DNA from: Phycisphaerae bacterium
GTDB taxonomy: Bacteria; Planctomycetota; Phycisphaerae; Sedimentisphaerales; SM23-30
Direction: 5' to 3'
DNA: 49,791 nucleotides
Assembly (NCBI GenBank): GCA_016342495.1
Contig: JAEIOG010000029.1
Coordinates: forward strand, 1 to 49,791
In this document: positions 1 to 49,791 of the stretch, one piece after another
Layout of the letters: the number at the start of each line of letters is the position of its first letter
Position numbering within the stretch: position 1 is the first letter of the stretch
Program-made: the position numbers and the translations under genes
The notes under the pieces: model-generated
Told to the model about the DNA's origin: nothing
Database searches by the model: none
What the model saw: the letters and a program-made list of their open reading frames with translations, nothing else

Positions 1-50
1 CCCCCCAAAACAAGTGAAAAATTAGAGCTTAATTTTCTAATAGAATTGTC

Positions 51-557
51 TCATTTTGCTTGACAATTACCGCTTTTCTGTTTCAGATATGAGCCAAGAG
101 TGTCGTTGGCATTATTTAAGACTCCACTGAGAGTGTTGAGTCTTTGGCGTTGGTTGAGATAATCTTCTTGTTGGGTTTGAAGTTGCCTGATTTCTTGCAA
201 ATCAGGCAACTGGGTAGAAGGGGTGGTGTGGTTTAGGGTTGAGCGTAAATGATTGCCGATGATGGTTTTGTTTATATCACGAAAATGAGCTAAAGCAATA
301 TGGCATTCGGGGAAATGAGACAGTAAATAATCATGTAAGCCCGGTATGTCACGAGCCCAGGTCTGGCTTTCCTGGCTCATGGATCGCAGATAATATGATT
401 TTGAGCCTTTTATGAGTATCTTATCATCAATTTGGGCGATAATGATTTGAATGCAGTGTTTAGGGTGCCACCAGAGTTGCAATTGCAAATTGTATGTTAA
501 ATTCCCTATCAGCTTAAAACCACGCTGATTAATTATATCATCGACGGCGTTGGGCAT
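51..557 (-). CDS. Uncharacterised last gene of the ubiquitin-like operon (168 aa)
   Basis: I do not recognise this protein. The first 90 or so residues look like a compact alpha/beta domain with alternating hydrophobic strands and a WWHPKHC segment near residue 30. The region from about residue 120 is Gln/Leu-rich and probably helical or coiled coil. There is no signal peptide or membrane segment. The ATG at 557 is preceded by an AGGAG Shine-Dalgarno with 7-nt spacing and overlaps the end of the upstream zinc-protein gene by 20 nt, so the two are probably translationally coupled. As the last visible gene of an E1/E2/JAB operon it could be a substrate adaptor, an immunity partner or a diverged modifier, but nothing in the sequence decides. 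The operon may continue past the window edge, 50 nt away. Confidence 0.75.
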   Translation of the reverse strand: MPNAVDDIINQRGFKLIGNLTYNLQLQLWWHPKHCIQIIIAQIDDKILIKGSKSYYLRSMSQESQTWARDIPGLHDYLLSHFPECHIALAHFRDINKTIIGNHLRSTLNHTTPSTQLPDLQEIRQLQTQQEDYLNQRQRLNTLSGVLNNANDTLGSYLKQKSGNCQAK

Positions 558-1059
558 TTCGAGCTCCTGTTCTGGTGGGAGTTGTAAGTCTATATAGGGC
601 GATTCGGTCCTTTATGCCTTGTCTTCTGGATTGAAGGTACAATGCTTTCCTGCGCAAGGCATTTTGCCTGAGCTGTTGTTGGCGTCTAAATTTTTCTTTG
701 CTGAACATAATTTTGTCCATCATCCCCTGGCGTTTGTATAGTTTAGGTAAGCAACTACAGCATACCTGCAATAAACGCTGACCTACGAAACTATGGCGAC
801 AGCGACCACATATCCTTCGTCTGCAAGCATGACATATAGAAATGCATTGATTGCAAAGAGCATGACCGCAGCAGTCGCATCTTCCCATCCATTGAGTGAT
901 ATCATGTATTGGTCGATGACAACTGGGGCATCGTGTAGCTGATTGGATTGTTTCAGAGCGTATAGTTACGCCATCATCTATTATTTGCTCGGTTTGTCGA
1001 CCTATGATTTGTCCTTGTGGGCCTTGAATTAGGTTTTGTTTTATTATTCGGTTACTCAT
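538..1059 (-). CDS. Cys-rich RING/treble-clef-like zinc protein, putative E3 or adaptor (173 aa)
   Basis: The central segment (residues 44-103) contains C44-x2-C47, C61-x-C63-C64, C69-x2-C72, C76-x2-C79, C84-x2-C87 and C100-C101-x-C103. This is enough for three or four zinc sites with the closely spaced pairs of cross-brace RING or FYVE-like treble-clef domains. Prokaryotic RING-type domains (the Prok-RING families) are known to sit beside E1, E2 and JAB genes, so the family assignment is inferred from both the Cys pattern and the neighbourhood. The flanks are an N-terminal 40-residue Gln/Ile-rich part and a very basic Arg/Gln-rich C-terminal tail (residues 105-173), which suggests nucleic-acid or ribosome contact. 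The start at 1059 has a GGAGGT Shine-Dalgarno. Alternatives are a zinc-ribbon or DnaJ-type zinc scaffold without ligase activity. Confidence 0.8.
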   Translation of the reverse strand: MSNRIIKQNLIQGPQGQIIGRQTEQIIDDGVTIRSETIQSATRCPSCHRPIHDITQWMGRCDCCGHALCNQCISICHACRRRICGRCRHSFVGQRLLQVCCSCLPKLYKRQGMMDKIMFSKEKFRRQQQLRQNALRRKALYLQSRRQGIKDRIALYRLTTPTRTGARNAQRRR

Positions 1060-1083
1060 AATTGACCTCCAGAAATTAATTCT

Positions 1084-1116
1084 ATATAGAGGGCTAATGC
1101 AAATTAGCCCTCTATA
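1084..1116 (-). promoter_or_regulatory. Perfect intercistronic hairpin between the E1 and RING-like genes
   Basis: Positions 85-97 and 104-116 after base 1000 are perfect inverted repeats of 13 bp (arm TATAGAGGGCTAA), extendable by one pair to a 4-nt loop. In the transcribed minus-strand RNA the hairpin lies just after the E1 stop codon and about 15 nt before the GGAGG of the next gene. There is no U-tract after it, so it is more likely an mRNA-stability, processing or translation-tuning element than a full terminator. Confidence 0.6.
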
Positions 1117-1122
1117 AATTAG

Positions 1123-1974
1123 TTATGCATGATTATTGTTGACTTTGTCTGCAAATTTACCCTGGCAGTCTGGGCAATCTTTTTCATAGCCACCCTGGAG
1201 TGCGATACTGGTAAATGAGAAATTAGCTGAGCTGTCACCCAGATATTTTGCAAAGATATCTTTCTGGCCCATACGATATTCTGGGTCAATTTTGACCTGA
1301 ATTAAATTGCGATCACCAAGTTGTTCGATAAGTCTGCCCATACGGTTTTCTGAACCTCGTGTGAGGATACCCAGAGCGATCTGACCAGCGATTGCATCTA
1401 TGAGGTGTAAGTCAAAGATTGTGCCACCCGAACTTGGGGTAGCTGCTATACCATTTTGGAAGGCTTTGTACCTAGATGAGCATATACATCTGTAGCAAGC
1501 AGCTGTAGAGCTATCAGGAACATGGTAAATGATTTCTCCGGCACGAGCTCCAGCATACATACCGATGTATAATGCAGGTTTGTTGAGCCTAATAGCTTCG
1601 GTATTGCCCCTTGCTTGAGCTGGAAAGAAGTCTGTTGCCATTATGAACAAATCTGTATGACCAAATAATTCATCAAATTCTGATGGAGTAATGGAACAGA
1701 AGTCTCTGGCAAGGCAAGTAACTTCGGTTTGGGGATTGATGCGTCTTATAGTATCAGCTGTAGCTTGTATTTTAAGACGATTAATATCCTGGTTATCGAA
1801 ATCTTGGCGGGCAGGATTTGTTTTATCAACAGTGTCAAAATCAACCAAAGTGATAGATCCCATACCGCACCTGGCTAAGTCGCATGCCAATTGAAAAGCA
1901 CCTCCGACAATTGTTACATGGGATTGCTGCATAAGATTGACATTTACTGTATCTTTTATACGATCATAATTCAT
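1123..1974 (-). CDS. E1/ThiF-like ubiquitin-activating adenylyltransferase (283 aa)
   Basis: The Rossmann-type adenylation domain of the ThiF/MoeB/E1 superfamily is clear: a glycine-rich nucleotide loop VGGAFQLACDLARCGMG (residues 23-39), DFDTVDKTNPARQ (45-57) with the conserved D-x-D, Asn53 and Arg56, the Lys-containing helix ending in RRINP, and the switch Asp115 in MATDFF. Two Cys pairs, C160-x2-C163 and C267-x2-C270, match the structural zinc site of the family. E1-like enzymes adenylate the C terminus of a ubiquitin-like protein and pass it on as a thioester to an E2. I chose the ATG at 1974, 32 codons inside the longest open frame, because TTGGAG lies just upstream and because the longer form would run back into the JAB gene. 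The glycine loop is weaker than the usual GxGGxG. It is the fourth gene of the operon. Confidence 0.9.
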   Translation of the reverse strand: MNYDRIKDTVNVNLMQQSHVTIVGGAFQLACDLARCGMGSITLVDFDTVDKTNPARQDFDNQDINRLKIQATADTIRRINPQTEVTCLARDFCSITPSEFDELFGHTDLFIMATDFFPAQARGNTEAIRLNKPALYIGMYAGARAGEIIYHVPDSSTAACYRCICSSRYKAFQNGIAATPSSGGTIFDLHLIDAIAGQIALGILTRGSENRMGRLIEQLGDRNLIQVKIDPEYRMGQKDIFAKYLGDSSANFSFTSIALQGGYEKDCPDCQGKFADKVNNNHA

Positions 1975-2009
1975 GATTTTATTCTCCAAATTAAATTTTA
2001 ATGTTGTAA

Positions 2010-2471
2010 TTATATTATTGTTAAGTCTGCAATCACAGGATTGTTGTATTGGCCTCTTAGCACCATCCATGGGATGAGTCTAAATTCTTCAGGAATGACA
2101 ATTGGAGCGATAAAAAAGTCATCGCGGGGGTTGCATTTCAGTAAGCGTTCAATATAGGTTAAGTCGCCTCCACTTAATCTGTCAAAACGATTGGGGTGAC
2201 TGTGAACTACCCCTTTCATTTCAATGCCTTCATCTGCCCATTCAGTTTTTAGTAAGTGCGTTAATTTTGCATAGTCTGGGGTGTATGTAGCTTTTGAGCA
2301 TTGGCCATCATTATCAAAATAGAAGTCTGATATTTCATTTTTATTAAGTGGCCCAAGAAGAATTCCGCCGGTTTCTGCGGGCTTTGTGCCGATGGTGTTG
2401 AATATTTTGGAGATAACGTTACGATGGCAGATTATATCCGGACTAATTTTTTTATTTTTATTTTTCATCAT
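2010..2471 (-). CDS. JAB/JAMM metalloprotease, putative Ubl isopeptidase (153 aa)
   Basis: The complete JAMM zinc signature is present: Glu33 in ETGGILLG, then His90-Ser91-His92-Pro93 with Ser100 and Asp103 in the pattern HSHP-x6-SGGD. The 153-residue length is that of a single catalytic domain without extra modules. JAMM peptidases of the Rpn11/BilC/Cap3 type cut isopeptide or peptide bonds after ubiquitin-like proteins, either to mature the modifier or to remove it from targets. The start is the ATG at 2471 (or 2468), with AAGGA upstream. It follows the E2-like gene by 18 nt and precedes the E1 gene by 35 nt. All active-site residues are intact, so the enzyme should be active. A role in pathways using other beta-grasp proteins (sulfur transfer) is possible, but the neighbours argue for conjugation. 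Confidence 0.92.
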   Translation of the reverse strand: MMKNKNKKISPDIICHRNVISKIFNTIGTKPAETGGILLGPLNKNEISDFYFDNDGQCSKATYTPDYAKLTHLLKTEWADEGIEMKGVVHSHPNRFDRLSGGDLTYIERLLKCNPRDDFFIAPIVIPEEFRLIPWMVLRGQYNNPVIADLTII

Positions 2472-2489
2472 ATATCCTTTAGTAGATTG

Positions 2490-2759
2490 TTATTGGGTGA
2501 TGCCAGTGCGACGATATTCCAACATATATTCGGCCCATTGGCCTGCAAGCTTTCGAGCTTTTTGGATATTGGCAGGCTCTTTACCTGCATAGAAACATAT
2601 TTTGCCACTGCGAAAAAGATGAGTTTTTTCAGGATTGGTATTCTTGCCATTAAAACCAGGGTGTTTATCGCAATAGATATTGCAAATACTGCCATTTTGG
2701 ACAAATCTGAATTTGAAGTAGTGTTGACCATTTTTAGATCGATAAGTTTCACTTGCCAT
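2490..2759 (-). CDS. Minimal E2-like (UBC-fold) conjugating protein (89 aa)
   Basis: The sequence carries the landmarks of short prokaryotic E2-like proteins: strands ending in FKFRF and CNIYC, an HPG turn (His33), then THLFRSGKICFY (residues 46-57) with a Cys at 55, followed by an amphipathic helix and WAEYMLEYRRTG near the C terminus. This resembles the (T/H)H-x-GxLC-x-Y ... WLxxYExWxxTG layout of the E2 domains in CBASS Cap2-like and other bacterial Ubl operons, with Cys55 as the presumed thioester residue. At 89 residues it is much shorter than a eukaryotic E2 (about 150). The ATG at 2759 has AAAGGA upstream. The assignment rests on pattern memory and on position between the acidic small protein and the JAB gene; it needs a profile search. 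An alternative is a small zinc or RNA-binding protein. Confidence 0.72.
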   Translation of the reverse strand: MASETYRSKNGQHYFKFRFVQNGSICNIYCDKHPGFNGKNTNPEKTHLFRSGKICFYAGKEPANIQKARKLAGQWAEYMLEYRRTGITQ

Positions 2760-2794
2760 GATATATTCCTTTCGGAGTAATAAGGTGAAAATTT

Positions 2795-2822
2795 GCTTGC
2801 CAGATCAATTAACCTGGCAAGC
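2795..2822 (-). terminator. Intercistronic hairpin after the first gene, possible attenuator
   Basis: GCTTGCCAG (2795-2803) and CTGGCAAGC (2814-2822) form a perfect 9-bp stem with a 10-nt loop in the gap between the 96-aa gene and the E2-like gene. On the transcribed minus strand it is followed by a short A/U run rather than a strong U-tract. This would let part of the transcripts stop after gene 1 and so give more of the first protein than of the enzymes. Confidence 0.55.
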
Positions 2823-2839
2823 GGTAAGAGTTATTGATG

Positions 2840-3130
2840 TTAGATTGCATCAGGGTGTGTAAGGTGATCAGGCTTGGCATCATCGTCTTCTGAGAAATGC
2901 TGCTGTGGATCATCAGAGCAAACCACATCATTATCAGAAGTGCCATCAAAGTAGTTCAAACCTGGGATTTCCATATTTTCAGGATAAAGATGATGGAATG
3001 TGCCTGATTCTAATTCATTGCCATGAAAAGTTCCTGGTTCAAGTTCATTACCAGCGAAGCTACCAGCGATAAAGATTTGCACATTATTATTGACTTTGTT
3101 CACGATAGCTTTTTTTGCAAATTTGTTCAT
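2840..3130 (-). CDS. Small acidic protein, first gene of the Ubl operon (96 aa)
   Basis: I cannot assign this protein. The N-terminal 20 residues are basic (MNKFAKKAIVNK), followed by VQIFIAGSF and a tandem 10-residue duplication (GNELEPGTFH then GNELESGTFH, about residues 27-46). The last 35 residues are rich in Asp, Glu, His and Pro (SEDDDAKPDHLTHPDAI). It has no Gly-Gly C terminus and no clear beta-grasp pattern, so it is not an obvious ubiquitin-like protein. However, it is first in the operon, small, and followed by a hairpin that could raise its dose over the enzymes, as expected for a modifier or dedicated substrate. AAGGA precedes the ATG at 3130. Its role is unknown. Confidence 0.7.
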   Translation of the reverse strand: MNKFAKKAIVNKVNNNVQIFIAGSFAGNELEPGTFHGNELESGTFHHLYPENMEIPGLNYFDGTSDNDVVCSDDPQQHFSEDDDAKPDHLTHPDAI

Positions 3131-3695
3131 TATTAGTTTCCTTAAAAAATAGTTAATTAAATTATTGAATAAACAGTGGTTGGGGTATATTTATGGAATT
3201 TTCATGATTGCACCTCCTTTTGGGTTTGGGGATTGAGAGTTATCGTTTTCTTGTTTAAGAATATTTAATTGTTGCAACAGGTTTGTATATTGCAATAGAT
3301 GTGCCAACAAAAAAATAATAGTGAAAATATTTAAGTTGAAATTCAGAAATGAGATGAATGTCGCCACCTGTTTGCATGCTAGTAGAAGAAGGAGAAGCGT
3401 TTTTGGATGCGTAATGCTTAGGTATGATAAGTCTATGTGTGTAAGCCAGTTATGAGGGATTTGTCAGTGATAAGCAGTGTTAGAGATTGATTGTTAAATA
3501 GGCATGTGTGGTCGGGATATATTTTTGAATGAAAATTTATTTAAAATTTGATCATTAGCAATTATTGTTGGAAATTAAATCATGAATAAAAGTAAAAAAA
3601 ATTGCAATAAAGTAAATAAAGTTGTAAAATGTCATGATAGGTTTACTAAATATCTTGGTAATTGTTTCTGTATATATTCATGATTGGAGAGTTTT
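3131..3695. other. Divergent intergenic region between the Ubl operon and the CARF regulator
   Basis: This 565-nt gap has no convincing gene. It holds the minus-strand sigma-54 promoter at 3291-3307 and, in the leader of the Ubl operon (3203-3218 on the minus strand), an unusually strong AAGGAGGTG ribosome site followed by ATG and a four-codon frame (Met-Lys-Ile-Pro-stop, 3205-3191). The A+T-rich 3400-3690 part is where enhancer sites for the activator would be expected. I see no clean inverted repeat there beyond weak matches. No sigma-54 element facing the regulator was found. Confidence 0.6.
3291..3307 (-). promoter_or_regulatory. Sigma-54 (-24/-12) promoter of the Ubl operon
   Basis: On the minus strand the sequence is TTGGCAC-ATCTA-TTGCA: the -24 element TGGCAC at 3306-3301 and the -12 element TTGCA at 3295-3291, separated by exactly 5 nt. 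This matches the sigma-54 consensus TGGCAC-N5-TTGCW at every defined base. Transcription would start near 3280, about 150 nt before the first gene. The divergent gene encodes a sigma-54 activator, which makes chance occurrence unlikely. Confidence 0.85.
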
Positions 3696-5219
3696 ATGGC
3701 AAAAATTCTATTAACATGGCTCGGTGTAACTGATATTAATTCTTCTAAGCAGGATTCTGGCGGGAATTTAGGGCCAATTGCAGGAGCGGTCATTGATCGT
3801 AAATACAAAACGGTATTTATTCTTTCCGATTTTGCGAAGCCAGTCTCTAATAAATATAAAAAATGGCTGAAAAGCACCGCAAAGGTGACCGCTATAATTA
3901 GAAATGTGGATTTAAAAGATCCTATGGACTTTGGGAGTATATATGAATTTGCCAGGCAGTTGGTAATTGATGTATGTAAGGAGTATATTGCAGAAGATAT
4001 TGTATTTGATTTAAGTCCAGGCACTCCCGCTATGGCTGCAGTTTGGATAATTCTTGGTAAAACCATTTTTCCCCAGGTTGAATTGATAGAGTCTTCAATG
4101 CAGGATAAGAAGGGTAATTATCATGTAAGGACAACATCTGTACCTTTTGATATTTCGGCCGCAGTTATAATGGATATGCTTTCAAATCCGGACGAGAAGT
4201 TGAAACTTATGGCACAGAGTTTGCCTCCAAAGACTGCTGATTTTCCCGAAATAATCTATAAATGTAAGAAAATGGAAAGAGTAATTGCTATGGCACGCTT
4301 GGCCGCAGTAAGAAATGTACCAGTTTTAATTTTAGGAGAGTCTGGTACTGGTAAAGAATTGGTTGCGCAAGCGATACATACAGAGAGTCTTAGGGGAAAT
4401 AAGAAATTTGGGGAAATAAACTGTGGAGCATTATCTCCTTCATTGGTTGAATCAGAATTATTTGGGCATGTAAAGGGTAGTTTTACGGGAGCGACCAAGG
4501 ATAAAGAGGGGCTGTTTTGTGTCAATAAGGGGGGGACGCTTTTTCTTGATGAAATTGGAGATTTAGATTTGTCTCTTCAGGTGAAATTACTTAGAGTGAT
4601 TCAGGAGAAAAAAGTGGTCCCCGTTGGAAGTGGGGATTCGTGTAAAGTCGATGTGAGAATTATTGCAGCAACTCATAGAGATTTGATGGGGGATGTCGCA
4701 AATGGTAAATTCAGAGAAGATTTATTTTATAGATTAGCAGTAGCAGTGATTTGCATCCCTCCTCTGAGAGAAAGGGGAGGAGATATTGATTCTTTGACTG
4801 ATTTTTTCATGGCCAAGATAAATGACGAATTTGGAGATGAGCAGCCTTGTTATAAGGGGCCTAAAAAGATATCACATAATGCGAGAATAATGCTTCGCAA
4901 TCATCAATGGCCGGGCAATATAAGAGAACTTCAAAATACATTAATGCGAGCGGCAATATGGTCTACAGGAGAAACCATAAAAAAACAGGATATTCTCAAC
5001 TCCATTATACAGATTCGTTCAAAATCAGATATTGATTTATTGAATCAGTCATTGGGGCCACATTTTGAGATTAAAAATATTGTGGATATAATTGTCAAAC
5101 ATTATTTCAGTAGAGCTCTTAAAGCATCTGGAGGAAACAAGACCGTTGCGTCACGATTAGTAGGTCTTCCAAATCATCAAACGTTTACTAATTGGATGAA
5201 GAAACACAAGGTGGATTAA
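3696..5219 (+). CDS. RtcR-like CARF-sigma-54 transcriptional activator (507 aa)
   Basis: Residues 1-160 look like a CARF-type Rossmann sensor: strands MAKILLTWLG and TVFILSDF, then DPMDFGSIYEFA and the ligand-loop-like DLSPGTPAM (about 106-114), where RtcR has TTGTH. Residues 180-420 are a sigma-54 AAA+ domain: Walker A GESGTGKE (about 214-221), the sigma-54 contact loop GSFTGA (261-266) in place of GAFTGA, Walker B TLFLDE (about 281-286), and the arginine-finger segment FREDLFYRL. The C-terminal GGNKTVASRLVG segment is a Fis-type HTH. RtcR is known to activate RNA-repair genes through its CARF domain, but no rtcBA genes are here. The ATG at 3696 is chosen over an upstream TTG because TGGAG sits 7 nt before it. 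It probably controls the divergent Ubl operon and perhaps the helicase operon 36 nt downstream. Confidence 0.92.
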   Translation: MAKILLTWLGVTDINSSKQDSGGNLGPIAGAVIDRKYKTVFILSDFAKPVSNKYKKWLKSTAKVTAIIRNVDLKDPMDFGSIYEFARQLVIDVCKEYIAEDIVFDLSPGTPAMAAVWIILGKTIFPQVELIESSMQDKKGNYHVRTTSVPFDISAAVIMDMLSNPDEKLKLMAQSLPPKTADFPEIIYKCKKMERVIAMARLAAVRNVPVLILGESGTGKELVAQAIHTESLRGNKKFGEINCGALSPSLVESELFGHVKGSFTGATKDKEGLFCVNKGGTLFLDEIGDLDLSLQVKLLRVIQEKKVVPVGSGDSCKVDVRIIAATHRDLMGDVANGKFREDLFYRLAVAVICIPPLRERGGDIDSLTDFFMAKINDEFGDEQPCYKGPKKISHNARIMLRNHQWPGNIRELQNTLMRAAIWSTGETIKKQDILNSIIQIRSKSDIDLLNQSLGPHFEIKNIVDIIVKHYFSRALKASGGNKTVASRLVGLPNHQTFTNWMKKHKVD

Positions 5220-5255
5220 TCAATATTACACTATATAAATGTCTGAGGGCAAGCT

Positions 5256-8200
5256 ATGGCCAATAACATGAACCAAGATTCAAGTAAATCTTTACTTGAA
5301 AGCATTCTTGTATTGATGTCTTCTGAGCAACAAGAACATTTTCTTAAATATTCTTCAGCTGAGGAGATTATCTACGCCAATAAGCTACCTGTTTTTGATC
5401 AGCAATTATCTATTTTACTTACAAAGAAGGTTTATTATCATTGGGTTGAAATATATAAAAAGGAAATATTATCAGATGTTTCTACGTTGCAAAATGCTTT
5501 TGAGGTACAGTTTTATTTAGATGAATTAAAGAACTGTTTGGAGATGGGAGTCAGTTTTCATACTTTGCATTGGAAGGAGGGGAATGATGGTGAAGAGAAA
5601 GCATTTGTGTATATTCAGTCAAGTCTGCTTGAAATGAAATGTATTATGGAGACAGGGCTTAATAAAAAGGCATACTTTAAAGCAATTCATTCAAAATCAT
5701 TCAATGAATTTCAAAAAGATAGGATAAAAACCAAAAATGAGAGTTTTGTGTCATCGGAGGTATTTGGGGAAGATGTTCCCATAGACACTGATGTTATAGA
5801 TGTTGGTGAAATAATTCATGACCACCAAATATTGAATAAAGGTAAGCCGAAACAATTTATTCCGCAAATTAAAATGATCTGGAATGTTCATTCTCCCTAT
5901 TCGCAGGAGATACAGCGTTTCGATTCTGAAGCAGTTCTTAAAATTATCTGGGAGAATTTTAACAATCAAAGATTAGCAATGGTACTTAAATGGACACGTA
6001 AACACTTGAGGGAGCTCGGGGATATTGTTAATCTTGGTCAACTTGCAATGCAATTTAGATATGAACTTGTTAGTCAGACAGAGACCTCCAAGGGTAGATA
6101 TTGTAAAATTAAAATTAATGCCGCACAAGAAGATATTGCTAATATGAAATTGGCATGTGTGTATGCAGAGGACAAAGAGGCGGATAATAAAAATGGAAAT
6201 AACTTCCGCAATATTAAGCAATTTTTAAAGCGTAGATTGAAAAAAGCATTAATATTAGAAATGGAAGATTGTAAGGGTGATATTTATTATTGTAATATTT
6301 TTGGGACAGAAGAGATGCCTTCTGAAGGATTACTCGTTGATGTTGGGTTAGAATCGCAAATTAAGAAAAAAATTGAGGCGATGCATAACGTCTCTTTCTC
6401 AAAAGGTATGGTTCACCTTTTGAAATTAGCAACTTTACTAGGCAAGGTTGGGAAGTCAAAACTAGAATTATTTAGCTGGGATGATAAGAAGTTAAAGCTA
6501 TATGATGAATTATTAACAGGGCGACAACGTGAAGCAGTTTTGAAAGCTTTGAATACCCCGGATATCTGCCTGGTCCAAGGTCCTCCTGGAACTGGGAAGA
6601 CCAGAATTATCTCTGAAATTGTCCAACAAGCATCCAAAAGGGGTTATAAAATACTACTGACCGCACCCACACATGTTGCAGTTGATAATGTTTTGGAGCG
6701 ACTTGGTTGTGATGATAACACTAGTCCCATCCGTTGTGTTAATAAGGATAAGTTGGAAAGTCTCCCAGAGCATATACGCCAGTTTACTTATGAACAAAGA
6801 AAATCAACCTTGGCAGTAAACTCTCAGAAAAGAGTGAAAGCTGATATTTATGCTTTAAATAAAGAAAAGCTTAGGCTTGTAAATGTGTCCAATATGATAC
6901 AGAGACTATGTACTCTTCATGATGATAAAGTCAAGTTACTAAGAAAAGAAAAGCGTTTAATAAAAAAATATGCTTCTATAGAAAAAACTGTTAAAGAAAA
7001 ATTTGCTGAAAAATTAAATATTAGTGAAAGAATAAAACTTGAAAGAGAAAATATCCTTTATGGATTTAGGCAACATTATGCACTTATTGATAATGAAGTG
7101 AAAGTTCTTAGATTAAGATGTAAAGAATACAAGTCAGATCAATATACTGATATAGATAAAAACAGATTTGATCTTGGTCAGTTAGGAGTCGATAGAAATC
7201 AAGGTAAGTCTCTAGGTGTTGCAAGATCAGAATATAGTCAGGCTAATATTGATAGGGACGAAATTAAAAGACAAATTGAGCAAACTGGTGCTAAGTTGGG
7301 AAAAATTAAAGAAACACTTTTACTCTTAGGTAAGGGAGAAGTCCCAGCAAATATTTATAAGATCATTCGAGGTTCAATAAGCAGCCTCGAAAAACAACAG
7401 GCCCACATTGTTGCTAAAAAATGTGTTAAATTAAAAGAAACTAAAAATAATTTATGTAAACATAATGAGGAAGTATGTATTTTAAGGAATACGATTAACG
7501 AATTGGAGACAAAGCAGAGAGCGTCTGAGAATATTAAGCATAAACCATTGTTGAGTAAGCTATTTAATGGGGTTTGGTGGCAATCTAAATTTAATGATTA
7601 TCAGGCTCAAGAAACAATACACAAAAGGTTACTTGCTGATTCTTTAGTGACTATAGCTCGCTTGGAAACAGCGATAGAAAAGTTAAAGCTTCGTTGGGAA
7701 AAAAGTAAGCAAGACAAAAATGAAAAGCTAGATGCTGCTTATAAGTCAGAATTGATCACTCAGAATTATTTGTTAAAATCTAATGAAGAAGAGTTAGCTT
7801 TAGCATTAAGTTCTATGAATGGACAACTTCAGCAAAAAAACACAACTATTGAAAGCCTGGATGAAAAAGTTAAATTGTTACAAAAAGATTATGATCGGGC
7901 TTCTGGCCAGATCATTCAAGCAGTTAAAAAACAACTGCATAAAGAACTTGTAAATCAAATCAAAAAACTCCGCAAAGATTTGGTCGTGTGCAAAGCTGAT
8001 ATAGTCATAGCTAATAATATATACTGTAAAGCTAAAATTGATTTTGAAAAAATACAGTTAAAAGTTTTGGAATCAGTCAAAGATAAAGTGCAAAAAAACG
8101 AATCAGATATTGAAAAGCTTAACAAGGATATTCATGTAAATAATTCGACTACTTTGCAATTGCAATGTCAAGCAGCTTTGTTTTTTTGCGGTAAGCCACC

Positions 8201-9539
8201 AGATAAGCCATCAGCAAGGAAAAAAGTTTTAAAGGAATTGGAGGATCAATTAAGTCAAAATGAAAGAAGGATAGCTTTTTCGGAGAGTTGGCTAGATTGT
8301 CTTCGGCGCAATACAGAAAGTCTTTCTCTACGTTTAGCAAAATATACTAACCTTATTTGTGCCACCACAATTGGTATTGCTAGTGATGACTATTTTGGAG
8401 ATGGCAAACCTTTTGAACAGAAAGAGTTCGATTTACTTATTATTGATGAGGCGGGGAAAGTTACTGAGCCTGAGTTTCTGGTAGCGGCAACCAGAGCAAA
8501 AAAATGGGTGATAGTTGGGGATCATAAACAGTTGCCTCCTTATTATGATCGTAAACTCAATGATATTTTCTTGGGAGTAAATAAATTACGTAGTCAGGAT
8601 AATTTGTCCATGCTTGATCCTATTGGATTACAAATTAGTTATTTTGAGAATCTTTGGAACCAATTAAGTGTTAAAGGAGATGGTATTGATAAGGCAAAGG
8701 CTCGTTTGGTGACACTTGATGTTCAAAGAAGAATGCATCCAGATATTGCGAGATTTATTTCAGATATGTTTTATCCAAATGAGTATAACTCTCCTGATGA
8801 ACCTGAGTTCTTACAGGAAAAAACATTGGAACTATCTCGGTTTAAATGTGCGATAACATTTATCGAAGTAATACCTCCCAAGGCAGTGAAAGGTTATGAA
8901 GCCAATCTGAACTTATGGGATAATCGTAAAGATTTAAAATTGTTTAGTAAAACTGGGTATGCCAATCTTACAGAAGCAAGAAAAATGGTAGAAGTTTTAG
9001 TTAATCTTCTTGGGGAAGAAAGTGTTTTTGCTGAACAGAGAGAACTTAATGATAAAAATGACTCATCATCGGCCATTGGAGTGATAGCTTTTTATGCAGG
9101 ACAAGTGGAATTGATAAGTGAATTAATTAAAGAAGAACCATTTCTGGAAGCAGAGGAATTATCCAGTGCTGGGCATTTTTTATGTAAGGGAAAGGTCAAT
9201 GTTACAGTGAATACTGTTGATTCATTTCAGGGCAAGGAATGTCCAATTGTAATTTTGAGTTTTACGAGGAGTAATTCATGTCAAAACATTGGTTTTGTCA
9301 AAAACTCCAATCGCTTGAATGTCGCAATGAGTCGAGCAAGAAAAAAACTTATTTTGTTAGGTGATACAAAAACTTTTGTACATAGAGCTATGATGGATGA
9401 AAGCAAGATCAAAGGCGATGATACGAGGTCAATATCTGCCGAAAGTATCTTCTTTAAGAAATTAGTGCAATATATTGAAGGATATGGCGAAATTAAGAAG
9501 GCGTTTCATGTGTGGAGGCAAGAAAATGGCTCCGTTTAA
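5256..9539 (+). CDS. UPF1-like SF1 helicase with large coiled-coil insertion (1427 aa)
   Basis: All SF1 helicase motifs of the UPF1/DNA2-like branch are present: Q-motif region TGRQREAV, Walker A QGPPGTGKT (about 441-449), Ia TAPTHVAVDNVLERL, motif II LLIIDEAGKV (about 1061), III VGDHKQLPP, IV LDVQRRMHP, V NTVDSFQGKE and VI NRLNVAMSRARKKL (about 1352). Around 600 residues lie between motif Ia and motif II. They are Lys/Glu/Leu-rich and predicted by eye to form long coiled coils, far beyond the normal 1B/stalk region. The N-terminal 430 residues are unassigned. Such proteins unwind RNA or DNA in 5'-3' direction; large versions recur in phage-defence operons together with PLD nucleases. The ATG at 5256 follows GAGGG, 36 nt after the activator gene. 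Confidence 0.93.
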   Translation: MANNMNQDSSKSLLESILVLMSSEQQEHFLKYSSAEEIIYANKLPVFDQQLSILLTKKVYYHWVEIYKKEILSDVSTLQNAFEVQFYLDELKNCLEMGVSFHTLHWKEGNDGEEKAFVYIQSSLLEMKCIMETGLNKKAYFKAIHSKSFNEFQKDRIKTKNESFVSSEVFGEDVPIDTDVIDVGEIIHDHQILNKGKPKQFIPQIKMIWNVHSPYSQEIQRFDSEAVLKIIWENFNNQRLAMVLKWTRKHLRELGDIVNLGQLAMQFRYELVSQTETSKGRYCKIKINAAQEDIANMKLACVYAEDKEADNKNGNNFRNIKQFLKRRLKKALILEMEDCKGDIYYCNIFGTEEMPSEGLLVDVGLESQIKKKIEAMHNVSFSKGMVHLLKLATLLGKVGKSKLELFSWDDKKLKLYDELLTGRQREAVLKALNTPDICLVQGPPGTGKTRIISEIVQQASKRGYKILLTAPTHVAVDNVLERLGCDDNTSPIRCVNKDKLESLPEHIRQFTYEQRKSTLAVNSQKRVKADIYALNKEKLRLVNVSNMIQRLCTLHDDKVKLLRKEKRLIKKYASIEKTVKEKFAEKLNISERIKLERENILYGFRQHYALIDNEVKVLRLRCKEYKSDQYTDIDKNRFDLGQLGVDRNQGKSLGVARSEYSQANIDRDEIKRQIEQTGAKLGKIKETLLLLGKGEVPANIYKIIRGSISSLEKQQAHIVAKKCVKLKETKNNLCKHNEEVCILRNTINELETKQRASENIKHKPLLSKLFNGVWWQSKFNDYQAQETIHKRLLADSLVTIARLETAIEKLKLRWEKSKQDKNEKLDAAYKSELITQNYLLKSNEEELALALSSMNGQLQQKNTTIESLDEKVKLLQKDYDRASGQIIQAVKKQLHKELVNQIKKLRKDLVVCKADIVIANNIYCKAKIDFEKIQLKVLESVKDKVQKNESDIEKLNKDIHVNNSTTLQLQCQAALFFCGKPPDKPSARKKVLKELEDQLSQNERRIAFSESWLDCLRRNTESLSLRLAKYTNLICATTIGIASDDYFGDGKPFEQKEFDLLIIDEAGKVTEPEFLVAATRAKKWVIVGDHKQLPPYYDRKLNDIFLGVNKLRSQDNLSMLDPIGLQISYFENLWNQLSVKGDGIDKAKARLVTLDVQRRMHPDIARFISDMFYPNEYNSPDEPEFLQEKTLELSRFKCAITFIEVIPPKAVKGYEANLNLWDNRKDLKLFSKTGYANLTEARKMVEVLVNLLGEESVFAEQRELNDKNDSSSAIGVIAFYAGQVELISELIKEEPFLEAEELSSAGHFLCKGKVNVTVNTVDSFQGKECPIVILSFTRSNSCQNIGFVKNSNRLNVAMSRARKKLILLGDTKTFVHRAMMDESKIKGDDTRSISAESIFFKKLVQYIEGYGEIKKAFHVWRQENGSV

Positions 9540-10785
9540 GATCAGTATTGAGGCGAAAAAACAAATTTGGGATACACATTCACAAGCTGAAGGTGATTTT
9601 GCGATTTTTCTTTCTAAGTGCTATTTCCACGCCATAGAAGCTTGCGTATCGGTAAGTAAGTGTGAAAATATGGATGAATTTGAGCATTTTGTTTTGAAGG
9701 CGGTTGTTCTTTTAGATGTTGCAGGCATTGAGGAAATCAATAGTCTTCTTCATATAGGAAGACAAGTTATTAAAAGGATTGTGGTCAAGTTGGTCGCCGA
9801 TGAGCTATTGGTAGAGGTAGATGATGGTGTCATTGAGATAACAAAATTAGGTAGAAAAGTTGTTGAAACCAAAGTTATGATGAAACTTGAAAAAAAACGG
9901 CATATATTTCATTTTTTAGATGGAAGTAATGCATTTTTGCAAATAAACAATAATCATAGGTTTTTGATAGATTTGCAGGCTAACGAAACTCCAGTAGAGT
10001 GGCGTTTTGATGTTGATTCTTTACGGAGGTGCATAAACCAAACGGATGGCTGGAAGAAACAACAACAATTTCCAACTGAAATTTTTGACTTGATTACATC
10101 ACATGGGCAAGATTTAATGACCGATATCGATGTTGAAAGCACACTTATTGTGGATAAGGCTCAGGTGGCTAATTGTGCAATCCTAGTTAAGTATACTGAG
10201 AGTAAACCATCTGGGTTGTTTGCATATCCTATTTCATTAAATGGTCGATTATTGGGTGCTGATTGGTTATTTTCCCTAAAAGGTGAGGATGAGATACTTA
10301 GTGCATTTCCTTGTATCACGAATGTCCCTGATTCAGAGGAATCTAAGGTAGCTTTTATGTTGTCTGGTAGAAGATATTTTCTAAAGGATTTTGATGATAT
10401 ATCTGTCGAGAGTCAAAAAACCTGTACTGCCATTAAGGTTAGAAATGACAGTGATGTCAATTGGGCCAAGTTTTATTGGCAGAATTTTCAGGGGAATGTT
10501 TTTTTTGATATTGAATTGGGAAAAACAATTAAAATGAACAAGTTAATGATTATCGGCAAAAGCGATAAGCTGCGTATGGTAAAGCATCTATATACACTCA
10601 ATAAGTCATGTGTTGCTGATGACCACCTGAAAGATTTAGCTACATATAGATCCTGGCTAAGTGAGCAGGTGCATTTGGCAGATGAGCCAATTAGAGATTT
10701 GACCTCATTAGCATGGGATATAGACAATTACAGATTGGCTTACGATTTAGCTGAATTAGAGGATATAGAAGATGCCAAAATATAA
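9526..10785 (+). CDS. Unknown winged-helix-containing protein of the helicase-PLD operon (419 aa)
   Basis: I do not recognise a named family. Residues about 45-115 look like a winged helix (VLLDVAGIEEINSLLHIG ... VIKRIVVKLVADELLVEV ... ITKLGRKVVE). The rest is mixed alpha/beta and without known catalytic motifs. There is no signal or membrane segment. The start at 9526 is chosen over an in-frame ATG at 9475 because TGGAGG lies 7 nt upstream and because it leaves a 14-nt overlap with the helicase stop, the same overlap as at the next junction. It is probably a DNA/RNA-binding or sensor subunit acting with the helicase and the PLD protein, inferred only from operon structure. Confidence 0.85.
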   Translation: MAPFKISIEAKKQIWDTHSQAEGDFAIFLSKCYFHAIEACVSVSKCENMDEFEHFVLKAVVLLDVAGIEEINSLLHIGRQVIKRIVVKLVADELLVEVDDGVIEITKLGRKVVETKVMMKLEKKRHIFHFLDGSNAFLQINNNHRFLIDLQANETPVEWRFDVDSLRRCINQTDGWKKQQQFPTEIFDLITSHGQDLMTDIDVESTLIVDKAQVANCAILVKYTESKPSGLFAYPISLNGRLLGADWLFSLKGEDEILSAFPCITNVPDSEESKVAFMLSGRRYFLKDFDDISVESQKTCTAIKVRNDSDVNWAKFYWQNFQGNVFFDIELGKTIKMNKLMIIGKSDKLRMVKHLYTLNKSCVADDHLKDLATYRSWLSEQVHLADEPIRDLTSLAWDIDNYRLAYDLAELEDIEDAKI

Positions 10786-12301
10786 TATTAATTATGGAGA
10801 CGCACAGATTGATGGCGGACTATTTCTAAAGCGTAAATCTGTTGTCTCTTCATCGTTAGAATATAAAGATGGAGAAGGAGATCAATTTAAGCATCTTTCA
10901 ACATTCTCGGGAAGATCAACAATTAAAGAGAGTATTATTGCTGCTTTAAAGAATGCTAAACGATATGTTTTTTTTACAAGTTTTTTAATACAAGATGAGC
11001 AGATAATAGAAAGCTTAATTGATTGCGTAAAAAGGCTAAAGGGGCATGTGTATGTGCTTACGACATTGAAGGATCGGGATTTTGATGAGCTTGCAGTGAT
11101 GAAAGGTGAGGGGGATTTTGATCAATGGAATTTTAAAGAACATATGGAAGGCATAAAGGAGCTTGTTCGAAATGGTATTTCAGTAAAAGCAAGAAAAGAT
11201 TGTCATGCCAAATTTGTGGTGATTGATGATAAATATGCTATAATTACAAGTGCAAATTCTGTGCCAACATGTTTTGCCGATATACCCCAAAAGAATGGTT
11301 TTGTCCGAGAAGCAAATCCTGAAAATGGAGTTTTGATTGAAATGCATCTGGAAGTACTCCGTCTTTCCAATTTCTTCCGATATATTTGGCGTTCTGCTTA
11401 TAATTATTACATGTCTCCTGACTCTCAGGTTTTGGATATATGTGAGTTTAGCAAAAATATAATTCCTATTGCTTGTCGAGAGCCAGCGATAGTGCCAGGT
11501 AAAGATCAAGTGATTTGGACAGCACCGAATGACTATCGAATTTTGGAATCACTGGTAAAAATGATTGATATGGCTGAACATAGTGTTTGTATTAGTTCTT
11601 GGGTTATTAAAGGCATTAAGGGCCATTTGTTAGCTCAAAAGCTTGTACAGGCTACCGAGCGAGGCGTTGAAATTGAGATTTTACTTCGAGGTATGTATCG
11701 TAGCGATCATCTTGAAAGTTGTTATTTTCTTAAACAGAGTTTGGGTAAACAGATTAAGATTTTAGGTGATTTTTGTAATCATTCAAAGGCTGCTCTTGTT
11801 GATAACAAACAGGCTATGTTAATGTCAGCAAACATTGATTCTCAGCATGGTTTAAATTCATCTGTTGAAGTTGGTTTCTTGTCAACCAATCCAGATTTCG
11901 TCGAATCGGTTTCAAATTATTTGAATCGACTTAGAGCGGGATGTGTTTTAGAATTTATTGCAAATCCGACTCAAAATCATGCTGCTCAAAATCATGCCAC
12001 TTTATATAAGCCTGTTATCAAAGATGATTTTATGTTAAACGTTGAACAAAAATGGAAAGGGAGGGACCAAAAAGTGAATAAATTGCTCACGGAAATGAAA
12101 AGTCAGTTGATAAGGGTGTCGTCGCCGCGGGGTAAAAATGGCCAAGAGATGAGTTTGTATACGAATAATATGATTATTGATTGTGTCAGGCAGGATGCGA
12201 AATCATTAAATGTTTTGAGAATAAATGAAACTCCCAGAGCTGCAAGCTTACATTTTCGACATATATTGTCAAAGGTTAAGATCAAGATCAATGTGAGTTG
12301 A
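10772..12301 (+). CDS. Phospholipase D-family protein with two HKD motifs, putative nuclease (509 aa)
   Basis: Two PLD half-sites are visible: CHAKFVVIDDKYAIITSAN (His near residue 145) and NHSKAALVDNKQAMLMSAN (His near residue 337), each H-x-K-x4-D followed by a Ser/Ala-Asn strand. Two HKD motifs in one chain form a single active site, as in PLD-type nucleases and lipases. With no signal peptide and a helicase partner, nucleic acid is the likelier substrate. The C-terminal 100 residues hold a short repeat (QNHAAQNHA) and an unassigned tail. The gene overlaps its upstream neighbour by 14 nt and converges with the truncated sensor gene, overlapping its end by 33 nt. PLD plus helicase pairs occur in DISARM and other defence systems, but the other DISARM genes are absent. 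Confidence 0.9.
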   Translation: MPKYNINYGDAQIDGGLFLKRKSVVSSSLEYKDGEGDQFKHLSTFSGRSTIKESIIAALKNAKRYVFFTSFLIQDEQIIESLIDCVKRLKGHVYVLTTLKDRDFDELAVMKGEGDFDQWNFKEHMEGIKELVRNGISVKARKDCHAKFVVIDDKYAIITSANSVPTCFADIPQKNGFVREANPENGVLIEMHLEVLRLSNFFRYIWRSAYNYYMSPDSQVLDICEFSKNIIPIACREPAIVPGKDQVIWTAPNDYRILESLVKMIDMAEHSVCISSWVIKGIKGHLLAQKLVQATERGVEIEILLRGMYRSDHLESCYFLKQSLGKQIKILGDFCNHSKAALVDNKQAMLMSANIDSQHGLNSSVEVGFLSTNPDFVESVSNYLNRLRAGCVLEFIANPTQNHAAQNHATLYKPVIKDDFMLNVEQKWKGRDQKVNKLLTEMKSQLIRVSSPRGKNGQEMSLYTNNMIIDCVRQDAKSLNVLRINETPRAASLHFRHILSKVKIKINVS

Positions 12302-14323
12302 TTCTTTTTGATATGGATATATTGCTTTTAGGGACAACTTTAGTCCATCTTTAATAAAGCTGATTCCGGGCATATGTTGCATAAACAATGAAAAACGTTC
12401 TTCGCTTTCATGCAAAGCTTTTTCGGTTTGTTTGCGATCGGTGATGTCCCAGAATATACCTAGAATTCCAACTGAATTTCCAGCTTCATCAGTTAAAGGT
12501 GTTTTAACGGTTTGGACGAATAGTTCCTTGTCATCTTTGAGATATGATTCTTCGATTTCTTCTGTATTACCATTTTCCATAACCAGTTGGTCATCTTTGC
12601 GGTATTTTTCTGCTAATTCCTTAGGGTAAAAATCAAAATCATTTTTGCCAGCGATGTCCTCAGCTTTAATGCCTAGGTCTCTTGCATAATGTTCATTGCA
12701 AGAGATGTATACACTATTTGCGTCTTTGTGGAATATACGCTGGGGCAGATTTTCTGTTAATTCTCTATGTTTTTCTTCGCTTTGAGTTAATGCCTGCTCA
12801 GCTAGCTTGCGTTCGGTGATGTCCGCAAAAATACAGGCGAATTGGTTGATTCCAGGGCTAAATGCGGTGACTTCAAAGTATTTGTTTAGCTCGGCAGAAT
12901 AGTTTTCAAAAAACTCAGGCTCACCAGTTAAGGCAACCTTGCCATAAGTTTTAATCCAATGATGCTCTATGTTGGGCATTATTTCCATTATAGTTTTGCC
13001 TATGGCATCTTTTGCTTTTAGGCCCGTCATGCGTTCAAATGCTGGATTGACATTGAGGAAACGATAATCAATTGGTTGGCCTTGTTCGTCGCAGATTATT
13101 TCGTGAAATGCAAAACCATCCAGCATCTTACGAAAGAGTACCTGGTAATCTTGTTCCAGGCGTTTGTGTTTTTGATAGCTTTCCAGTAGTTCACTGGTTT
13201 TGCGTGATACCGCCAAACGCAAACTTTTATGCCACATATACGATAGAGTCCCCACAGCAATAATCCCAATTAACAGCCCCAGCGTTACATAAAGCCAATT
13301 GTATTCTGGTTTATCGTCAGGATCATAAATAAAATCTTCAAGAGATTCAAGATTTTCTGCCATTCCTATTTCCGCATAAGTGTCTGCGATATGTCGCCAG
13401 CGATGCGGGTTCATATGCCCAATTTCTACCAGGGTTGGATGGATAAGATCATTGGTCATTACTTCTGCGGCAAACATTAGCTGTTGACGAGTTTGCGTTA
13501 TGGTTTTTGAATTAGCATAAAGCTTTGTAATAATGTAGTCAATTATTTCCTCAGGATTTTCCATTGCGTATTCCCAACCCCGCAGGCTGGCTCGACGAAA
13601 AACACGGACTCGTTCGGGATGATTTTTGATTTGGGATTGCGAGGTGAATAAGGTATCGCCATAAAAATCAATTCCATAATTAACTGGCCGAATGACTTGG
13701 GGTTCAATTCCTTTTTCGCGCAAAGCAAAAGGCTGGTCGCTTAGGTAAGACATTCTGGCATCAATAGAGCCATCAATGAGATGTTCCACACCAGCGGTTT
13801 TTTTTGCAATTGTCATTTTTTCAATTGCAATGCCTTCATTTTTGAACGTAGCCAACATCTCAGCATCACGATAGTCGCCTTCCATTGCGATTGTTTTGCC
13901 AATGAGCTCTTCTAAGGTTGTGATCCCGGAATCTTTCCGCATAACTAATGCCAAAGGCGAATGCTGCATAATGCACGCCAATGCAACAACGGGCTTGCCT
14001 TGCATACGCAAGTAAATTAGCTCCGAAGTGGAACTGCCAAAATCAGCCTCGCCTGATAGCACGGCATCAATTGGATACTGATTGAAATTGCGGTCTCGTA
14101 TTTCAACATCAAGACCTTCTTTGGCATAATAACCTTTGATCTGGGCAGCATAATAACCGGCAAACTGAAATTCATGATGCCATGGTAACTGCATCGAAAC
14201 TTTGTCCAGTTTTTGCCTGGGCGGTAAGGATGATTCACCATAAACCATCCCAGCTGAAATCAATATTATTGAGAAAAATAGAATTATTTGCTGTGATATT
14301 TTCCATCTCTTGTTGTGTAGCAT
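12269..14323 (-). pseudogene. THI5/NMT1-PAS sensor, truncated before its output domain (684 aa remain)
   Basis: The order is: signal peptide/TM (residues 8-28), periplasmic NMT1/THI5-like solute-binding domain (about 40-330, with MQLPWHHEFQFAGYYAA and GKTIAMEG), a TM helix (about 345-368), a PAS domain ending in ITERKLAEQAL (about 400-510), a second PAS ending in ITDRKQTEKAL (about 520-640), and the first 20 residues of a third PAS (ERFSLFMQHMPGISFIKD). There the homology stops and the last 18 residues are read from DNA antisense to the end of the PLD gene. Full-length relatives continue into a histidine kinase or GGDEF output domain. The break near 12345 is therefore probably the edge of the inserted defence island. 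A receptor fragment could still be made, but it cannot signal by phosphorylation. The start at 14323 has only a distant GGAG. Confidence 0.8.
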
Positions 14324-14705
14324 ATTTATAATAAAACTCCATTTTAGATTATAAAGTATTTAGCAATGAAACGAAGATTTTTTTCTATGTCAGATACCTG
14401 GCAATCGATACGCATCACAATTGTTATCCTTAGACCTTTGTCGCCAACTCTGTTGTTGGGATCGAGCCTTTAGAATATCTCGATCTTTCACCTGACAATT
14501 TCTTGTTAAACTAGTACTTATGTTTGAATTCGCTGTTCACAATTTTGTCAATTATAAACAGCCAAATTCCCATAGTAAACCAAAATAAGTGGAAATTAGC
14601 CATTAAAACAGAAATAATCCTCTTTTTTTTGCTTTAATCGTCAACTTATTAATTAGGATTAAATCTGCCTACAAACACGAAGTGTACCTTTGCCTTGGGC
14701 TGTTT

Positions 14706-14896
14706 TGCAGGGCGACCGCATCTTAATTTTTATCGTTATTTTTAGGCAAAAAACTTGGATTATCACATGACAATAAAAAAAGTCATCCCCGCGCAGGCGG
14801 GGATCCAGGAACGCAAATCCATGTTTTTGAGTCTAGGAGATGGATTCCCGCCTGCGCGGGAATGACACAATGAATTTAGATGCGGTTGCCCTGGGC
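14706..14896. repeat. Outer inverted repeats around the palindromic element (MITE-like)
   Basis: GCAGGGCGACCGCATCTT at 14706-14723 is the reverse complement, with one mismatch in the core, of AGATGCGGTTGCCCTGG at 14878-14894. Both copies are also joined to a direct repeat CC(T/C)TGGGCTGTTTTG (about 14692 and 14889). The two copies bracket the 85-bp palindrome, giving a nested, mobile-element-like structure of about 200 bp with no coding capacity. Confidence 0.5.
14782..14866. repeat. REP-like palindromic element, 85 bp
   Basis: Two 26-bp arms (14782-14807 and 14841-14866) are inverted repeats with two mismatches and share the core CCCGCGCAGGCGGG. They are separated by 33 nt. The arm type, starting GTCATYCCCGCGCAGGCGGG, is a widespread bacterial interspersed palindrome. 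It would fold into a strong hairpin on either strand. Confidence 0.8.
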
Positions 14897-14911
14897 TGTT
14901 TTGGCAATGCA

Positions 14912-14940
14912 TTGACAATGTTAGAATAATTTGGTTAAAT
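14912..14940 (+). promoter_or_regulatory. Candidate sigma-70 promoter of the ABC ATPase gene
   Basis: A perfect -35 TTGACA (14912-14917) is followed after 17 nt by TTAAAT (14935-14940), about 120 nt upstream of the ATPase start. The -10 is only a fair match. Confidence 0.45.
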
Positions 14941-15063
14941 ATACGCTCAGCGTCAGAGTCCCCAAGTAATTGATATGGGAATTTTAGATTTCATGTCTAG
15001 TGGGTGGTCAGGTTTTTGCTGGTTAAACTAACTGAATTGAATCCATATTTAGGAGTTCGTCAT

Positions 15064-16158
15064 TTGGCTAGAGTTTATTTAGAGAATGTTAAAAAGGTTT
15101 TTGATGATAATTTTATTGCTGTTGACAATGCCAATCTTGACATAGCTGACAAAGAGTTTATGGTGATTGTCGGGCCTAGTGGTTGTGGGAAAACGACGAC
15201 TTTGAGGATGATCGCTGGGCTTGAAGAGGTCAGCGAGGGAAAAATATCAATTGGCGAAAGGGTTGTCAATAATGTTGCTCCCAAAGATCGTGATATTGCA
15301 ATGGTCTTTCAGAACTATGCATTATATCCGCATATGAGCGTATTTAACAATATGGCTTTTGGCTTGAAGCTTCGAAAGGTGCCAAAGGCTGATATTAAGA
15401 GACGTGTTATGCAAGCGGCTAATATGTTAGGCATTGAAGAACAGCTAGAAAAGAAACCCAAGGCATTATCTGGGGGCCAACGCCAGAGAGTTGCTCTTGG
15501 TAGGGCTATTGTACGCGAGCCTGCAGCTTTTTTGTTTGATGAGCCACTTTCCAATCTTGATGCCAAGCTCAGAGTTAGTACAAGGGCTGAATTGAAATTA
15601 TTGCATCAAAGATTGCAAACGACCAGCATATATGTAACCCATGATCAAGCAGAAGCGATGACTCTTGGCGATAGAATATGTGTTATGTATAAAGGCAAAA
15701 TCCAGCAGGTTGATGAACCCATGGCGGTTTATAACAGGCCCGTTAATCGATTTGTCGCGGGCTTTTTGGGGACGCCATTGATGAACTTTTTTGAAGTAGA
15801 ACTACATGATAATGTATTAAATCTTGGGCAGGAAAAGATTTCGATATCTGCGGAAATGCTTAAAAAAATAAAGGCATATGATGGGAAAAAGCTTGTTTTG
15901 GGGGTTAGGCCAGAATGTTTCTCCTTATCTGCAATTGAAGGCTTGAGTCAAAATAGTATTCAGGGGCAAGTGCAAGTAGTAGAACCTTTGGGTGATAGGA
16001 TCGAAGTGTATTTGACCAATGACCAGGGCGAGCGTTTTGTCGTAATTTGTCAGCCACATGAAGCACTCAGGCCAAATCAAACAATGCAATTGTACATCAA
16101 TACGGGAAAAATTCATATTTTTGAACCGGGAGAAACTGGTAAGAATTTGTTATATTAG
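15064..16158 (+). CDS. ugpC: Sugar ABC transporter ATPase, MalK/UgpC/MsmK type (364 aa)
   Basis: Motifs run in the standard order: Walker A GPSGCGKTT, Q-loop FQNYALYPHMSV, signature LSGGQRQRVALGRAIV, Walker B AFLFDEPLSNLD and H-loop YVTHDQAEAMTLGDR, followed by a C-terminal TOBE/OB regulatory domain (about 240-364). This is the shape of the multi-sugar importer ATPases. I place the start at the TTG at 15064, which gives (M)ARVYLENVKKVF, the usual N terminus of the family, and has AGGAG 8 nt upstream; the longer open frame adds 20 residues without homology. It is a single gene and probably energises the permeases encoded at 46655-48411, which have no ATPase of their own. The gene symbol marks the family only. 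Confidence 0.93.
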   Translation: MARVYLENVKKVFDDNFIAVDNANLDIADKEFMVIVGPSGCGKTTTLRMIAGLEEVSEGKISIGERVVNNVAPKDRDIAMVFQNYALYPHMSVFNNMAFGLKLRKVPKADIKRRVMQAANMLGIEEQLEKKPKALSGGQRQRVALGRAIVREPAAFLFDEPLSNLDAKLRVSTRAELKLLHQRLQTTSIYVTHDQAEAMTLGDRICVMYKGKIQQVDEPMAVYNRPVNRFVAGFLGTPLMNFFEVELHDNVLNLGQEKISISAEMLKKIKAYDGKKLVLGVRPECFSLSAIEGLSQNSIQGQVQVVEPLGDRIEVYLTNDQGERFVVICQPHEALRPNQTMQLYINTGKIHIFEPGETGKNLLY

Positions 16159-16298
16159 AATCTCTGTTTTGCAAAGGGAGTTAGTGGGCCAAAGGGTTGT
16201 TTGTGTTAGCTAAAAGCTGTTTTTTTTGCTTATTAAGTGGACTATTGAGTTAATGCTTGTTTATTATTTGTTTGGTAAGGGACTGGGGGGAGTCGGGC

Positions 16299-16355
16299 TT
16301 GCAAAGGTTTTTGTCGGTTTTTGCTATTTGCAAATATTCCATAATTACATATACT
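16299..16355 (+). promoter_or_regulatory. Conserved promoter/operator element, copy A
   Basis: TTGCAAAGGTTTTT, 11 nt, then CTATTTGCAAAT, leading into -35 TTTGCA (16327), a 17-nt spacer and -10 TATACT (16350). The same spacing and core words recur at 24670 and 36104. The TTGCAAA words are 29 bp apart and the downstream one overlaps the -35, as in class II AraC-type activator sites. Confidence 0.65.
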
Positions 16356-16425
16356 ATTCCTTATTATCAAGAATATGATTTGACGAGATAGTCAAAATAA
16401 CCAGAATTGAATTAAGGATTCAGAG

Positions 16426-17304
16426 ATGGCAAATTCAAAAAAAATAGAATTTCGTTGCAATAAAGCTTTTACATTGATCGAGCTTCTTGTTGTTATATCT
16501 ATCATTGCACTTTTAGTTTCGATATTAATGCCAGCTTTAGCTAAAGCGCGAACTTTAGCTAAATTGGCGGTTTGTAAGAGTAATCAGAGGCAGATTCTTG
16601 TTGGCGTTGAAACTTATACCACAGACAGTGATGGCAAGCTTCCAGCTCATGTTGCGATGAATGATAATGGCTTTAATCACTGGTGGGATTTTCCTAACTA
16701 CCTGGCTTGCCATGCTCCCCAGCCTGTGGCAGGTTCATTAGGCTCGCAGTTTCAGTATGCTCTTCCTAGTGTCGACATCTGGTATTGCCCAATGTCTGTA
16801 TTGTCACCCAATATGAAAAAAGCCGGCGTGGTTGACAGTATCGAAAGAACCTATCAAGAAATATATCAAAAACCAGACCCAGAAAATTATCCGTGGGTAT
16901 TTATGACCTATGCCACTTTTTGGCGTTTTGGTGGATTCGCAGACACTACCCAGAACCCAATTAATGCGACACCATTTCGAGGACCAGGCTTAAAACCTGC
17001 CAACAACGTCCTAAAAGATAAAAATCACAAATTCGCAATAATGGATTTTGTTGCACATAGGCCTACCGTTGGCATATGGGAAAGTGGCCATTCTTTTGAT
17101 GGGGCTAATAAAGGCGATTATTTCCATGAAAGCTCAGAAGGTGTTTTTGAAGTTGATCCTGTCGAGGCACTGGGCGACATTAGGATTAATGGCGGTTTTA
17201 TCGATGGCCATGTTGAAGGATTTATGGCTAGCGATTTGTCAAAAAATCGTCAACATTGTCGTGGCCGATATTATTATCTTCCAGAAGAAGCTTTTCGTTT
17301 TTAA
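16426..17304 (+). CDS. Type II secretion-type pseudopilin, H-X9-DG family (292 aa)
   Basis: The N terminus has the prepilin peptidase site and hydrophobic helix FTLIELLVVISIIALLVSIL (about residues 15-34) with the conserved Glu5 of the mature form, followed by PALAKARTLAKLAVCKSNQRQ. The C-terminal GGFIDGHVEGF matches the H-X9-DG-type motif of planctomycete pilin-like proteins. After cleavage it would sit in the inner membrane and assemble into a pseudopilus or stay as an anchored periplasmic protein. It leads the transcription unit with the sulfatase and GH127 lipoprotein genes. In planctomycetes such genes are often placed first in glycan-degradation clusters. The start at 16426 has AAGGA upstream. 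Its exact task here is unknown. Confidence 0.9.
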   Translation: MANSKKIEFRCNKAFTLIELLVVISIIALLVSILMPALAKARTLAKLAVCKSNQRQILVGVETYTTDSDGKLPAHVAMNDNGFNHWWDFPNYLACHAPQPVAGSLGSQFQYALPSVDIWYCPMSVLSPNMKKAGVVDSIERTYQEIYQKPDPENYPWVFMTYATFWRFGGFADTTQNPINATPFRGPGLKPANNVLKDKNHKFAIMDFVAHRPTVGIWESGHSFDGANKGDYFHESSEGVFEVDPVEALGDIRINGGFIDGHVEGFMASDLSKNRQHCRGRYYYLPEEAFRF

Positions 17305-17381
17305 TTTTTCAATTTTGATTTGTGTTTGTAATTTTTTGAGAAAAAAGTATTACGCAAAAGTTTTTCATGGGATAGGTGACA

Positions 17382-18875
17382 ATGGCTATAAAGAATAGTT
17401 CGCGTCGTGATTTTCTTAAAACAGCAGCTTTGGGGTTATTGGCTGTGGGGGCATCGGGTTGTTCCAGTGCCAATGACGGGAGAAAGGCTTATGCCAAGCC
17501 TAATATCATCATAATCTTAGCTGATGACCTTGGTTGGGCTGAGCTGGGATGTTATGGCAATGATTTTAATGAAACGCCCGCTATTGATAAATTGGCTAAA
17601 AAGGGGCTTTGCTTTACCGATGCTTATGCTCCTGCTCCTGTTTGTTCGCCTACCCGGGCGGGGCTATTAACTGGACAGTTCCCCGTAAGAGTTGGGATTA
17701 CCGATTATTTACGCCCAGAAGATGGTGGCCTTTCTACAGACCATATTAGTATTGCTAAGATGCTTAAAAGGTCTGGATATGCTACGGGCATGGTTGGCAA
17801 ATGGCACCTCACTGGCTATGCTCACCATGGAGCAACCAACGAAGTCCGGGCAACCGACCATGGCTTTGACGAAGAACTCATCACAGAAATCAAAAGTGTT
17901 GGAAATGGCGCGAATTTTTATCCTTATGTATTTCGCGATCAGAAAGTATGTTGGCTTAATGTCAAAGAAAAACGCCTGCCTGGCAATGAGTATCTTGTCG
18001 ATCGAATGAATCTCGAAGCTGTTGACTTTATCCTAAGGCATAAGGATGAACCTTTCTTTCTTTATTTGAGCCATTTTGCCCCTCACACAATTCTTAATGG
18101 CAAAGAAGAGCTAGTTGAAAAATATCGCAAAAAACATGCTCCCGGCAAAAGCACGCGGGATAACTGCTATCTTTGTCAGGATGCCGGGTTCAAAGGCGAT
18201 TCGCAGAATCATTGGGCAGGTGACCATAATCCTCATCTGGCAGCTATGATCGAAAGTATCGACGATGGCGTCGGAATGATAATGGCTAAGCTTGAAAAGC
18301 TTGGAATAGCTGACAATACAATCGTGATTTTTACCAGTGATAATGGCGGTGAATCAAATGTTACTTCTAATTCGCCATTGCAAAAAGGTAAAAGCTGTCT
18401 CTATGAAGGCGGGATTCGCATACCAATGATAGCCCATTGGCCAGGGAAAGTTCCTGAAAATACAATGTGTGAGTCGCCTGTCAATATTTTGGATTTATAT
18501 CCTACTTTGCTCGAAGCGACAAAGATAGAACCTGATGTCAGGCAGAAGCTTGATGGAGTTTCTGTTTTGCAGCTATTTAAAGAGCCAAAAGCAAATTTAG
18601 AGCGTGATACCATGTATTGGCATTATCCCCTCGATAAACCCCATTTTCTGGGGGGTAGATCATCAAGTGCGATACGCAAGGGCGATTGGAAGCTTATCGA
18701 ATTTTTCGAAACCGAAAAAGTTGAGCTTTATAATCTTGCCCAGGACAAAGCCGAGAAGTATAATTTAGCTAAGCGATATCCAGAAAAAACAGCCACATTG
18801 CATCAAATGCTTGTCAGGTGGCGTAAAGAGGTCGGGGCTGAAATACCCCAAGGCCAAAATATAGTAGAGTTATAG
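17382..18875 (+). CDS. Secreted sulfatase with formylglycine site CSPTR (497 aa)
   Basis: The N terminus has a twin-arginine signal (SSRRDFLKTAALGLLAVGASGC) with a possible lipobox Cys. The catalytic domain of the S1/alkaline-phosphatase-like superfamily follows: metal-binding NIIIILADDLGW, the Cys-x-Pro-x-Arg motif CSPTRAG (Cys near residue 87, to be converted to formylglycine), GKWHLTG, and the second metal site FTSDNGGE. It removes sulfate esters from glycans outside the cytoplasm. I prefer the ATG at 17382 over a GTG two codons earlier; the ribosome site is weak in both cases. It lies 77 nt after the pseudopilin gene and 36 nt before GH127. Without substrate data the sulfatase subfamily cannot be named. 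Confidence 0.95.
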   Translation: MAIKNSSRRDFLKTAALGLLAVGASGCSSANDGRKAYAKPNIIIILADDLGWAELGCYGNDFNETPAIDKLAKKGLCFTDAYAPAPVCSPTRAGLLTGQFPVRVGITDYLRPEDGGLSTDHISIAKMLKRSGYATGMVGKWHLTGYAHHGATNEVRATDHGFDEELITEIKSVGNGANFYPYVFRDQKVCWLNVKEKRLPGNEYLVDRMNLEAVDFILRHKDEPFFLYLSHFAPHTILNGKEELVEKYRKKHAPGKSTRDNCYLCQDAGFKGDSQNHWAGDHNPHLAAMIESIDDGVGMIMAKLEKLGIADNTIVIFTSDNGGESNVTSNSPLQKGKSCLYEGGIRIPMIAHWPGKVPENTMCESPVNILDLYPTLLEATKIEPDVRQKLDGVSVLQLFKEPKANLERDTMYWHYPLDKPHFLGGRSSSAIRKGDWKLIEFFETEKVELYNLAQDKAEKYNLAKRYPEKTATLHQMLVRWRKEVGAEIPQGQNIVEL

Positions 18876-18911
18876 ACAATTAATATATTTATGAGATGAA
18901 AGAGTTTAAGC

Positions 18912-21452
18912 ATGTGTAAAAAGAAATCATTAATGGCATTTTTAGTTTTGTTTATGGTAGTGATGCAGGGATGTCCTGGAAATGACCAGAATGAAAATGG
19001 TGAGCAGACCCAAAAGGCCGACAAGGCTGCAAACGATTATTCATTGAAGCCTATGTCTTTTGAAAAAGTGAAATTGCAGGATAGTTTTTGGTTGCCTCGG
19101 TTGGAAACCCAAGCTGAGGTAACTGTGCCATTTGCACTTGAAAAAACTGAACGGGCAGTTGAGAATCTACGTCGCTGTGGCAACTTTGTTCATGGCCGAG
19201 GTGGCGAAAAGCCTTTTACTCATCGGTTTGTTTCTTCAGATTTGTATAAAGTCATGGAAGGCGCTGCTTATATACTAACCGTTGAAGATGATCCTGAACT
19301 TGAAAAGCAAATGGATGATATTATCGATATTATTGCTGATGCTCAGCAGGAAGATGGTTATCTATATGTTTCTCATATTTGTGGCGTTGCTAATGAGCGT
19401 GAAATGGGTAAGACACCTTATTCGTGGGTTGTTCATAGCCATGAGCTTTATAATCTTGGCCATATGTATGAAGGTGCTATTGCTTATTATCAAGCTACGG
19501 GTAAAGACAAATGGCTTCAAGTTGCAGAAAAAAGCGCCCAGCATTTCAATAAAGTATTCTTTGAAGGTGATAAAAATTATAATGATGGCAAACCTGTCAA
19601 TCAGGCACCAGGTCATCAGGAAATCGAACTTGCTCTTTGTAAGCTTTACCGAGTCACTGGCAAACAGCTATACCTGGATATGGCCAAGAAATTCCTTGAT
19701 ATCCGTGGTGTAACTTATTGTCCTGAAGGCGAAGGCACAATGTCACCTGAATACGCTCAGCAGCACAAACCTGTTCGTCAGCAGGAACGCGCTGTAGGGC
19801 ATGCCGTTCGAGCTGCGTATCTTTATGCGGGCATGGCTGATGTCTCTGCAATGACCAACGATGAAGAACTTGCGACCGCACTTGGTAAAATCTGGCATAA
19901 TATTGTTGATACCAAAATGCACATTACTGGCGGCCTTGGTGCCGTGCCGGGCATCGAAGGCTTTGGCCCTGAATATGACCTACCCAATAAAGTTACCTAT
20001 GATGAAACCTGTTCTGCTGTTGCAAATGTGTTCTTTAATTTTAGAATGTACCTGCTACATAAGGATGCAAAATATTTTGATGTTGCTGAAGTCTCACTTC
20101 TAAACAACTCCCTTGCCGGCATGAGTATCAGTGGCGATAAGTTTTTCTATGTCAATCCGCTTGAAGCTGATGGCATTATGATGTTTAATCATGGTAAGGG
20201 TGGTCGCAGTCCATGGTATGATTGTGCATGTTGCCCATCGAATCTTGCCAGACTTATGCCACAGATTTCCGGTTATATGTATGCAAATACCGATGATGAA
20301 ATATATCTAACACTTTATGGCAGCAGCCAAACAGATATCGTAATGGGTTCAAATAATATCGCGATTAAACAAGTTTCCGATTATCCCTTTGATGGCAAGA
20401 TCACTCTAAACATTGACCCTTCTGCCGACCAGGAATTTGCTCTTAAACTTCGTATTCCAAGCTGGGTGCAACAGCAGTTTGTTCCTGGCCAATTGTATGA
20501 ATATGCTGATGGTGTCAAAGAAAATTGGACACTTACAGTTAATGGAAAAGAAGTTGCCTCTGATGTTGAAAAAGGTTTTGCTACTGTAAACCGCACATGG
20601 GAAAAAGGTGATGTTGTTGAGTTAAATCTACCAATGCCAATCCGCTACAATGTCTCCTCTGACAAGATCAAGGCTAATCATAATCGGTTGGCTATCACTC
20701 GTGGACCATTGGTTTACTGTGCCGAAGAAGCCGACAACGATACTGGCATGGTGCAAAGATTCTTTGTCCCTGCTCCAGCTAATCAAGATGATGTGAATAT
20801 TGAAATGATAAGCGATGGAGTGTTGAAAGGCGTGCCAAGATTGACCGTCCCTGGCAAAGAAATCGCTGGCGATTCATCAAAAGATGCTTCGGTTAAACTT
20901 GTTCCTTATTATGCATGGAATAATCGAGGCGATGCTTCAATGATCGTATGGATGCCACGTAATGCCCAGCTTGCAACTGAAGGAATGAAAAGTAACCTCT
21001 TGAATAAATCGCAATATGGTGAAATTCTTGCTTCACACACTTGGAAAGAAGATGATATTGCTGCGATTACTGACGGCAATTGGCCAAAAGTTTCAGCTGA
21101 CCAGTCTCTAACACGATGGACAAGCCTTCCTTATAAGAATCGTCGTGGCGATATATCAATTGATTTCCCTGAAATCAGAAAACTGGCAAGTGTGTCGGTT
21201 TATTGGTATGAAGATGCCACTGGCGAAAAAGTTAAACTTCCGCGTGAATGGTGGGTCGAATATAAAAATGGCGATGGCGAATGGAAGCGTATGACCAAAT
21301 ACATTACCGATTTCTATGGTCTTAAGAAAGACACCTTCAACATGGTCAGGCCCGAGCAGCCTTTAACTTGTGATGCGATTCGTATCAGGGTCTTGCCTCA
21401 AGTTGAATTCTGCATGGGCATTCATGAAATAGAACTTAGCTTTGAAGAATAA
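18912..21452 (+). CDS. GH127-type beta-L-arabinofuranosidase lipoprotein (846 aa)
   Basis: A lipoprotein signal (LVLFMVVMQGC) is followed by the GH127 (DUF1680) catalytic (alpha/alpha)6 barrel: TYDETCSAVAN (Glu and Cys near 365-367) and WYDCACCPSNLARL (Cys pair near 438), which supply the zinc-thiolate site and the Cys nucleophile known from HypBA1. HITGGLG also matches the family. After the beta-sandwich domains there is an extra C-terminal domain of about 150 residues (from NKSQYGEILASHTW) ending in FCMGIHEIELSF, resembling an F5/8 type C or discoidin-like carbohydrate-binding module. It should release terminal beta-L-arabinofuranose in the periplasm or on the surface. It ends the pseudopilin-sulfatase-GH127 unit before a strong terminator. 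Confidence 0.93.
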   Translation: MCKKKSLMAFLVLFMVVMQGCPGNDQNENGEQTQKADKAANDYSLKPMSFEKVKLQDSFWLPRLETQAEVTVPFALEKTERAVENLRRCGNFVHGRGGEKPFTHRFVSSDLYKVMEGAAYILTVEDDPELEKQMDDIIDIIADAQQEDGYLYVSHICGVANEREMGKTPYSWVVHSHELYNLGHMYEGAIAYYQATGKDKWLQVAEKSAQHFNKVFFEGDKNYNDGKPVNQAPGHQEIELALCKLYRVTGKQLYLDMAKKFLDIRGVTYCPEGEGTMSPEYAQQHKPVRQQERAVGHAVRAAYLYAGMADVSAMTNDEELATALGKIWHNIVDTKMHITGGLGAVPGIEGFGPEYDLPNKVTYDETCSAVANVFFNFRMYLLHKDAKYFDVAEVSLLNNSLAGMSISGDKFFYVNPLEADGIMMFNHGKGGRSPWYDCACCPSNLARLMPQISGYMYANTDDEIYLTLYGSSQTDIVMGSNNIAIKQVSDYPFDGKITLNIDPSADQEFALKLRIPSWVQQQFVPGQLYEYADGVKENWTLTVNGKEVASDVEKGFATVNRTWEKGDVVELNLPMPIRYNVSSDKIKANHNRLAITRGPLVYCAEEADNDTGMVQRFFVPAPANQDDVNIEMISDGVLKGVPRLTVPGKEIAGDSSKDASVKLVPYYAWNNRGDASMIVWMPRNAQLATEGMKSNLLNKSQYGEILASHTWKEDDIAAITDGNWPKVSADQSLTRWTSLPYKNRRGDISIDFPEIRKLASVSVYWYEDATGEKVKLPREWWVEYKNGDGEWKRMTKYITDFYGLKKDTFNMVRPEQPLTCDAIRIRVLPQVEFCMGIHEIELSFEE

Positions 21453-21478
21453 GCTTTGGTAAATTATTAATAACAAAA

Positions 21479-21515
21479 AAACCTGTCAGGTATATATATC
21501 TGGCAGGTTTTTTTA
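21479..21515. terminator. Bidirectional rho-independent terminator
   Basis: The stem ACCTGTCAG (21481-21489) and CTGGCAGGT (21500-21508, one G-U pair) is flanked by an A-run before and a T-run after, so it can end both the GH127 lipoprotein unit on the plus strand and the converging GH127 gene on the minus strand. Confidence 0.85.
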
Positions 21516-21544
21516 TGTATTGATAATTCCTGAGATGAGTGGGA

Positions 21545-23494
21545 TCAGTCGCGATTTAGCCAAACGGTCATTTGGCCCGTACCTCTGTGTGCCCATGCAT
21601 AATAAGGTATCGCGGCAAATTTGCATGTTTTGTTGTTGTCTGCTGGGTTTTGGGTATTGCCAGAAATGACATTTAAGCCATTGAATAAGTCTTTATGGAA
21701 CTTGGCCTCAAGGACGGCATCTTTGGAAATAGTGATCTTCGATACCGGGACGATATTGTCAATTTCTTCAACGCAATATACAATCGGACCACGTTGTAAT
21801 GCTACTTTTTGGTGATTGTCGATAGCTTTTTCATGCGCCAACACTAGTCTTACTGGCATCGGGATTGTCATTTCAATCCGGTCACCTTTACACCAAATGC
21901 GGCTTATGATCGCATAGCCATTTTTGATTTGGTAATCTATTATTTGACCATTAATTGAAATCGTTACGTCGTGATTTTGGTTGTCGAGATACCTGTATAA
22001 ATCTTCGGGTAAAGGCGAATTTTGTGACCAGCAGGGTATTCTGAGTTTGATCGTAAATTTTGTTTCAGATTCCGGTTCGACATTAATTTGGATATTTTCG
22101 TCTGTCGGATAATCGGTGGCCATTGTGAAATTAACTTTTTGGCCTGAAAATTCAGTATTGATTTTGCTGGCAATATAGAGGTTTATGAACAATTCGTTTT
22201 TGCCCAGAGCGTAAATGTATTCGGCAATTTTGGGTACAAATCTGACAATATTTGTCGGGCAGCATGAGCAGTCAAACCATGTTTGATGTGTCGCGGAATT
22301 TTTATTGAATAAGAATTTGCCATCTGATTCGAGCGGATTAACATAAAAGAATTTATCACCACTGATTGCCGTCGATGCTGCAAAAATATTATATAAAGTG
22401 GTTTCAATAATATCGATATATCTGGCGTTAGGTTCCAAAAGGAACATGCGGTGGTTCCACATGATATTGCCTATTGCTGCGCATGTTTCTGAGTAAGCAG
22501 ATTTATTTGGCAATTCGTAATCAACACCAAAGCTTTCCATCTCGTGCCTGGAGCCTATGCCACCTGTGATATACATCTTTTTGGTGACAATATTTTCCCA
22601 TAAAGCTATGAGTGTTTTATGGTAGCGAGGTGCAGGTGACTCAGCGTCAACGTCAGCCATAGCACAATACATATACATTGCTCTGACGGTATGGCCCACA
22701 GCTTCGGTTTGTTCGGTAATTGGCTTATGATCCTGGGCATACGTGCCATAGGTTTTGCGATTTTTGTTATTGCCGCGTTCTTCGAGAAAGAATTTTGCCA
22801 GTTCGAGATGCTTTTTGTCTTTTTTCAGGCGATATAGCTTGATAAGTGCAAGTTCTAATTCCTGATGGCCAGGCACGCCGATTTTTTTGTCTTTACCGAA
22901 AACAGAATGGATAAATGATATAAATTTAGATGCGACATCCAAAAGTTTTGTTTTTCCGGTAGCATGATAATACCCGATGGCAGCTTCGATGAGATGACCT
23001 GCGCAATAAAGTTCATGTTTATGTTCCAGATCAGTCCAGCGATTTTCGGGATTTTTATCAGGCAAGGAATAATAGGTGTTGAGGTAGCCATCGCTCCATT
23101 GGGCCCCAGCTATTTCGTCAATGATGTCATCTACGGTATTTTCAAGCTTTGGGTCTGGATGAATTGTCAGGCTATACGCTATGCCTTCGATAACTTTATA
23201 GAGATCAGAATCGTCATAAAAAATGCCTATGAAATCAGCATTGTTATTGGCAGCGACATTTGCGAAATTGGCGATTCTGCCTTGACGGCATTTTTCGAGA
23301 ACCGATGGAATCGTTACTATTCTATTTGTATTAATGCGATTGGCCCAGAATCGGTCGGTTATTTCCACATGCCAAAATGGTACAGTGTTGGCAAGTCCAT
23401 CTGGCTTAGGCTTTATCTGTACTATTTCTGGCCAGATATCAACAGCGGGGAGCTGTATTATGGGATTTGTTTTAATTGTGTTGCCTTGTTCCAT
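21545..23494 (-). CDS. Cytoplasmic GH127-type arabinofuranosidase (649 aa)
   Basis: This is the second GH127/DUF1680 enzyme, with AYSETCAAIGN (Glu and Cys near 336) and WFDCSCCPTNIVRF (Cys pair near 410). It has no signal peptide and no extra C-terminal domain, so it probably acts on imported oligosaccharides. It is also more typical in length for the family. It is transcribed away from the AraC-type regulator gene, with a 159-nt shared upstream region, an arrangement typical of a regulator and its target. The ATG at 23494 has no good ribosome site, so the true start could lie a few codons inside. The sequence is clearly diverged from the lipoprotein paralogue. Confidence 0.92.
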   Translation of the reverse strand: MEQGNTIKTNPIIQLPAVDIWPEIVQIKPKPDGLANTVPFWHVEITDRFWANRINTNRIVTIPSVLEKCRQGRIANFANVAANNNADFIGIFYDDSDLYKVIEGIAYSLTIHPDPKLENTVDDIIDEIAGAQWSDGYLNTYYSLPDKNPENRWTDLEHKHELYCAGHLIEAAIGYYHATGKTKLLDVASKFISFIHSVFGKDKKIGVPGHQELELALIKLYRLKKDKKHLELAKFFLEERGNNKNRKTYGTYAQDHKPITEQTEAVGHTVRAMYMYCAMADVDAESPAPRYHKTLIALWENIVTKKMYITGGIGSRHEMESFGVDYELPNKSAYSETCAAIGNIMWNHRMFLLEPNARYIDIIETTLYNIFAASTAISGDKFFYVNPLESDGKFLFNKNSATHQTWFDCSCCPTNIVRFVPKIAEYIYALGKNELFINLYIASKINTEFSGQKVNFTMATDYPTDENIQINVEPESETKFTIKLRIPCWSQNSPLPEDLYRYLDNQNHDVTISINGQIIDYQIKNGYAIISRIWCKGDRIEMTIPMPVRLVLAHEKAIDNHQKVALQRGPIVYCVEEIDNIVPVSKITISKDAVLEAKFHKDLFNGLNVISGNTQNPADNNKTCKFAAIPYYAWAHRGTGQMTVWLNRD

Positions 23495-23653
23495 TATTTA
23501 AGTTAGTCCGATATTCTGCCATAATTGAATTAATTTTGAACTTGTATTGTTATCGATATTTATATATATTGAATTTGTTGCTTTTATGCGAGGGTTATCC
23601 CGCTTTCTGGTCTATTATATGGATGATTATATCATAATAGGAAATATTGTTAA

Positions 23654-24535
23654 ATGGCTCAAACCGGCAAAAATATTCGTGAAACCCTCATTATCGATTC
23701 TGAATGTAATGAGATGTTTATGCCCATATCTTCTCCGAAGCTTAATTTTTTAAGGGAACATGGGATATGTTTTTCTGGGACAAGTATTCTTCGTAAGGGA
23801 TATGAGGTTTCCAGGAAAACGAATAATGCCCATTTGGTTCTTTATACTATTAGTGGGCAGGGGTGGCTTGAGACTGATGGCTATGAAGGCGTTTTAGGTC
23901 CTGGTCAGGTTTGGATATCAGCTGACGGTATGCCCCAGTCATATAAATTGCACGGACAGGAATGGCAGATTTTGTGGTTTGATCTTCAAAATCAAGCTCC
24001 CTGGACAGTAATAGGTGAGCTTGGTACTTGTGTTCGCCAGTCAGTTCAGGGTATAAGATTTAAACAGATAATGGATATGCTGATGTGGGAGTTTCAAACC
24101 GAAGGATTGCATGCAGATAGGATGATACAGCTTTGTTCGGAAATTATTCTTGGTTATCTTGAGAGAGAATTTGTTCTGGAGTATGACCCTTCAAGTTACA
24201 GTATTGCAAATCGTTTGCATCATCTTTTCTTTGATACAGTTAAATCCAGGATTAAGCACCCTTGGACGGTTAATGAATTGTCTGAAAAATCTGAGCTTTA
24301 TGTCTGCCCAGACCATTTCAGTCGTCTTTGCATCCAACATCTCAATATTTCTCCTATGAAAATGGTAAATCAGTTGCGGATGGAGCGAGCTATGGAGTTA
24401 CTTCACGGGACGGATTATCGGATACAGGAGATAGCCTTACTTGTCGGCTATCAGAATAATTTTGCATTTTCCACAGCCTTTAAAAGATGGACAGGGAAAT
24501 CGCCACGAGCTTTTCGGAATAATTTGCTTAAATAG
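23654..24535 (+). CDS. AraC-family transcriptional regulator (293 aa)
   Basis: The N-terminal cupin-like ligand domain (about 30-130) carries HLVLYTISGQGWLET and GPGQVWISADGMPQSY, as in AraC-binding domains. The C-terminal two-HTH domain (about 190-293) has SPMKMVNQLRMERAMELL and the signature IQEIALLVGYQNNFAFSTAFKRWTGKSPRAFR. It probably senses a sugar released by the locus and activates its genes. The conserved TTGCAAA elements at 16299, 24670 and 36104 are good candidates for its binding sites, though this is inference. The start at 23654 has only a weak GGAAA site; an imperfect AT-rich inverted repeat just upstream might serve autoregulation. Confidence 0.93.
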   Translation: MAQTGKNIRETLIIDSECNEMFMPISSPKLNFLREHGICFSGTSILRKGYEVSRKTNNAHLVLYTISGQGWLETDGYEGVLGPGQVWISADGMPQSYKLHGQEWQILWFDLQNQAPWTVIGELGTCVRQSVQGIRFKQIMDMLMWEFQTEGLHADRMIQLCSEIILGYLEREFVLEYDPSSYSIANRLHHLFFDTVKSRIKHPWTVNELSEKSELYVCPDHFSRLCIQHLNISPMKMVNQLRMERAMELLHGTDYRIQEIALLVGYQNNFAFSTAFKRWTGKSPRAFRNNLLK

Positions 24536-24945
24536 GGCTTTGGAGGGCTGTAGAGGGGTTTGTTGTGTAATTAAAGGGCAGCTTTGGGTGAAATTGGCTT
24601 GATTTGTTGGTTATTTTGGAGGATATTGCAGCAAAATCAGGTATGTTTGGTAAGAAAATGATGTCGGATAAGCAAATGTTTTTACAGTTTTCACCTATTT
24701 ACTTGAATGTTTGGATATATTACAATTGTTCATAAGTTAGATTAGAAGTGATTTATGATTGTGCGTTTGCTTTGGTGAACGGCAAAAAGATTCGATAATC
24801 ATAATAAATTTACAAAAAATGATGGATCTGCTTGTTGTGGGTACATTTCAATATATTGTCATACATTGTTAAGCCTGTGTGTGTGATTGTTTTTCGGAGT
24901 TTTCTTTTTCAGGCTAATAGATTCTATTTCATGGAGTGAGGTAAA
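24536..24945. other. Non-coding upstream region of the PEP-CTERM gene
   Basis: These 410 nt have no gene. The only recognisable item is the conserved promoter element at 24670-24726, which leaves an untranslated leader of about 210 nt before the PEP-CTERM start. I could not fold a convincing riboswitch in it. Confidence 0.55.
24670..24726 (+). promoter_or_regulatory. Conserved promoter/operator element, copy B
   Basis: AAGCAAATGTTTTT, 11 nt, then CTATTTAC, leading into -35 TTTACT (24698), a 17-nt spacer and -10 TACAAT (24721). The spacing is identical to copies A and C. The second repeat word is degenerate here (TTACTTG). Confidence 0.65.
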
Positions 24946-25854
24946 ATGAAGAAGTTATTAAGTGCAGTTATGGTATTGGCGATGGCAGGTTTTGTTTCTG
25001 CGGGCCAAGGTTTTAGTAACAATGGTGGCGACACATCTTGGGGCAATGCGGGCAACTGGAGCCAGGGTTATATTGTCGATGATTCTACAACTAATCCAGG
25101 CGATTTTGTTCCTCAGTGGGCTAATACTGTTGAATTCAGAAATAATGCTGTCATGGATATTGGCGATGGCGAAGCTCGTCAAACTTATGCGTTTCAGATG
25201 GGCGTATATGGATCTGACAATACCGTGCTGAATATGAGCGGTGGTTCTTTGACTGTTGGTGGTTGGGGAATGGATATTGGTCGCGGAAGTACCAGCAATG
25301 CAAATCATGATGGTGATGCGACAATCAATATGACCGGTGGTGTGATCAGCACTCCATGGTTGCTTGTTGGAAATGACTTTAATAGTTCAGATACCGCAAT
25401 TGTTGATATTGATTCTACAATCAATATGAGCAGTGGCATTATCAATGTTGGTAATCACATGCGAATTGGTATGAATCATAGTACAGGTACAGTCAATCTA
25501 AGCGGTGACGCAGTTGTTAATGTTGGCAGCATGCTTCAGATGAATACCAAAAATGGCTGGAATGAACCTGATGAAGCTTATGGTGCATTGTTGACAATCA
25601 ATGATGGTGCTGAAGTTCATGTCACTGGTGTTGGTGCTGGCACTCCTGAAGATATGGCAGCTGCTCTTGCAGAAGAAATGGGAATGTATAATATGTACAA
25701 AGATTTCGGTTGGATCACAACTGATGCTGATGATATTAAAATTGAATATAATGAAGCTACAAATATTATTTCAATTACTGCAGTTCCAGAACCTATGAGC
25801 ATGGTTATGCTGGGTCTTGGCGGTTTGGCTCTTATCAAAAGACGCAAAAACTAA
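24946..25854 (+). CDS. PEP-CTERM beta-repeat surface protein (302 aa)
   Basis: A signal peptide (MKKLLSAVMVLAMAGFVSAG) is followed by a W-x-NA-x-NW opening module and repeated strands of the kind LNMSGGSLTVG, INMTGGVIST, INMSSGIINVG and VNLSGDAVVNVG, as in autotransporter-like beta-helix repeats. The C terminus is a PEP-CTERM anchor: VPEP, a hydrophobic stretch and the RRKN tail. In PEP-CTERM/exosortase systems such proteins are processed and sorted to the outer surface or extracellular matrix. It is closely related in layout to the protein at 36287. The start has a GGAGTGAGG-type ribosome site. No enzyme motif is visible; glycan binding or scaffolding is the likely job. Confidence 0.9.
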   Translation: MKKLLSAVMVLAMAGFVSAGQGFSNNGGDTSWGNAGNWSQGYIVDDSTTNPGDFVPQWANTVEFRNNAVMDIGDGEARQTYAFQMGVYGSDNTVLNMSGGSLTVGGWGMDIGRGSTSNANHDGDATINMTGGVISTPWLLVGNDFNSSDTAIVDIDSTINMSSGIINVGNHMRIGMNHSTGTVNLSGDAVVNVGSMLQMNTKNGWNEPDEAYGALLTINDGAEVHVTGVGAGTPEDMAAALAEEMGMYNMYKDFGWITTDADDIKIEYNEATNIISITAVPEPMSMVMLGLGGLALIKRRKN

Positions 25855-25878
25855 CTGAAATGATTTTATGATTGAATA

Positions 25879-25915
25879 ATTGAGGTTTATGCAGTTATGT
25901 ATAAACCTCAATTTC
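25879..25915 (+). terminator. Stem-loop terminator after the PEP-CTERM gene
   Basis: ATTGAGGTTTAT (25879-25890) and ATAAACCTCAAT (25901-25912) are perfect 12-bp arms with a 10-nt loop, followed by a short TTT. It may be an attenuator rather than a full stop, since related genes follow in the same direction. Confidence 0.65.
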
Positions 25916-25999
25916 TATCAGAAGTAAAGGTTTAGAGGGAAACGCTGTTGAGAAAGACAGCGCAGAAGACAAAATAAAATAATACCTGGAGCGCTAACT

Positions 26000-27643
26000 A
26001 TGTTAAAAAAAGCTATATTCTTTTCATGCTTTGCTTTGCTGCTGGGCATGGCAGGCAATGCCATTGCGAATGAATACATTGGCCCTGAAGATCCCAACAG
26101 CGGTGACAATTTCTGGATGATCGAGTCAAATTGGCTGGATGGTTTGCCAAATATAAATAACACTGATGGCAGCCAATGGGCTGGAATGCCTCATCCTGAT
26201 ACTCTATGTATCGTTCAAGAGGGAGATGATGCCAGTGCTAAAGGTATTAATATTGGTTCTGAAGGTGTTGAAAACTGGATGGAGATTCGTGGTGGTACTG
26301 TTACCTGTACTTTTTTTGATGTTGGTCGAGGCGGTAATGGCCACCAATATGATGATGACACATTTGGGCATTTGTTGATGACAGGTGGCCATCTAATGAC
26401 AGAGATATTTTCGGTGCCTACACAATGGGAAGCTCCTCCTGTCGTAAGAGGCGAAGCAATTATTACCGGTGGGGTAATAGATGTTTCTAATTTGATGCAG
26501 ATTGGGCTTAATGCTGGCATTGGTCTTGTTGATTTTCAGGGTGGGGTAATAAATTGCAATAATTTTTGGATGAATAACAGTTGGGCAGAAACTACCAGTG
26601 AAGAAGCTACGCTTGATATGGCTGGCGGTGTTCTGGTATGCAATGGCAATATTGTCGATAAACTCAAAGGTTATATTGATCAGGATTGGATTGTATTTTA
26701 TGGTCAGCCAGCAACGGATGTCAGATATTATACATTGGATTTTGGCATTACCAATGAAGGCAAAACGACATTGGCAGCAGTTGACCCAGCGACGATTATT
26801 TTTGAAAATCCGTGGGGGCCAACACCTGGCAATGGCGATATTGTAGATATTACTGATGGCAATACAATTATTAGCTGGAATTCTGGTGATCCAGTTGGCA
26901 GCTATAAACATGATGTATTTTTTGGCACTTCACAGACACCTGATTTGGAAAGTCAAAACCAAAGTGAAACTTACTACAGTGCTCTTGCAAGTCAGCTTGA
27001 TACAACATACTATTGGAGAATAGCAGAAGTTGATGAAAGCTCAGGAGAAACTTACGAAGGGCCTATATGGCAGTTTACCACAGCAGACTTTCTTACCGTA
27101 GATGATTTCGATCCAAATGATCATGCAACTTACTGGAGTGACACAGGCAGTGCTGAATCGGTTTTGGTAGAAAATATGGGTTTGTCGATGCAGATCACTT
27201 GTCCAGCAGGTCAAAGCGGCAGTGCTTATAGAATTCCCCCTCAAAGCAATTGGGATCAGCAGGACTTGAAAGTATTGAGGCTGTCTTTGTTTGGCAATGA
27301 AGACAATGCTTTAAATGCGACATTGTCCTTGAAAATCAATGGTGTGATAATAAACTATGATAATGCTGATGGACAGTTGCAAGAAGCCCAATGGACACAA
27401 TGGTATATCTCATATTCTGAATTGGCAGAGTTGGGTATTGATCTGAACAATGTGACAAAGGTTGAGATTCTTGTTAGTGCTGGAGCTGAAGATTTTCAGT
27501 TGGATGTAGATGGTATTGAATTGACTCTTTTGGCGTGCGTAGAAATGCCTGAAGCTGATATTAATGGCGATTGTGTGGTTAATTTGTTGGATATGGCAGC
27601 ATTGTCTGCTGGCTGGATGGATTCAGGACATGACTTGCCATAG
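26000..27643 (+). CDS. Secreted beta-repeat/FN3-like protein with C-terminal dockerin (547 aa)
   Basis: The layout is: signal peptide (to about residue 24); beta-repeat module (25-270) with NWLDGLPNI, MEIRGGTVTC, LLMTGGHLM and ITGGVIDVSNLMQIG; one FN3-like module (about 290-370) ending in TTYYWRIAEVDESSGETYEGPIW; a beta-sandwich of CBM or NPCBM-like character (about 375-510); and a short dockerin-like calcium loop ADINGDCVVNLLDMAALSAGW near the C terminus. No catalytic motif is seen. It lies 145 nt after the PEP-CTERM gene and is followed by a paralogue of the same layout. A surface scaffold or glycan-capture role is inferred. Confidence 0.88.
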   Translation: MLKKAIFFSCFALLLGMAGNAIANEYIGPEDPNSGDNFWMIESNWLDGLPNINNTDGSQWAGMPHPDTLCIVQEGDDASAKGINIGSEGVENWMEIRGGTVTCTFFDVGRGGNGHQYDDDTFGHLLMTGGHLMTEIFSVPTQWEAPPVVRGEAIITGGVIDVSNLMQIGLNAGIGLVDFQGGVINCNNFWMNNSWAETTSEEATLDMAGGVLVCNGNIVDKLKGYIDQDWIVFYGQPATDVRYYTLDFGITNEGKTTLAAVDPATIIFENPWGPTPGNGDIVDITDGNTIISWNSGDPVGSYKHDVFFGTSQTPDLESQNQSETYYSALASQLDTTYYWRIAEVDESSGETYEGPIWQFTTADFLTVDDFDPNDHATYWSDTGSAESVLVENMGLSMQITCPAGQSGSAYRIPPQSNWDQQDLKVLRLSLFGNEDNALNATLSLKINGVIINYDNADGQLQEAQWTQWYISYSELAELGIDLNNVTKVEILVSAGAEDFQLDVDGIELTLLACVEMPEADINGDCVVNLLDMAALSAGWMDSGHDLP

Positions 27644-27759
27644 TTGTGCATCTTTTCGATAGCGATAAATATCTGCAAATGTTGTGTCAAATTCGATTTG
27701 GCGTATATAACAATCTAAATAATAAAAGCTTAGGTTATAAAGAATAAGAGGAAACGATT

Positions 27760-29367
27760 ATGAATAAAAGTTTGATAGTAATAATATTGTCTTTGGGATT
27801 GTTGTCTGGTAGTTTGTGTCAGGGGAACATCTTTACCGATAATGGCAATGACCATTTATGGCGAACATCTTTCAATTGGGATCCGGGGCTGCCCGGGGCC
27901 AATGCCGATGCTGATATGTCAGTAGAAGGCACGATTTGCGAAGTTAACAGTGCTTATGACATTACTTGTCGAGGCGTTTATGTTGGAGCTTATGGCGCTA
28001 CTAATGAAATGTTTATTTCTGGTGGCAATCATAATTTCACATGGCTAAATGTAGGCCGTGGCAATATCGCCAATAGCAATGGCACATTTACGATGACTGG
28101 TGGAACAATTGAGACAGGTGATTTTATTGTGCCAAGACAGTTTGATTCAGGTGGTGAGTATATGGTCGTCGGCAAAGCATTACTTCATGGTGGAACTATT
28201 ACTGTATTGCAGAATTTTGGCGTAGAAGATCGCATTCACGGGAAAGATGGCGGAGGCAATGGGACCATTGAGATGAAACCTGGCGCTAAAATCAGGGTTG
28301 CTGATACTGTTCCTGCAGGTGCTGAATATGGCAATGCTCATTTGGCAATTGTTGAAGATTTATTAGCAGGTTATATTGTTTCTACTGATCCAAATGAGGG
28401 TGAGACTTTTTCGAATATGATCGCCCTTAGCACTGAAACAGTTGATGAGCAGGATTATACAGTTATTCAGGCAGTGGGTACTACCAGCAAACAGGCATAT
28501 AATCCTGGTCCTGGCAGCTGGGCAATTGAGGGTTATACTCTTAGCTCACAGACAACAGAGATCAAATGGGATTCTGTGTCGAATCCATACAAAGAGTATT
28601 TGTATTTCAGTGAAGATAGATCTAAGGTTGCTAACAAAGATATTTCTGTCAGAACAGATGTTACCAGAGCAGTGAAGCCTTATTCTATGGGAACTCTCGA
28701 ATCTGGCAAGACATATTACTGGCAGGTTCAATCCCAGATCATGCTTACCAAGCACGATGGCCAGATTTGGTGTTTGCGTATTCCTGAAGCTGTTAAGGTC
28801 GATGACTTTGATACTTATACTGGCAGCTGGAATGCAGAAGGTTCTGCAGCATCAGCAATAGAAGATAATGCCGGTTTGAAATTCAGTCCATATGGCAAAA
28901 ATCTTAAAGTAACAGTTGGCCCAGGCCAAACCGGTGCGGTAAGTTCTGTTCCATTAGGAGCTGACTGGACAGTGTTGGATTCAATGGGTTTGTATGTTGA
29001 TGTTTATGGCAATGAACTCAATGACGCTTCAGCTACTTTGACGGTAACATTGAATGATACTGCCAGTGTAACTTATGCTGGATCATTACAGGATGTTCAT
29101 ACTGAAGCTAATGAGGTAGCGGTATGGAAGATACCCGTAGAAGATTTTGGTATTAGCATGGACAATATCACAAAAATTGCCTTTAGTGTTGATAATGCAG
29201 CTGGTGCAGGTGATGCTGTTGTTCATGTTGATAATATCAGATTGGTTGCTAAAGAATGTGTTGAGCGACCAGAAGCAGATGTTTCGGGTGATTGTATTGT
29301 TGATCTTACAGACCTTGAGATGATAGCACAAGGTTGGCTCACTGATGGATTGGGTGTGCTTGAATAG
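27760..29367 (+). CDS. Secreted beta-repeat/FN3-like protein with C-terminal dockerin (535 aa)
   Basis: This is a paralogue of the preceding protein: signal peptide (to about residue 21), beta-repeat module with DHLWRTSFNWDPGLPG, GVYVGAYGATNEMFISGG, FTMTGGTIETG; a looser FN3-like module (about 250-340, GKTYYWQVQSQ); a sandwich domain starting at VKVDDFDTYTGSWNAEG (about 346-500); and a dockerin-like loop ADVSGDCIVDLTDLEMIAQGW at the end. It differs in an Ala/Gly-rich middle and in a longer region between beta-repeat and FN3. GAGG precedes the ATG at 27760. There is no enzyme motif. A terminator separates it from the large glycosidase gene. Confidence 0.88.
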   Translation: MNKSLIVIILSLGLLSGSLCQGNIFTDNGNDHLWRTSFNWDPGLPGANADADMSVEGTICEVNSAYDITCRGVYVGAYGATNEMFISGGNHNFTWLNVGRGNIANSNGTFTMTGGTIETGDFIVPRQFDSGGEYMVVGKALLHGGTITVLQNFGVEDRIHGKDGGGNGTIEMKPGAKIRVADTVPAGAEYGNAHLAIVEDLLAGYIVSTDPNEGETFSNMIALSTETVDEQDYTVIQAVGTTSKQAYNPGPGSWAIEGYTLSSQTTEIKWDSVSNPYKEYLYFSEDRSKVANKDISVRTDVTRAVKPYSMGTLESGKTYYWQVQSQIMLTKHDGQIWCLRIPEAVKVDDFDTYTGSWNAEGSAASAIEDNAGLKFSPYGKNLKVTVGPGQTGAVSSVPLGADWTVLDSMGLYVDVYGNELNDASATLTVTLNDTASVTYAGSLQDVHTEANEVAVWKIPVEDFGISMDNITKIAFSVDNAAGAGDAVVHVDNIRLVAKECVERPEADVSGDCIVDLTDLEMIAQGWLTDGLGVLE

Positions 29368-29432
29368 TCATTGCTATTTAATACATTCGGTTGTGAGGGC
29401 AGTAAGTCAATTGAGAATAGTTTGAGAAATAA

Positions 29433-29467
29433 AAACATCCCTTCTTAATTTAGAAGGGGTGTTTTTT
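29433..29467 (+). terminator. Rho-independent terminator before the glycosidase gene
   Basis: ACATCCCTTCT (29435-29445) pairs with AGAAGGGGTGT (29452-29462, one G-U pair) around a 6-nt loop and is followed by TTTTT. The longest open frame of the next gene would begin inside it, which supports the later start at 29498. Confidence 0.85.
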
Positions 29468-29497
29468 GCAATTTATATAAAAGCAAATGGAGAAAAA

Positions 29498-32400
29498 ATG
29501 AGAATAAAGTCTTTGCATGGAATCGTTACGATTATAGCTATGATAAGCGTTGTTGCATTAGGTGACAGATTTACTGGTGCTGACCCGGATAGCGATTTAT
29601 GGAATGCCGCGGCAAACTGGTCGACAAATGAGATACCCCAAAGTAATGACTGGTGCGAAATGACAGTCGATGGCACCAGGTGTGTTATTGATGCAAGCCA
29701 TGTTGGTGATGACAGCGCAAAGGGGCGAGGGGTTTATGTTGGCTGTTATGGCGGCGACAATGAAATGTATATGACAGGCGGGGAGTTGACTTGTCAATAT
29801 TTCAATATTGGTCGCGGCGATGCTGGCAGCCAAAGTGATGGCTTTTTCAGAATGACAGATGGGTTGATTCATGCAATATCTGAAGTGATGATTCCAAATC
29901 AATTCAATAGTGGTCAGGGTAATATTAGCGGGCAAGTCGACCTTTGGGGCGGAACAATTATAACCGATGGTTTTTTCCTGATAGGCAGCAGGGTTAGCGG
30001 AGCATCTCATGGCGGAGTTGGCAAAATGGATGTCCGAGCTGGGACGCTAATAGTTAATGGCGATAGCTTTGATAGAATCCAGGGGTATATTAATGCTGGC
30101 TGGATAACCGCTTATGATGGCGATGGTGAATTTGATCTGGATTATAATGAAAGAAATGCGGGGAAAACAACTTTAACAGCATTCATGCAGGGAATAGCAG
30201 GCAATCTTGAGCCTTTGGATGAACAAGAGCAAGTAGAAGCTGATGTTGCTTTAAGATGGACAGCGGGCAAAAATGCTATTTCGCATAATGTTCGTTTTGA
30301 CACCAGCAATCCACCAGCTTTTGTTGTTAATCAGCCATTGGCACAGTGTAGCTATGCCCCTGAGCTATTGCCTGAAACGACTTATTATTGGCGAATAGAT
30401 GAGGTTGGCGATGAAGGTATTACCGAAGGAGAGACCTGGAGTTTTACAACAGAAGCAACTGCGGGAGAAGCAAAAAATCTTTCGCCTTTGAATGGTTCAG
30501 AAGATCGTATTTCTGGCAAGGTTTTCTGGTCAGCTGGCGACAATGCTAATTCGCATAATGTTTATTTTGGTAAGACAAATCCACCAGCTTTTATTGGTAA
30601 TCAGTCTCTGGACCAAACCAGCTATGAAAGTGAAGCTCTTGACCCGGGTGCGACATATTATTGGCGCATTGATGAGGTCAATTCTTTTGGAAGCACCGAA
30701 GGCCAGGTATGGTCATTTCATGTTGCCCAGCTGCCTTTAGGCGATCTAAATGCTGACAGGATAGTCGATTTATTTGATCTTCAACAGCTTTTGGCAAACT
30801 GGCTTGATATACATTGCCTGGAGCCTTTGTGGTGCGATGGTGCTGATATGAGCGAAGACGGCAAAGTGAATAATAGTGATTTTGCTATTTTGTCGTCGGA
30901 GATAATGGCGTATGAGACAGTGCAGCCACCTTATACAGATTATAATGCGATGCTCAGCCAAGAGATTCAGGACAAAAAACATGGATTCATGGCTGGGAAT
31001 CTGACTTATTATATTGGCGGCAAATATAATACCTGGGATAAAGCCGAAGATGAAACTCTGGGCTTGACTCATCCATTTTATCATGATCTTCGAAGCAGAG
31101 GCACTGGTATGGTTCAGGACGGTGATACCGGTTATGGTCATGATATGGCTGGTGGCTCATGGGATTTCTATCAATTTACTAAAGTAGCATATGGCACAGT
31201 TATTGTTGATGGCACTGAGTATCCTAATCCCGTGCCTGAGAAAATGTATTGGCAGCCCGATAAAATGATCTGTGAATACAGTGTTGGCGGTGTAAATATT
31301 CGCGAAGAAAAATTCATCGCAGAAAATGATGCAGCCTGTACGATCATTACTTCAGATACGCCAGTGACGCTTAAGTTTAATGGTCAGAGCTTTTGGTCAA
31401 GGAATAATAGCGTCACATCGACAGCGAGTTGTACTTATGTTCAAAATGATAATTGTATTCGTATCGCAGAAGGCGGCACTGTTACTGTCAAGCCCAACGA
31501 TCCAGGCCCACTTTCTGTTGGCAAGATGGTATATGATGGCATGACAACGGTTCTTACATCCGATAGACCAATGACTGAATATATTGCGTCAAGCGATGCA
31601 AATAATCAATGGTTTTATGAATTTAAAGTTAGCTGTGACAGTCAGGGTACAGCTATTGTCTGGTCGATGCATGATGAACAAAGTGTCGCAGTTGCAAACG
31701 CAATGGATATTGTTGGGGATCCAGCAGGGCAGAAGCAGGCTAAGTCTGATGAAATGAATGACAAACTCAATTATGAGATTCCATATTTCCGTTGCAGCGA
31801 CCAGGATATTGTCGATGTTTATTATTATCTCTGGGCAATTAATCTGATGTATTATATTGATGTGGATAAGGGTTGGGAACAATATCCTCATACTCAATCT
31901 GCGGTTAATAACTTTATGGGTATGCATCGCTATGACGCGGTATTCCAGATTCGAGTAGGTGCCTGGGCTGCGGATAAAGAAAAATACGCTAATGGTAATG
32001 CTTTGGTATGGAGTGCATTGTTGCCCACCGCTAAGCATCCTGGCATGGTAGCTGATAATATGGGAATTGGTTGGCATTCAGGGATTTATGGCCCTGAGGT
32101 AATCGCCCATGTGCCACAGGCCTGGCTGATTTATGAACACTCAGGCGATCTGGAATTTCTGGCTCGAGCTTATGCATTCTATAAACCATTGTTCTGGAAT
32201 GGAGCAGCTGGTCATTGGGGATATATATTTGAAGCTGGCGAATCTCTATGCAAGATGGCAGAAACATTGGGCTATCCCGAAGATGGCAGCCATTGGCGCA
32301 GTAAGATGGGACTAGATAATGTTCAGAATTGGCTAAATGCCAGATGGGATGCAGAAAAACATATCTTTCTGCCTCAAACTCCTCAGGGATGGACATCATT

Positions 32401-33115
32401 TGCCTATATGGCTATGGACGAATTTCCCGATGAGTGGGCTAAAGAAATGACAGAGCATTGGGCATTGGATAGTGTCGATGGATTTTTCACAGAAGTGCCA
32501 TTGGCTGTGCGTGCCCTGAAAGACTGGGATACCTTACATGGTGTAGATAATGTATTTGTTGTCACCCCTGATACAAATTGGTATGCAACACGCGGGATGT
32601 ATAAACATCATGTAGGCCAAGCTGCTAATACCTGTGCTCTGGGTCATCTTAAAAATTATAATATGTATTGGGGTATCCCGATTGCTCCTGAAAGTTTTGA
32701 TATTAATTTCGAGCCTTGGGGCGATCAATACTCTAATTTTAATACAGGTAAAATTCTGCTGATTCTGGAAGGCATGTCAGGTATTTCTTATTCGATAGTC
32801 GATGATGAATTTGAAGTAGCCGACTGTATGCCTTTGGAATGGGACTTTATGGAGTTCTATATTCCTGTCAATAAGGATGGGCAAACCAACTGGACCCGTG
32901 TAAGAACTGACCGTAACAGCGATGGTTCCAGCGTTGAAAAAACAGTAACCGTCGAAGGTAATAAACTCCAGAAGCTCAAAATCCAGCCTTGGCTCGACGA
33001 AAAAACTTTGTTGAGCGCCCCAGCTGGATATATTGATCAGACTCCTATCGGACATATTGGTTATAGCTTTGAAGGTACTGAAGATGAAACTATCGTAATT
33101 TATTTGCAGAAATAG
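29498..33115 (+). CDS. Modular secreted glycosidase: beta-repeat, 2 FN3-like, dockerin, (alpha/alpha)6 domain (1205 aa)
   Basis: Order: signal peptide; beta-repeat module (about 25-235); two FN3-like modules (about 245-330 and 335-415), each with NPPAF ... TYYWRIDEV; a two-loop dockerin (GDLNADRIVDLFDLQQLLANW ... GADMSEDGKVNNSDF, about 418-475); then about 720 residues of catalytic-type sequence from PPYTDYNAMLSQEIQDKKHGF. The last part is homologous to the protein at 42233, shares PYFRCSD, YPHTQSAVNNFMG, FEPWGD-type and GHLKNYN-type motifs, and looks like an (alpha/alpha)6-barrel glycosidase of the MGH1/GH63-like kind. The family is not certain and the acid and base residues cannot be named safely. 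The start at 29498 follows TGGAG. Its stop is 4 nt before the next ATG, so it is coupled to the modular sulfatase. Confidence 0.85.
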   Translation: MRIKSLHGIVTIIAMISVVALGDRFTGADPDSDLWNAAANWSTNEIPQSNDWCEMTVDGTRCVIDASHVGDDSAKGRGVYVGCYGGDNEMYMTGGELTCQYFNIGRGDAGSQSDGFFRMTDGLIHAISEVMIPNQFNSGQGNISGQVDLWGGTIITDGFFLIGSRVSGASHGGVGKMDVRAGTLIVNGDSFDRIQGYINAGWITAYDGDGEFDLDYNERNAGKTTLTAFMQGIAGNLEPLDEQEQVEADVALRWTAGKNAISHNVRFDTSNPPAFVVNQPLAQCSYAPELLPETTYYWRIDEVGDEGITEGETWSFTTEATAGEAKNLSPLNGSEDRISGKVFWSAGDNANSHNVYFGKTNPPAFIGNQSLDQTSYESEALDPGATYYWRIDEVNSFGSTEGQVWSFHVAQLPLGDLNADRIVDLFDLQQLLANWLDIHCLEPLWCDGADMSEDGKVNNSDFAILSSEIMAYETVQPPYTDYNAMLSQEIQDKKHGFMAGNLTYYIGGKYNTWDKAEDETLGLTHPFYHDLRSRGTGMVQDGDTGYGHDMAGGSWDFYQFTKVAYGTVIVDGTEYPNPVPEKMYWQPDKMICEYSVGGVNIREEKFIAENDAACTIITSDTPVTLKFNGQSFWSRNNSVTSTASCTYVQNDNCIRIAEGGTVTVKPNDPGPLSVGKMVYDGMTTVLTSDRPMTEYIASSDANNQWFYEFKVSCDSQGTAIVWSMHDEQSVAVANAMDIVGDPAGQKQAKSDEMNDKLNYEIPYFRCSDQDIVDVYYYLWAINLMYYIDVDKGWEQYPHTQSAVNNFMGMHRYDAVFQIRVGAWAADKEKYANGNALVWSALLPTAKHPGMVADNMGIGWHSGIYGPEVIAHVPQAWLIYEHSGDLEFLARAYAFYKPLFWNGAAGHWGYIFEAGESLCKMAETLGYPEDGSHWRSKMGLDNVQNWLNARWDAEKHIFLPQTPQGWTSFAYMAMDEFPDEWAKEMTEHWALDSVDGFFTEVPLAVRALKDWDTLHGVDNVFVVTPDTNWYATRGMYKHHVGQAANTCALGHLKNYNMYWGIPIAPESFDINFEPWGDQYSNFNTGKILLILEGMSGISYSIVDDEFEVADCMPLEWDFMEFYIPVNKDGQTNWTRVRTDRNSDGSSVEKTVTVEGNKLQKLKIQPWLDEKTLLSAPAGYIDQTPIGHIGYSFEGTEDETIVIYLQK

Positions 33116-33119
33116 AATA

Positions 33120-35948
33120 ATGTTTTTTAAACACTTAAAGTTAATAATTATCGTTTTACTAATATGTCTAGCTGCAAATGTTATTGCAGCTGATGTAAGC
33201 TACACTGGCAATGGTGATGATCATCTCTGGACCAATGCCGAAAACTGGAATGGGCCTATACCCGACGATAGTTCGGTTGGAGCATCGTTTAATAAAGAAG
33301 GCACAGAAGTAGAAATTACCAATGGCGTAAATGCTGCCTGCAAAGGCTTTATGCTAGGGATGTATGGAGTGACCAATTCCGCTACAATATCTGGCGGCGG
33401 TCTTACCTGTTCATGGCTTGACATTGGCCGAGCTAATCAAAATGGCGGCAATGGCAGTTTGACGATAACTGATGGCAATGTTACTGTTTCGGGAAGTGTA
33501 AAGCTTCCGACCCAATTTTCAACAATGACCAATATTGATAAGATGGGTACAGGGCATATAGATTTATTGGGCGGGACGCTCACCTGTGGCTCATTTTATA
33601 TGGGCAATCAGCAGGTCGGAAATAATGGCGGCATTGGAACTATGGAAATAACCCATGGCACACTTGTCGTAAATGGCAATCAGACCGCACTGCTTCAGGG
33701 ATACATCAATAGCACCTGGATCACGTTTTATGGCGGTGGTGGCGATTATGAATTAGACTATGGTGTTAAAAACTCAGGCAAAACCACCCTGAGTGCTGTA
33801 AGCACTGGTCAAGCTTTCAATCCAAAGCCAAACCATAATGCTGCAAATGTCCCAATTGACAAGGTGCTGAACTGGTCCGTCGAAGCAACTACAGGTTCGG
33901 TTAATGTATATTTTGGGACAGCTGATCCGCCAACATTTATCCGTAACCAGCCCCTAACCGAAAAAACATATGCCCCTGGTCAGTTGGCATATAATACAAC
34001 TTACTATTGGCGTATTGATCAAGTTGATGGTCAGGATGAACTGCAAGGCAATGTCTGGTCATTTAAAACAGAAGGGCCTCCAGCGCAAGCGATGAATCCA
34101 GAGCCTGCTAATTCTGGAAATGGTATAAATCCCAATATAAAATTAAGCTGGACTGATATTCCAGATTCTGATTCATATGATGTTTATTTCGGCGATAGTA
34201 ATCCGCCAGCATTTATTGGCACACAGGACAGCAATGTTTATGATCCGCCAATGCTGTCAGCTAATCAAATTTATTATTGGCGCATTGATTCTCAGAATCA
34301 GCATGGCAAAACCGTTGGCGACGTGTGGAGCTTTACAGTTTCAAATTTCCCTGATGGCGATATTAATGGCGACTGGTTTGTCGATCTGCAGGATTTAAAA
34401 CTTTTCTTTTCGCATTGGCTTGAGGAAGGTTGTCAGCTCAGTAATTGGTGCAGCAATGCTGATGCCAATCAGGATTCTATTGTTAATTTACTGGATTATA
34501 GAATGCTCCAGTCACAGTTTAGCCATCGAAAACCAAATATTATTATTTTCTATACCGACGATCAAGGCTGGGCCGAAACCTCTGTTCCAATGGCTCAAGG
34601 CAGAGCAGATAGCTGTAGTGATTTCCTACAAACTCCAGCACTTGAAAAGATGGCTCAGCAGGGCATGGTCTTTTCCAATGCCTATTCTTGTGCACCAACT
34701 TGTACTCCCAGCCGAGCTGGAATCCAGTTTGGCAAAACTCCAGCTCGACTGAAATATAGCGTTGTCCATGATCGCTTAGCTCATGACAGAGGCATCGACC
34801 TGAAAGATCAGCTTTCAATTGCTCAGCTGGTAAAATCTATTGATTCTGAATATGTTACTGCTCATTTTGGCAAATGGGGCTTTAGTCCCAGATCCCCAGA
34901 TCACGCAGAATATGATCAAAGTGATGGCAACACTAATAATGGTGAAGGCGATTTTCTTTCAGTTCAGGACAGGACCCCATTACCGCCTGACGACCCCAAA
35001 CGAATTTTCAGTATCGCTGACCGTACTGATGCTTTTATCGAAGAGCAGGTCGCCCAGGGAAAACCATTTTTCATGCAGCTGTCCCACTATGCTGTTCATG
35101 TAGATAGCATGGCATTAGCTGAAACAATCGAAAAATATCGAAATCTGCCCGCTGCTTCAGACCCCAAATATCGGGGCGAAGATGCTTATGTTTATGCAGC
35201 TATGATCGAAAATCTTGACACAGCTCTTGGGAGACTATTGCAGAAAGTAGAAGAACTTGGGATTAAAGATAATACTTATATTATTTTTACCTCTGACAAT
35301 GGTGGTGGATTCAGAGGCAATAAACCTTTAAAAGGTGGCAAAGCTAATCTCTGGGAGGGTGGCTTACGTGTCCCAACTGTGATCTGTGGCCCTGGAGTGC
35401 TAAAAGAAACCTATTGCGACACGCCAATTGCTGCATGGGACTTTTTCCCAACGATCAATGAAATAATTGGTGGCCAACCACTGCCAGCTGAATATGATGG
35501 CGGAAGCATTGTCGATTTACTTATGAAAGGCAATGATGGCAATATCAATCGAGGCACAAAAGAACTATTCTTCCATTTTCCATGGTATGGTTCAGCTCCA
35601 CCAGTATCAGCAATGCGTGATGGTGATTATAAACTTATGATGAGCCTTAACAATGATGAATATCGCTTGTTTGATCTTTCTACAGATATTGGCGAAGAAA
35701 ATGACCTGAAATATGCTATGCCTGATCTTGCCCAGCAGATGCATGAAAGGCTTTTGCAATATCTTGAAGATGTCGATGCTGAAGATGTAGAGGACATGAG
35801 GCTCGCCAGGATAAATGAAGTGCAGGGATATATTCAGGACGAATTAGCTAAGCCAAATCCCGATCCTGCAAGAATCCAAAGCCTACAAGAACAAATTGAA
35901 GTGTTCCAGCGGAATCGCCTGCTGGACATGGATGGCAACATATTTTAA
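33120..35948 (+). CDS. Modular secreted sulfatase: beta-repeat, 2 FN3-like, dockerin, CTPSR sulfatase (942 aa)
   Basis: After a signal peptide come a beta-repeat module (about 25-235, DHLWTNAENWNGPIPD), two FN3-like modules (NPPAF- or DPPTF-type, ending TYYWRIDQV and IYYWRIDSQ), and a two-loop dockerin (GDINGDWFVDLQDLKLFFSHW ... ADANQDSIVNLLDY, about 415-460). From residue 465 there is a complete sulfatase: NIIIFYTDDQGW, the formylglycine motif CTPSR (Cys near 528), HFGKWG, and FTSDNGGGFRGNKPLKGGKANLWEGG. The catalytic half is strongly similar to the Tat-exported sulfatase at 40689, which lacks the adaptor part. No ribosome site precedes the ATG, 4 nt after the glycosidase stop, so translation is probably coupled. 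It should desulfate a glycan at the cell surface. Confidence 0.92.
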   Translation: MFFKHLKLIIIVLLICLAANVIAADVSYTGNGDDHLWTNAENWNGPIPDDSSVGASFNKEGTEVEITNGVNAACKGFMLGMYGVTNSATISGGGLTCSWLDIGRANQNGGNGSLTITDGNVTVSGSVKLPTQFSTMTNIDKMGTGHIDLLGGTLTCGSFYMGNQQVGNNGGIGTMEITHGTLVVNGNQTALLQGYINSTWITFYGGGGDYELDYGVKNSGKTTLSAVSTGQAFNPKPNHNAANVPIDKVLNWSVEATTGSVNVYFGTADPPTFIRNQPLTEKTYAPGQLAYNTTYYWRIDQVDGQDELQGNVWSFKTEGPPAQAMNPEPANSGNGINPNIKLSWTDIPDSDSYDVYFGDSNPPAFIGTQDSNVYDPPMLSANQIYYWRIDSQNQHGKTVGDVWSFTVSNFPDGDINGDWFVDLQDLKLFFSHWLEEGCQLSNWCSNADANQDSIVNLLDYRMLQSQFSHRKPNIIIFYTDDQGWAETSVPMAQGRADSCSDFLQTPALEKMAQQGMVFSNAYSCAPTCTPSRAGIQFGKTPARLKYSVVHDRLAHDRGIDLKDQLSIAQLVKSIDSEYVTAHFGKWGFSPRSPDHAEYDQSDGNTNNGEGDFLSVQDRTPLPPDDPKRIFSIADRTDAFIEEQVAQGKPFFMQLSHYAVHVDSMALAETIEKYRNLPAASDPKYRGEDAYVYAAMIENLDTALGRLLQKVEELGIKDNTYIIFTSDNGGGFRGNKPLKGGKANLWEGGLRVPTVICGPGVLKETYCDTPIAAWDFFPTINEIIGGQPLPAEYDGGSIVDLLMKGNDGNINRGTKELFFHFPWYGSAPPVSAMRDGDYKLMMSLNNDEYRLFDLSTDIGEENDLKYAMPDLAQQMHERLLQYLEDVDAEDVEDMRLARINEVQGYIQDELAKPNPDPARIQSLQEQIEVFQRNRLLDMDGNIF

Positions 35949-36286
35949 AGTATCTCTGGGTTGTAGCGCAAAACCTTAATGTCGGCTGGATATATTAAAT
36001 TCAGAGATGGGCTGATCATTTTGGCGTTCTGCTTGAAACACCAGGGATTTCGACCTTAATTCCGAAAGTTGACGAAAAAATCGATTGTCAATGTATGCAG
36101 TATTTGCAAATGTTTTTACCGGTCTTGCCTATTTACAAATGCCACTGCATGTGCAATATTAATGGGATATGTAAATCAGTGTCCTACAATTAAGTGTTTA
36201 TAAAATGGTCAATATATTTTAACAACTTGCAAAATTTTAATAGCACCTGTCAGGTTCCCGGTCTTCGCCGGATTAGGAGATTTGAA
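35949..36286. other. Non-coding region with the third promoter element
   Basis: No gene is seen in this 338-nt stretch. No clear terminator follows the modular sulfatase gene. The conserved element at 36104-36160 sits about 130 nt before the next start. Confidence 0.55.
36104..36160 (+). promoter_or_regulatory. Conserved promoter/operator element, copy C
   Basis: TTGCAAATGTTTTT, 11 nt, then CTATTTACAAAT, leading into -35 TTTACA (36132), a 17-nt spacer and a poor -10 AATATT (36155). The words TTGCAAA and TTACAAA are 29 bp apart, as in copies A and B. Confidence 0.65.
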
Positions 36287-37201
36287 ATGAAGAGGTTAGT
36301 TTGCTTAATTATTGCAATGTCGTTTAACAGTATTTGTGAGGGAAACATCTTTACTGACGCCACAGGTGACCATTACTGGGGTAACCCTGACAACTGGAGT
36401 GATTTTCATATTCCCAATAGTTGTACCTTGAATGGAAGGGCCAATGCTGTTAGTTTTTTAAGCAATACTATGATGAATATTGGTTCTGGTGAGGACCGTC
36501 ACTGTTACGGTTTTCACCTAGGCGTTTATGGATCAGGTAATGACGTTGTAGTAAATATTGATGGCGGTTCCTTGTGCGTTGGCCCCTGGGGTGTGGAGGT
36601 TGGCTTTGGTGATTCTGGTTATAGCGATTATGACACTACTGTCAACATGACAGGCGGCGTTATTAAAACATCCTCGCTAATGGTTCCAAGGCATTTTGAT
36701 AATTCAGGAACAGTTAGTGACGGTGTCGGTGTTATTAATGCCAGCAGTGGCGTGATCAATGCAAATTTTCTTAATATAGGTATGGGGGATGGAGTTGGTA
36801 CTGTTAATCTTAGTGGCGATGCAGTTGTTAATTTAGATACATCGCTTCAGATGAATACTTTTTTGGCCGGCTGGGATGAGCTTTCATTGGCTCATACCGC
36901 TTCTTTGGTTATTGATGACAGTGCTCATATTACAATAGGCGGTTACGGTGATTACACACCTGGCCCTGGTGATCCAACCATTGAAGAAATCATTCAGATG
37001 GAATTAGATATCTATCAGGCTTATATTGATTTTGGCTGGATTACCTCCAATACAGGTCCTTTGGCAATGAATTATAATGAAGCAACTGATACAATCGTTA
37101 TTGTACCAGAGCCAGCGACAATGCTGCTTCTTGGGCTTGGCGTTATGCTTGTTCGTAGAAAAAAGTTAGTGGCAGGGGTCCAAACAGACTATAGAATTTA
37201 G
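36287..37201 (+). CDS. PEP-CTERM beta-repeat surface protein (304 aa)
   Basis: The signal peptide is MKRLVCLIIAMSFNSICEG. The mature part opens with DHYWGNPDNWSDFHIP and has repeats such as VNIDGGSLCVG, VNMTGGVIKTS, INASSGVINANFLNIGMG and VNLSGDAVVNLD, a parallel-strand pattern. The PEP-CTERM sorting signal is VPEPATMLLLGLGVMLVRRKK, followed by an unusual 12-residue tail. It is a paralogue of the protein at 24946, with the middle SSGVIN/LSGDAVVN part almost identical. I use the ATG at 36287, with TAGGAG 7 nt before it, instead of a start 31 codons earlier. It precedes the third GH127 gene by 51 nt and probably shares its transcript. Confidence 0.9.
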   Translation: MKRLVCLIIAMSFNSICEGNIFTDATGDHYWGNPDNWSDFHIPNSCTLNGRANAVSFLSNTMMNIGSGEDRHCYGFHLGVYGSGNDVVVNIDGGSLCVGPWGVEVGFGDSGYSDYDTTVNMTGGVIKTSSLMVPRHFDNSGTVSDGVGVINASSGVINANFLNIGMGDGVGTVNLSGDAVVNLDTSLQMNTFLAGWDELSLAHTASLVIDDSAHITIGGYGDYTPGPGDPTIEEIIQMELDIYQAYIDFGWITSNTGPLAMNYNEATDTIVIVPEPATMLLLGLGVMLVRRKKLVAGVQTDYRI

Positions 37202-37252
37202 GAGTGAAATATTGCTAACCAAAGATTGTGAAAATCGACTAAGGAGATTATT

Positions 37253-39448
37253 ATGTTTATGCGTTTGATGATAGTTTTTTCTCTTTGTACAGCTGTTTTT
37301 GCCGCTGAGACTAAAGAGCATATAAAAGTTCAAACTGACAGAAATGTTATTCATCCCTTTAATTACGAAGGTGTTGAACTTTTGCCTGGCCGATTGCATG
37401 ACCAGTATAACCAGGTGAAAGATTTTTATCTTAAACTGCGTAATAATGATATTTTAAAGGGTTTTCGTCAACGCCATAAAAGCCATACTCCTGGCAGAGA
37501 GCTTGGCGGCGCATATAGTGATTCAGGTTTGACTTTTGGCCAATGGTTAAGTGCCTATGCCAGAATGTATAAAGTTACAGGTGATACAGCGATTAAGGAT
37601 AAAGTTGTTTCCCTGATGGAAGAATGGGCCAAGACTATCGATGAAGATGGTTTTTTTGGCTACCATAATCCGCCCCACAATCCCGGCCATTATATCTATG
37701 ATAAAATGGTAGGTGGCCTGGTCGATATTTATGAATATACAGGCAATGAAAACGCTATCAAGCATCTCGATACGATAACCACCTGGGCAGAAAAAAATCT
37801 TGATCGGAGCAATCCTTTTGCCCTGCCTTCAGAGTGGTACACTCTAAATGAAAATCTTTATAGAGCATATCTTCTAACAGGCGATAAGCGCTATTATGAC
37901 TTTGGCAAAGTTTGGGAATACAATGACTACTGGGATATTTTTGCTAAAGAGCAAAGCCCATTTCAGGATATATTAAAGTCAAACCCAAAGCATGAAAGCT
38001 ATCATGGCTATAGTCATGTCAATGCTTTTAGCGGTGCCTCTTTAGCCTATGAAGTTACAGGCCAGCGACATTATCTCGATGCCGTTGTCAATGGCTATAA
38101 ATTCCTGAAAGAAACCCAGCTGTTCGCTACAGGCGGTTTTGGCCCAGAAGAAGGTTTTATTGTGCCCAATAGTATGCCTGAGATTCTCGAAGGCGATCAG
38201 CGGGGTGAATCTAATGTTCCTGTTCGGTTTCATTTTGAAACAGCTTGTGGCTCCTGGGCAGCTTTTAAAATGAGCCGTGATTTAATGAGATTTACAGGCG
38301 ATGCTCAATATGGCGACTGGATCGAGCGTTTAATCTATAATGGTGTCGGTGCCATGCCTCCTATGAATGAAGATGGGATGATAATGTATGGCTCTTGCTA
38401 TCATCACAAGGGCGCCCAGAAGAAGCTTTTTACTGTCTGGTTTTGCTGTAGCGGCACCTTGCCCATCGATGTTGTTGATTATCATAATCTTATTTATTTT
38501 CACGATAAAGACAATCTTTATGTCAATCTTTTTGTCCCTTCAAAAGTGCAATGGGATGGCCCTGACGGTAAAGTTAAATTAACCCAAAAGCATCGTTTCC
38601 CCGAAAAAGATTTTGTCAATTTTGAAATCGATCCTGAAATTTCAGGAGAATTTGGAGTAAAATTCAGAGTGCCACTGTGGGCAGATAAAGGGATAAAAGT
38701 CAAAGTCAATGATAAAGAAGTTGATGTCAAATGCATCCCTGGCAAATGGGCAACTATTCGTAGAAATTGGAAAAAGGGTGATAAAGTTTCGCTTCAGTTT
38801 GATATGACCGCAAGAGGCGAACCCTTACCTGGATGCATAACACCCCTAGCGGTAATGTGTGGTCCGGTTGTAATGGTGCAGGCATCAGCGCGTGAGGAAG
38901 AAGGTTGGCTTGCAAAAGTTAGCGATTTGCGTTTCCCAGCAGATTGGCTGTCAGTAGGTAGCCAGGTAAGTGTTGATCAAACTCGGGGTTTGCATTCAAA
39001 CCAGGTTTTGCGACCATTTTATGATATGAATGTCGGCGAATATTATCAGATGTATTTTGATCGCTGGGGGCAAAAAGAAATATTGCCTGAAGAAATGGAA
39101 TTTAAAGGCGATTGGACTACAAAAGGAGTCAGTCGATATTCAGCCAAACCAGGAAGCAGCTTTGAATGTAAATTTAATGGCTCTGCAATTATCTGGGAAG
39201 GGCGCCGTCATAATAACGCTGGAATCGCCAAGATTTTTATTGATGGAAAAGAAGTTGAAAATGTCGACCAATATGGCTACACTGATGTGTATGTACAAAG
39301 GCTTGATCAGCGTGAAGTTCCTTTCCGCTATTCGCTATCAAACTTAGGTGGCGGTGAGCATCATATTAAAGTGACGTTATCGCCCCAAAAGAATCCTTCC
39401 TCAAAGGGAACCGAAATAAATATTAAGAGATTGTTAGTTTTTCCATAA
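37253..39448 (+). CDS. Secreted GH127-like glycosidase, third copy (731 aa)
   Basis: A signal peptide (FMRLMIVFSLCTAVFAA) precedes a DUF1680/GH127-type (alpha/alpha)6 domain. The active-site signatures are FHFETACGSWAAFKMSRDLM (Glu and Cys near 327) and FTVWFCCSGTLP (Cys pair near 397). They keep the Glu-Cys-Cys-Cys set but differ from the two other paralogues, where the second motif is CxCCPxN. The beta-sandwich region follows (about 430-600), and a C-terminal domain (about 610-731, from DRWGQKEILPEEMEF) resembles a carbohydrate-binding sandwich. This subgroup may have a different specificity from beta-L-arabinofuranosidase. AAGGAG lies upstream of the ATG at 37253. Confidence 0.9.
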   Translation: MFMRLMIVFSLCTAVFAAETKEHIKVQTDRNVIHPFNYEGVELLPGRLHDQYNQVKDFYLKLRNNDILKGFRQRHKSHTPGRELGGAYSDSGLTFGQWLSAYARMYKVTGDTAIKDKVVSLMEEWAKTIDEDGFFGYHNPPHNPGHYIYDKMVGGLVDIYEYTGNENAIKHLDTITTWAEKNLDRSNPFALPSEWYTLNENLYRAYLLTGDKRYYDFGKVWEYNDYWDIFAKEQSPFQDILKSNPKHESYHGYSHVNAFSGASLAYEVTGQRHYLDAVVNGYKFLKETQLFATGGFGPEEGFIVPNSMPEILEGDQRGESNVPVRFHFETACGSWAAFKMSRDLMRFTGDAQYGDWIERLIYNGVGAMPPMNEDGMIMYGSCYHHKGAQKKLFTVWFCCSGTLPIDVVDYHNLIYFHDKDNLYVNLFVPSKVQWDGPDGKVKLTQKHRFPEKDFVNFEIDPEISGEFGVKFRVPLWADKGIKVKVNDKEVDVKCIPGKWATIRRNWKKGDKVSLQFDMTARGEPLPGCITPLAVMCGPVVMVQASAREEEGWLAKVSDLRFPADWLSVGSQVSVDQTRGLHSNQVLRPFYDMNVGEYYQMYFDRWGQKEILPEEMEFKGDWTTKGVSRYSAKPGSSFECKFNGSAIIWEGRRHNNAGIAKIFIDGKEVENVDQYGYTDVYVQRLDQREVPFRYSLSNLGGGEHHIKVTLSPQKNPSSKGTEINIKRLLVFP

Positions 39449-39478
39449 GAATATAATAACGTTTTAGGAGTTTTGTTA

Positions 39479-40603
39479 ATGTTAGGTAGATTATTATTCG
39501 TTGCAGCATTGTTTGTCAGTTTTTGTGGTTGTCAATCTGGTCAGAAATCAATTACGAAGGATTCTTTTGGGTCCACAGGTGATGGCAAGAAAGTTGATGT
39601 TTACACTTTGACTAATGCCAATGGTGTCCAGGTGGAAATTACGAATTATGGCGCTATTGTCGTTTCGCTCAAGGTGCCTGACCGCAATGGTGAAATAGCG
39701 GATATTACTCTGGGATATGACAAGCTCGAAGACTATATAAAAGATACGCCTTATTTTGGGGCAATTGTTGGCAGATATGGTAATCGTATTGCCAAAGGTA
39801 AATTCACGCTCGATGGTAAGGGATACACCCTGGCAACAAATAATGACGAAAATCATCTGCATGGCGGAATCAAAGGCTATGACAAAGTCGTTTGGGAAGC
39901 AGAAATGGTTGAACGTTGTGATAGTGTTGGCTTAAAACTCAGCTACTTAAGCAAAGATGGCGAAGAAGGATATCCCGGCAATGTACAAATAACAGTTACA
40001 TATCTTCTCAATAATGATAATGAACTTGATATCGAATATCATGCTACAACTGATAAAGCTACCCCTTTCAATCCAACCCATCATAGCTATTTTAATCTCG
40101 CAGGTCAAGGCAATGGCGATATCCTCAATCATCAAATGATGATCAATGCAGATCGCTTCACTCCCGTCGATGCTGGACTTATTCCTACTGGCCAGCTTAA
40201 AAGTGTCAAAGGCACACCAATGGATTTTACCACACCAACAGCAATAGGTAAGAGAGTAAATCAAAATGACCAACAGCTCGTATATGGCAAAGGCTATGAT
40301 CATAATTGGGTGCTGAACGATTGGGATGGAAAAATGAATTCCGCTGCCAAAGTTTATGAACCAACCTCTGGCAGAGTTATGGAAGTCTTGACAACCGAAC
40401 CTGGTATCCAGTTTTACTGTGGTAATTTTCTTGATGGCAGCAATGTCGGCAAAGGTGGCAAGGTTTACGAACATCGCTTTGGCTTCTGTCTGGAAACTCA
40501 GCACTTCCCAGATTCACCTAATCAAAAGGATTTCCCATCGACAATACTCAAACCTGGTGAAACTTATTCACACAGAACAATCTACAAGTTTTATACTAAG
40601 TAA
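39479..40603 (+). CDS. galM: Aldose 1-epimerase (mutarotase), lipoprotein (374 aa)
   Basis: The GalM/DUF4432-type beta-sandwich is complete: ITNYGAIVVSLKVPDRNG, YFGAIVGRYGNRIAKGKF (with the substrate-binding Arg), NHLHGGIKGYDKVVWEA (His), FNPTHHSYFNLAG (catalytic His), and GIQFYCGNFLDG with a downstream FCLETQHFPDSPNQ (catalytic Glu). It interconverts alpha and beta anomers of free sugars. The signal MLGRLLFVAALFVSFCGC has a lipobox, so the enzyme works in the periplasm on sugars released by the GH enzymes. I use the ATG at 39479 (AGGAG 8 nt upstream) instead of a TTG two codons before. A strong terminator follows. Confidence 0.95.
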   Translation: MLGRLLFVAALFVSFCGCQSGQKSITKDSFGSTGDGKKVDVYTLTNANGVQVEITNYGAIVVSLKVPDRNGEIADITLGYDKLEDYIKDTPYFGAIVGRYGNRIAKGKFTLDGKGYTLATNNDENHLHGGIKGYDKVVWEAEMVERCDSVGLKLSYLSKDGEEGYPGNVQITVTYLLNNDNELDIEYHATTDKATPFNPTHHSYFNLAGQGNGDILNHQMMINADRFTPVDAGLIPTGQLKSVKGTPMDFTTPTAIGKRVNQNDQQLVYGKGYDHNWVLNDWDGKMNSAAKVYEPTSGRVMEVLTTEPGIQFYCGNFLDGSNVGKGGKVYEHRFGFCLETQHFPDSPNQKDFPSTILKPGETYSHRTIYKFYTK

Positions 40604-40614
40604 GATTAAGTTTT

Positions 40615-40641
40615 AGCCCCCGAGCCTGTCTCGGGGGTTTC
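40615..40641 (+). terminator. Rho-independent terminator after the epimerase gene
   Basis: CCCCCGAG (40617-40624) and CTCGGGGG (40630-40637) form a perfect G+C-rich 8-bp stem with a 5-nt loop, followed by TTTCGCTT. It ends the PEP-CTERM, GH127 and epimerase unit. Confidence 0.8.
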
Positions 40642-40688
40642 GCTTAAAATAGGATTTGACTAGCCAAATAATTGAAGGCACACTCATT

Positions 40689-42227
40689 ATGAACAAAATT
40701 ATTTCACGCAGAAAATTTCTCAAAAAATCAGGTTTAGCTATTTCAACAATTGCCATTTGTGCTTGCAGCGCACAGCAAAATAGCATCGCAGCTGCTCCTA
40801 AAGCCAAGCCTAATATAATCCTTTTCCTGACAGATGATCAGGGCTGGACAGATACTTCTGTACAAATGATGAAAGACAGGCCTGACAGTAAAAGCGATTT
40901 TTACCAAACTCCTGCATTGGAACGCTTAGCTAAAGATGGAATGATCTTTTCTTCGGCTTATTCGCCTGCTCCTACATGCACCCCTACACGCACAAGTTTG
41001 CAATTTGGTAAATCTCCTGCCAGACTTCGCCAAACAGTGGTGCATGATGTTCTTGCCAAGCAAAATGGATGGGACTGCAAAGATGAAATTACCATAGGGC
41101 AAATGATAAAGAAAATCGATCCCTCATATGCAACCGCACATCTGGGAAAATGGGGCATTGATGTATTGCGCACACCAGAAAAAGCTGGCTATGATGTCAC
41201 CGATGGCAATACCAACAATGGCGAAGGTGATTGGCTGGTTCATATGAAAAAGCCATTGCCCGATGATGACCCTAAACGGATTTTCAGTGTGACCAAAAGA
41301 GCGAATGATTTTATGGAAGCTCAGGCAAAGGCACAAAACCCTTTCTTTATGCAGATAAGTCATTATGCTGTACACGTATCCAATTTTGCTCGCAAGAAAA
41401 CTATCGAAAAATACCTGAAGCTCCCACGCGGCCAAAAATGCATCGATAGTGATTACAAACAACCTTATCCTAATCGTAACAGCTGGATGATGAACTATGC
41501 AGCTATGATTGAAGACCTCGATACTGGTTTGGCGATGGTGCTTGATAAAGTCCAATCCCTTGGCATTAAAGATAACACTTATATAATTTTTATTTCAGAT
41601 AATGGCGGCGGTTTCAGAGACAACAAACCTCTCAAGGGCGGCAAAGCTAATCTGTGGGAGGGTGGCTTGAGAGTTCCTATGGTCGTTGCTGGCCCGGATG
41701 TGCCGAAAAATACTTATTGTGATGAGCCCGTCGTTGGCTGGGATTTATATCCCACCTTTAGCGAACTTGCTGGTAATAATAAGTCCTTGCCTAAAGAATA
41801 TGATGGCGGCAGCTTATGCGATTTATTTAAAAAAGGCAATGACGGCAAGGTCAAGCGTGGCACCCAAGAACTCATTTTCCATTTCCCATGGTATGCTGGC
41901 ACCTTGCCCATGTCCACAATAAGGGATGGCGATTACAAGTTAGCAATGAATCTGCTTAATAAAGAATATCGCCTTTACAATCTAGCCAAAGACATTGGTG
42001 AAGAAAATGATATCTCTGGCAAATATCCCACGATAGCTAAAAAACTTCACAGTAAGCTTGAAAACTATCTCAAAGAAGTACAAGCAGAAGACCTCCAGGA
42101 AATGTATGCTGCCAGAATTAAGGAACTCCATGGTTATATGGAAAAAGATGCCAATGACCCAGAAGCATTAAAACGCCATCAAAACGGTTTAGATCAAGTC
42201 AAGCGTTCCCAAAGTCAAAAATGGTAA
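40689..42227 (+). CDS. Tat-exported sulfatase with CTPTR site (512 aa)
   Basis: A twin-arginine signal (SRRKFLKKSGLAISTIAICAC, possibly a lipoprotein) leads into an S1-type sulfatase: NIILFLTDDQGW, formylglycine motif CTPTR (Cys near 97), HLGKWG, and FISDNGGGFRDNKPLKGGKANLWEGG. It is a close paralogue of the catalytic half of the protein at 33120, including the C-terminal EVQAEDLQEMYAARI stretch. I choose the ATG at 40689, just before the Tat motif, with GAAGG upstream. The stop overlaps a possible ATG of the glycosidase gene by 7 nt, so the two are coupled. The order, sulfatase then glycosidase, is the reverse of the modular pair. Confidence 0.94.
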   Translation: MNKIISRRKFLKKSGLAISTIAICACSAQQNSIAAAPKAKPNIILFLTDDQGWTDTSVQMMKDRPDSKSDFYQTPALERLAKDGMIFSSAYSPAPTCTPTRTSLQFGKSPARLRQTVVHDVLAKQNGWDCKDEITIGQMIKKIDPSYATAHLGKWGIDVLRTPEKAGYDVTDGNTNNGEGDWLVHMKKPLPDDDPKRIFSVTKRANDFMEAQAKAQNPFFMQISHYAVHVSNFARKKTIEKYLKLPRGQKCIDSDYKQPYPNRNSWMMNYAAMIEDLDTGLAMVLDKVQSLGIKDNTYIIFISDNGGGFRDNKPLKGGKANLWEGGLRVPMVVAGPDVPKNTYCDEPVVGWDLYPTFSELAGNNKSLPKEYDGGSLCDLFKKGNDGKVKRGTQELIFHFPWYAGTLPMSTIRDGDYKLAMNLLNKEYRLYNLAKDIGEENDISGKYPTIAKKLHSKLENYLKEVQAEDLQEMYAARIKELHGYMEKDANDPEALKRHQNGLDQVKRSQSQKW

Positions 42228-42232
42228 TTGAT

Positions 42233-45232
42233 ATGAATAAAATTAAAATTTTGCTTATGTTTTTGGTGCTGCAAAGCATTGTACTCGCTGAAATCAAACC
42301 TCCTTATACCGACTATTGTGAAATGTTGGCCCGAGATATTCAGGGCATTCAGCATGGCTTTCTGGCAGGCAGGCACATGTATTACTGTGGCGGCAAGACC
42401 AGTGCCGAATGGGATGTTATCGAAAATGAAACCATAGGGTTTACCCATCCGATGTTTCGCGATGGCAGGGCACGTGGCCATGGAATCATTACTGATACCT
42501 ATGGTACAGGTCATGACAAGTGGGGCTGGGAATTCTGGCGAAAGACCAGGGTCGCTTATGGCTCGGTTATTGTCAATGGCAAGCGATATGCTAATCCCGT
42601 TCCCAAACGTATGATCTGGCGGCCTGACAGACAGATTTGTGAGTATGAACTAGATGACGTGACCATAAAGGAAGTGAAATTTATTTCTGTAGATGATGTG
42701 CTATGTGATATTATCCAAAGCAGTCATCCAATTAGTGTTGAGTTCAAGGGCCAGAGCTTTTATAATAAAGAAGGTATTGGCACCTTCGATGGCGATTCGT
42801 TAAAACCTTTTAGCCAAAACTCAACTGCAAAGGCATATTACAACAAAGACGTTAATGCAATCCAGATCACCGAAGGTGGAACCATTATCGTCAAACCAAA
42901 CTGGGGCGAAAAGGCTGTCGAAGGTAAGCTAATGTATGATGGTATGAATGTTACACTAGCTGCTTCACAGGATATATCCTCATTGCTGCAACTTAAACAG
43001 CAGGACCAGGGCTATTGGAAATATTCATTTACGCTCGACTGTGAACCTGACAAACCTTTGGTTTTGGCTTTTGCGATGGGGGATGAACAAGGAGAAGTGT
43101 CAAATAGGGTAACAACACTGTTGGCTTCACCTGAAAAACACCTTGAAGATAAAACCGCATGGTTTAACAGTTTGCTTAATGATCAAATCCCATATTTCCG
43201 CTGTAGTGATGACAATGTCATAAAAACATATTATTATCTCTGGTCATTATATTTTATGTATTTTACTGACGCTGATGGCTGGGAAGAATATCCTCATACC
43301 CAAACCGCAATCAATAATTTCATGGGACTCCATGCCTGGGATTCATGGGTATATAGCTTGGTGGGCAGCTGGGTTGTTGATAAAGATGATTGGGCTCATG
43401 GCAATGTCCTGAGCTGGAAGCATATGGTCCAGTTCAAAAATAGAAACAACGCTCTGCCAGATAATTTTGGCAAAGCCTGGTATTCGCCAGCCTGGATGGG
43501 CATTGAGCTTGTCGTCGAAAATGCATGGAAACAATATCTCCAGTCTGGCGATATGGCATTTCTCAAAACTGCCTATGATGAATTATTTGTCCCCTTGTAT
43601 TTTGATAAAGGGCCAAGGTTTGGCTATGGTATCAATCTTATCGCTTTAGATACCCTGATTCTGATGGCTCAGGAGTTAGATCGTGACAACGATGTTAAAC
43701 ATTGGCAAGCTATGCGACCTGATATGGTCAAGAGATTTCAAGCTGGATGGGAGAGTAAGCATCCAGCTTATTATGGCGGCGGAACATTCCGAGACATATG
43801 GAATCTAGCAGCACTAATGTCCCCTGAGATGAAAACCCAATGGGCTGACAGATTAGTGAAAACATGGATCATGAATACCGAAACGGGTTTCTGGGGTCCT
43901 GTGACTCTTGATATTCGTCCGCCTGATGAAATCGAGAATGCTGTTTTTGCCGTTTCTACCATTAGCACCTGGCTGGTCGCCGAGGGCATGTTCCGTAACC
44001 ATTGTGATGCCGAAGCGGTTTATTGCACTTTAGGTCATCTCAATGGCATGGTTAAAGATTTTGGTTTTCCGGTCGCTCCAGAATGCTGGGATCCTGATTA
44101 TAAGCCCTGGGGTTCGATGTATTACAACTGGGATGGTGCGATGGTGCCTTTGATCATTGGCCGATTGGCAGGGATTACATGGTCTGTCCCTGAAAAAACA
44201 TTCAAAGTATCTGATCATTTGCCAGAGACCTGGGATTATGTTCATACCTTCACGCCCATCAAGCAGGGCCAGGAAATAAAATGGTGCGAAGTTAAGGTGA
44301 ATCGCATCCAAAATGGGCCAAATGTAACCAAAAATATAACAATTAAAGGCTGTCCGCTGGAGAATATTGTCCTCGAGCCTTGGCTGGAAAATAGAGAGCT
44401 GATGAAATCTGCTCCGCTGGTTTCTGAGGGTAAAATCTCCCAAAGAGGCCATGGCCTTTATCGATTTAATACCGCCAATGCCGAACTTAGTCTTGATCTT
44501 GGCAAAAGAACTAAAAGTATCCCATTGCTGGTTCGTGTCACGCCTTTTGAACGTACGTTTGTTGACGACATCACTATTAATGTAGCCCCTATGATCGCAG
44601 GCTCTCATGTGCGATATACCACCGATGGCAGCGAACCTACCGAAACATCTAAACTATATCAAGGCCCACTGAATTTCAATCATAATGCCACATTAAAAGT
44701 GCGAGCTTTCAGGCAGGGCGATACCCCTGGCCCCACAGTGACAGCTGAACTGATTAAAGCTAAATTGTCCGAATCGACAAAGCTATCCGCCCCGCAACAG
44801 GGATTACAATATGAATATTATGAGGGTAAATGGAAAAAATTACCTGATTTTGATAGCCTTAAAATCATAGTAAATGGAGTTGTAAAAGACTTTGATTTTT
44901 CTTGTGCTAAGCGTCCAGAGCATTTTGCGATAAGATATAAAGCCTACCTCGACGTTCCTGAAGATGGCATTTACTATTTCAATCTAAAATCAAACGATAG
45001 CAGCCAATTGTATATAGATCAGCAGCTGGTTGTTGATATGAATATTGGCACAATGGGTCGTGATCCATGGGACAAAACCGGTTTTATAGTCTTAAAGAAA
45101 GGTTTTCACCCAATTACAGTCCTGTACCATCAGGCAAAAACTGTAAAACACCTTAATATATCATGGGGGCGAGATAAAAATAAAATGCAAAAAATTGATC
45201 CCTCCAGCTTATTTTATAGCAGTCCCAACTGA
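42233..45232 (+). CDS. Secreted (alpha/alpha)6-type glycosidase with Fn3-assoc and PA14-like domains (999 aa)
   Basis: After a short signal peptide (KIKILLMFLVLQSIVLA) comes a catalytic-type region of about 730 residues from PPYTDYCEMLARDIQGIQHGF, homologous to the C-terminal part of the protein at 29498 (shared IPYFRCSDD, YPHTQTAINNFMG, APECWDPDYKPWG). Next is a chitobiase-C/Fn3-associated module (about 765-840, HVRYTTDGSEPT), and then a PA14-like carbohydrate-binding domain (about 860-990, KAYLDVPEDGIYYFNLKSND). The fold is inferred as an (alpha/alpha)6 barrel of MGH1/GH63-like type, and the substrate is unknown. The ATG at 42233 is preferred; the one at 42221 overlaps the sulfatase gene. 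Neither has a strong ribosome site. Adaptor modules present in the paralogue are missing here. Confidence 0.84.
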   Translation: MNKIKILLMFLVLQSIVLAEIKPPYTDYCEMLARDIQGIQHGFLAGRHMYYCGGKTSAEWDVIENETIGFTHPMFRDGRARGHGIITDTYGTGHDKWGWEFWRKTRVAYGSVIVNGKRYANPVPKRMIWRPDRQICEYELDDVTIKEVKFISVDDVLCDIIQSSHPISVEFKGQSFYNKEGIGTFDGDSLKPFSQNSTAKAYYNKDVNAIQITEGGTIIVKPNWGEKAVEGKLMYDGMNVTLAASQDISSLLQLKQQDQGYWKYSFTLDCEPDKPLVLAFAMGDEQGEVSNRVTTLLASPEKHLEDKTAWFNSLLNDQIPYFRCSDDNVIKTYYYLWSLYFMYFTDADGWEEYPHTQTAINNFMGLHAWDSWVYSLVGSWVVDKDDWAHGNVLSWKHMVQFKNRNNALPDNFGKAWYSPAWMGIELVVENAWKQYLQSGDMAFLKTAYDELFVPLYFDKGPRFGYGINLIALDTLILMAQELDRDNDVKHWQAMRPDMVKRFQAGWESKHPAYYGGGTFRDIWNLAALMSPEMKTQWADRLVKTWIMNTETGFWGPVTLDIRPPDEIENAVFAVSTISTWLVAEGMFRNHCDAEAVYCTLGHLNGMVKDFGFPVAPECWDPDYKPWGSMYYNWDGAMVPLIIGRLAGITWSVPEKTFKVSDHLPETWDYVHTFTPIKQGQEIKWCEVKVNRIQNGPNVTKNITIKGCPLENIVLEPWLENRELMKSAPLVSEGKISQRGHGLYRFNTANAELSLDLGKRTKSIPLLVRVTPFERTFVDDITINVAPMIAGSHVRYTTDGSEPTETSKLYQGPLNFNHNATLKVRAFRQGDTPGPTVTAELIKAKLSESTKLSAPQQGLQYEYYEGKWKKLPDFDSLKIIVNGVVKDFDFSCAKRPEHFAIRYKAYLDVPEDGIYYFNLKSNDSSQLYIDQQLVVDMNIGTMGRDPWDKTGFIVLKKGFHPITVLYHQAKTVKHLNISWGRDKNKMQKIDPSSLFYSSPN

Positions 45233-45380
45233 TCACTGATACTTGGTATTCAAACAGCGGCGAGCGCAAGCGACCCGCTAATTGTTTTGTAATCGTTCAA
45301 TCTGCAAATAAACTTTCTTGACTGATCAGCTTAAAGTTTTTAATATGCCTGTATTGAATAAGACTAGGAGTTAAGACTAT

Positions 45381-46655
45381 ATGGCATGCACCAGACGAAA
45401 ATTTATGAAATCCACTGCCCAGGCAACCTTTGCCGGTACTGCCTCTGCGGGTTTCTTTTTATCTGGGTGCAATAAAAAAGATAGCTCTAATAAAGTGAAA
45501 TTAGGTGTCAGTGGCTTCTCCGCAGATGCTTACCGAAAGCTCATCGACGAACTTGGCTTCACCGACAAGACAGGCATAGAAGTCGAAGTGGTGCTTCGTC
45601 CCAAAACTACCAATGAATTGTTGATGCAGATGGCAAGTTCCATTCAGGCAGGAACAAGTCCATACGATATTCTAGACTTTGAAGATAGCATCGCCATGAG
45701 CCTTTCCCGGGCTGGTTGGCTAGCTCCTCTTGACGATCTTATTTCCCAGGATGTATGGGATGACTTCACTCCTGCTCTAATGAAAATGACAAAGGATTGG
45801 GACCAGTATAAAGGCCAAACCTTTCGCATTCATCATAATTTTGAATTATGCTATTGGTGGTATCGCAAAGACTGGTTTGACAGTAAAGGCATAGCAGTCC
45901 CGAAAACATGGGACGATGTTTCAGCAATGGGCAAAGTTTTTACTGACAAAGCCGCTGGAATATGGGCCAGCGAAGAAGGCTTAATCAAAAACTGCAACCT
46001 TTCAGTATATCTCGAATGGATAACCCGCCAAGCTGGTGGCAACCCTTATCAAGCGGGGCCGGAATTGCAAGCTGCCTTACGTTATATTCATGATCTGATG
46101 TTCAAGCACGATGTCATGAACCCTTCATGTATCCAAAAAAATTATGATCAGCAGAACAATGATTATATTGCTGACCGTGTTGCTTTTATGCGACAATGGC
46201 CATTTTTTTATGATGTCACCAGGCAGCATAAAAAATGGTTCAACGAAGACAAAGTAGTTTGTGGCCTTCCGCCTGTCGGCCCAGCAGGGGCGGCGTCTTC
46301 CACATATGCCTGTGGTTGGGGTTGGGGAATACCCAAAACCGCACCAAGATATGATCAAGCTTGTGAATTGCTGAAGTTTTTGATTAGTGTTGAAAACAGC
46401 CCCAAACTGCTTAAATACAGCAACTGGTTCTTAAATGCTCGTCATTCTGTCTTGAACGCCGCTGGAGAAGATGGACTTGTCAAATATTTGAAAATGTATT
46501 TGGATGCTGGCATTGTCACAACTCGCCCGTTTCACTCTCGCAGGTATACAGAAGCAGTTTCAAAAATTGAAAATATCGCCTCAGCATATTTAACCAACCA
46601 GATCACGTTGGCCGATGCCATGAAATCAACACGTAAAAAAATGGATTTACTTTGA
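45381..46655 (+). CDS. Sugar ABC transporter substrate-binding lipoprotein (424 aa)
   Basis: A twin-arginine signal with lipobox (TRRKFMKSTAQATFAGTASAG ... LSGC) is followed by a type I extracellular solute-binding fold of the MalE/UgpB family: KVKLGVSGFSADAYRKLI, EVEVVLRPKTTNELLMQMASSIQAG, YDILDFEDSIAMSLSRAGWLAPLDDLI and the C-terminal YACGWGWGIPKTAPRYDQACELLKFL. It captures an oligosaccharide in the periplasm. Tat export of such a protein is uncommon. The gene overlaps the first permease gene by one base (TGATG) and lies 148 nt after the glycosidase. AGGAG precedes the ATG. Confidence 0.93.
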   Translation: MACTRRKFMKSTAQATFAGTASAGFFLSGCNKKDSSNKVKLGVSGFSADAYRKLIDELGFTDKTGIEVEVVLRPKTTNELLMQMASSIQAGTSPYDILDFEDSIAMSLSRAGWLAPLDDLISQDVWDDFTPALMKMTKDWDQYKGQTFRIHHNFELCYWWYRKDWFDSKGIAVPKTWDDVSAMGKVFTDKAAGIWASEEGLIKNCNLSVYLEWITRQAGGNPYQAGPELQAALRYIHDLMFKHDVMNPSCIQKNYDQQNNDYIADRVAFMRQWPFFYDVTRQHKKWFNEDKVVCGLPPVGPAGAASSTYACGWGWGIPKTAPRYDQACELLKFLISVENSPKLLKYSNWFLNARHSVLNAAGEDGLVKYLKMYLDAGIVTTRPFHSRRYTEAVSKIENIASAYLTNQITLADAMKSTRKKMDLL

Positions 46656-47530
46656 TGCACCAAAACAAACGAAAAGCAATATTGGTTTTTGCTATCCTGG
46701 TCGCTCCTGTAATCTTGCTGCGTTTAGCTACCGCTGCTTACCCCATAGGCCAAACCATCTGGCTAAGTATGACCGATACGCACCTCTTTGAAAGCGAGCA
46801 TGCATTTGTCGGCCTTGACAATTACCGCAACTTATTTGCCGATCCAGAATTTCGAAGTATACTTGGCTTTAGCCTTGTTTTTATCGTAGCTTCAACTTTA
46901 CTTGAAATATTTTTTGGCCTTCTTATTGCTTCATTGTTAAACACCAAATTCAAAGGCCGTTTTTTGGCCAGAACCATTAATTTACTCCCATGGGCAATCC
47001 CGACCATTGTAGCTGCATATGCATTTCAATGGCTGCTCGACGACCAGTTCGGTATGTTCAGCCATTGGATTTCGCAATTTACTGGCATGCGTCCTTCCGT
47101 GATGAGCTCTGCGTTAAATGCAAGAATTACCTTGATCCTGGTCAATGTATGGAAAAATGCGTCATTCATGGCGATTATTTTTCTCGCGGGACTTCAAGGC
47201 GTGCCACAAGAATTATATGAAGCTGCCAGAGTTGACGGTGCTGGCCCTCTAACGCGATTTTTTAAAATAACAATTCCCATGCTCATGCCTCTACTAATTA
47301 CAATGGGTATGTTTTTCCTGATCTGGCAGTTGACCAATTTCGATCTGGTCTATGGCCTGACAAGCGGTGGCCCTGGCACTGCCACGACCATTGTCCCACT
47401 GAATATTTTCCATGAAGGATTGATATTCTTTAAATTTGGTTATGCATCAGCAATTAGTGTCATACTGATGGTTTTTGTCGCCGTGCTTGGCCTTGTGGGT
47501 GTTTGGCAGTTTAGACGATTTGATTATTGA
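46655..47530 (+). CDS. Sugar ABC permease, MalF/UgpA type (291 aa)
   Basis: Six membrane helices are visible, with the EAA loop VPQELYEAARVDGAGPLTRF followed by FKITIPMLMP, which docks on the ATPase. The N terminus KAILVFAILVAPVILLRLATAAYPI is the usual first helix of the MalF/UgpA branch. The ATG at 46655 overlaps the stop of the binding-protein gene, so the two are translationally coupled. It forms the channel with the next protein. No ATPase gene follows. Confidence 0.94.
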   Translation: MHQNKRKAILVFAILVAPVILLRLATAAYPIGQTIWLSMTDTHLFESEHAFVGLDNYRNLFADPEFRSILGFSLVFIVASTLLEIFFGLLIASLLNTKFKGRFLARTINLLPWAIPTIVAAYAFQWLLDDQFGMFSHWISQFTGMRPSVMSSALNARITLILVNVWKNASFMAIIFLAGLQGVPQELYEAARVDGAGPLTRFFKITIPMLMPLLITMGMFFLIWQLTNFDLVYGLTSGGPGTATTIVPLNIFHEGLIFFKFGYASAISVILMVFVAVLGLVGVWQFRRFDY

Positions 47531-48411
47531 AAGTTTTTTTGAAAATGAACAATTTAAAATCAAATAATAATTCAGTTAACAAAGGGGCTTTGGCTCAAAA
47601 GCTATTCATGTACATCGCTTTGGCCATATTTGTCCTTGTTGTAATAATACCTTTTTATTGGCTAATGAAAGCTTCAGTATCAACGCCCGAGCAATTGGTA
47701 GAGATACCTCCGTTGTTATTTCCAAAACCTGTGCTGGATAATTTTCAGACCCTGGCAACCCAATTACCTTTAACTCAATATCTGCTAAACTCAATTATCT
47801 TTTCTGGTGTAACAGCTTTGGCTACAGTCTTTTGCTGTTTTCTTGCCGCTTATGCATTTGCCCGCATTCCCTGCCCAGGTTCCAGCTTTCTGCTTTGGGC
47901 ATTAGTAATAACAATGGCTTTGCCGGAAATAGCAACGATTATCCCTTTGTATCGAATGTTAGGGGCCATGCATTTGTTGGATTCATTGACTGGATTAATC
48001 TTTGTAATGACTAGCGTGCTTACCCCATTTACTGTTTGGGTTTTTATCCCTTTTATCAAACAAATACCGATTTCAATCGAAGAAGCTGCTGTCGTTGACG
48101 GGGCAAACCTCTGGACGATTCTATGGCGAATTTATTTGCCGGTGATGACCCCTGCGATTGTGACCATGATGATCATTAATTTTGTTAATGCATGGAATAA
48201 TCTGCTTTATCCCCTGACATTTTCTGTTACAGCTAAATCCAAATGCATGAGTGTCGCCATAACCGAAGTTTTCCAGACCGAGGTCCCCTGGGGCCAACCC
48301 TGGCATCTAGTTAGTGCCTTAGGCGTCGTTATGGTGATTCCCGTTCTTGTCCTGATCCTCTCCTCCCAACGTGCCGTTGTCCGTGGCTTAACTCACGGTG
48401 CGGTGAAGTAA
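47527..48411 (+). CDS. Sugar ABC permease, MalG/UgpE type (294 aa)
   Basis: Six membrane helices and the EAA loop IPISIEEAAVVDGANLWTILWRIYLPVMTPA identify the MalG/UgpE branch. The frame can start at a TTG (47527) that overlaps the upstream stop, or at the ATG at 47545, which gives 288 aa. Neither has a good ribosome site; coupled translation favours the TTG. It is the last gene of the transporter operon. The C terminus RAVVRGLTHGAVK is standard. Confidence 0.93.
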   Translation: MKVFLKMNNLKSNNNSVNKGALAQKLFMYIALAIFVLVVIIPFYWLMKASVSTPEQLVEIPPLLFPKPVLDNFQTLATQLPLTQYLLNSIIFSGVTALATVFCCFLAAYAFARIPCPGSSFLLWALVITMALPEIATIIPLYRMLGAMHLLDSLTGLIFVMTSVLTPFTVWVFIPFIKQIPISIEEAAVVDGANLWTILWRIYLPVMTPAIVTMMIINFVNAWNNLLYPLTFSVTAKSKCMSVAITEVFQTEVPWGQPWHLVSALGVVMVIPVLVLILSSQRAVVRGLTHGAVK

Positions 48412-48766
48412 AGAGTAGTTGTCAAACATGTGCGTGTCCTCATCAAAAACTAATTAGAGCATGAAAATGAGTGAAATTTGATATTGATTTTGTAATAATT
48501 GATTTTTGGAAACAGAAGATGAGGGTGTTTTAGCTTATCTCTGAGCCTAAAATATGAAATTAGGAAGCATTATCCTGATGTGTGCGCACCGATTTTGTTG
48601 AGCTTGATGGTATGCTTAAATTTTGCTTCAGATTTTGAAGCTAAGCACCCCAAACTAGTCCTCTAAATGATGCTATGACGATTCGGACAGGCAAACAATA
48701 AGGCCAGAAGGGTGCGAAGGTAAGTGATAGAGAAAAACAGCGTCTCAATCAACTTGCCCTCCATAC
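48412..48766. other. Non-coding stretch after the transporter genes
   Basis: No gene and no strong terminator are recognised in these 355 nt. The last 50 nt may be decayed integrase-coding sequence, but the frames are broken. Confidence 0.4.
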
Positions 48767-49146
48767 GTCCAGCTAGACGGCAAGAATGCCAAAAGCGGTA
48801 AGGACGCAAGAATTCCTCTTCAGTTAGAACTTATCTAAAAGACAAATTGGGTGTTTATCGCAAACGAACATTAGCTGATAGTCGGACAGTTTCTCCAATT
48901 GCTTTACCTGGCAATATGCCACTGTTTAATGTGCCGCGTGACTTTATCAAAATATTTGATCGTGACTTGAAGGCCGCAGGGATCACTAAACGCCACTTAC
49001 AAGGCCGAACGGTCGATATCTATCGTCTAAGGCATACTTTCGCAACGATGTTCTCTAAGGCCCGTGTAAACCCGCGTATCGCCCAGGAACTTCTCAGACA
49101 TAGCGATATCAGCCTCACGATGAATACTTATCTTTCCTGGCGATAA
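48767..49146 (+). pseudogene. Tyrosine recombinase C-terminal fragment, frameshifted
   Basis: The first frame reads VQLDGKNAKSGKDARIPLQLELI, typical of the strand region before the catalytic box, and stops at 48836. A -1 shift then gives LGVYRKRTLADSRTVSPI ... DIYRLRHTFATMFSKARVNPRIAQELLRHSDISLTMNTY, holding the R-H-x-x-(R/H) box and the catalytic Tyr of phage-type integrases. The N-terminal domain is absent and the C-terminal tail ends abruptly after YLSWR where another relic begins. It cannot make an active enzyme. Confidence 0.8.
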
Positions 49147-49214
49147 TCAGCATTGCCAAAATCGTCAGGAATTGATTTGTCAAAAGTGGTTTGAATTGGT
49201 AAAATTGTCGCCAT
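49128..49214 (-). pseudogene. N-terminal gene relic, 28 codons (possible transposase start)
   Basis: A good ribosome site AGGGAG is followed by an ATG at 49214 and MATILPIQTTFDKSIPDDFG, then NADYRQER and a stop where the sequence joins the integrase fragment. It resembles, from memory only, the start of a planctomycete transposase-type protein. A 12-bp palindrome GGGAGTACTCCC lies over the ribosome site. I cannot confirm the family. Confidence 0.3.
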
Positions 49215-49341
49215 GGGAGTACTCCCTTCGGGATGATTTTTTGTGATGGAAAAATTATAGCACACCTAATTTTACCATTTTGGCACAAATTCGCTAGCTG
49301 TAATTGTATAAATATCACATAAATCTTTTTATGACAAGCAC

Positions 49342-49791
49342 TTATGGTTGTGGATAAGCTCTAAATATCTTGATGAAATCACACCGCAAAATGCAAAGGA
49401 TTTTCGTGTTTATCTTCGCAGTGTTGTGAAGCTTGGTGAGAACACAATACGAAGGCTGTTTGTGAATGGATTGGTAACTCGCCACAGATAGCAATGGCGC
49501 ATTATGCCCAGGTCACAGAAGAAGATATGCACGAGGCTGCTTGAAAGAGTGTGATGGCCGACGCAAATGCCATGGTGAAAAATCCGGTGCAGAACCTTGC
49601 CGAACAGAATCGCATGGAGTTGGCCAATAATAGCTTGAATGATTGTAAAGGCTTGGAAAACAAGGGTTTATGCCAGCGCAATAAAAAACCTGCGATTCTA
49701 TGCGAACCGCAGGAATGGGCGATACAGGACTTGAGCGAATTTGCGCAAAGTGTTGGTAGTAAAGGAGTTATGGATAGTGAGGGTGTTGGTG
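49342..49791 (+). pseudogene. Second integrase relic: SAM-like N domain joined to C-terminal tail
   Basis: One frame gives SSKYLDEITPQNAKDFRVYL and then KLGENTIRR, the core-binding SAM-like domain of tyrosine recombinases. It then shifts into CEWIGNSPQIAMAHYAQVT plus EEDMHEAA (stop at 49542-49544), which matches the end of the catalytic domain including the Tyr. The whole catalytic core between them is deleted. After the stop the frame remains open to the window end (MADANAMVKNPVQNLAEQN ...). A different frame near 49714 reads GDTGLER, similar to the GDTGLEPVT tails common on planctomycete integrases. It is a clear internal-deletion pseudogene and may continue beyond the window. Confidence 0.65.

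Follow-up and report, generated by a model that had tools for sequence, protein, structure and literature searches.

A bacterial ubiquitin-type conjugation operon encoding a short repeated peptide as a candidate covalent modifier

The defining feature of ubiquitin-like conjugation is a folded modifier of the beta-grasp type; UFM1, for instance, is a beta-grasp protein that is released by cysteine proteases. A precedent for a different kind of substrate comes from CBASS, where Cap2 and Cap3 conjugate and release, through its C-terminus, a protein without a beta-grasp fold, and where Cap3 cleaves tandem copies (PMC10097602). Microcin C7 biosynthesis works without an E2 or a JAMM protease: the E1-like enzyme MccB activates the C-terminus of the short encoded peptide MccA, and the product is a nucleotide-peptide antibiotic (PMC13255007). 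Here we analyzed a 49,791-nt stretch of DNA from a Phycisphaerae bacterium (the window). ORF calls on the window gave six minus-strand ORFs in a row at 51-3130, confirming the six consecutive genes of the first-pass annotation. The features of the operon and its upstream region are:

51..557, minus strand: N-terminal 168 aa of a HerA/DUF87-type ATPase
538..1059, minus strand: treble-clef (FYVE/RIM-like) multi-zinc finger with a long C-terminal helix
1123..1974, minus strand: E1/ThiF adenylation enzyme, 283 aa, with a structural zinc site (CxxC...CxxC)
2010..2471, minus strand: JAMM/JAB protease, 153 aa
2490..2759, minus strand: minimal E2/UBC-like protein, 89 aa, with invariant His47 and Cys55
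2840..3130, minus strand: peptide precursor gene, 96 aa, with two tandem motif copies
3023..3052, minus strand: peptide copy 1, GNELEPGTFH (from the translation)
2993..3022, minus strand: peptide copy 2, GNELESGTFH (from the translation)
3291..3306, minus strand: candidate sigma-54 (-24/-12) promoter TGGCACATCTATTGCA, upstream of the operon
3684..5219, plus strand: RtcR-like CARF plus sigma-54 activator, divergent

The E1 gene was taken as 1123-1974, since its true start codon is an ATG at 1974, preceded by a Shine-Dalgarno sequence. Its match to ThiF (9.1e-22), its profile matches to UBA5 (7e-22), MoeB (1.6e-21), MccB (4e-17) and PaaA (2e-15), and conserved catalytic residues (R5, D47, N53, Q57, K68 and D115, invariant in the alignment) bear out the earlier E1/ThiF assignment; by profile, the enzyme is nearest to UBA5, MoeB and MccB. 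The JAMM protease, also annotated correctly, matched Prok-JAB (9e-7) as well as JAMM1 and other solved JAMM proteases, and its motif HSHPNRFDRLSGGD is intact, with E33 upstream. For the E2-like protein, no sequence match was found in Pfam, NCBIfam or the PDB, nor to Prok-E2, while hhalign linked it to another bacterial E2-like protein. Its AlphaFold model is confident (pLDDT 92.6), Foldseek ranks 1-23 are all UFC1, at weak scores (E 0.08 and above; low TM-scores), and H47 and C55 are invariant among 18 aligned relatives. The modelled structure supports an E2/UBC fold with Cys55 as the predicted catalytic residue, in line with the minimal E2 proposed at first.

The remaining identifications changed. 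The Cys-rich protein, with six CxxC pairs and 12 conserved Cys in the alignment, had been called RING-like, but no Prok-RING profile match was found up to E 10; the best matches, all weak, were to RIM2, rabphilin and FYVE-type double zinc fingers. The RIM2 zinc finger matched at 0.0087 by profile and was also the best, similarly weak, Foldseek match of the AlphaFold model (pLDDT 78.6). We therefore rejected the RING identity; the gene, which is confined to the clade closest to the window, is a candidate E3 or adaptor. Both small genes described as orphans do exist but are not orphans. The 168-aa gene matches the first ∼22% of a HerA-like ATPase of 719-746 aa in relatives and is co-linear with that of locus L020, which has a Pfam DUF87 match (1.1e-7); the window starts at a contig end, so the gene is truncated or broken. 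The 96-aa gene is a peptide precursor, the decisive feature that the first-pass annotation had overlooked.

Homologous operons were found in at least six phyla, some on mobile elements. The six-gene order, which the first-pass annotation had proposed to look for in planctomycetes, does recur, though not only there: it is also present in Victivallales and Babeliaceae MAGs. Within the same family as the window's genome, E1 and E2 were absent from 12 of 12 genomes. Named isolates carrying the system include Dokdonia pacifica DSM 25597 and, with two copies, Bythopirellula polymerisocia Pla144. Viral contigs yielded one close relative (L037, lacking the 5′ part of the E2 gene) and otherwise short partial matches, and the plasmid and phage records searched held other ThiF families only; a gut 'phage' record was rejected as belonging to a different system. 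The first-pass annotation had named as evidence against itself a lack of E2 and RING profile matches combined with E1 and JAB homologues lying in sulfur-carrier or cofactor pathways instead of together. Those profile matches are indeed absent, yet E1 and JAB homologues co-occur in many genomes, which, with the minimal E2 fold, upholds the idea of a distinct type of ubiquitin-like conjugation operon.

Relatives' loci were gathered by E1 sequence alone, without using the motif. A peptide with the motif G-[ED]-[ED]-[ILV]-x-x-G-T-[FL]-[HR], ∼11 residues long (10-12) and present in 1-5 copies per locus, adjoins the E2 gene in every one of the 24 loci whose E2 is intact and whose flanking sequence is sufficient; four loci at contig ends (L025, L026, L030 and L031) and L037, whose E2 is truncated, could not be used for this count. 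Five loci found after the motif had been defined (L065-L069) all carry the peptide. GT[LFYIVM]H, the motif as first frozen, recovered four of these five, compared with 6 of 296 control windows, the fifth locus having GTFR five times instead; with a looser motif on a wider set, matches came from 22 of 23 loci and from 2 of 548 control windows. In a related yet different E2-E1-JAB cassette (L084), the region upstream of E2 lacks such a peptide. Crucially, tandem copies differ from each other by 143 synonymous versus 8 non-synonymous nucleotide changes (25% expected synonymous; binomial P ∼1e-75), which argues for translation of the peptide and for strong conservation of its sequence.

The arrangement of the peptide varies between loci. 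In two Bacteroidota (L027 and L029) the array is fused to the N-terminus of E2, and the E2 of L065 begins MKATIILTEGTLHG. The precursor ORFs of L032, L067 and L068 stop exactly after -GTFH or -GTFR, resembling an exposed mature C-terminus, and the remaining precursors have short variable tails, as do ubiquitin-family precursors. Single-copy forms are whole genes of ∼20 residues without a leader. None of the loci examined contains a conserved ubiquitin-fold gene, and the intergenic gaps are too small for one; instead of a beta-grasp modifier, only the repeated peptide of 10-12 residues is conserved. We found no description of this peptide in the open literature searched.

Taken together, we favour, with a probability of roughly 0.58 and on sequence evidence, a ubiquitin-type conjugation operon in which the encoded ∼11-residue peptide takes the place of ubiquitin as a covalent modifier. 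The peptide is produced as a single or tandem precursor, which the JAMM protease would cut after the terminal -[FLW]-[HR]. E1 would then adenylate the exposed C-terminus, as suggested by its intact catalytic residues and its kinship with MccB, MoeB and UBA5. The minimal E2 would receive the activated peptide on Cys55, probably directly from the adenylate, because the conserved Cys of the aligned E1s are the four zinc ligands only. E2 may join the peptide to target proteins, perhaps with the zinc-finger protein in the window clade, and JAMM could take it off again. In the weakest step, a co-encoded ATPase (HerA-like, T4CP-like or Clp-like by subtype) might read the tag. The full cascade, in which E1, E2 and JAMM work without a ubiquitin fold, tandem precursors supply ∼11-residue tags for conjugation to proteins, and a dedicated ring ATPase reads these tags, is a more tentative proposal that we hold at slightly less than even odds. 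If true, it would unite the logic of polyubiquitin with a post-translational analogue of ssrA tagging. If a short peptide suffices, the minimal requirement for a modifier would be an activatable C-terminus, peptide-activating enzymes such as MccB would be bridged to ubiquitin E1s, and very small, reversible, genetically encoded protein tags would become conceivable.

Several observations count against a peptide modifier. No invariant catalytic Cys was found in the aligned E1s, and the glycine loop of the window-clade E1s is two residues shorter, a change that may bear on ATP binding. The fold match of the E2 model to UFC1 is weak in both E-value and TM-score. The window's copies have 10 residues, not 11, and in this clade the motif lies inside a 96-aa protein. 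The predicted C-terminus is His or Arg, an unusual ending compared with the Gly of E1 substrates; replacing Gly by Arg abolished conjugation in the CBASS system (PMC10097602).

Alternatively, the peptide could bind non-covalently as a ligand, or serve as a pseudosubstrate or an acceptor; it might, for instance, be a tethered regulator of E1, E2 or JAMM, with an unlinked chromosomal Ubl of the ThiS/MoaD type as the modifier. The fusions in L027 and L029 fit an intramolecular regulator, beta-grasp proteins are the normal substrates of E1s with the same fold, and a segment resembling the peptide lies near the N-terminus of the Clp-like partners (for example SQEMPPGSFPEAADIGFE in L067), which would allow the motif to act as a docking signal. 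We nevertheless regard this as unlikely: arrays that stop exactly at the motif resemble precursors that undergo processing, a Ubl is co-encoded in none of the loci examined, and the spread over at least six phyla, partly on mobile elements, makes dependence on an unlinked Ubl less probable. Somewhat less likely again is a RiPP pathway, in which an MccB/PaaA-like E1 would activate the repeats as the core peptides of a ribosomal natural product and JAMM would release them, with the E2-like protein as carrier or scaffold. Short peptides, multi-core tandem precursors and the profile kinship of E1 to MccB and PaaA all speak for it; however, the E1s are short and begin directly at the adenylation domain, lacking the N-terminal peptide-binding domain of the MccB type, and the 20-residue genes are leaderless. 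Furthermore, the core residues are nearly invariant, unlike typical bioactive cores, JAMM and an invariant-Cys E2 are not RiPP hallmarks, and no transporter was noticed beside the cassettes on a non-systematic inspection.

An ordinary bacterial Ub-like operon (Bil, 6d or RING type), with the 96-aa gene as a fast-evolving Ubl and the Cys-rich gene as a RING E3, has the E1, E2 and JAMM set in its favour (PMC1779556), but appears very improbable: genes at the 96-aa position shrink to 20 residues, too short for a beta-grasp fold, Prok-E2 and Prok-RING matches are absent, and E1 lacks the inactive adenylation domain and the Cys domain of BilD (PMC11354881). The presence of a ThiF/MoeB-like domain is compatible with a sulfur-carrier or cofactor pathway, which we consider scarcely credible given that the E2, JAMM and E1 sets sit in mobile or defence contexts and have no cofactor genes among their neighbours.

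In the window, the operon may also be under specific control. The promoter candidate matches the sigma-54 consensus exactly, and rpoN is present in the same genome. The site was absent at the other loci, so this regulation would be specific to the window. The activator gene (PADLOC RtcR CARF_AAA_HTH, 4e-175) and the operon are arranged divergently, which parallels rtcR/rtcBA. The RtcR-like protein is thus a candidate regulator, through which the operon could be induced via sigma-54.

Compared with known systems, the operon shares with type II CBASS a bacterial E1, E2 and JAMM and, as proposed here, a non-beta-grasp substrate used through its C-terminus and a JAMM protease acting on tandem fusions (PMC10097602). 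In CBASS, however, the modifier is the whole cyclase, ends in Gly/Ala and is handled by E1 and E2 in one protein; here the precursor would yield a free ∼11-mer with a predicted His/Arg end, no cyclase (CD-NTase) was found among the operon genes, and the minimal E2 is separate, with E1 separate or JAB-fused. PRTRC systems are not matched either (PRTRC_ThiF 15.1 bits versus a cut-off of 144.75). BilABCD/6d and the multi-ubiquitin 6e operons follow the same modifier gene-E2-E1-JAMM logic with tandem modifier units, and 6e operons include a hypothetical zinc-finger partner (PMC1779556, PMC11354881). They encode at least one beta-grasp domain, whereas here there is none and the E2 and E1 families differ; of BilA-like double Ubl, BilB E2 and BilD E1 with its Cys domain, we found no Ubl and a single-domain 283-aa E1 (PMC11354881). 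The UFM1 pathway provides the best E1 profile match (UBA5) and the best, weak, fold match of the E2 model (UFC1), a likeness at fold or superfamily level only; the operon has a peptide and a JAMM protease instead. MccB, as proposed here for the E1, acts on a short encoded peptide but has an additional N-terminal region, the profile match beginning near its residue 111. Finally, conflict-system Ubl operons combine JAB, E1, a zinc-binding partner (RING) and an E2-fused modifier, reported there as a Ubl domain with EAD1, whereas the corresponding element here is a short repeated peptide (PMC7159879).

The window (positions 1-49791 of one contig in a 5.4-Mb genome of 221 contigs) carries six minus-strand genes, which encode, in transcription order, a 96-aa protein, an 89-aa protein, a JAMM protease, an E1/ThiF enzyme, a 173-aa Cys-rich protein and a 168-aa protein:

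51-3130, minus strand: six-gene operon
1974 (true start), minus strand: E1/ThiF enzyme
3191-3205, minus strand: mini-ORF ATGAAAATTCCATAA (MKIP), behind a strong Shine-Dalgarno sequence within the operon leader

Profile searches gave clear ThiF and Prok-JAB matches, confirming the E1 and intact JAMM protease of the first-pass annotation. The JAMM motif (E...HSHP-x6-S-x2-D) is complete, and alignment of E1 with 18 relatives revealed that R5, D47, N53, Q57, K68, D115 and two zinc-binding CxxC pairs are kept, these four ligands being its only invariant cysteines. The solved structures closest to the E1 profile were UBA5, MoeB and ThiF, followed by MccB and PaaA. In the window clade only, the glycine loop (window E1 residues 18-28) is two residues shorter (VTIV--GGA).

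The proposal that the 89-aa protein is a minimal E2 was supported: H47 and C55 are invariant across 18 relatives, its AlphaFold model reached a pLDDT of 92.6, and the top 23 Foldseek matches among 350,542 PDB chains were all UFC1, the E2 of UFM1. These matches were weak, with E values from 0.08 upward and TM scores of at most 0.36, and none of the libraries searched recognised the protein. A profile comparison (hhalign 6.9e-6) linked it, as a distant relative, to the E2-like protein encoded by a different bacterial E2-E1-JAB cassette. Additional E2-like paralogues adjoin the cassette in two relatives (L068:1041-1951 and L066:1710-2156), one in L068 containing the peptide-like string DEVPPGCD. 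The Cys-rich protein, previously taken for RING-like, has 12 conserved cysteines as six CxxC pairs and matched FYVE/RIM-type treble clefs, weakly, by both profile and fold. Because RING, FYVE and PHD fingers have related zinc folds, it may play an E3-like role, but no RING or Prok-RING profile matched it at E up to 10.

Of the two supposed orphans, the 168-aa gene aligns co-linearly with the N-terminal part of a HerA/DUF87 ATPase that is 719-746 aa long in the nearest relatives, and it ends 50 bases short of the contig end; truncation, frameshift or assembly edge may each account for it. The 96-aa product contains a tandem motif, GNELEPGTFH-GNELESGTFH, that relatives share. In each relative (collected by E1 sequence only), a small ORF with this motif adjoins E2, mostly upstream, and between E2 and JAB in L015-L018. 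The peptide is MKYVVFGIEELEDGTLHTGR in L015, MKIVLFGIEELDGGTLHSDN in L017 and SGDDIEPGTFH in L020; L016 has two copies, L019 four of GEDVVPPGTFH type, L033 four of GDDELPEGGFR, and L032 two of GGDSVPPGTFH in an array terminating at the stop codon. In L027 and L029, four and three copies of GGEEIKPG[VT]LH are fused in frame to E2.

Running the E1 profile on three phylum sets yielded five new loci, all with E2 and peptide (5/5): L065 (GVEELQGGVLHS*, its E2 beginning MKATIILTEGTLHG), L066 (GRDHVEAGTFHA*), L067 (three GEEDAIPAGTFH after one shorter copy), L068 (five GGESVPSGTFR) and L069 (two DKDEIPPGTFH); the L067 and L068 arrays terminate at the stop. The original motif wording matched four of these five versus 6/296 control windows, and a looser motif, partly fitted to the same data, 22/23 loci versus 2/548. 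Overall, the peptide was present in all 24 testable loci. Last copies (omitting L036, nearly identical to L035) kept Gly in 23/23, Thr in 20/23, Phe/Leu/Trp in 23/23 and His/Arg in 22/23. Adjacent copies differed by 143 synonymous and 8 non-synonymous changes (25% synonymous expected; binomial P about 1e-75, indicative because sites are treated as independent). Judged from its coding sequence, the peptide is translated and under selection.

A rough E1 tree recovered the groups given by gene order:

Window clade: pep-E2-JAB-E1-ZnF-HerA
G310/G400 type: E2-pep-JAB-E1-224aa-T4CP-like ATPase
Bacteroidota: pep(-)E2-JAB-E1, plus T4CP in L028 and L065
JAB-E1 fusion loci: pep-E2-[JAB-E1]-Clp-like AAA+, the latter in most

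The G310/G400-type operon lies inside an element that also carries a replication-relaxation gene and tyrosine integrase-like ORFs. Carriers are uncommon, at about 1% of the genomes sampled, and since they include Planctomycetota, Lentisphaerota/Kiritimatiellota, Bacteroidota, Acidobacteriota, Eisenbacteria, one Bacillota MAG and one Babeliaceae MAG, horizontal spread is suggested. The Clp-like partner has a conserved peptide-like segment in its N-terminal domain (L067:4817-6217 and the AAA+ partners in L031-L036, L066 and L068; e.g. SQEMPPGSFPEAADIGFE in L067, whose peptide is EDAIPAGTFH), possibly mimicry or a docking site. Kinase-FHA, PP2C and vWA genes (a TerY-P-like triad) adjoin the JAB-E1/E2/peptide locus of L019 (1402-5895), and a divergent HTH protein adjoins the operon in the close relatives L020 (4518-5933; C-terminal methyltransferase-like domain), L021 and L023.

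Some 160 bases upstream of the peptide gene is an exact -24/-12 sigma-54 site; about 2.7 sites are expected per window at one mismatch, and the one further exact site is intragenic. The genome has rpoN, and the operon's divergent neighbour is an RtcR-type CARF sigma-54 activator, followed by a helicase/PLD defence locus:

3684-12301, plus strand: Mokosh-like defence locus (RtcR/CARF activator, MkoA-like helicase (1.7e-105), small MkoB-like gene, PLD protein with DrmC/MkoB similarity)

From this setting, the operon may be induced by an RNA-damage or nucleotide signal and serve in defence, but the sigma-54 site was not found at the other loci. By eye, the rest of the window (15004-48411) resembles a polysaccharide/sulfatase utilisation locus that encodes PEP-CTERM proteins.

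Established at the sequence level are the conserved repeated peptide, E1, E2, JAMM and the fusion to E2. In the mechanism we propose, JAMM would trim precursors after -[FLW]-[HR], where three precursor ORFs terminate exactly and others continue into short variable tails. E1 would adenylate the resulting C-terminus, the activated peptide would pass to Cys55 of E2 and be conjugated, JAMM would reverse conjugation, and the co-encoded ATPase would recognise the conjugated peptide. The E1 substrate may instead be something else; in the operons compared, no conserved gene of ubiquitin size was found except E2. The predicted His/Arg C-terminus is the chief worry for the peptide as modifier, because a Gly-to-Arg change abolished conjugation in CBASS (PMC10097602).

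We did not find the system in the open literature searched. Each half of the idea has natural precedent, in Cap2/Cap3 (PMC10097602) and in MccB (PMC13255007). The enzymes are of a known kind; what is new is the peptide as modifier, if it does act as one.

What the first reader, a model, noticed from the sequence alone, without database searches (positions are those of the whole stretch)
2490..2759. An 89-residue E2-like protein with a single candidate catalytic Cys
THLFRSGKICFY followed by WAEYMLEYRRTG resembles the active-site and C-terminal signature of Cap2-type bacterial E2 domains, but the whole protein is only 89 residues. It would be among the smallest free-standing E2-like proteins.
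Basis: inference. Interest (0 to 1): 0.7.

Follow-up and report, generated by a model that had tools for sequence, protein, structure and literature searches.

The report
Miniature E2-like protein in mobile operon
An 89-residue bacterial protein, predicted to be a cut-down version of the enzymes that attach ubiquitin, sits in a mobile gene cluster with a ubiquitin-activating-type enzyme, a JAB peptidase, a zinc-finger protein and a tiny repeat peptide but no recognisable ubiquitin, so the cluster may tag or process proteins with something other than a normal ubiquitin.

Summary
The 89-aa ORF is real (minus strand, 2490-2759), under purifying selection, and has orthologues in planctomycetes and a few other MAGs. 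A shallow-alignment AlphaFold model (pLDDT 80) is three strands, an active-site-like loop and one helix. All 50 best structural rows are E2/UBC domains; the best is the stand-alone CBASS E2 of Serratia (Z 7.3, 85 of 89 residues). This is moderate evidence: Foldseek E is above 0.3 and no sequence profile links it to any known E2 family. His47 is invariant in 16 homologues, Cys55 is kept (14 in register, 2 shifted) and Trp75 is kept in 12. The gene nearly always accompanies a ThiF/E1-like enzyme and a JAB peptidase, usually also a FYVE/RIM-type zinc protein and a HerA ATPase. No beta-grasp ubiquitin-like protein was found. Instead every operon whose flank is available encodes a 20-99 aa peptide with one to four GTFH-type motifs. 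In this genome the operon has a perfect sigma-54 promoter beside a CARF/RtcR-type activator, and its HerA gene is split by a multicopy insertion sequence. E2-like reading: partly supported; catalysis untested.

The parts
2490..2759 (-). 89-aa miniature E2-like (UBC-like) protein; His47, Cys55, Trp75
   Evidence: ORF; orthologues; AF2 model and structure comparison
2840..3130 (-). 96-aa repeat-peptide gene: AGNELEPGTFH GNELESGTFH motif, acidic tail; first gene of the operon
   Evidence: GTFH-type motif in 15 of 16 operons, the 16th cut by its contig end; motif occurs nowhere else in this genome under the pattern used
2783..2822 (-). Stable RNA hairpin (GCTTGCCAGGTTAATTGATCTGGCAAGC) between the peptide gene and the E2-like gene, possible attenuator or partial terminator
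   Evidence: z = -5.7; a hairpin lies at the same place in seven orthologous operons
2010..2471 (-). JAB/JAMM peptidase, complete motif (E33, H90, H92, S100, D103)
   Evidence: Prok-JAB 9e-7; alignment; PDB JAMM matches
1123..1974 (-). ThiF/E1-like adenylating enzyme, two CxxC zinc pairs, no other invariant Cys
   Evidence: ThiF 9.1e-22; alignment; profile best matched by UBA5, 8.8e-16
538..1059 (-). 173-aa zinc protein: six CxxC pairs, FYVE/RIM-type treble clef, then a long coiled coil
   Evidence: 12 invariant Cys; AF2 model and matches to RIM2, rabphilin and FYVE domains
51..557 (-). N-terminal part of a HerA/DUF87-type ATPase gene, interrupted by an insertion sequence
   Evidence: Relatives are about 720-746 aa with DUF87; remainder on contig C127
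1..53 (.). End of a multicopy insertion sequence at which the contig stops
   Evidence: A 23-base piece occurs 21 times in the genome, nearly always at contig ends
3291..3306 (-). Exact sigma-54 -24/-12 site TGGCACATCTATTGCA upstream of the operon
   Evidence: 0 mismatches; 2 such sites in the window against 0.12 expected
3696..5219 (+). Divergent CARF-AAA-HTH sigma-54 activator (RtcR_PspF2 type), probable regulator here
   Evidence: PADLOC RtcR_PspF2 4e-175; not found beside the orthologous operons

Best explanation
The 89-aa protein is a minimal UBC-like (E2-like) domain reduced to three beta strands, the active-site loop and one helix. It works in trans with the neighbouring E1-like enzyme, JAB peptidase and zinc protein of a mobile-element operon. 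Most likely route: the JAB peptidase trims a precursor, the E1-like enzyme adenylates a freed C-terminus, Cys55 of the mini-E2 takes it as a thioester (His47 assisting), and it is transferred to a target held by the zinc/coiled-coil protein. The likeliest cargo or target encoded in the operon is the GTFH-motif peptide, because no beta-grasp ubiquitin-like protein is encoded. Shown here: ORF, conservation, operon and peptide motif. Predicted: fold. Inferred: order of reactions, thioester on Cys55, identity of the cargo.
For: AF2 model pLDDT 80, pTM 0.67, E-E-E-loop-H. VIA-align top 50 rows are all E2/UBC: CBASS CdnG-E2 Z 7.3 (85 aligned, rmsd 2.4), UBE2D2, UBC13, UBE2S, UFC1. The aligned ranges put Cys55 within a residue or two of the catalytic Cys (1..89 on UBE2D2 32..117, whose catalytic Cys is 85; inference). 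His47 is invariant and Cys55 kept. Co-occurrence with JAB and E1-like genes in 16 operons. JAMM motif intact; E1 adenylation residues intact. Peptide motif in every operon with available flank.
Against: Foldseek E-values above 0.3, and Z below 8 can be a common arrangement. No sequence profile reaches any E2 family. Helix 1 and the C-terminal helices of a normal E2 are absent. The E1-like enzyme has no invariant Cys apart from its zinc ligands, so a thioester relay is unsupported on the E1 side. In two of the most distant homologues the Cys is shifted. No Ubl was found.
Confidence: 0.55

Rival explanations
1. It is a catalytically silent UBC/RWD-like adaptor: it binds the E1-like enzyme, JAB or the GTFH peptide, and Cys55 and Cys30 are structural.
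For: Two conserved cysteines (C30 and C55) instead of one; only one helix and very short; inactive RWD-like E2 relatives beside E1-JAB proteins are known in bacteria (Iyer 2006, PMC1779556).
Against: His47 and Cys55 are among the most conserved positions and lie in the E2 active-site order.
Confidence: 0.2
2. The operon makes a modified peptide (RiPP-like): the E1-like enzyme adenylates the GTFH peptide as MccB or PaaA do, JAB matures it, and the small protein is a peptide-binding partner.
For: Precursor-like short peptides with 1-4 repeat motifs; the E1 profile also matches PaaA (6.5e-12) and MccB (2e-11); the E1-like enzyme lacks an invariant catalytic Cys.
Against: No transporter or other tailoring enzyme was seen; instead a HerA ATPase and a zinc/coiled-coil protein; the best E1 match is UBA5; JAB and an E2-like fold point to conjugation.
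Confidence: 0.13
3. The fold is not UBC but another beta3-alpha domain (for example a nucleic-acid-binding domain of the mobile element).
For: Shallow alignment of 10 sequences, pTM 0.67, no significant Foldseek hit, no sequence support.
Against: 50 of 50 best structural rows are E2s, whereas the same procedure on the zinc protein gave a mixed list; constant E1-JAB linkage.
Confidence: 0.12

Closest known systems
CBASS stand-alone E2 (CdnG-E2, Serratia marcescens, PDB 8hsb/8yjy)
   Same: Best structural match (Z 7.3, 85 residues, rmsd 2.4); a free-standing bacterial E2 without a dedicated Ubl
   Different: About 159 aa against 89; 9-12% identity; partner is a CD-NTase (cGAS-like), none in this operon
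Cap2-type and other Prok-E2 domains (Pfam Prok-E2_A, _B, _E)
   Same: His, then Leu/Ile-Cys, then helix order; linked to E1-like and JAB genes
   Different: No profile similarity; those models span 163, 135 and 123 positions and are often fused to E1
BIL/Bub-type bacterial ubiquitin-like operons (Ubl, E2, E1, JAB)
   Same: E2-like, E1-like and JAB genes in one operon
   Different: No beta-grasp Ubl found; a GTFH-motif peptide instead, plus zinc protein and HerA ATPase
UFM1 pathway (UBA5, UFC1)
   Same: The E1 profile's best PDB match is UBA5 (8.8e-16); Foldseek's top-ranked match for the mini-E2 is UFC1 (E 0.32)
   Different: No UFM1-like protein; the UFC1 match is statistically weak
Microcin C7 / pantocin E1-like peptide enzymes (MccB, PaaA)
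   Same: ThiF-fold enzyme beside a very short peptide gene
   Different: As far as I know they have no E2-like, JAB, zinc or HerA partners

Membership tests
UBC/E2 superfamily | UBC core: beta-meander, active-site loop, following helix | tested here: met
   AF2 model and 50/50 top VIA rows E2, Z up to 7.3; moderate only, Foldseek E above 0.3
UBC/E2 superfamily | N-terminal helix 1 and C-terminal helices of the canonical fold | tested here: not met
   89 aa, one helix; aligns to residues 41-147 of CdnG-E2 and 32-117 of UBE2D2
UBC/E2 superfamily | Conserved catalytic Cys | tested here: met
   C55 in 14 of 16 in register, Cys 1-2 columns away in the other two
UBC/E2 superfamily | HPN-type motif before the Cys | tested here: inconclusive
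   His47 invariant, 8 residues before Cys55, but no Pro-Asn after it
UBC/E2 superfamily | Thioester formation and transfer | not testable with these tools
   Needs biochemistry
Prok-E2_A/B/E and Cap2-type E2 (Pfam, NCBIfam, PADLOC) | Match to a family profile | tested here: not met
   No hits; hhalign null against Prok-E2_E and Prok-E2_A
BIL/Bub-type operon | Beta-grasp ubiquitin-like modifier encoded in the operon | tested here: not met
   No Ubl among the operon proteins scanned; the only extra small gene is 20-29 aa in one family
CBASS | CD-NTase (cGAS-like) gene beside the E2 | tested here: not met
   None among the window's neighbouring genes scanned and none recognised by eye beside the orthologues
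RING E3 (173-aa partner protein) | Cross-brace RING fold | tested here: inconclusive
   Matches FYVE/RIM-type treble clefs, which are related to but distinct from RING; NOT4 RING only at E 0.79
JAB/JAMM peptidase (partner) | E-HxH-S-D metal motif | tested here: met
   E33, H90, H92, D103 invariant; S100 conserved in most
E1/ThiF (partner) | Adenylation residues and catalytic Cys | tested here: inconclusive
   Adenylation and zinc residues invariant; no further invariant Cys, C165 in 12 of 13
RiPP peptide pathway (MccB/PaaA type) | Short precursor peptide beside a ThiF-like enzyme | tested here: met
   Peptides of 20-99 aa; E1 profile matches PaaA and MccB
RiPP peptide pathway (MccB/PaaA type) | Peptide is chemically modified and released | not testable with these tools
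   Needs mass spectrometry

The most novel reading that the evidence does not exclude
An E1 / mini-E2 / JAB conjugation system whose modifier or obligatory substrate is not a folded ubiquitin-like protein but a short peptide with repeated [DE]-[ILV]-x-x-G-T-[FL]-H motifs, spread by integrative elements in planctomycetes.
Probability: 0.25. Interest if true: 0.85.

Novelty: new variant of a known kind. Interest (0 to 1): 0.6.

Why it matters
If active, this would be one of the smallest free-standing E2-type enzymes and would show which part of the UBC fold suffices for transfer. The missing Ubl and the constant GTFH peptide raise a testable question: can an E1-E2-JAB cascade run on a short peptide tag? 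The operon's mobile setting and, in this genome, its CARF/sigma-54 neighbour and a nearby Mokosh-like gene set suggest a defence or mobile-element role.

Tried and rejected
Direct profile searches of the 89-aa protein and 15 homologues in Pfam, NCBIfam and PADLOC gave no E2 family. PDB sequence profile searches gave nothing relevant. Profile-profile comparison with Prok-E2_E and with a Prok-E2_A alignment built from plasmid proteins was null. A viral-contig search returned three false matches: an unrelated phage protein sharing a CDKHPGF stretch. No plasmid homologues. The zinc protein as a classic RING: the model resembles FYVE/RIM zinc fingers instead. The sigma-54 regulator as part of the conserved system: it is not beside orthologous operons. 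The GTFH motif as a mimic of the lambda-family portal: one viral contig match lies in a portal gene and portals share a loose PG-[TE]-[FM] stretch there, but one match is no more than chance would give (my estimate) and the motif's His is not kept in the portals read; left as a lead only.

Full report
Observation. The 89-codon ORF is on the minus strand at 2490-2759 with a good ribosome-binding site. The protein has three cysteines: C26 is found only in the window, C30 is conserved in most homologues, and C55 is conserved throughout the family, with a one- or two-column shift in two distant members. Synonymous sites are near saturation in most pairs while pN is 0.1-0.3, so this is a selected protein, not a chance ORF.

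Relatives. In the host's order 5 of 160 other genomes encode an orthologue at E below 1e-20. A scan of 84,980 species genomes found nine loci, in planctomycetes, one Victivallales MAG and one MAG labelled Babeliaceae. A profile search in the phylum found distant members in one further family. No plasmid homologues were found. The family is rare and patchy.

Operon. In transcription order the window carries a 96-aa repeat-peptide gene, the mini-E2, a JAB peptidase, a ThiF/E1-like enzyme, a 173-aa zinc protein and the start of a HerA-type ATPase. The same order is found in the orthologous loci L023-L031, with a second JAB gene in L027 and L030 and with integrases or serine recombinases close by in several. 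Distant members keep mini-E2, JAB and E1-like genes; four also keep an ATPase gene of HerA type (by eye) with a coiled-coil gene in place of the zinc protein. One mini-E2 gene, in L041, stands without JAB and E1-like genes beside it. The JAB motif is intact. The E1-like enzyme keeps the adenylation residues and two zinc CxxC pairs but has no other invariant cysteine. Its profile matches UBA5 best, then MoeB and ThiF, and also PaaA and MccB. The zinc protein has six invariant CxxC pairs; its model matches RIM2, rabphilin and FYVE zinc fingers rather than a classic RING, followed by a long helix.

Fold. AlphaFold2 with ten orthologues gives pLDDT 80 and pTM 0.67: strands 2-7, 14-22 and 25-32, a loop carrying His47 and Cys55, and a helix 65-85. 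Foldseek ranks UFC1 first but without significance (E 0.32). The second alignment puts E2/UBC chains in all 50 rows: the CBASS stand-alone E2 from Serratia at Z 7.3 over 85 residues, then many eukaryotic E2s at Z 4-5. Z below 8 can reflect a common arrangement, so I weigh this with the context and with the position of Cys55: on UBE2D2, model residues 1-89 span 32-117, which places Cys55 beside catalytic Cys85 (inference from the ranges). Sequence profiles find no known E2 family. The fair statement is: E2-like fold, probable; member of a described Prok-E2 family, not supported.

The peptide. In 15 of 16 operons a short gene beside the mini-E2 encodes a [DE]-[ILV]-x-x-G-T-[FL]-H type motif (V for T in one), in one to four copies. 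The sixteenth (L028) is cut by its contig end just upstream. The peptide is 20 aa in some operons (for example MKYVVFGIEELEDGTLHTGR in L040) and has tandem copies with a period of 10, 11 or 15 residues in others. In the host genome the motif pattern occurs only in this gene. A strong RNA hairpin separates the peptide gene from the mini-E2 gene in the window and in seven orthologues, which could make the peptide more abundant than the enzymes (inference). No beta-grasp protein was recognised. The peptide is therefore the natural candidate for cargo, substrate or ligand of the cascade. Which of these it is cannot be decided by sequence.

State of this copy. The first 53 bases of the window are the end of an insertion sequence present about 21 times in the genome. 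It splits the HerA-type gene, whose remainder lies on contig C127, followed by a small HTH-type gene, a tyrosine integrase and a tRNA-Arg. The operon is therefore probably part of an integrative element, and this copy's last gene is broken; intact copies exist elsewhere.

Regulation. An exact sigma-54 promoter lies at 3291-3306 on the operon's strand, next to a divergent CARF-AAA-HTH activator of the RtcR_PspF2 type. [quoted passage not shown] This link is local: the activator is not beside the orthologous operons.

Mechanism and rivals. The best reading is a minimal E2 acting with the E1-like enzyme and reversed or primed by JAB (0.55). Rivals are an inert UBC/RWD-like adaptor (0.2), a RiPP-like peptide pathway (0.13) and a non-UBC beta3-alpha fold (0.12). 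In CBASS, Cap2 joins cGAS rather than a free Ubl to targets and needs its E1 and E2 activities (PMC10097602), so a system without a Ubl has precedent.

Novelty. Bacterial E1-E2-JAB operons have been described since 2006 (PMC1779556). None of the five operon types described there combines a mini-E2 with a GTFH peptide and a HerA ATPase. The key 2009 survey was not held and the primary BIL/Bub papers were not found in the library, so novelty is judged against the libraries and the papers that were held.

Noticed in passing
window 2840-3130 (minus) and L016, L023-L031, L040-L045, L054: Short peptide gene with one to four GTFH-type motifs beside every mini-E2 operon whose flank is available; 20 aa in some genomes.
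   Followed up: partly
window 1-53; G000 contig C127: A multicopy insertion sequence (21 matches to its end) splits the HerA-type ATPase gene; the rest of the gene, a tyrosine integrase and tRNA-Arg(acg) lie on C127.
   Followed up: yes
window 3291-3306 and 3696-5219: Perfect sigma-54 promoter upstream of the operon next to a divergent CARF/RtcR-type activator; the regulator is not conserved with the operon.
   Followed up: partly
window 5256-12301: Large SF1 helicase (MkoA-like, 1.7e-105), a 436-aa protein and a 509-aa protein that looks PLD-like by eye: resembles a Mokosh-type defence set.
   Followed up: no
window 538-1059 (minus): Bacterial zinc protein whose predicted fold resembles eukaryotic FYVE/RIM zinc fingers followed by a coiled coil.
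   Followed up: partly
window 2783-2822 and L023-L027, L029, L030: Strong hairpin between peptide gene and mini-E2 gene in every operon folded; its sequence differs, its position does not.
   Followed up: partly
L082 838-861: The only viral-contig match to the EPGTFH-type pattern is in a lambda-family portal gene; several portals have a loose PG-[TE]-[FM] stretch there. No more than chance by count.
   Followed up: partly
L024-L027, L030 against the peptide genes beside them: The longer mini-E2s begin with an hhxxGxF segment that resembles the start of their own operon's peptide (for example VILSGTF and VILRGVF).
   Followed up: no
L023 (MAG labelled Candidatus Babeliaceae): The closest orthologous operon (E1 about 75% identical) is in a MAG assigned to a different phylum: recent transfer or mis-binning.
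   Followed up: no
window 12269-48411: Sulfatases, glycoside hydrolase-like and sugar ABC transporter genes and repeated proteins with C-terminal sorting-like tails (PEP-CTERM-like by eye).
   Followed up: no

Follow-up and report, generated by a model that had tools for sequence, protein, structure and literature searches.

A predicted sugar-binding module that may gather enzymes at the cell surface without a cohesin partner in a Phycisphaerae bacterium

Introduction

The occurrence of many dockerins with no cohesin in the same genome is a puzzle in the order to which this bacterium belongs. The window analysed here (the whole stretch of 49,791 nucleotides, on contig C191) raises the question of what could link the products of six of its genes, p1 to p6, all of which are co-directional. 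The sequence-only reading described them as surface proteins sharing one module, some with dockerin loops and some with PEP-CTERM ends, and suggested either a different partner for the dockerins or an anchoring role for the PEP-CTERM proteins. As a candidate for the link, the shared module is favoured here over the dockerin loops. That a putative glycan-binding module, common to anchors and enzymes, co-localises both in a sulfated-polysaccharide locus is given about an even chance on the sequence data.

Genomic context of the six genes

The following ORFs surround p1 to p6:

15004..16158, + strand, MalK-type ABC ATPase
17376..18875, + strand, sulfatase
18912..21452, + strand, GH127 with a weak C-terminal F5/8-type match
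21545..23494, - strand, GH127
23654..24535, + strand, AraC-type regulator
37253..39448, + strand, GH127
39473..40603, + strand, aldose 1-epimerase
40656..42227, + strand, sulfatase without module or dockerin match
42221..45232, + strand, ORF with PA14 and Fn3_assoc, paralogous to the p4 enzyme-like domain and with neither a module nor a dockerin match
45381..46655, + strand, ABC extracellular solute-binding protein
46652..48411, + strand, two ABC permeases (46652-47530 and 47527-48411)

With p5 counted, the locus contains three sulfatases, three GH127 enzymes and one ABC importer. Glycan-cleaving enzymes, an importer and a regulator thus lie together, as in an ABC-type polysaccharide utilization locus.

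A homologous N-terminal module

The six proteins and their modules, the latter located by alignment and own-genome search (for p4, by alignment and structure model), are as follows:

24946..25854, + strand, p1: signal-peptide-like start, module and PEP-CTERM, without enzyme or loop
24997..25779, + strand, module of p1
26000..27643, + strand, p2: module, Fn3-like part, VDDF-type domain and one C-terminal calcium-type loop
26063..26788, + strand, module of p2
27760..29367, + strand, p3: module, VDDF-type domain and one C-terminal calcium-type loop
27817..28482, + strand, module of p3 (C-terminal part diverged)
29498..33115, + strand, p4: module, two Fn3 domains, two-loop dockerin and an unnamed enzyme-like domain of ~700 residues
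29555..30199, + strand, module of p4
33120..35948, + strand, p5: module, two Fn3-like domains, two-loop dockerin and sulfatase
33183..33806, + strand, module of p5
36287..37201, + strand, p6: signal-peptide-like start, module and PEP-CTERM
36338..37102, + strand, module of p6

One and the same homologous N-terminal module is common to p1 to p6, as had been proposed from the letters alone, and the six starts given there agree with those listed; the longest ORFs of p4 and p6 begin upstream of them, at 29459 and 36194. All 15 module pairs outscored their own shuffles (20 residue-shuffles per pair), with 30.4-186 bits vs shuffle maxima of 17.3-23.5 bits. The lowest-scoring pairs gave 30-33 bits and the strongest were p1-p6 (43% over 289 columns) and p4-p5 (39% over 459 columns, an alignment which takes in Fn3 and dockerin besides the module). 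The NW-containing opening previously noticed is indeed held in common, with W, NW, G and GG positions invariant across the aligned modules. No Pfam family was found for the module in any of its six window copies, and it is the module that is new here.

PEP-CTERM proteins and single-loop proteins

25780..25848, + strand, PEP-CTERM sorting signal of p1
37103..37162, + strand, PEP-CTERM sorting signal of p6
27557..27595, + strand, single loop DINGDCVVNLLDM of p2, 28 residues before the end
29278..29316, + strand, single loop DVSGDCIVDLTDL of p3

The two PEP-CTERM endings previously assigned were confirmed, p1 and p6 both scoring over the NCBIfam TIGR02595 cut-off (20.9 bits against 16 for p1). 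With PF07589, p6 was over the cut-off at 26.9 bits and p1 just under it (19.3 bits against 20.7). Such a sorting system is defined by a C-terminal PEP motif, hydrophobic stretch and basic end, together with an exosortase in the genome; the assembly contains 42 PEP-CTERM matches and one exosortase match, on contig C20 (PF09721, E 9.9e-51).

Dockerin loops had been attributed to four proteins. Loops are present in all four, but only p4 and p5 are dockerins by Pfam. A type I dockerin comprises two calcium-loop/helix repeats; only one loop was seen in each of p2 and p3, with no match to Dockerin_1 (PF00404) at E 0.01 for the whole proteins or at E 0.1 for the C-terminal part searched alone. The VDDF-type domain of p2 had no Pfam match.

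Dockerin-bearing enzymes

30191..30733, + strand, two fibronectin-III-like domains of p4, limits approximate (Foldseek, VIA-align 2; model residues 213-393)
30737..30904, + strand, mid-chain two-loop dockerin of p4 (PF00404, 23.3 bits)
30941..33112, + strand, enzyme-like domain of p4 (paralogue: ORF at 42221)
34356..34517, + strand, mid-chain two-loop dockerin of p5 (PF00404, 23.5 bits)
34533..35759, + strand, sulfatase domain of p5 (PF00884, E 1e-39; PF16347)

The position of two dockerins in mid-chain was also correctly read, since Dockerin_1 scored over its cut-off of 22.9 bits in both p4 and p5. A C-x5-C pair lies between the two loops in both, and a Cys pair at this place was seen in seven of the 41 rows compared. 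The enzyme-like domain of p4 had no match in Pfam or NCBIfam and no PDB relative was found (best E 0.12); it is 36% identical to the 42221 ORF over that part. A single-sequence structure prediction of whole p5 was discarded (pLDDT 35).

Counterparts were found in a genome that is a single contig (G020). That of p4 is 49% identical over its full length and has both the module and the dockerin loops, with PF00404 just under the cut-off at 21.4 bits. The fusion of module and enzyme is mobile: this p4 counterpart has the module and the closest p5 sulfatase in the same genome, 65% identical, is without the module part. Less in keeping with the reading preferred below, the 20 kb of the counterpart stretch (L056) contain no PEP-CTERM module protein; one lies ~87 kb away. 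Protein p5 and its unfused counterpart form a natural fused/unfused sulfatase pair, which offers a direct handle on the putative role of the module as a tag.

Dockerins without a cohesin

The genome-wide search for cohesin that had been suggested found none: the assembly holding the window (5.42 Mb, 221 contigs, 95% complete) contains 37 dockerin matches and zero matches to PF00963. A profile of the cohesins of relatives gave a sole weak match (E 0.17) on contig C186, in a frame read as a GAF/HlyD-like fusion, and this candidate was rejected. The cohesin-bearing scaffoldin that defines a cellulosome was thus not found in this 95% complete assembly.

It is very doubtful that p4 and p5 nevertheless belong to a conventional dockerin system, their loops binding a cohesin that was missed, has diverged past recognition or is supplied by neighbours. 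Their Dockerin_1 scores, the incompleteness and fragmentation of the assembly, and the presence of cohesins in five of the 98 genomes searched, two of which have the module (G015 and G033), are in keeping with such a system. However, the two cohesins of G033, and likewise those of G015, sit in one subtilase chain with its own dockerin, and the false-looking match on C186 was all that the relatives' profile gave. Moreover, two genomes assembled as one contig contain dockerin matches (18 in G020, 21 in G024) and no cohesin. In this order it is common for a genome to have dockerins and no cohesin, and the absence of cohesin alone is therefore unremarkable. Dockerins are also common there where no module match reached 1e-6, as in G006, a point against the module-based reading preferred below.

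The idea of a PEP-CTERM anchor finds some support in the exosortase, in the association of PEP-CTERM and module proteins described below and in the presence of a PEP-CTERM match within 10 kb of three of three module-dockerins, vs two of 34 other dockerins, these three lying in just two clusters. Nothing shows the dockerin loops binding PEP-CTERM proteins, however, and two of the four supposed dockerins are single loops.

Distribution of the module

Twelve strong copies of the module are present in the genome, six in the window and six on contig C2, with one weak match (E 1e-4) outside these two clusters. Both clusters mix PEP-CTERM, single-loop and enzyme forms. The C2 cluster contains two single-loop proteins (514 and 508 residues), one PEP-CTERM protein, one enzyme of 719 residues with a Dockerin_1 match and a pectate-lyase-like protein of 1488 residues with a loop by regular expression and no Dockerin_1 match, a composition much like that of the window. 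The arrangement in which a pair of single-loop proteins precedes a PEP-CTERM protein and a larger module protein was found again in L088, G033 (L145/L085), L167 and L171, and this recurring set is perhaps one inherited cassette.

Enzyme families found next to the module are sulfatase, GH99, GH3, GH97, GH16, pectate-lyase-like and phosphoesterase. By Pfam, Dockerin_1 at E <= 0.001 was present in just 11 of the 58 larger or cut module proteins; the loop categories of module proteins used here come from a loose regular expression. Module proteins ending in PEP-CTERM are short and have no domain other than the module. Among stretches with such a protein, 20 of 22 have another module protein as well (13 of 13 in the first 41 stretches and seven of nine in the remaining module matches), and the two that do not, L146 and L157, both reach contig ends. 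A single module ORF was found in 43 of 72 stretches, many of them on short contigs, and many module enzymes are therefore without a nearby PEP-CTERM partner.

This pairing could reflect self-binding of the module, in which bare PEP-CTERM modules form a base at the surface and module enzymes stack on them edge to edge, replacing the cohesin-dockerin contact. The short, module-only form of the PEP-CTERM proteins and their 20 of 22 co-occurrence agree with this. In a module tree of 85 rows, built without the 31 later stretches, a non-PEP module of the same stretch was nearer to the PEP module than were PEP modules of other stretches in eight of 15 cases. Shuffling the labels 2000 times gave 4.4 such cases on average, and eight were reached in 0.4% of the shuffles. 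The pairing of modules by stretch on the tree is nevertheless weak: the nearest non-PEP module came from the same stretch in only five of 15 cases, the two window cases being among the misses, and 40 of the 82 inner branches are weak. The tree pattern is also what local duplication and common ancestry of the genomes would give, and two stretches have PEP modules alone. Self-binding of this kind is judged quite unlikely. A cohesin-independent display in which a beta-solenoid on PEP-CTERM anchors and enzymes would be joined by module-module or module-matrix contact, with the mid-chain dockerin loops reduced to calcium-locked linkers, is regarded as unlikely.

Two other associations were set aside. 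Type IV pilin-like genes were considered as module partners and occurred in eight of 41 module stretches vs three of 20 controls, and a looser regular-expression search, in which every PEP-CTERM-like ORF was counted, gave 22 of 41 module stretches and one of 20 controls and probably took in spurious ORFs.

Relatives and fold of the module

The module profile had one match in the PDB at E <= 0.001, namely 4peu (E 6e-7), which we take, with 4phb, to be Cthe_2159, a beta-helix protein of Clostridium thermocellum. This match spans 88 residues, within a fold that is itself repetitive. The corresponding family, PF14262, was the Pfam family with most module members (two of 77 at E <= 0.01, best E 0.0012) and had no match in the six window proteins. 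The module profile therefore appears distantly related to this sugar-binding protein. Celluloses and polygalacturonic acid are reported as ligands of the PF14262 family (PMC6712302). The model of the p4 module consists mainly of beta strands, with ten-residue blocks at pLDDT >= 83 bar one at 68. Fold searches of the p4 fragment model (PDB, VIA-align 2, BFVD) returned hit lists taken up by Fn3-type matches, and PHROGs gave nothing for the two modules searched.

Six of the 77 module members, none from the window, matched the T5SS/PEP-CTERM-associated repeat TIGR04393 at E <= 0.01. This resemblance would suit ordinary modular secreted enzymes, in which the module is a locally duplicated filler beta-repeat and the loops bind calcium inside the chain only. 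Local duplication would account for the clustering, and the Cys pair between the p4 and p5 loops suggests a self-contained fold. However, among 392 genomes of the phylum the module at E <= 1e-15 is confined to the same order, and the recurrence of matched sets with PEP-CTERM and loop proteins goes beyond what a filler requires. This explanation is considered unlikely.

Proposed role and comparison with known systems

In the preferred reading, glycan binding by the shared module, the six genes would form the surface-display part of the polysaccharide-utilization locus. The module would be a small beta-solenoid for an anionic glycan, which may be the substrate, an exopolysaccharide made by the cell itself, or both of these. 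Exosortase would cut p1 and p6 and attach them outside the cell, where their modules would stand bare on the surface. In p2 and p3 a further putative binding domain would be added to the module, and p4 and p5 would be enzymes targeted by that module as a tag, so that the whole set would collect on the same glycan through its common module. The dockerin loops of p4 and p5 would be calcium-bound linkers or serve another partner, not a cohesin of the same cell, and the single loops of p2 and p3 would be C-terminal tags of another kind. As the module, and not the loops, is common to anchors and enzymes, it defines a set and a testable alternative to cohesin docking. If true, cells would have a further means of keeping many enzymes on a surface, which could be put to use in enzyme display and would help to explain how sulfated glycans are taken up by such bacteria.

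Like a cellulosome, the locus has enzymes with type I dockerins (p4 and p5), but its dockerins are in mid-chain and are joined to a sulfatase and an unnamed enzyme-like domain, and no cohesin was found in the assembly. Dockerins of the same phylum are also part of the 'Planctosome' model of freshwater Planctomycetes, in which cohesin is kept (PMC6461901). For Limihaloglobus sulfuriphilus, of the same phylum and placed in Sedimentisphaerales by a reference title, another source reports a Coh2-Doc1-Coh1 protein, 13 dockerin-fusion proteins and one scaffoldin-like protein (PMC11557425); cohesin is thus kept there, unlike in the present assembly. Compared with Cthe_2159, the window modules are without PF14262 and are fused to PEP-CTERM, Fn3, dockerin and enzymes. 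The TIGR04393 repeat differs from the module described here, which is bounded (~205-260 residues) and has the NW opening. A known parallel to p1 and p6 lies in PEP-CTERM/exosortase sorting, as both end in PEP-CTERM in a genome with one exosortase match.

Architecture of the six module proteins

The six proteins under study (p1–p6) are encoded by co-directional genes and share an N-terminal domain, referred to here as the module.

Module proteins of the window (gene start, architecture)
p1, 24946: module and PEP-CTERM (exosortase sorting signal) only
p2, 26000: module, ending in a single C-terminal loop
p3, 27760: module, ending in a single C-terminal loop
p4, 29498: module, two Fn3-like domains, two-loop dockerin, then an unnamed domain
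p5, 33120: module, two Fn3-like domains, two-loop dockerin, then sulfatase
p6, 36287: module and PEP-CTERM only

The six-protein family with a shared opening, proposed in the sequence-only reading, was borne out, with all 15 pairs of N-terminal regions scoring above 20 shuffles each and with W, NW, G and GG positions invariant in the module alignment. The best blastp identities were 43% (p1–p6) and 39% (p4–p5). Of the four dockerins in that reading, those of p4 and p5 stand as Dockerin_1 (PF00404), scoring just above the Pfam cut-off, whereas the C-terminal single loops of p2 and p3 gave no Dockerin_1 match in Pfam and are single-loop tags. Both of these carry a cysteine at loop position 6. 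Among loops detected by regex in the ORFs surveyed, this feature occurs in 29/43 single loops near the C-terminus and in the first loop of 4/22 two-loop cases; the classes are rough, since part of the "single" rows contain a hidden second loop. The two loops (27557–27595 and 29278–29316) are of the type DxNGDCxVDLxDL, in which Cys is frequent and a further Cys often occurs, and resemble an independent C-terminal tag more than one half of a dockerin. In the dockerins of p4, p5 and five other proteins of the genome (7/41 rows), a C-x5-C pair was seen by eye to lie between the loops, which suggests a putative disulfide-stapled dockerin subtype.

Distribution and predicted fold of the module

Using 77 aligned modules as query, 12 strong copies were found in the genome of the window, in two clusters only (six in the window and six on contig C2), with one further weak match (E 1e-4). 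In a sample of 392 genomes of the phylum, with at most seven candidates scored per genome, the module was detected in 33 at E ≤ 1e-8, and matches at E ≤ 1e-15 were exclusive to this genome or its order. Of 21 relatives of the module, one was titled Pontiella desulfatans and the others Phycisphaerae, Phycisphaerales, Sedimentisphaerales or Planctomycetota. No Pfam match lies within the module of the six window proteins; among the 77 members, PF14262 was matched by two, G8 by one, Flg_new by one, TIGR04393 by six and LptA by one. A beta-solenoid adhesin cluster has been described as distantly related to PF14262 (PMC9210967).

A PDB search with the module profile gave a sole match at E ≤ 0.001, 4peu/4phb, labelled "Uncharacterized protein", which we take to be Cthe_2159. 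The Cthe_2159 domain is described in one paper as a beta-helix with celluloses and polygalacturonic acid as ligands (PMC6712302). Structure prediction, proposed earlier as a check, was done with AlphaFold2 for p4 residues 20–475 (alignment of 29 rows) and gave a module composed mainly of strands. Over model residues 1–210, ten-residue blocks had pLDDT ≥ 83 except for one of 68, followed by a weak linker (pLDDT 47–48) and the Fn3 domains, a pair modelled for p4 only; pLDDT was low in the dockerin, about 65 falling to 36. The module is probably a solenoid because of its repeats, its strands and the 4peu match. It is fairly unlikely that the module is plain filler and that the loops are simply calcium-binding.

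Association with PEP-CTERM proteins

The first survey set (40 stretches, 39 from relatives and C2 from this genome, plus the window and 21 named loci) held 98 distinct module proteins. Of these, 18 carried PEP-CTERM, 22 were about 500 residues long and ended in one loop, 24 were larger and had loops, five were larger with a C-terminal loop, 17 had neither by regex (six of which show a tail loop by eye) and 12 were cut at contig ends, the loop counts being upper limits of the regex. Pfam assigned Dockerin_1 to 11/58 larger or cut module proteins, and no regex loop was found in the 18 PEP-CTERM proteins.

The full survey of 72 stretches, 31 of them added around the remaining module matches of a 98-genome search and the overlapping L145 and L085 counted once, contained an uncut module-PEP-CTERM protein in 22 (two of this genome, 20 of relatives). 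It was accompanied by a non-PEP module protein in 20/22, including two stretches (L079, L172) whose partner is cut at a contig end; the other two (L146, L157) hold two PEP-CTERM module proteins each, nothing else, and reach contig ends. Of 43 stretches with a single module ORF, none had an uncut PEP-CTERM protein, and in L159 and L160 the lone ORF is cut at the PEP motif. In control stretches of this genome around module-less dockerins, a PEP-CTERM ORF was present in 1/20. Within 10 kb, PEP-CTERM accompanied 3/3 module-dockerins of the genome versus 2/34 other dockerins (Fisher p 0.0013; the three lie in two clusters only).

A recurrent order, in which a pair of single-loop proteins (each about 500 residues) precedes a PEP-CTERM protein and a larger protein with the module, was found in C2, L088, L145/L085 of G033, L167 and L171, and may represent one inherited cassette, since all but C2 belong to family f6. 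One of the two larger module proteins of C2 has a Dockerin_1 match. In a quick module tree (85 rows, first survey set), PEP-CTERM modules were interspersed among enzyme modules at several places. Ignoring relatedness of stretches, a same-stretch non-PEP module was closer than any other-stretch PEP module in 8/15 cases (shuffle mean 4.4; 0.4% reach 8), and the nearest non-PEP module lay within the same stretch in 5/15 (shuffle mean 0.5, maximum 7), p1 and p6 not being among these five.

The most likely reading, held with about even confidence, is that the module is a predicted glycan-binding solenoid which co-gathers exosortase-anchored proteins and enzymes: it would bind glycan, and both would meet through it on the same polysaccharide. 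Homotypic assembly of the modules is considered unlikely. What is new is the module family, unnamed and almost confined to the order, together with its matched sets of PEP-CTERM, loop and enzyme proteins. Among titles and abstract starts of open-licence papers, none was found on such sets, which is weak evidence of novelty, and none pairing dockerin with PEP-CTERM, also with Planctomycetes. A 636-residue open frame elsewhere in the genome (L142, contig C90, 5493–7403) combines dockerin and PEP-CTERM signal and is possibly a surface-anchored dockerin.

Search for cohesins

The absence of cohesin from the window extends to the assembly (5.42 Mb, 221 contigs, 95% complete), in which no PF00963 match was found beside 37 dockerin matches. 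The A7 profile, made from eight cohesin stretches found in relatives, recovers solved cohesins; in this assembly it gave a single match at E 0.17, rejected as the protein looks unrelated. In G020 and G024, each assembled as one contig, there are 18 and 21 dockerin matches and no cohesin was found in either, so the absence is not just assembly loss. A missed or foreign cohesin is regarded as improbable. Across 98 genomes (own included), cohesins occur in five and the module (E ≤ 1e-6) in 35, with both in G015 and G033, where two cohesin copies and a dockerin lie within subtilases of about 2000 residues (L137, L136). It should also be noted that two dockerin matches of the one-contig G033 (C1, 1036195–1036296 and 1033169–1033270) have one in-frame TGA per frame.

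Locus setting and conservation

Genes of the carbohydrate locus in which the module cluster lies
17376 and 40656: sulfatases
18912, 21545 and 37253: GH127
42221: paralogue of the p4 enzyme-like domain, with module and dockerin matches absent
Others: AraC regulator, aldose epimerase, MalK, solute-binding protein, two permeases

The substrate is probably a sulfated, arabinose-containing polysaccharide, arabinose being suggested by the Pfam name of the GH127 domain, which refers to beta-L-arabinofuranosidase. The enzyme-like domain of about 700 residues (30941–33112 and 42221–44540) is conserved; among three copies, identity to that of p4 was 36–57%. No match was found in Pfam, PDB or NCBIfam (the last for the p4 copy only), and with GH127 and sulfatase genes in the same locus it is a candidate new glycoside hydrolase family.

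The locus is conserved in G020, with three GH127 at 47–55%, sulfatases at 58–67% and a p4 counterpart (49% over 1225 columns) that has the module and dockerin loops, the dockerin scoring 21.4 bits, just below the Pfam cut-off. The sulfatase closest to p5 (65%) aligns only to p5 residues 463–942 and is without the module part; therefore the module-Fn3-dockerin cassette was gained here by one sulfatase copy or lost in G020. No PEP-CTERM module protein lies within 20 kb of the counterpart locus, an argument against a nearby anchor being strictly required; one is found about 87 kb away (L057).

Other genes of the window

Defence island, 3684–12301, with Mokosh-like genes and a CARF regulator
3684–5219: RtcR_PspF2-type CARF-AAA-HTH regulator, preceding the Mokosh-like genes
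5256–9539: MkoA-like helicase
9475–10785: weak MkoB match
10772–12301: MkoB/DrmC-like PLD protein

The CARF regulator and the adjoining Mokosh-like genes may form a control circuit. At 12269–14323, an NMT1/THI5-like binding domain is fused to PAS domains, an unusual ligand sensor.
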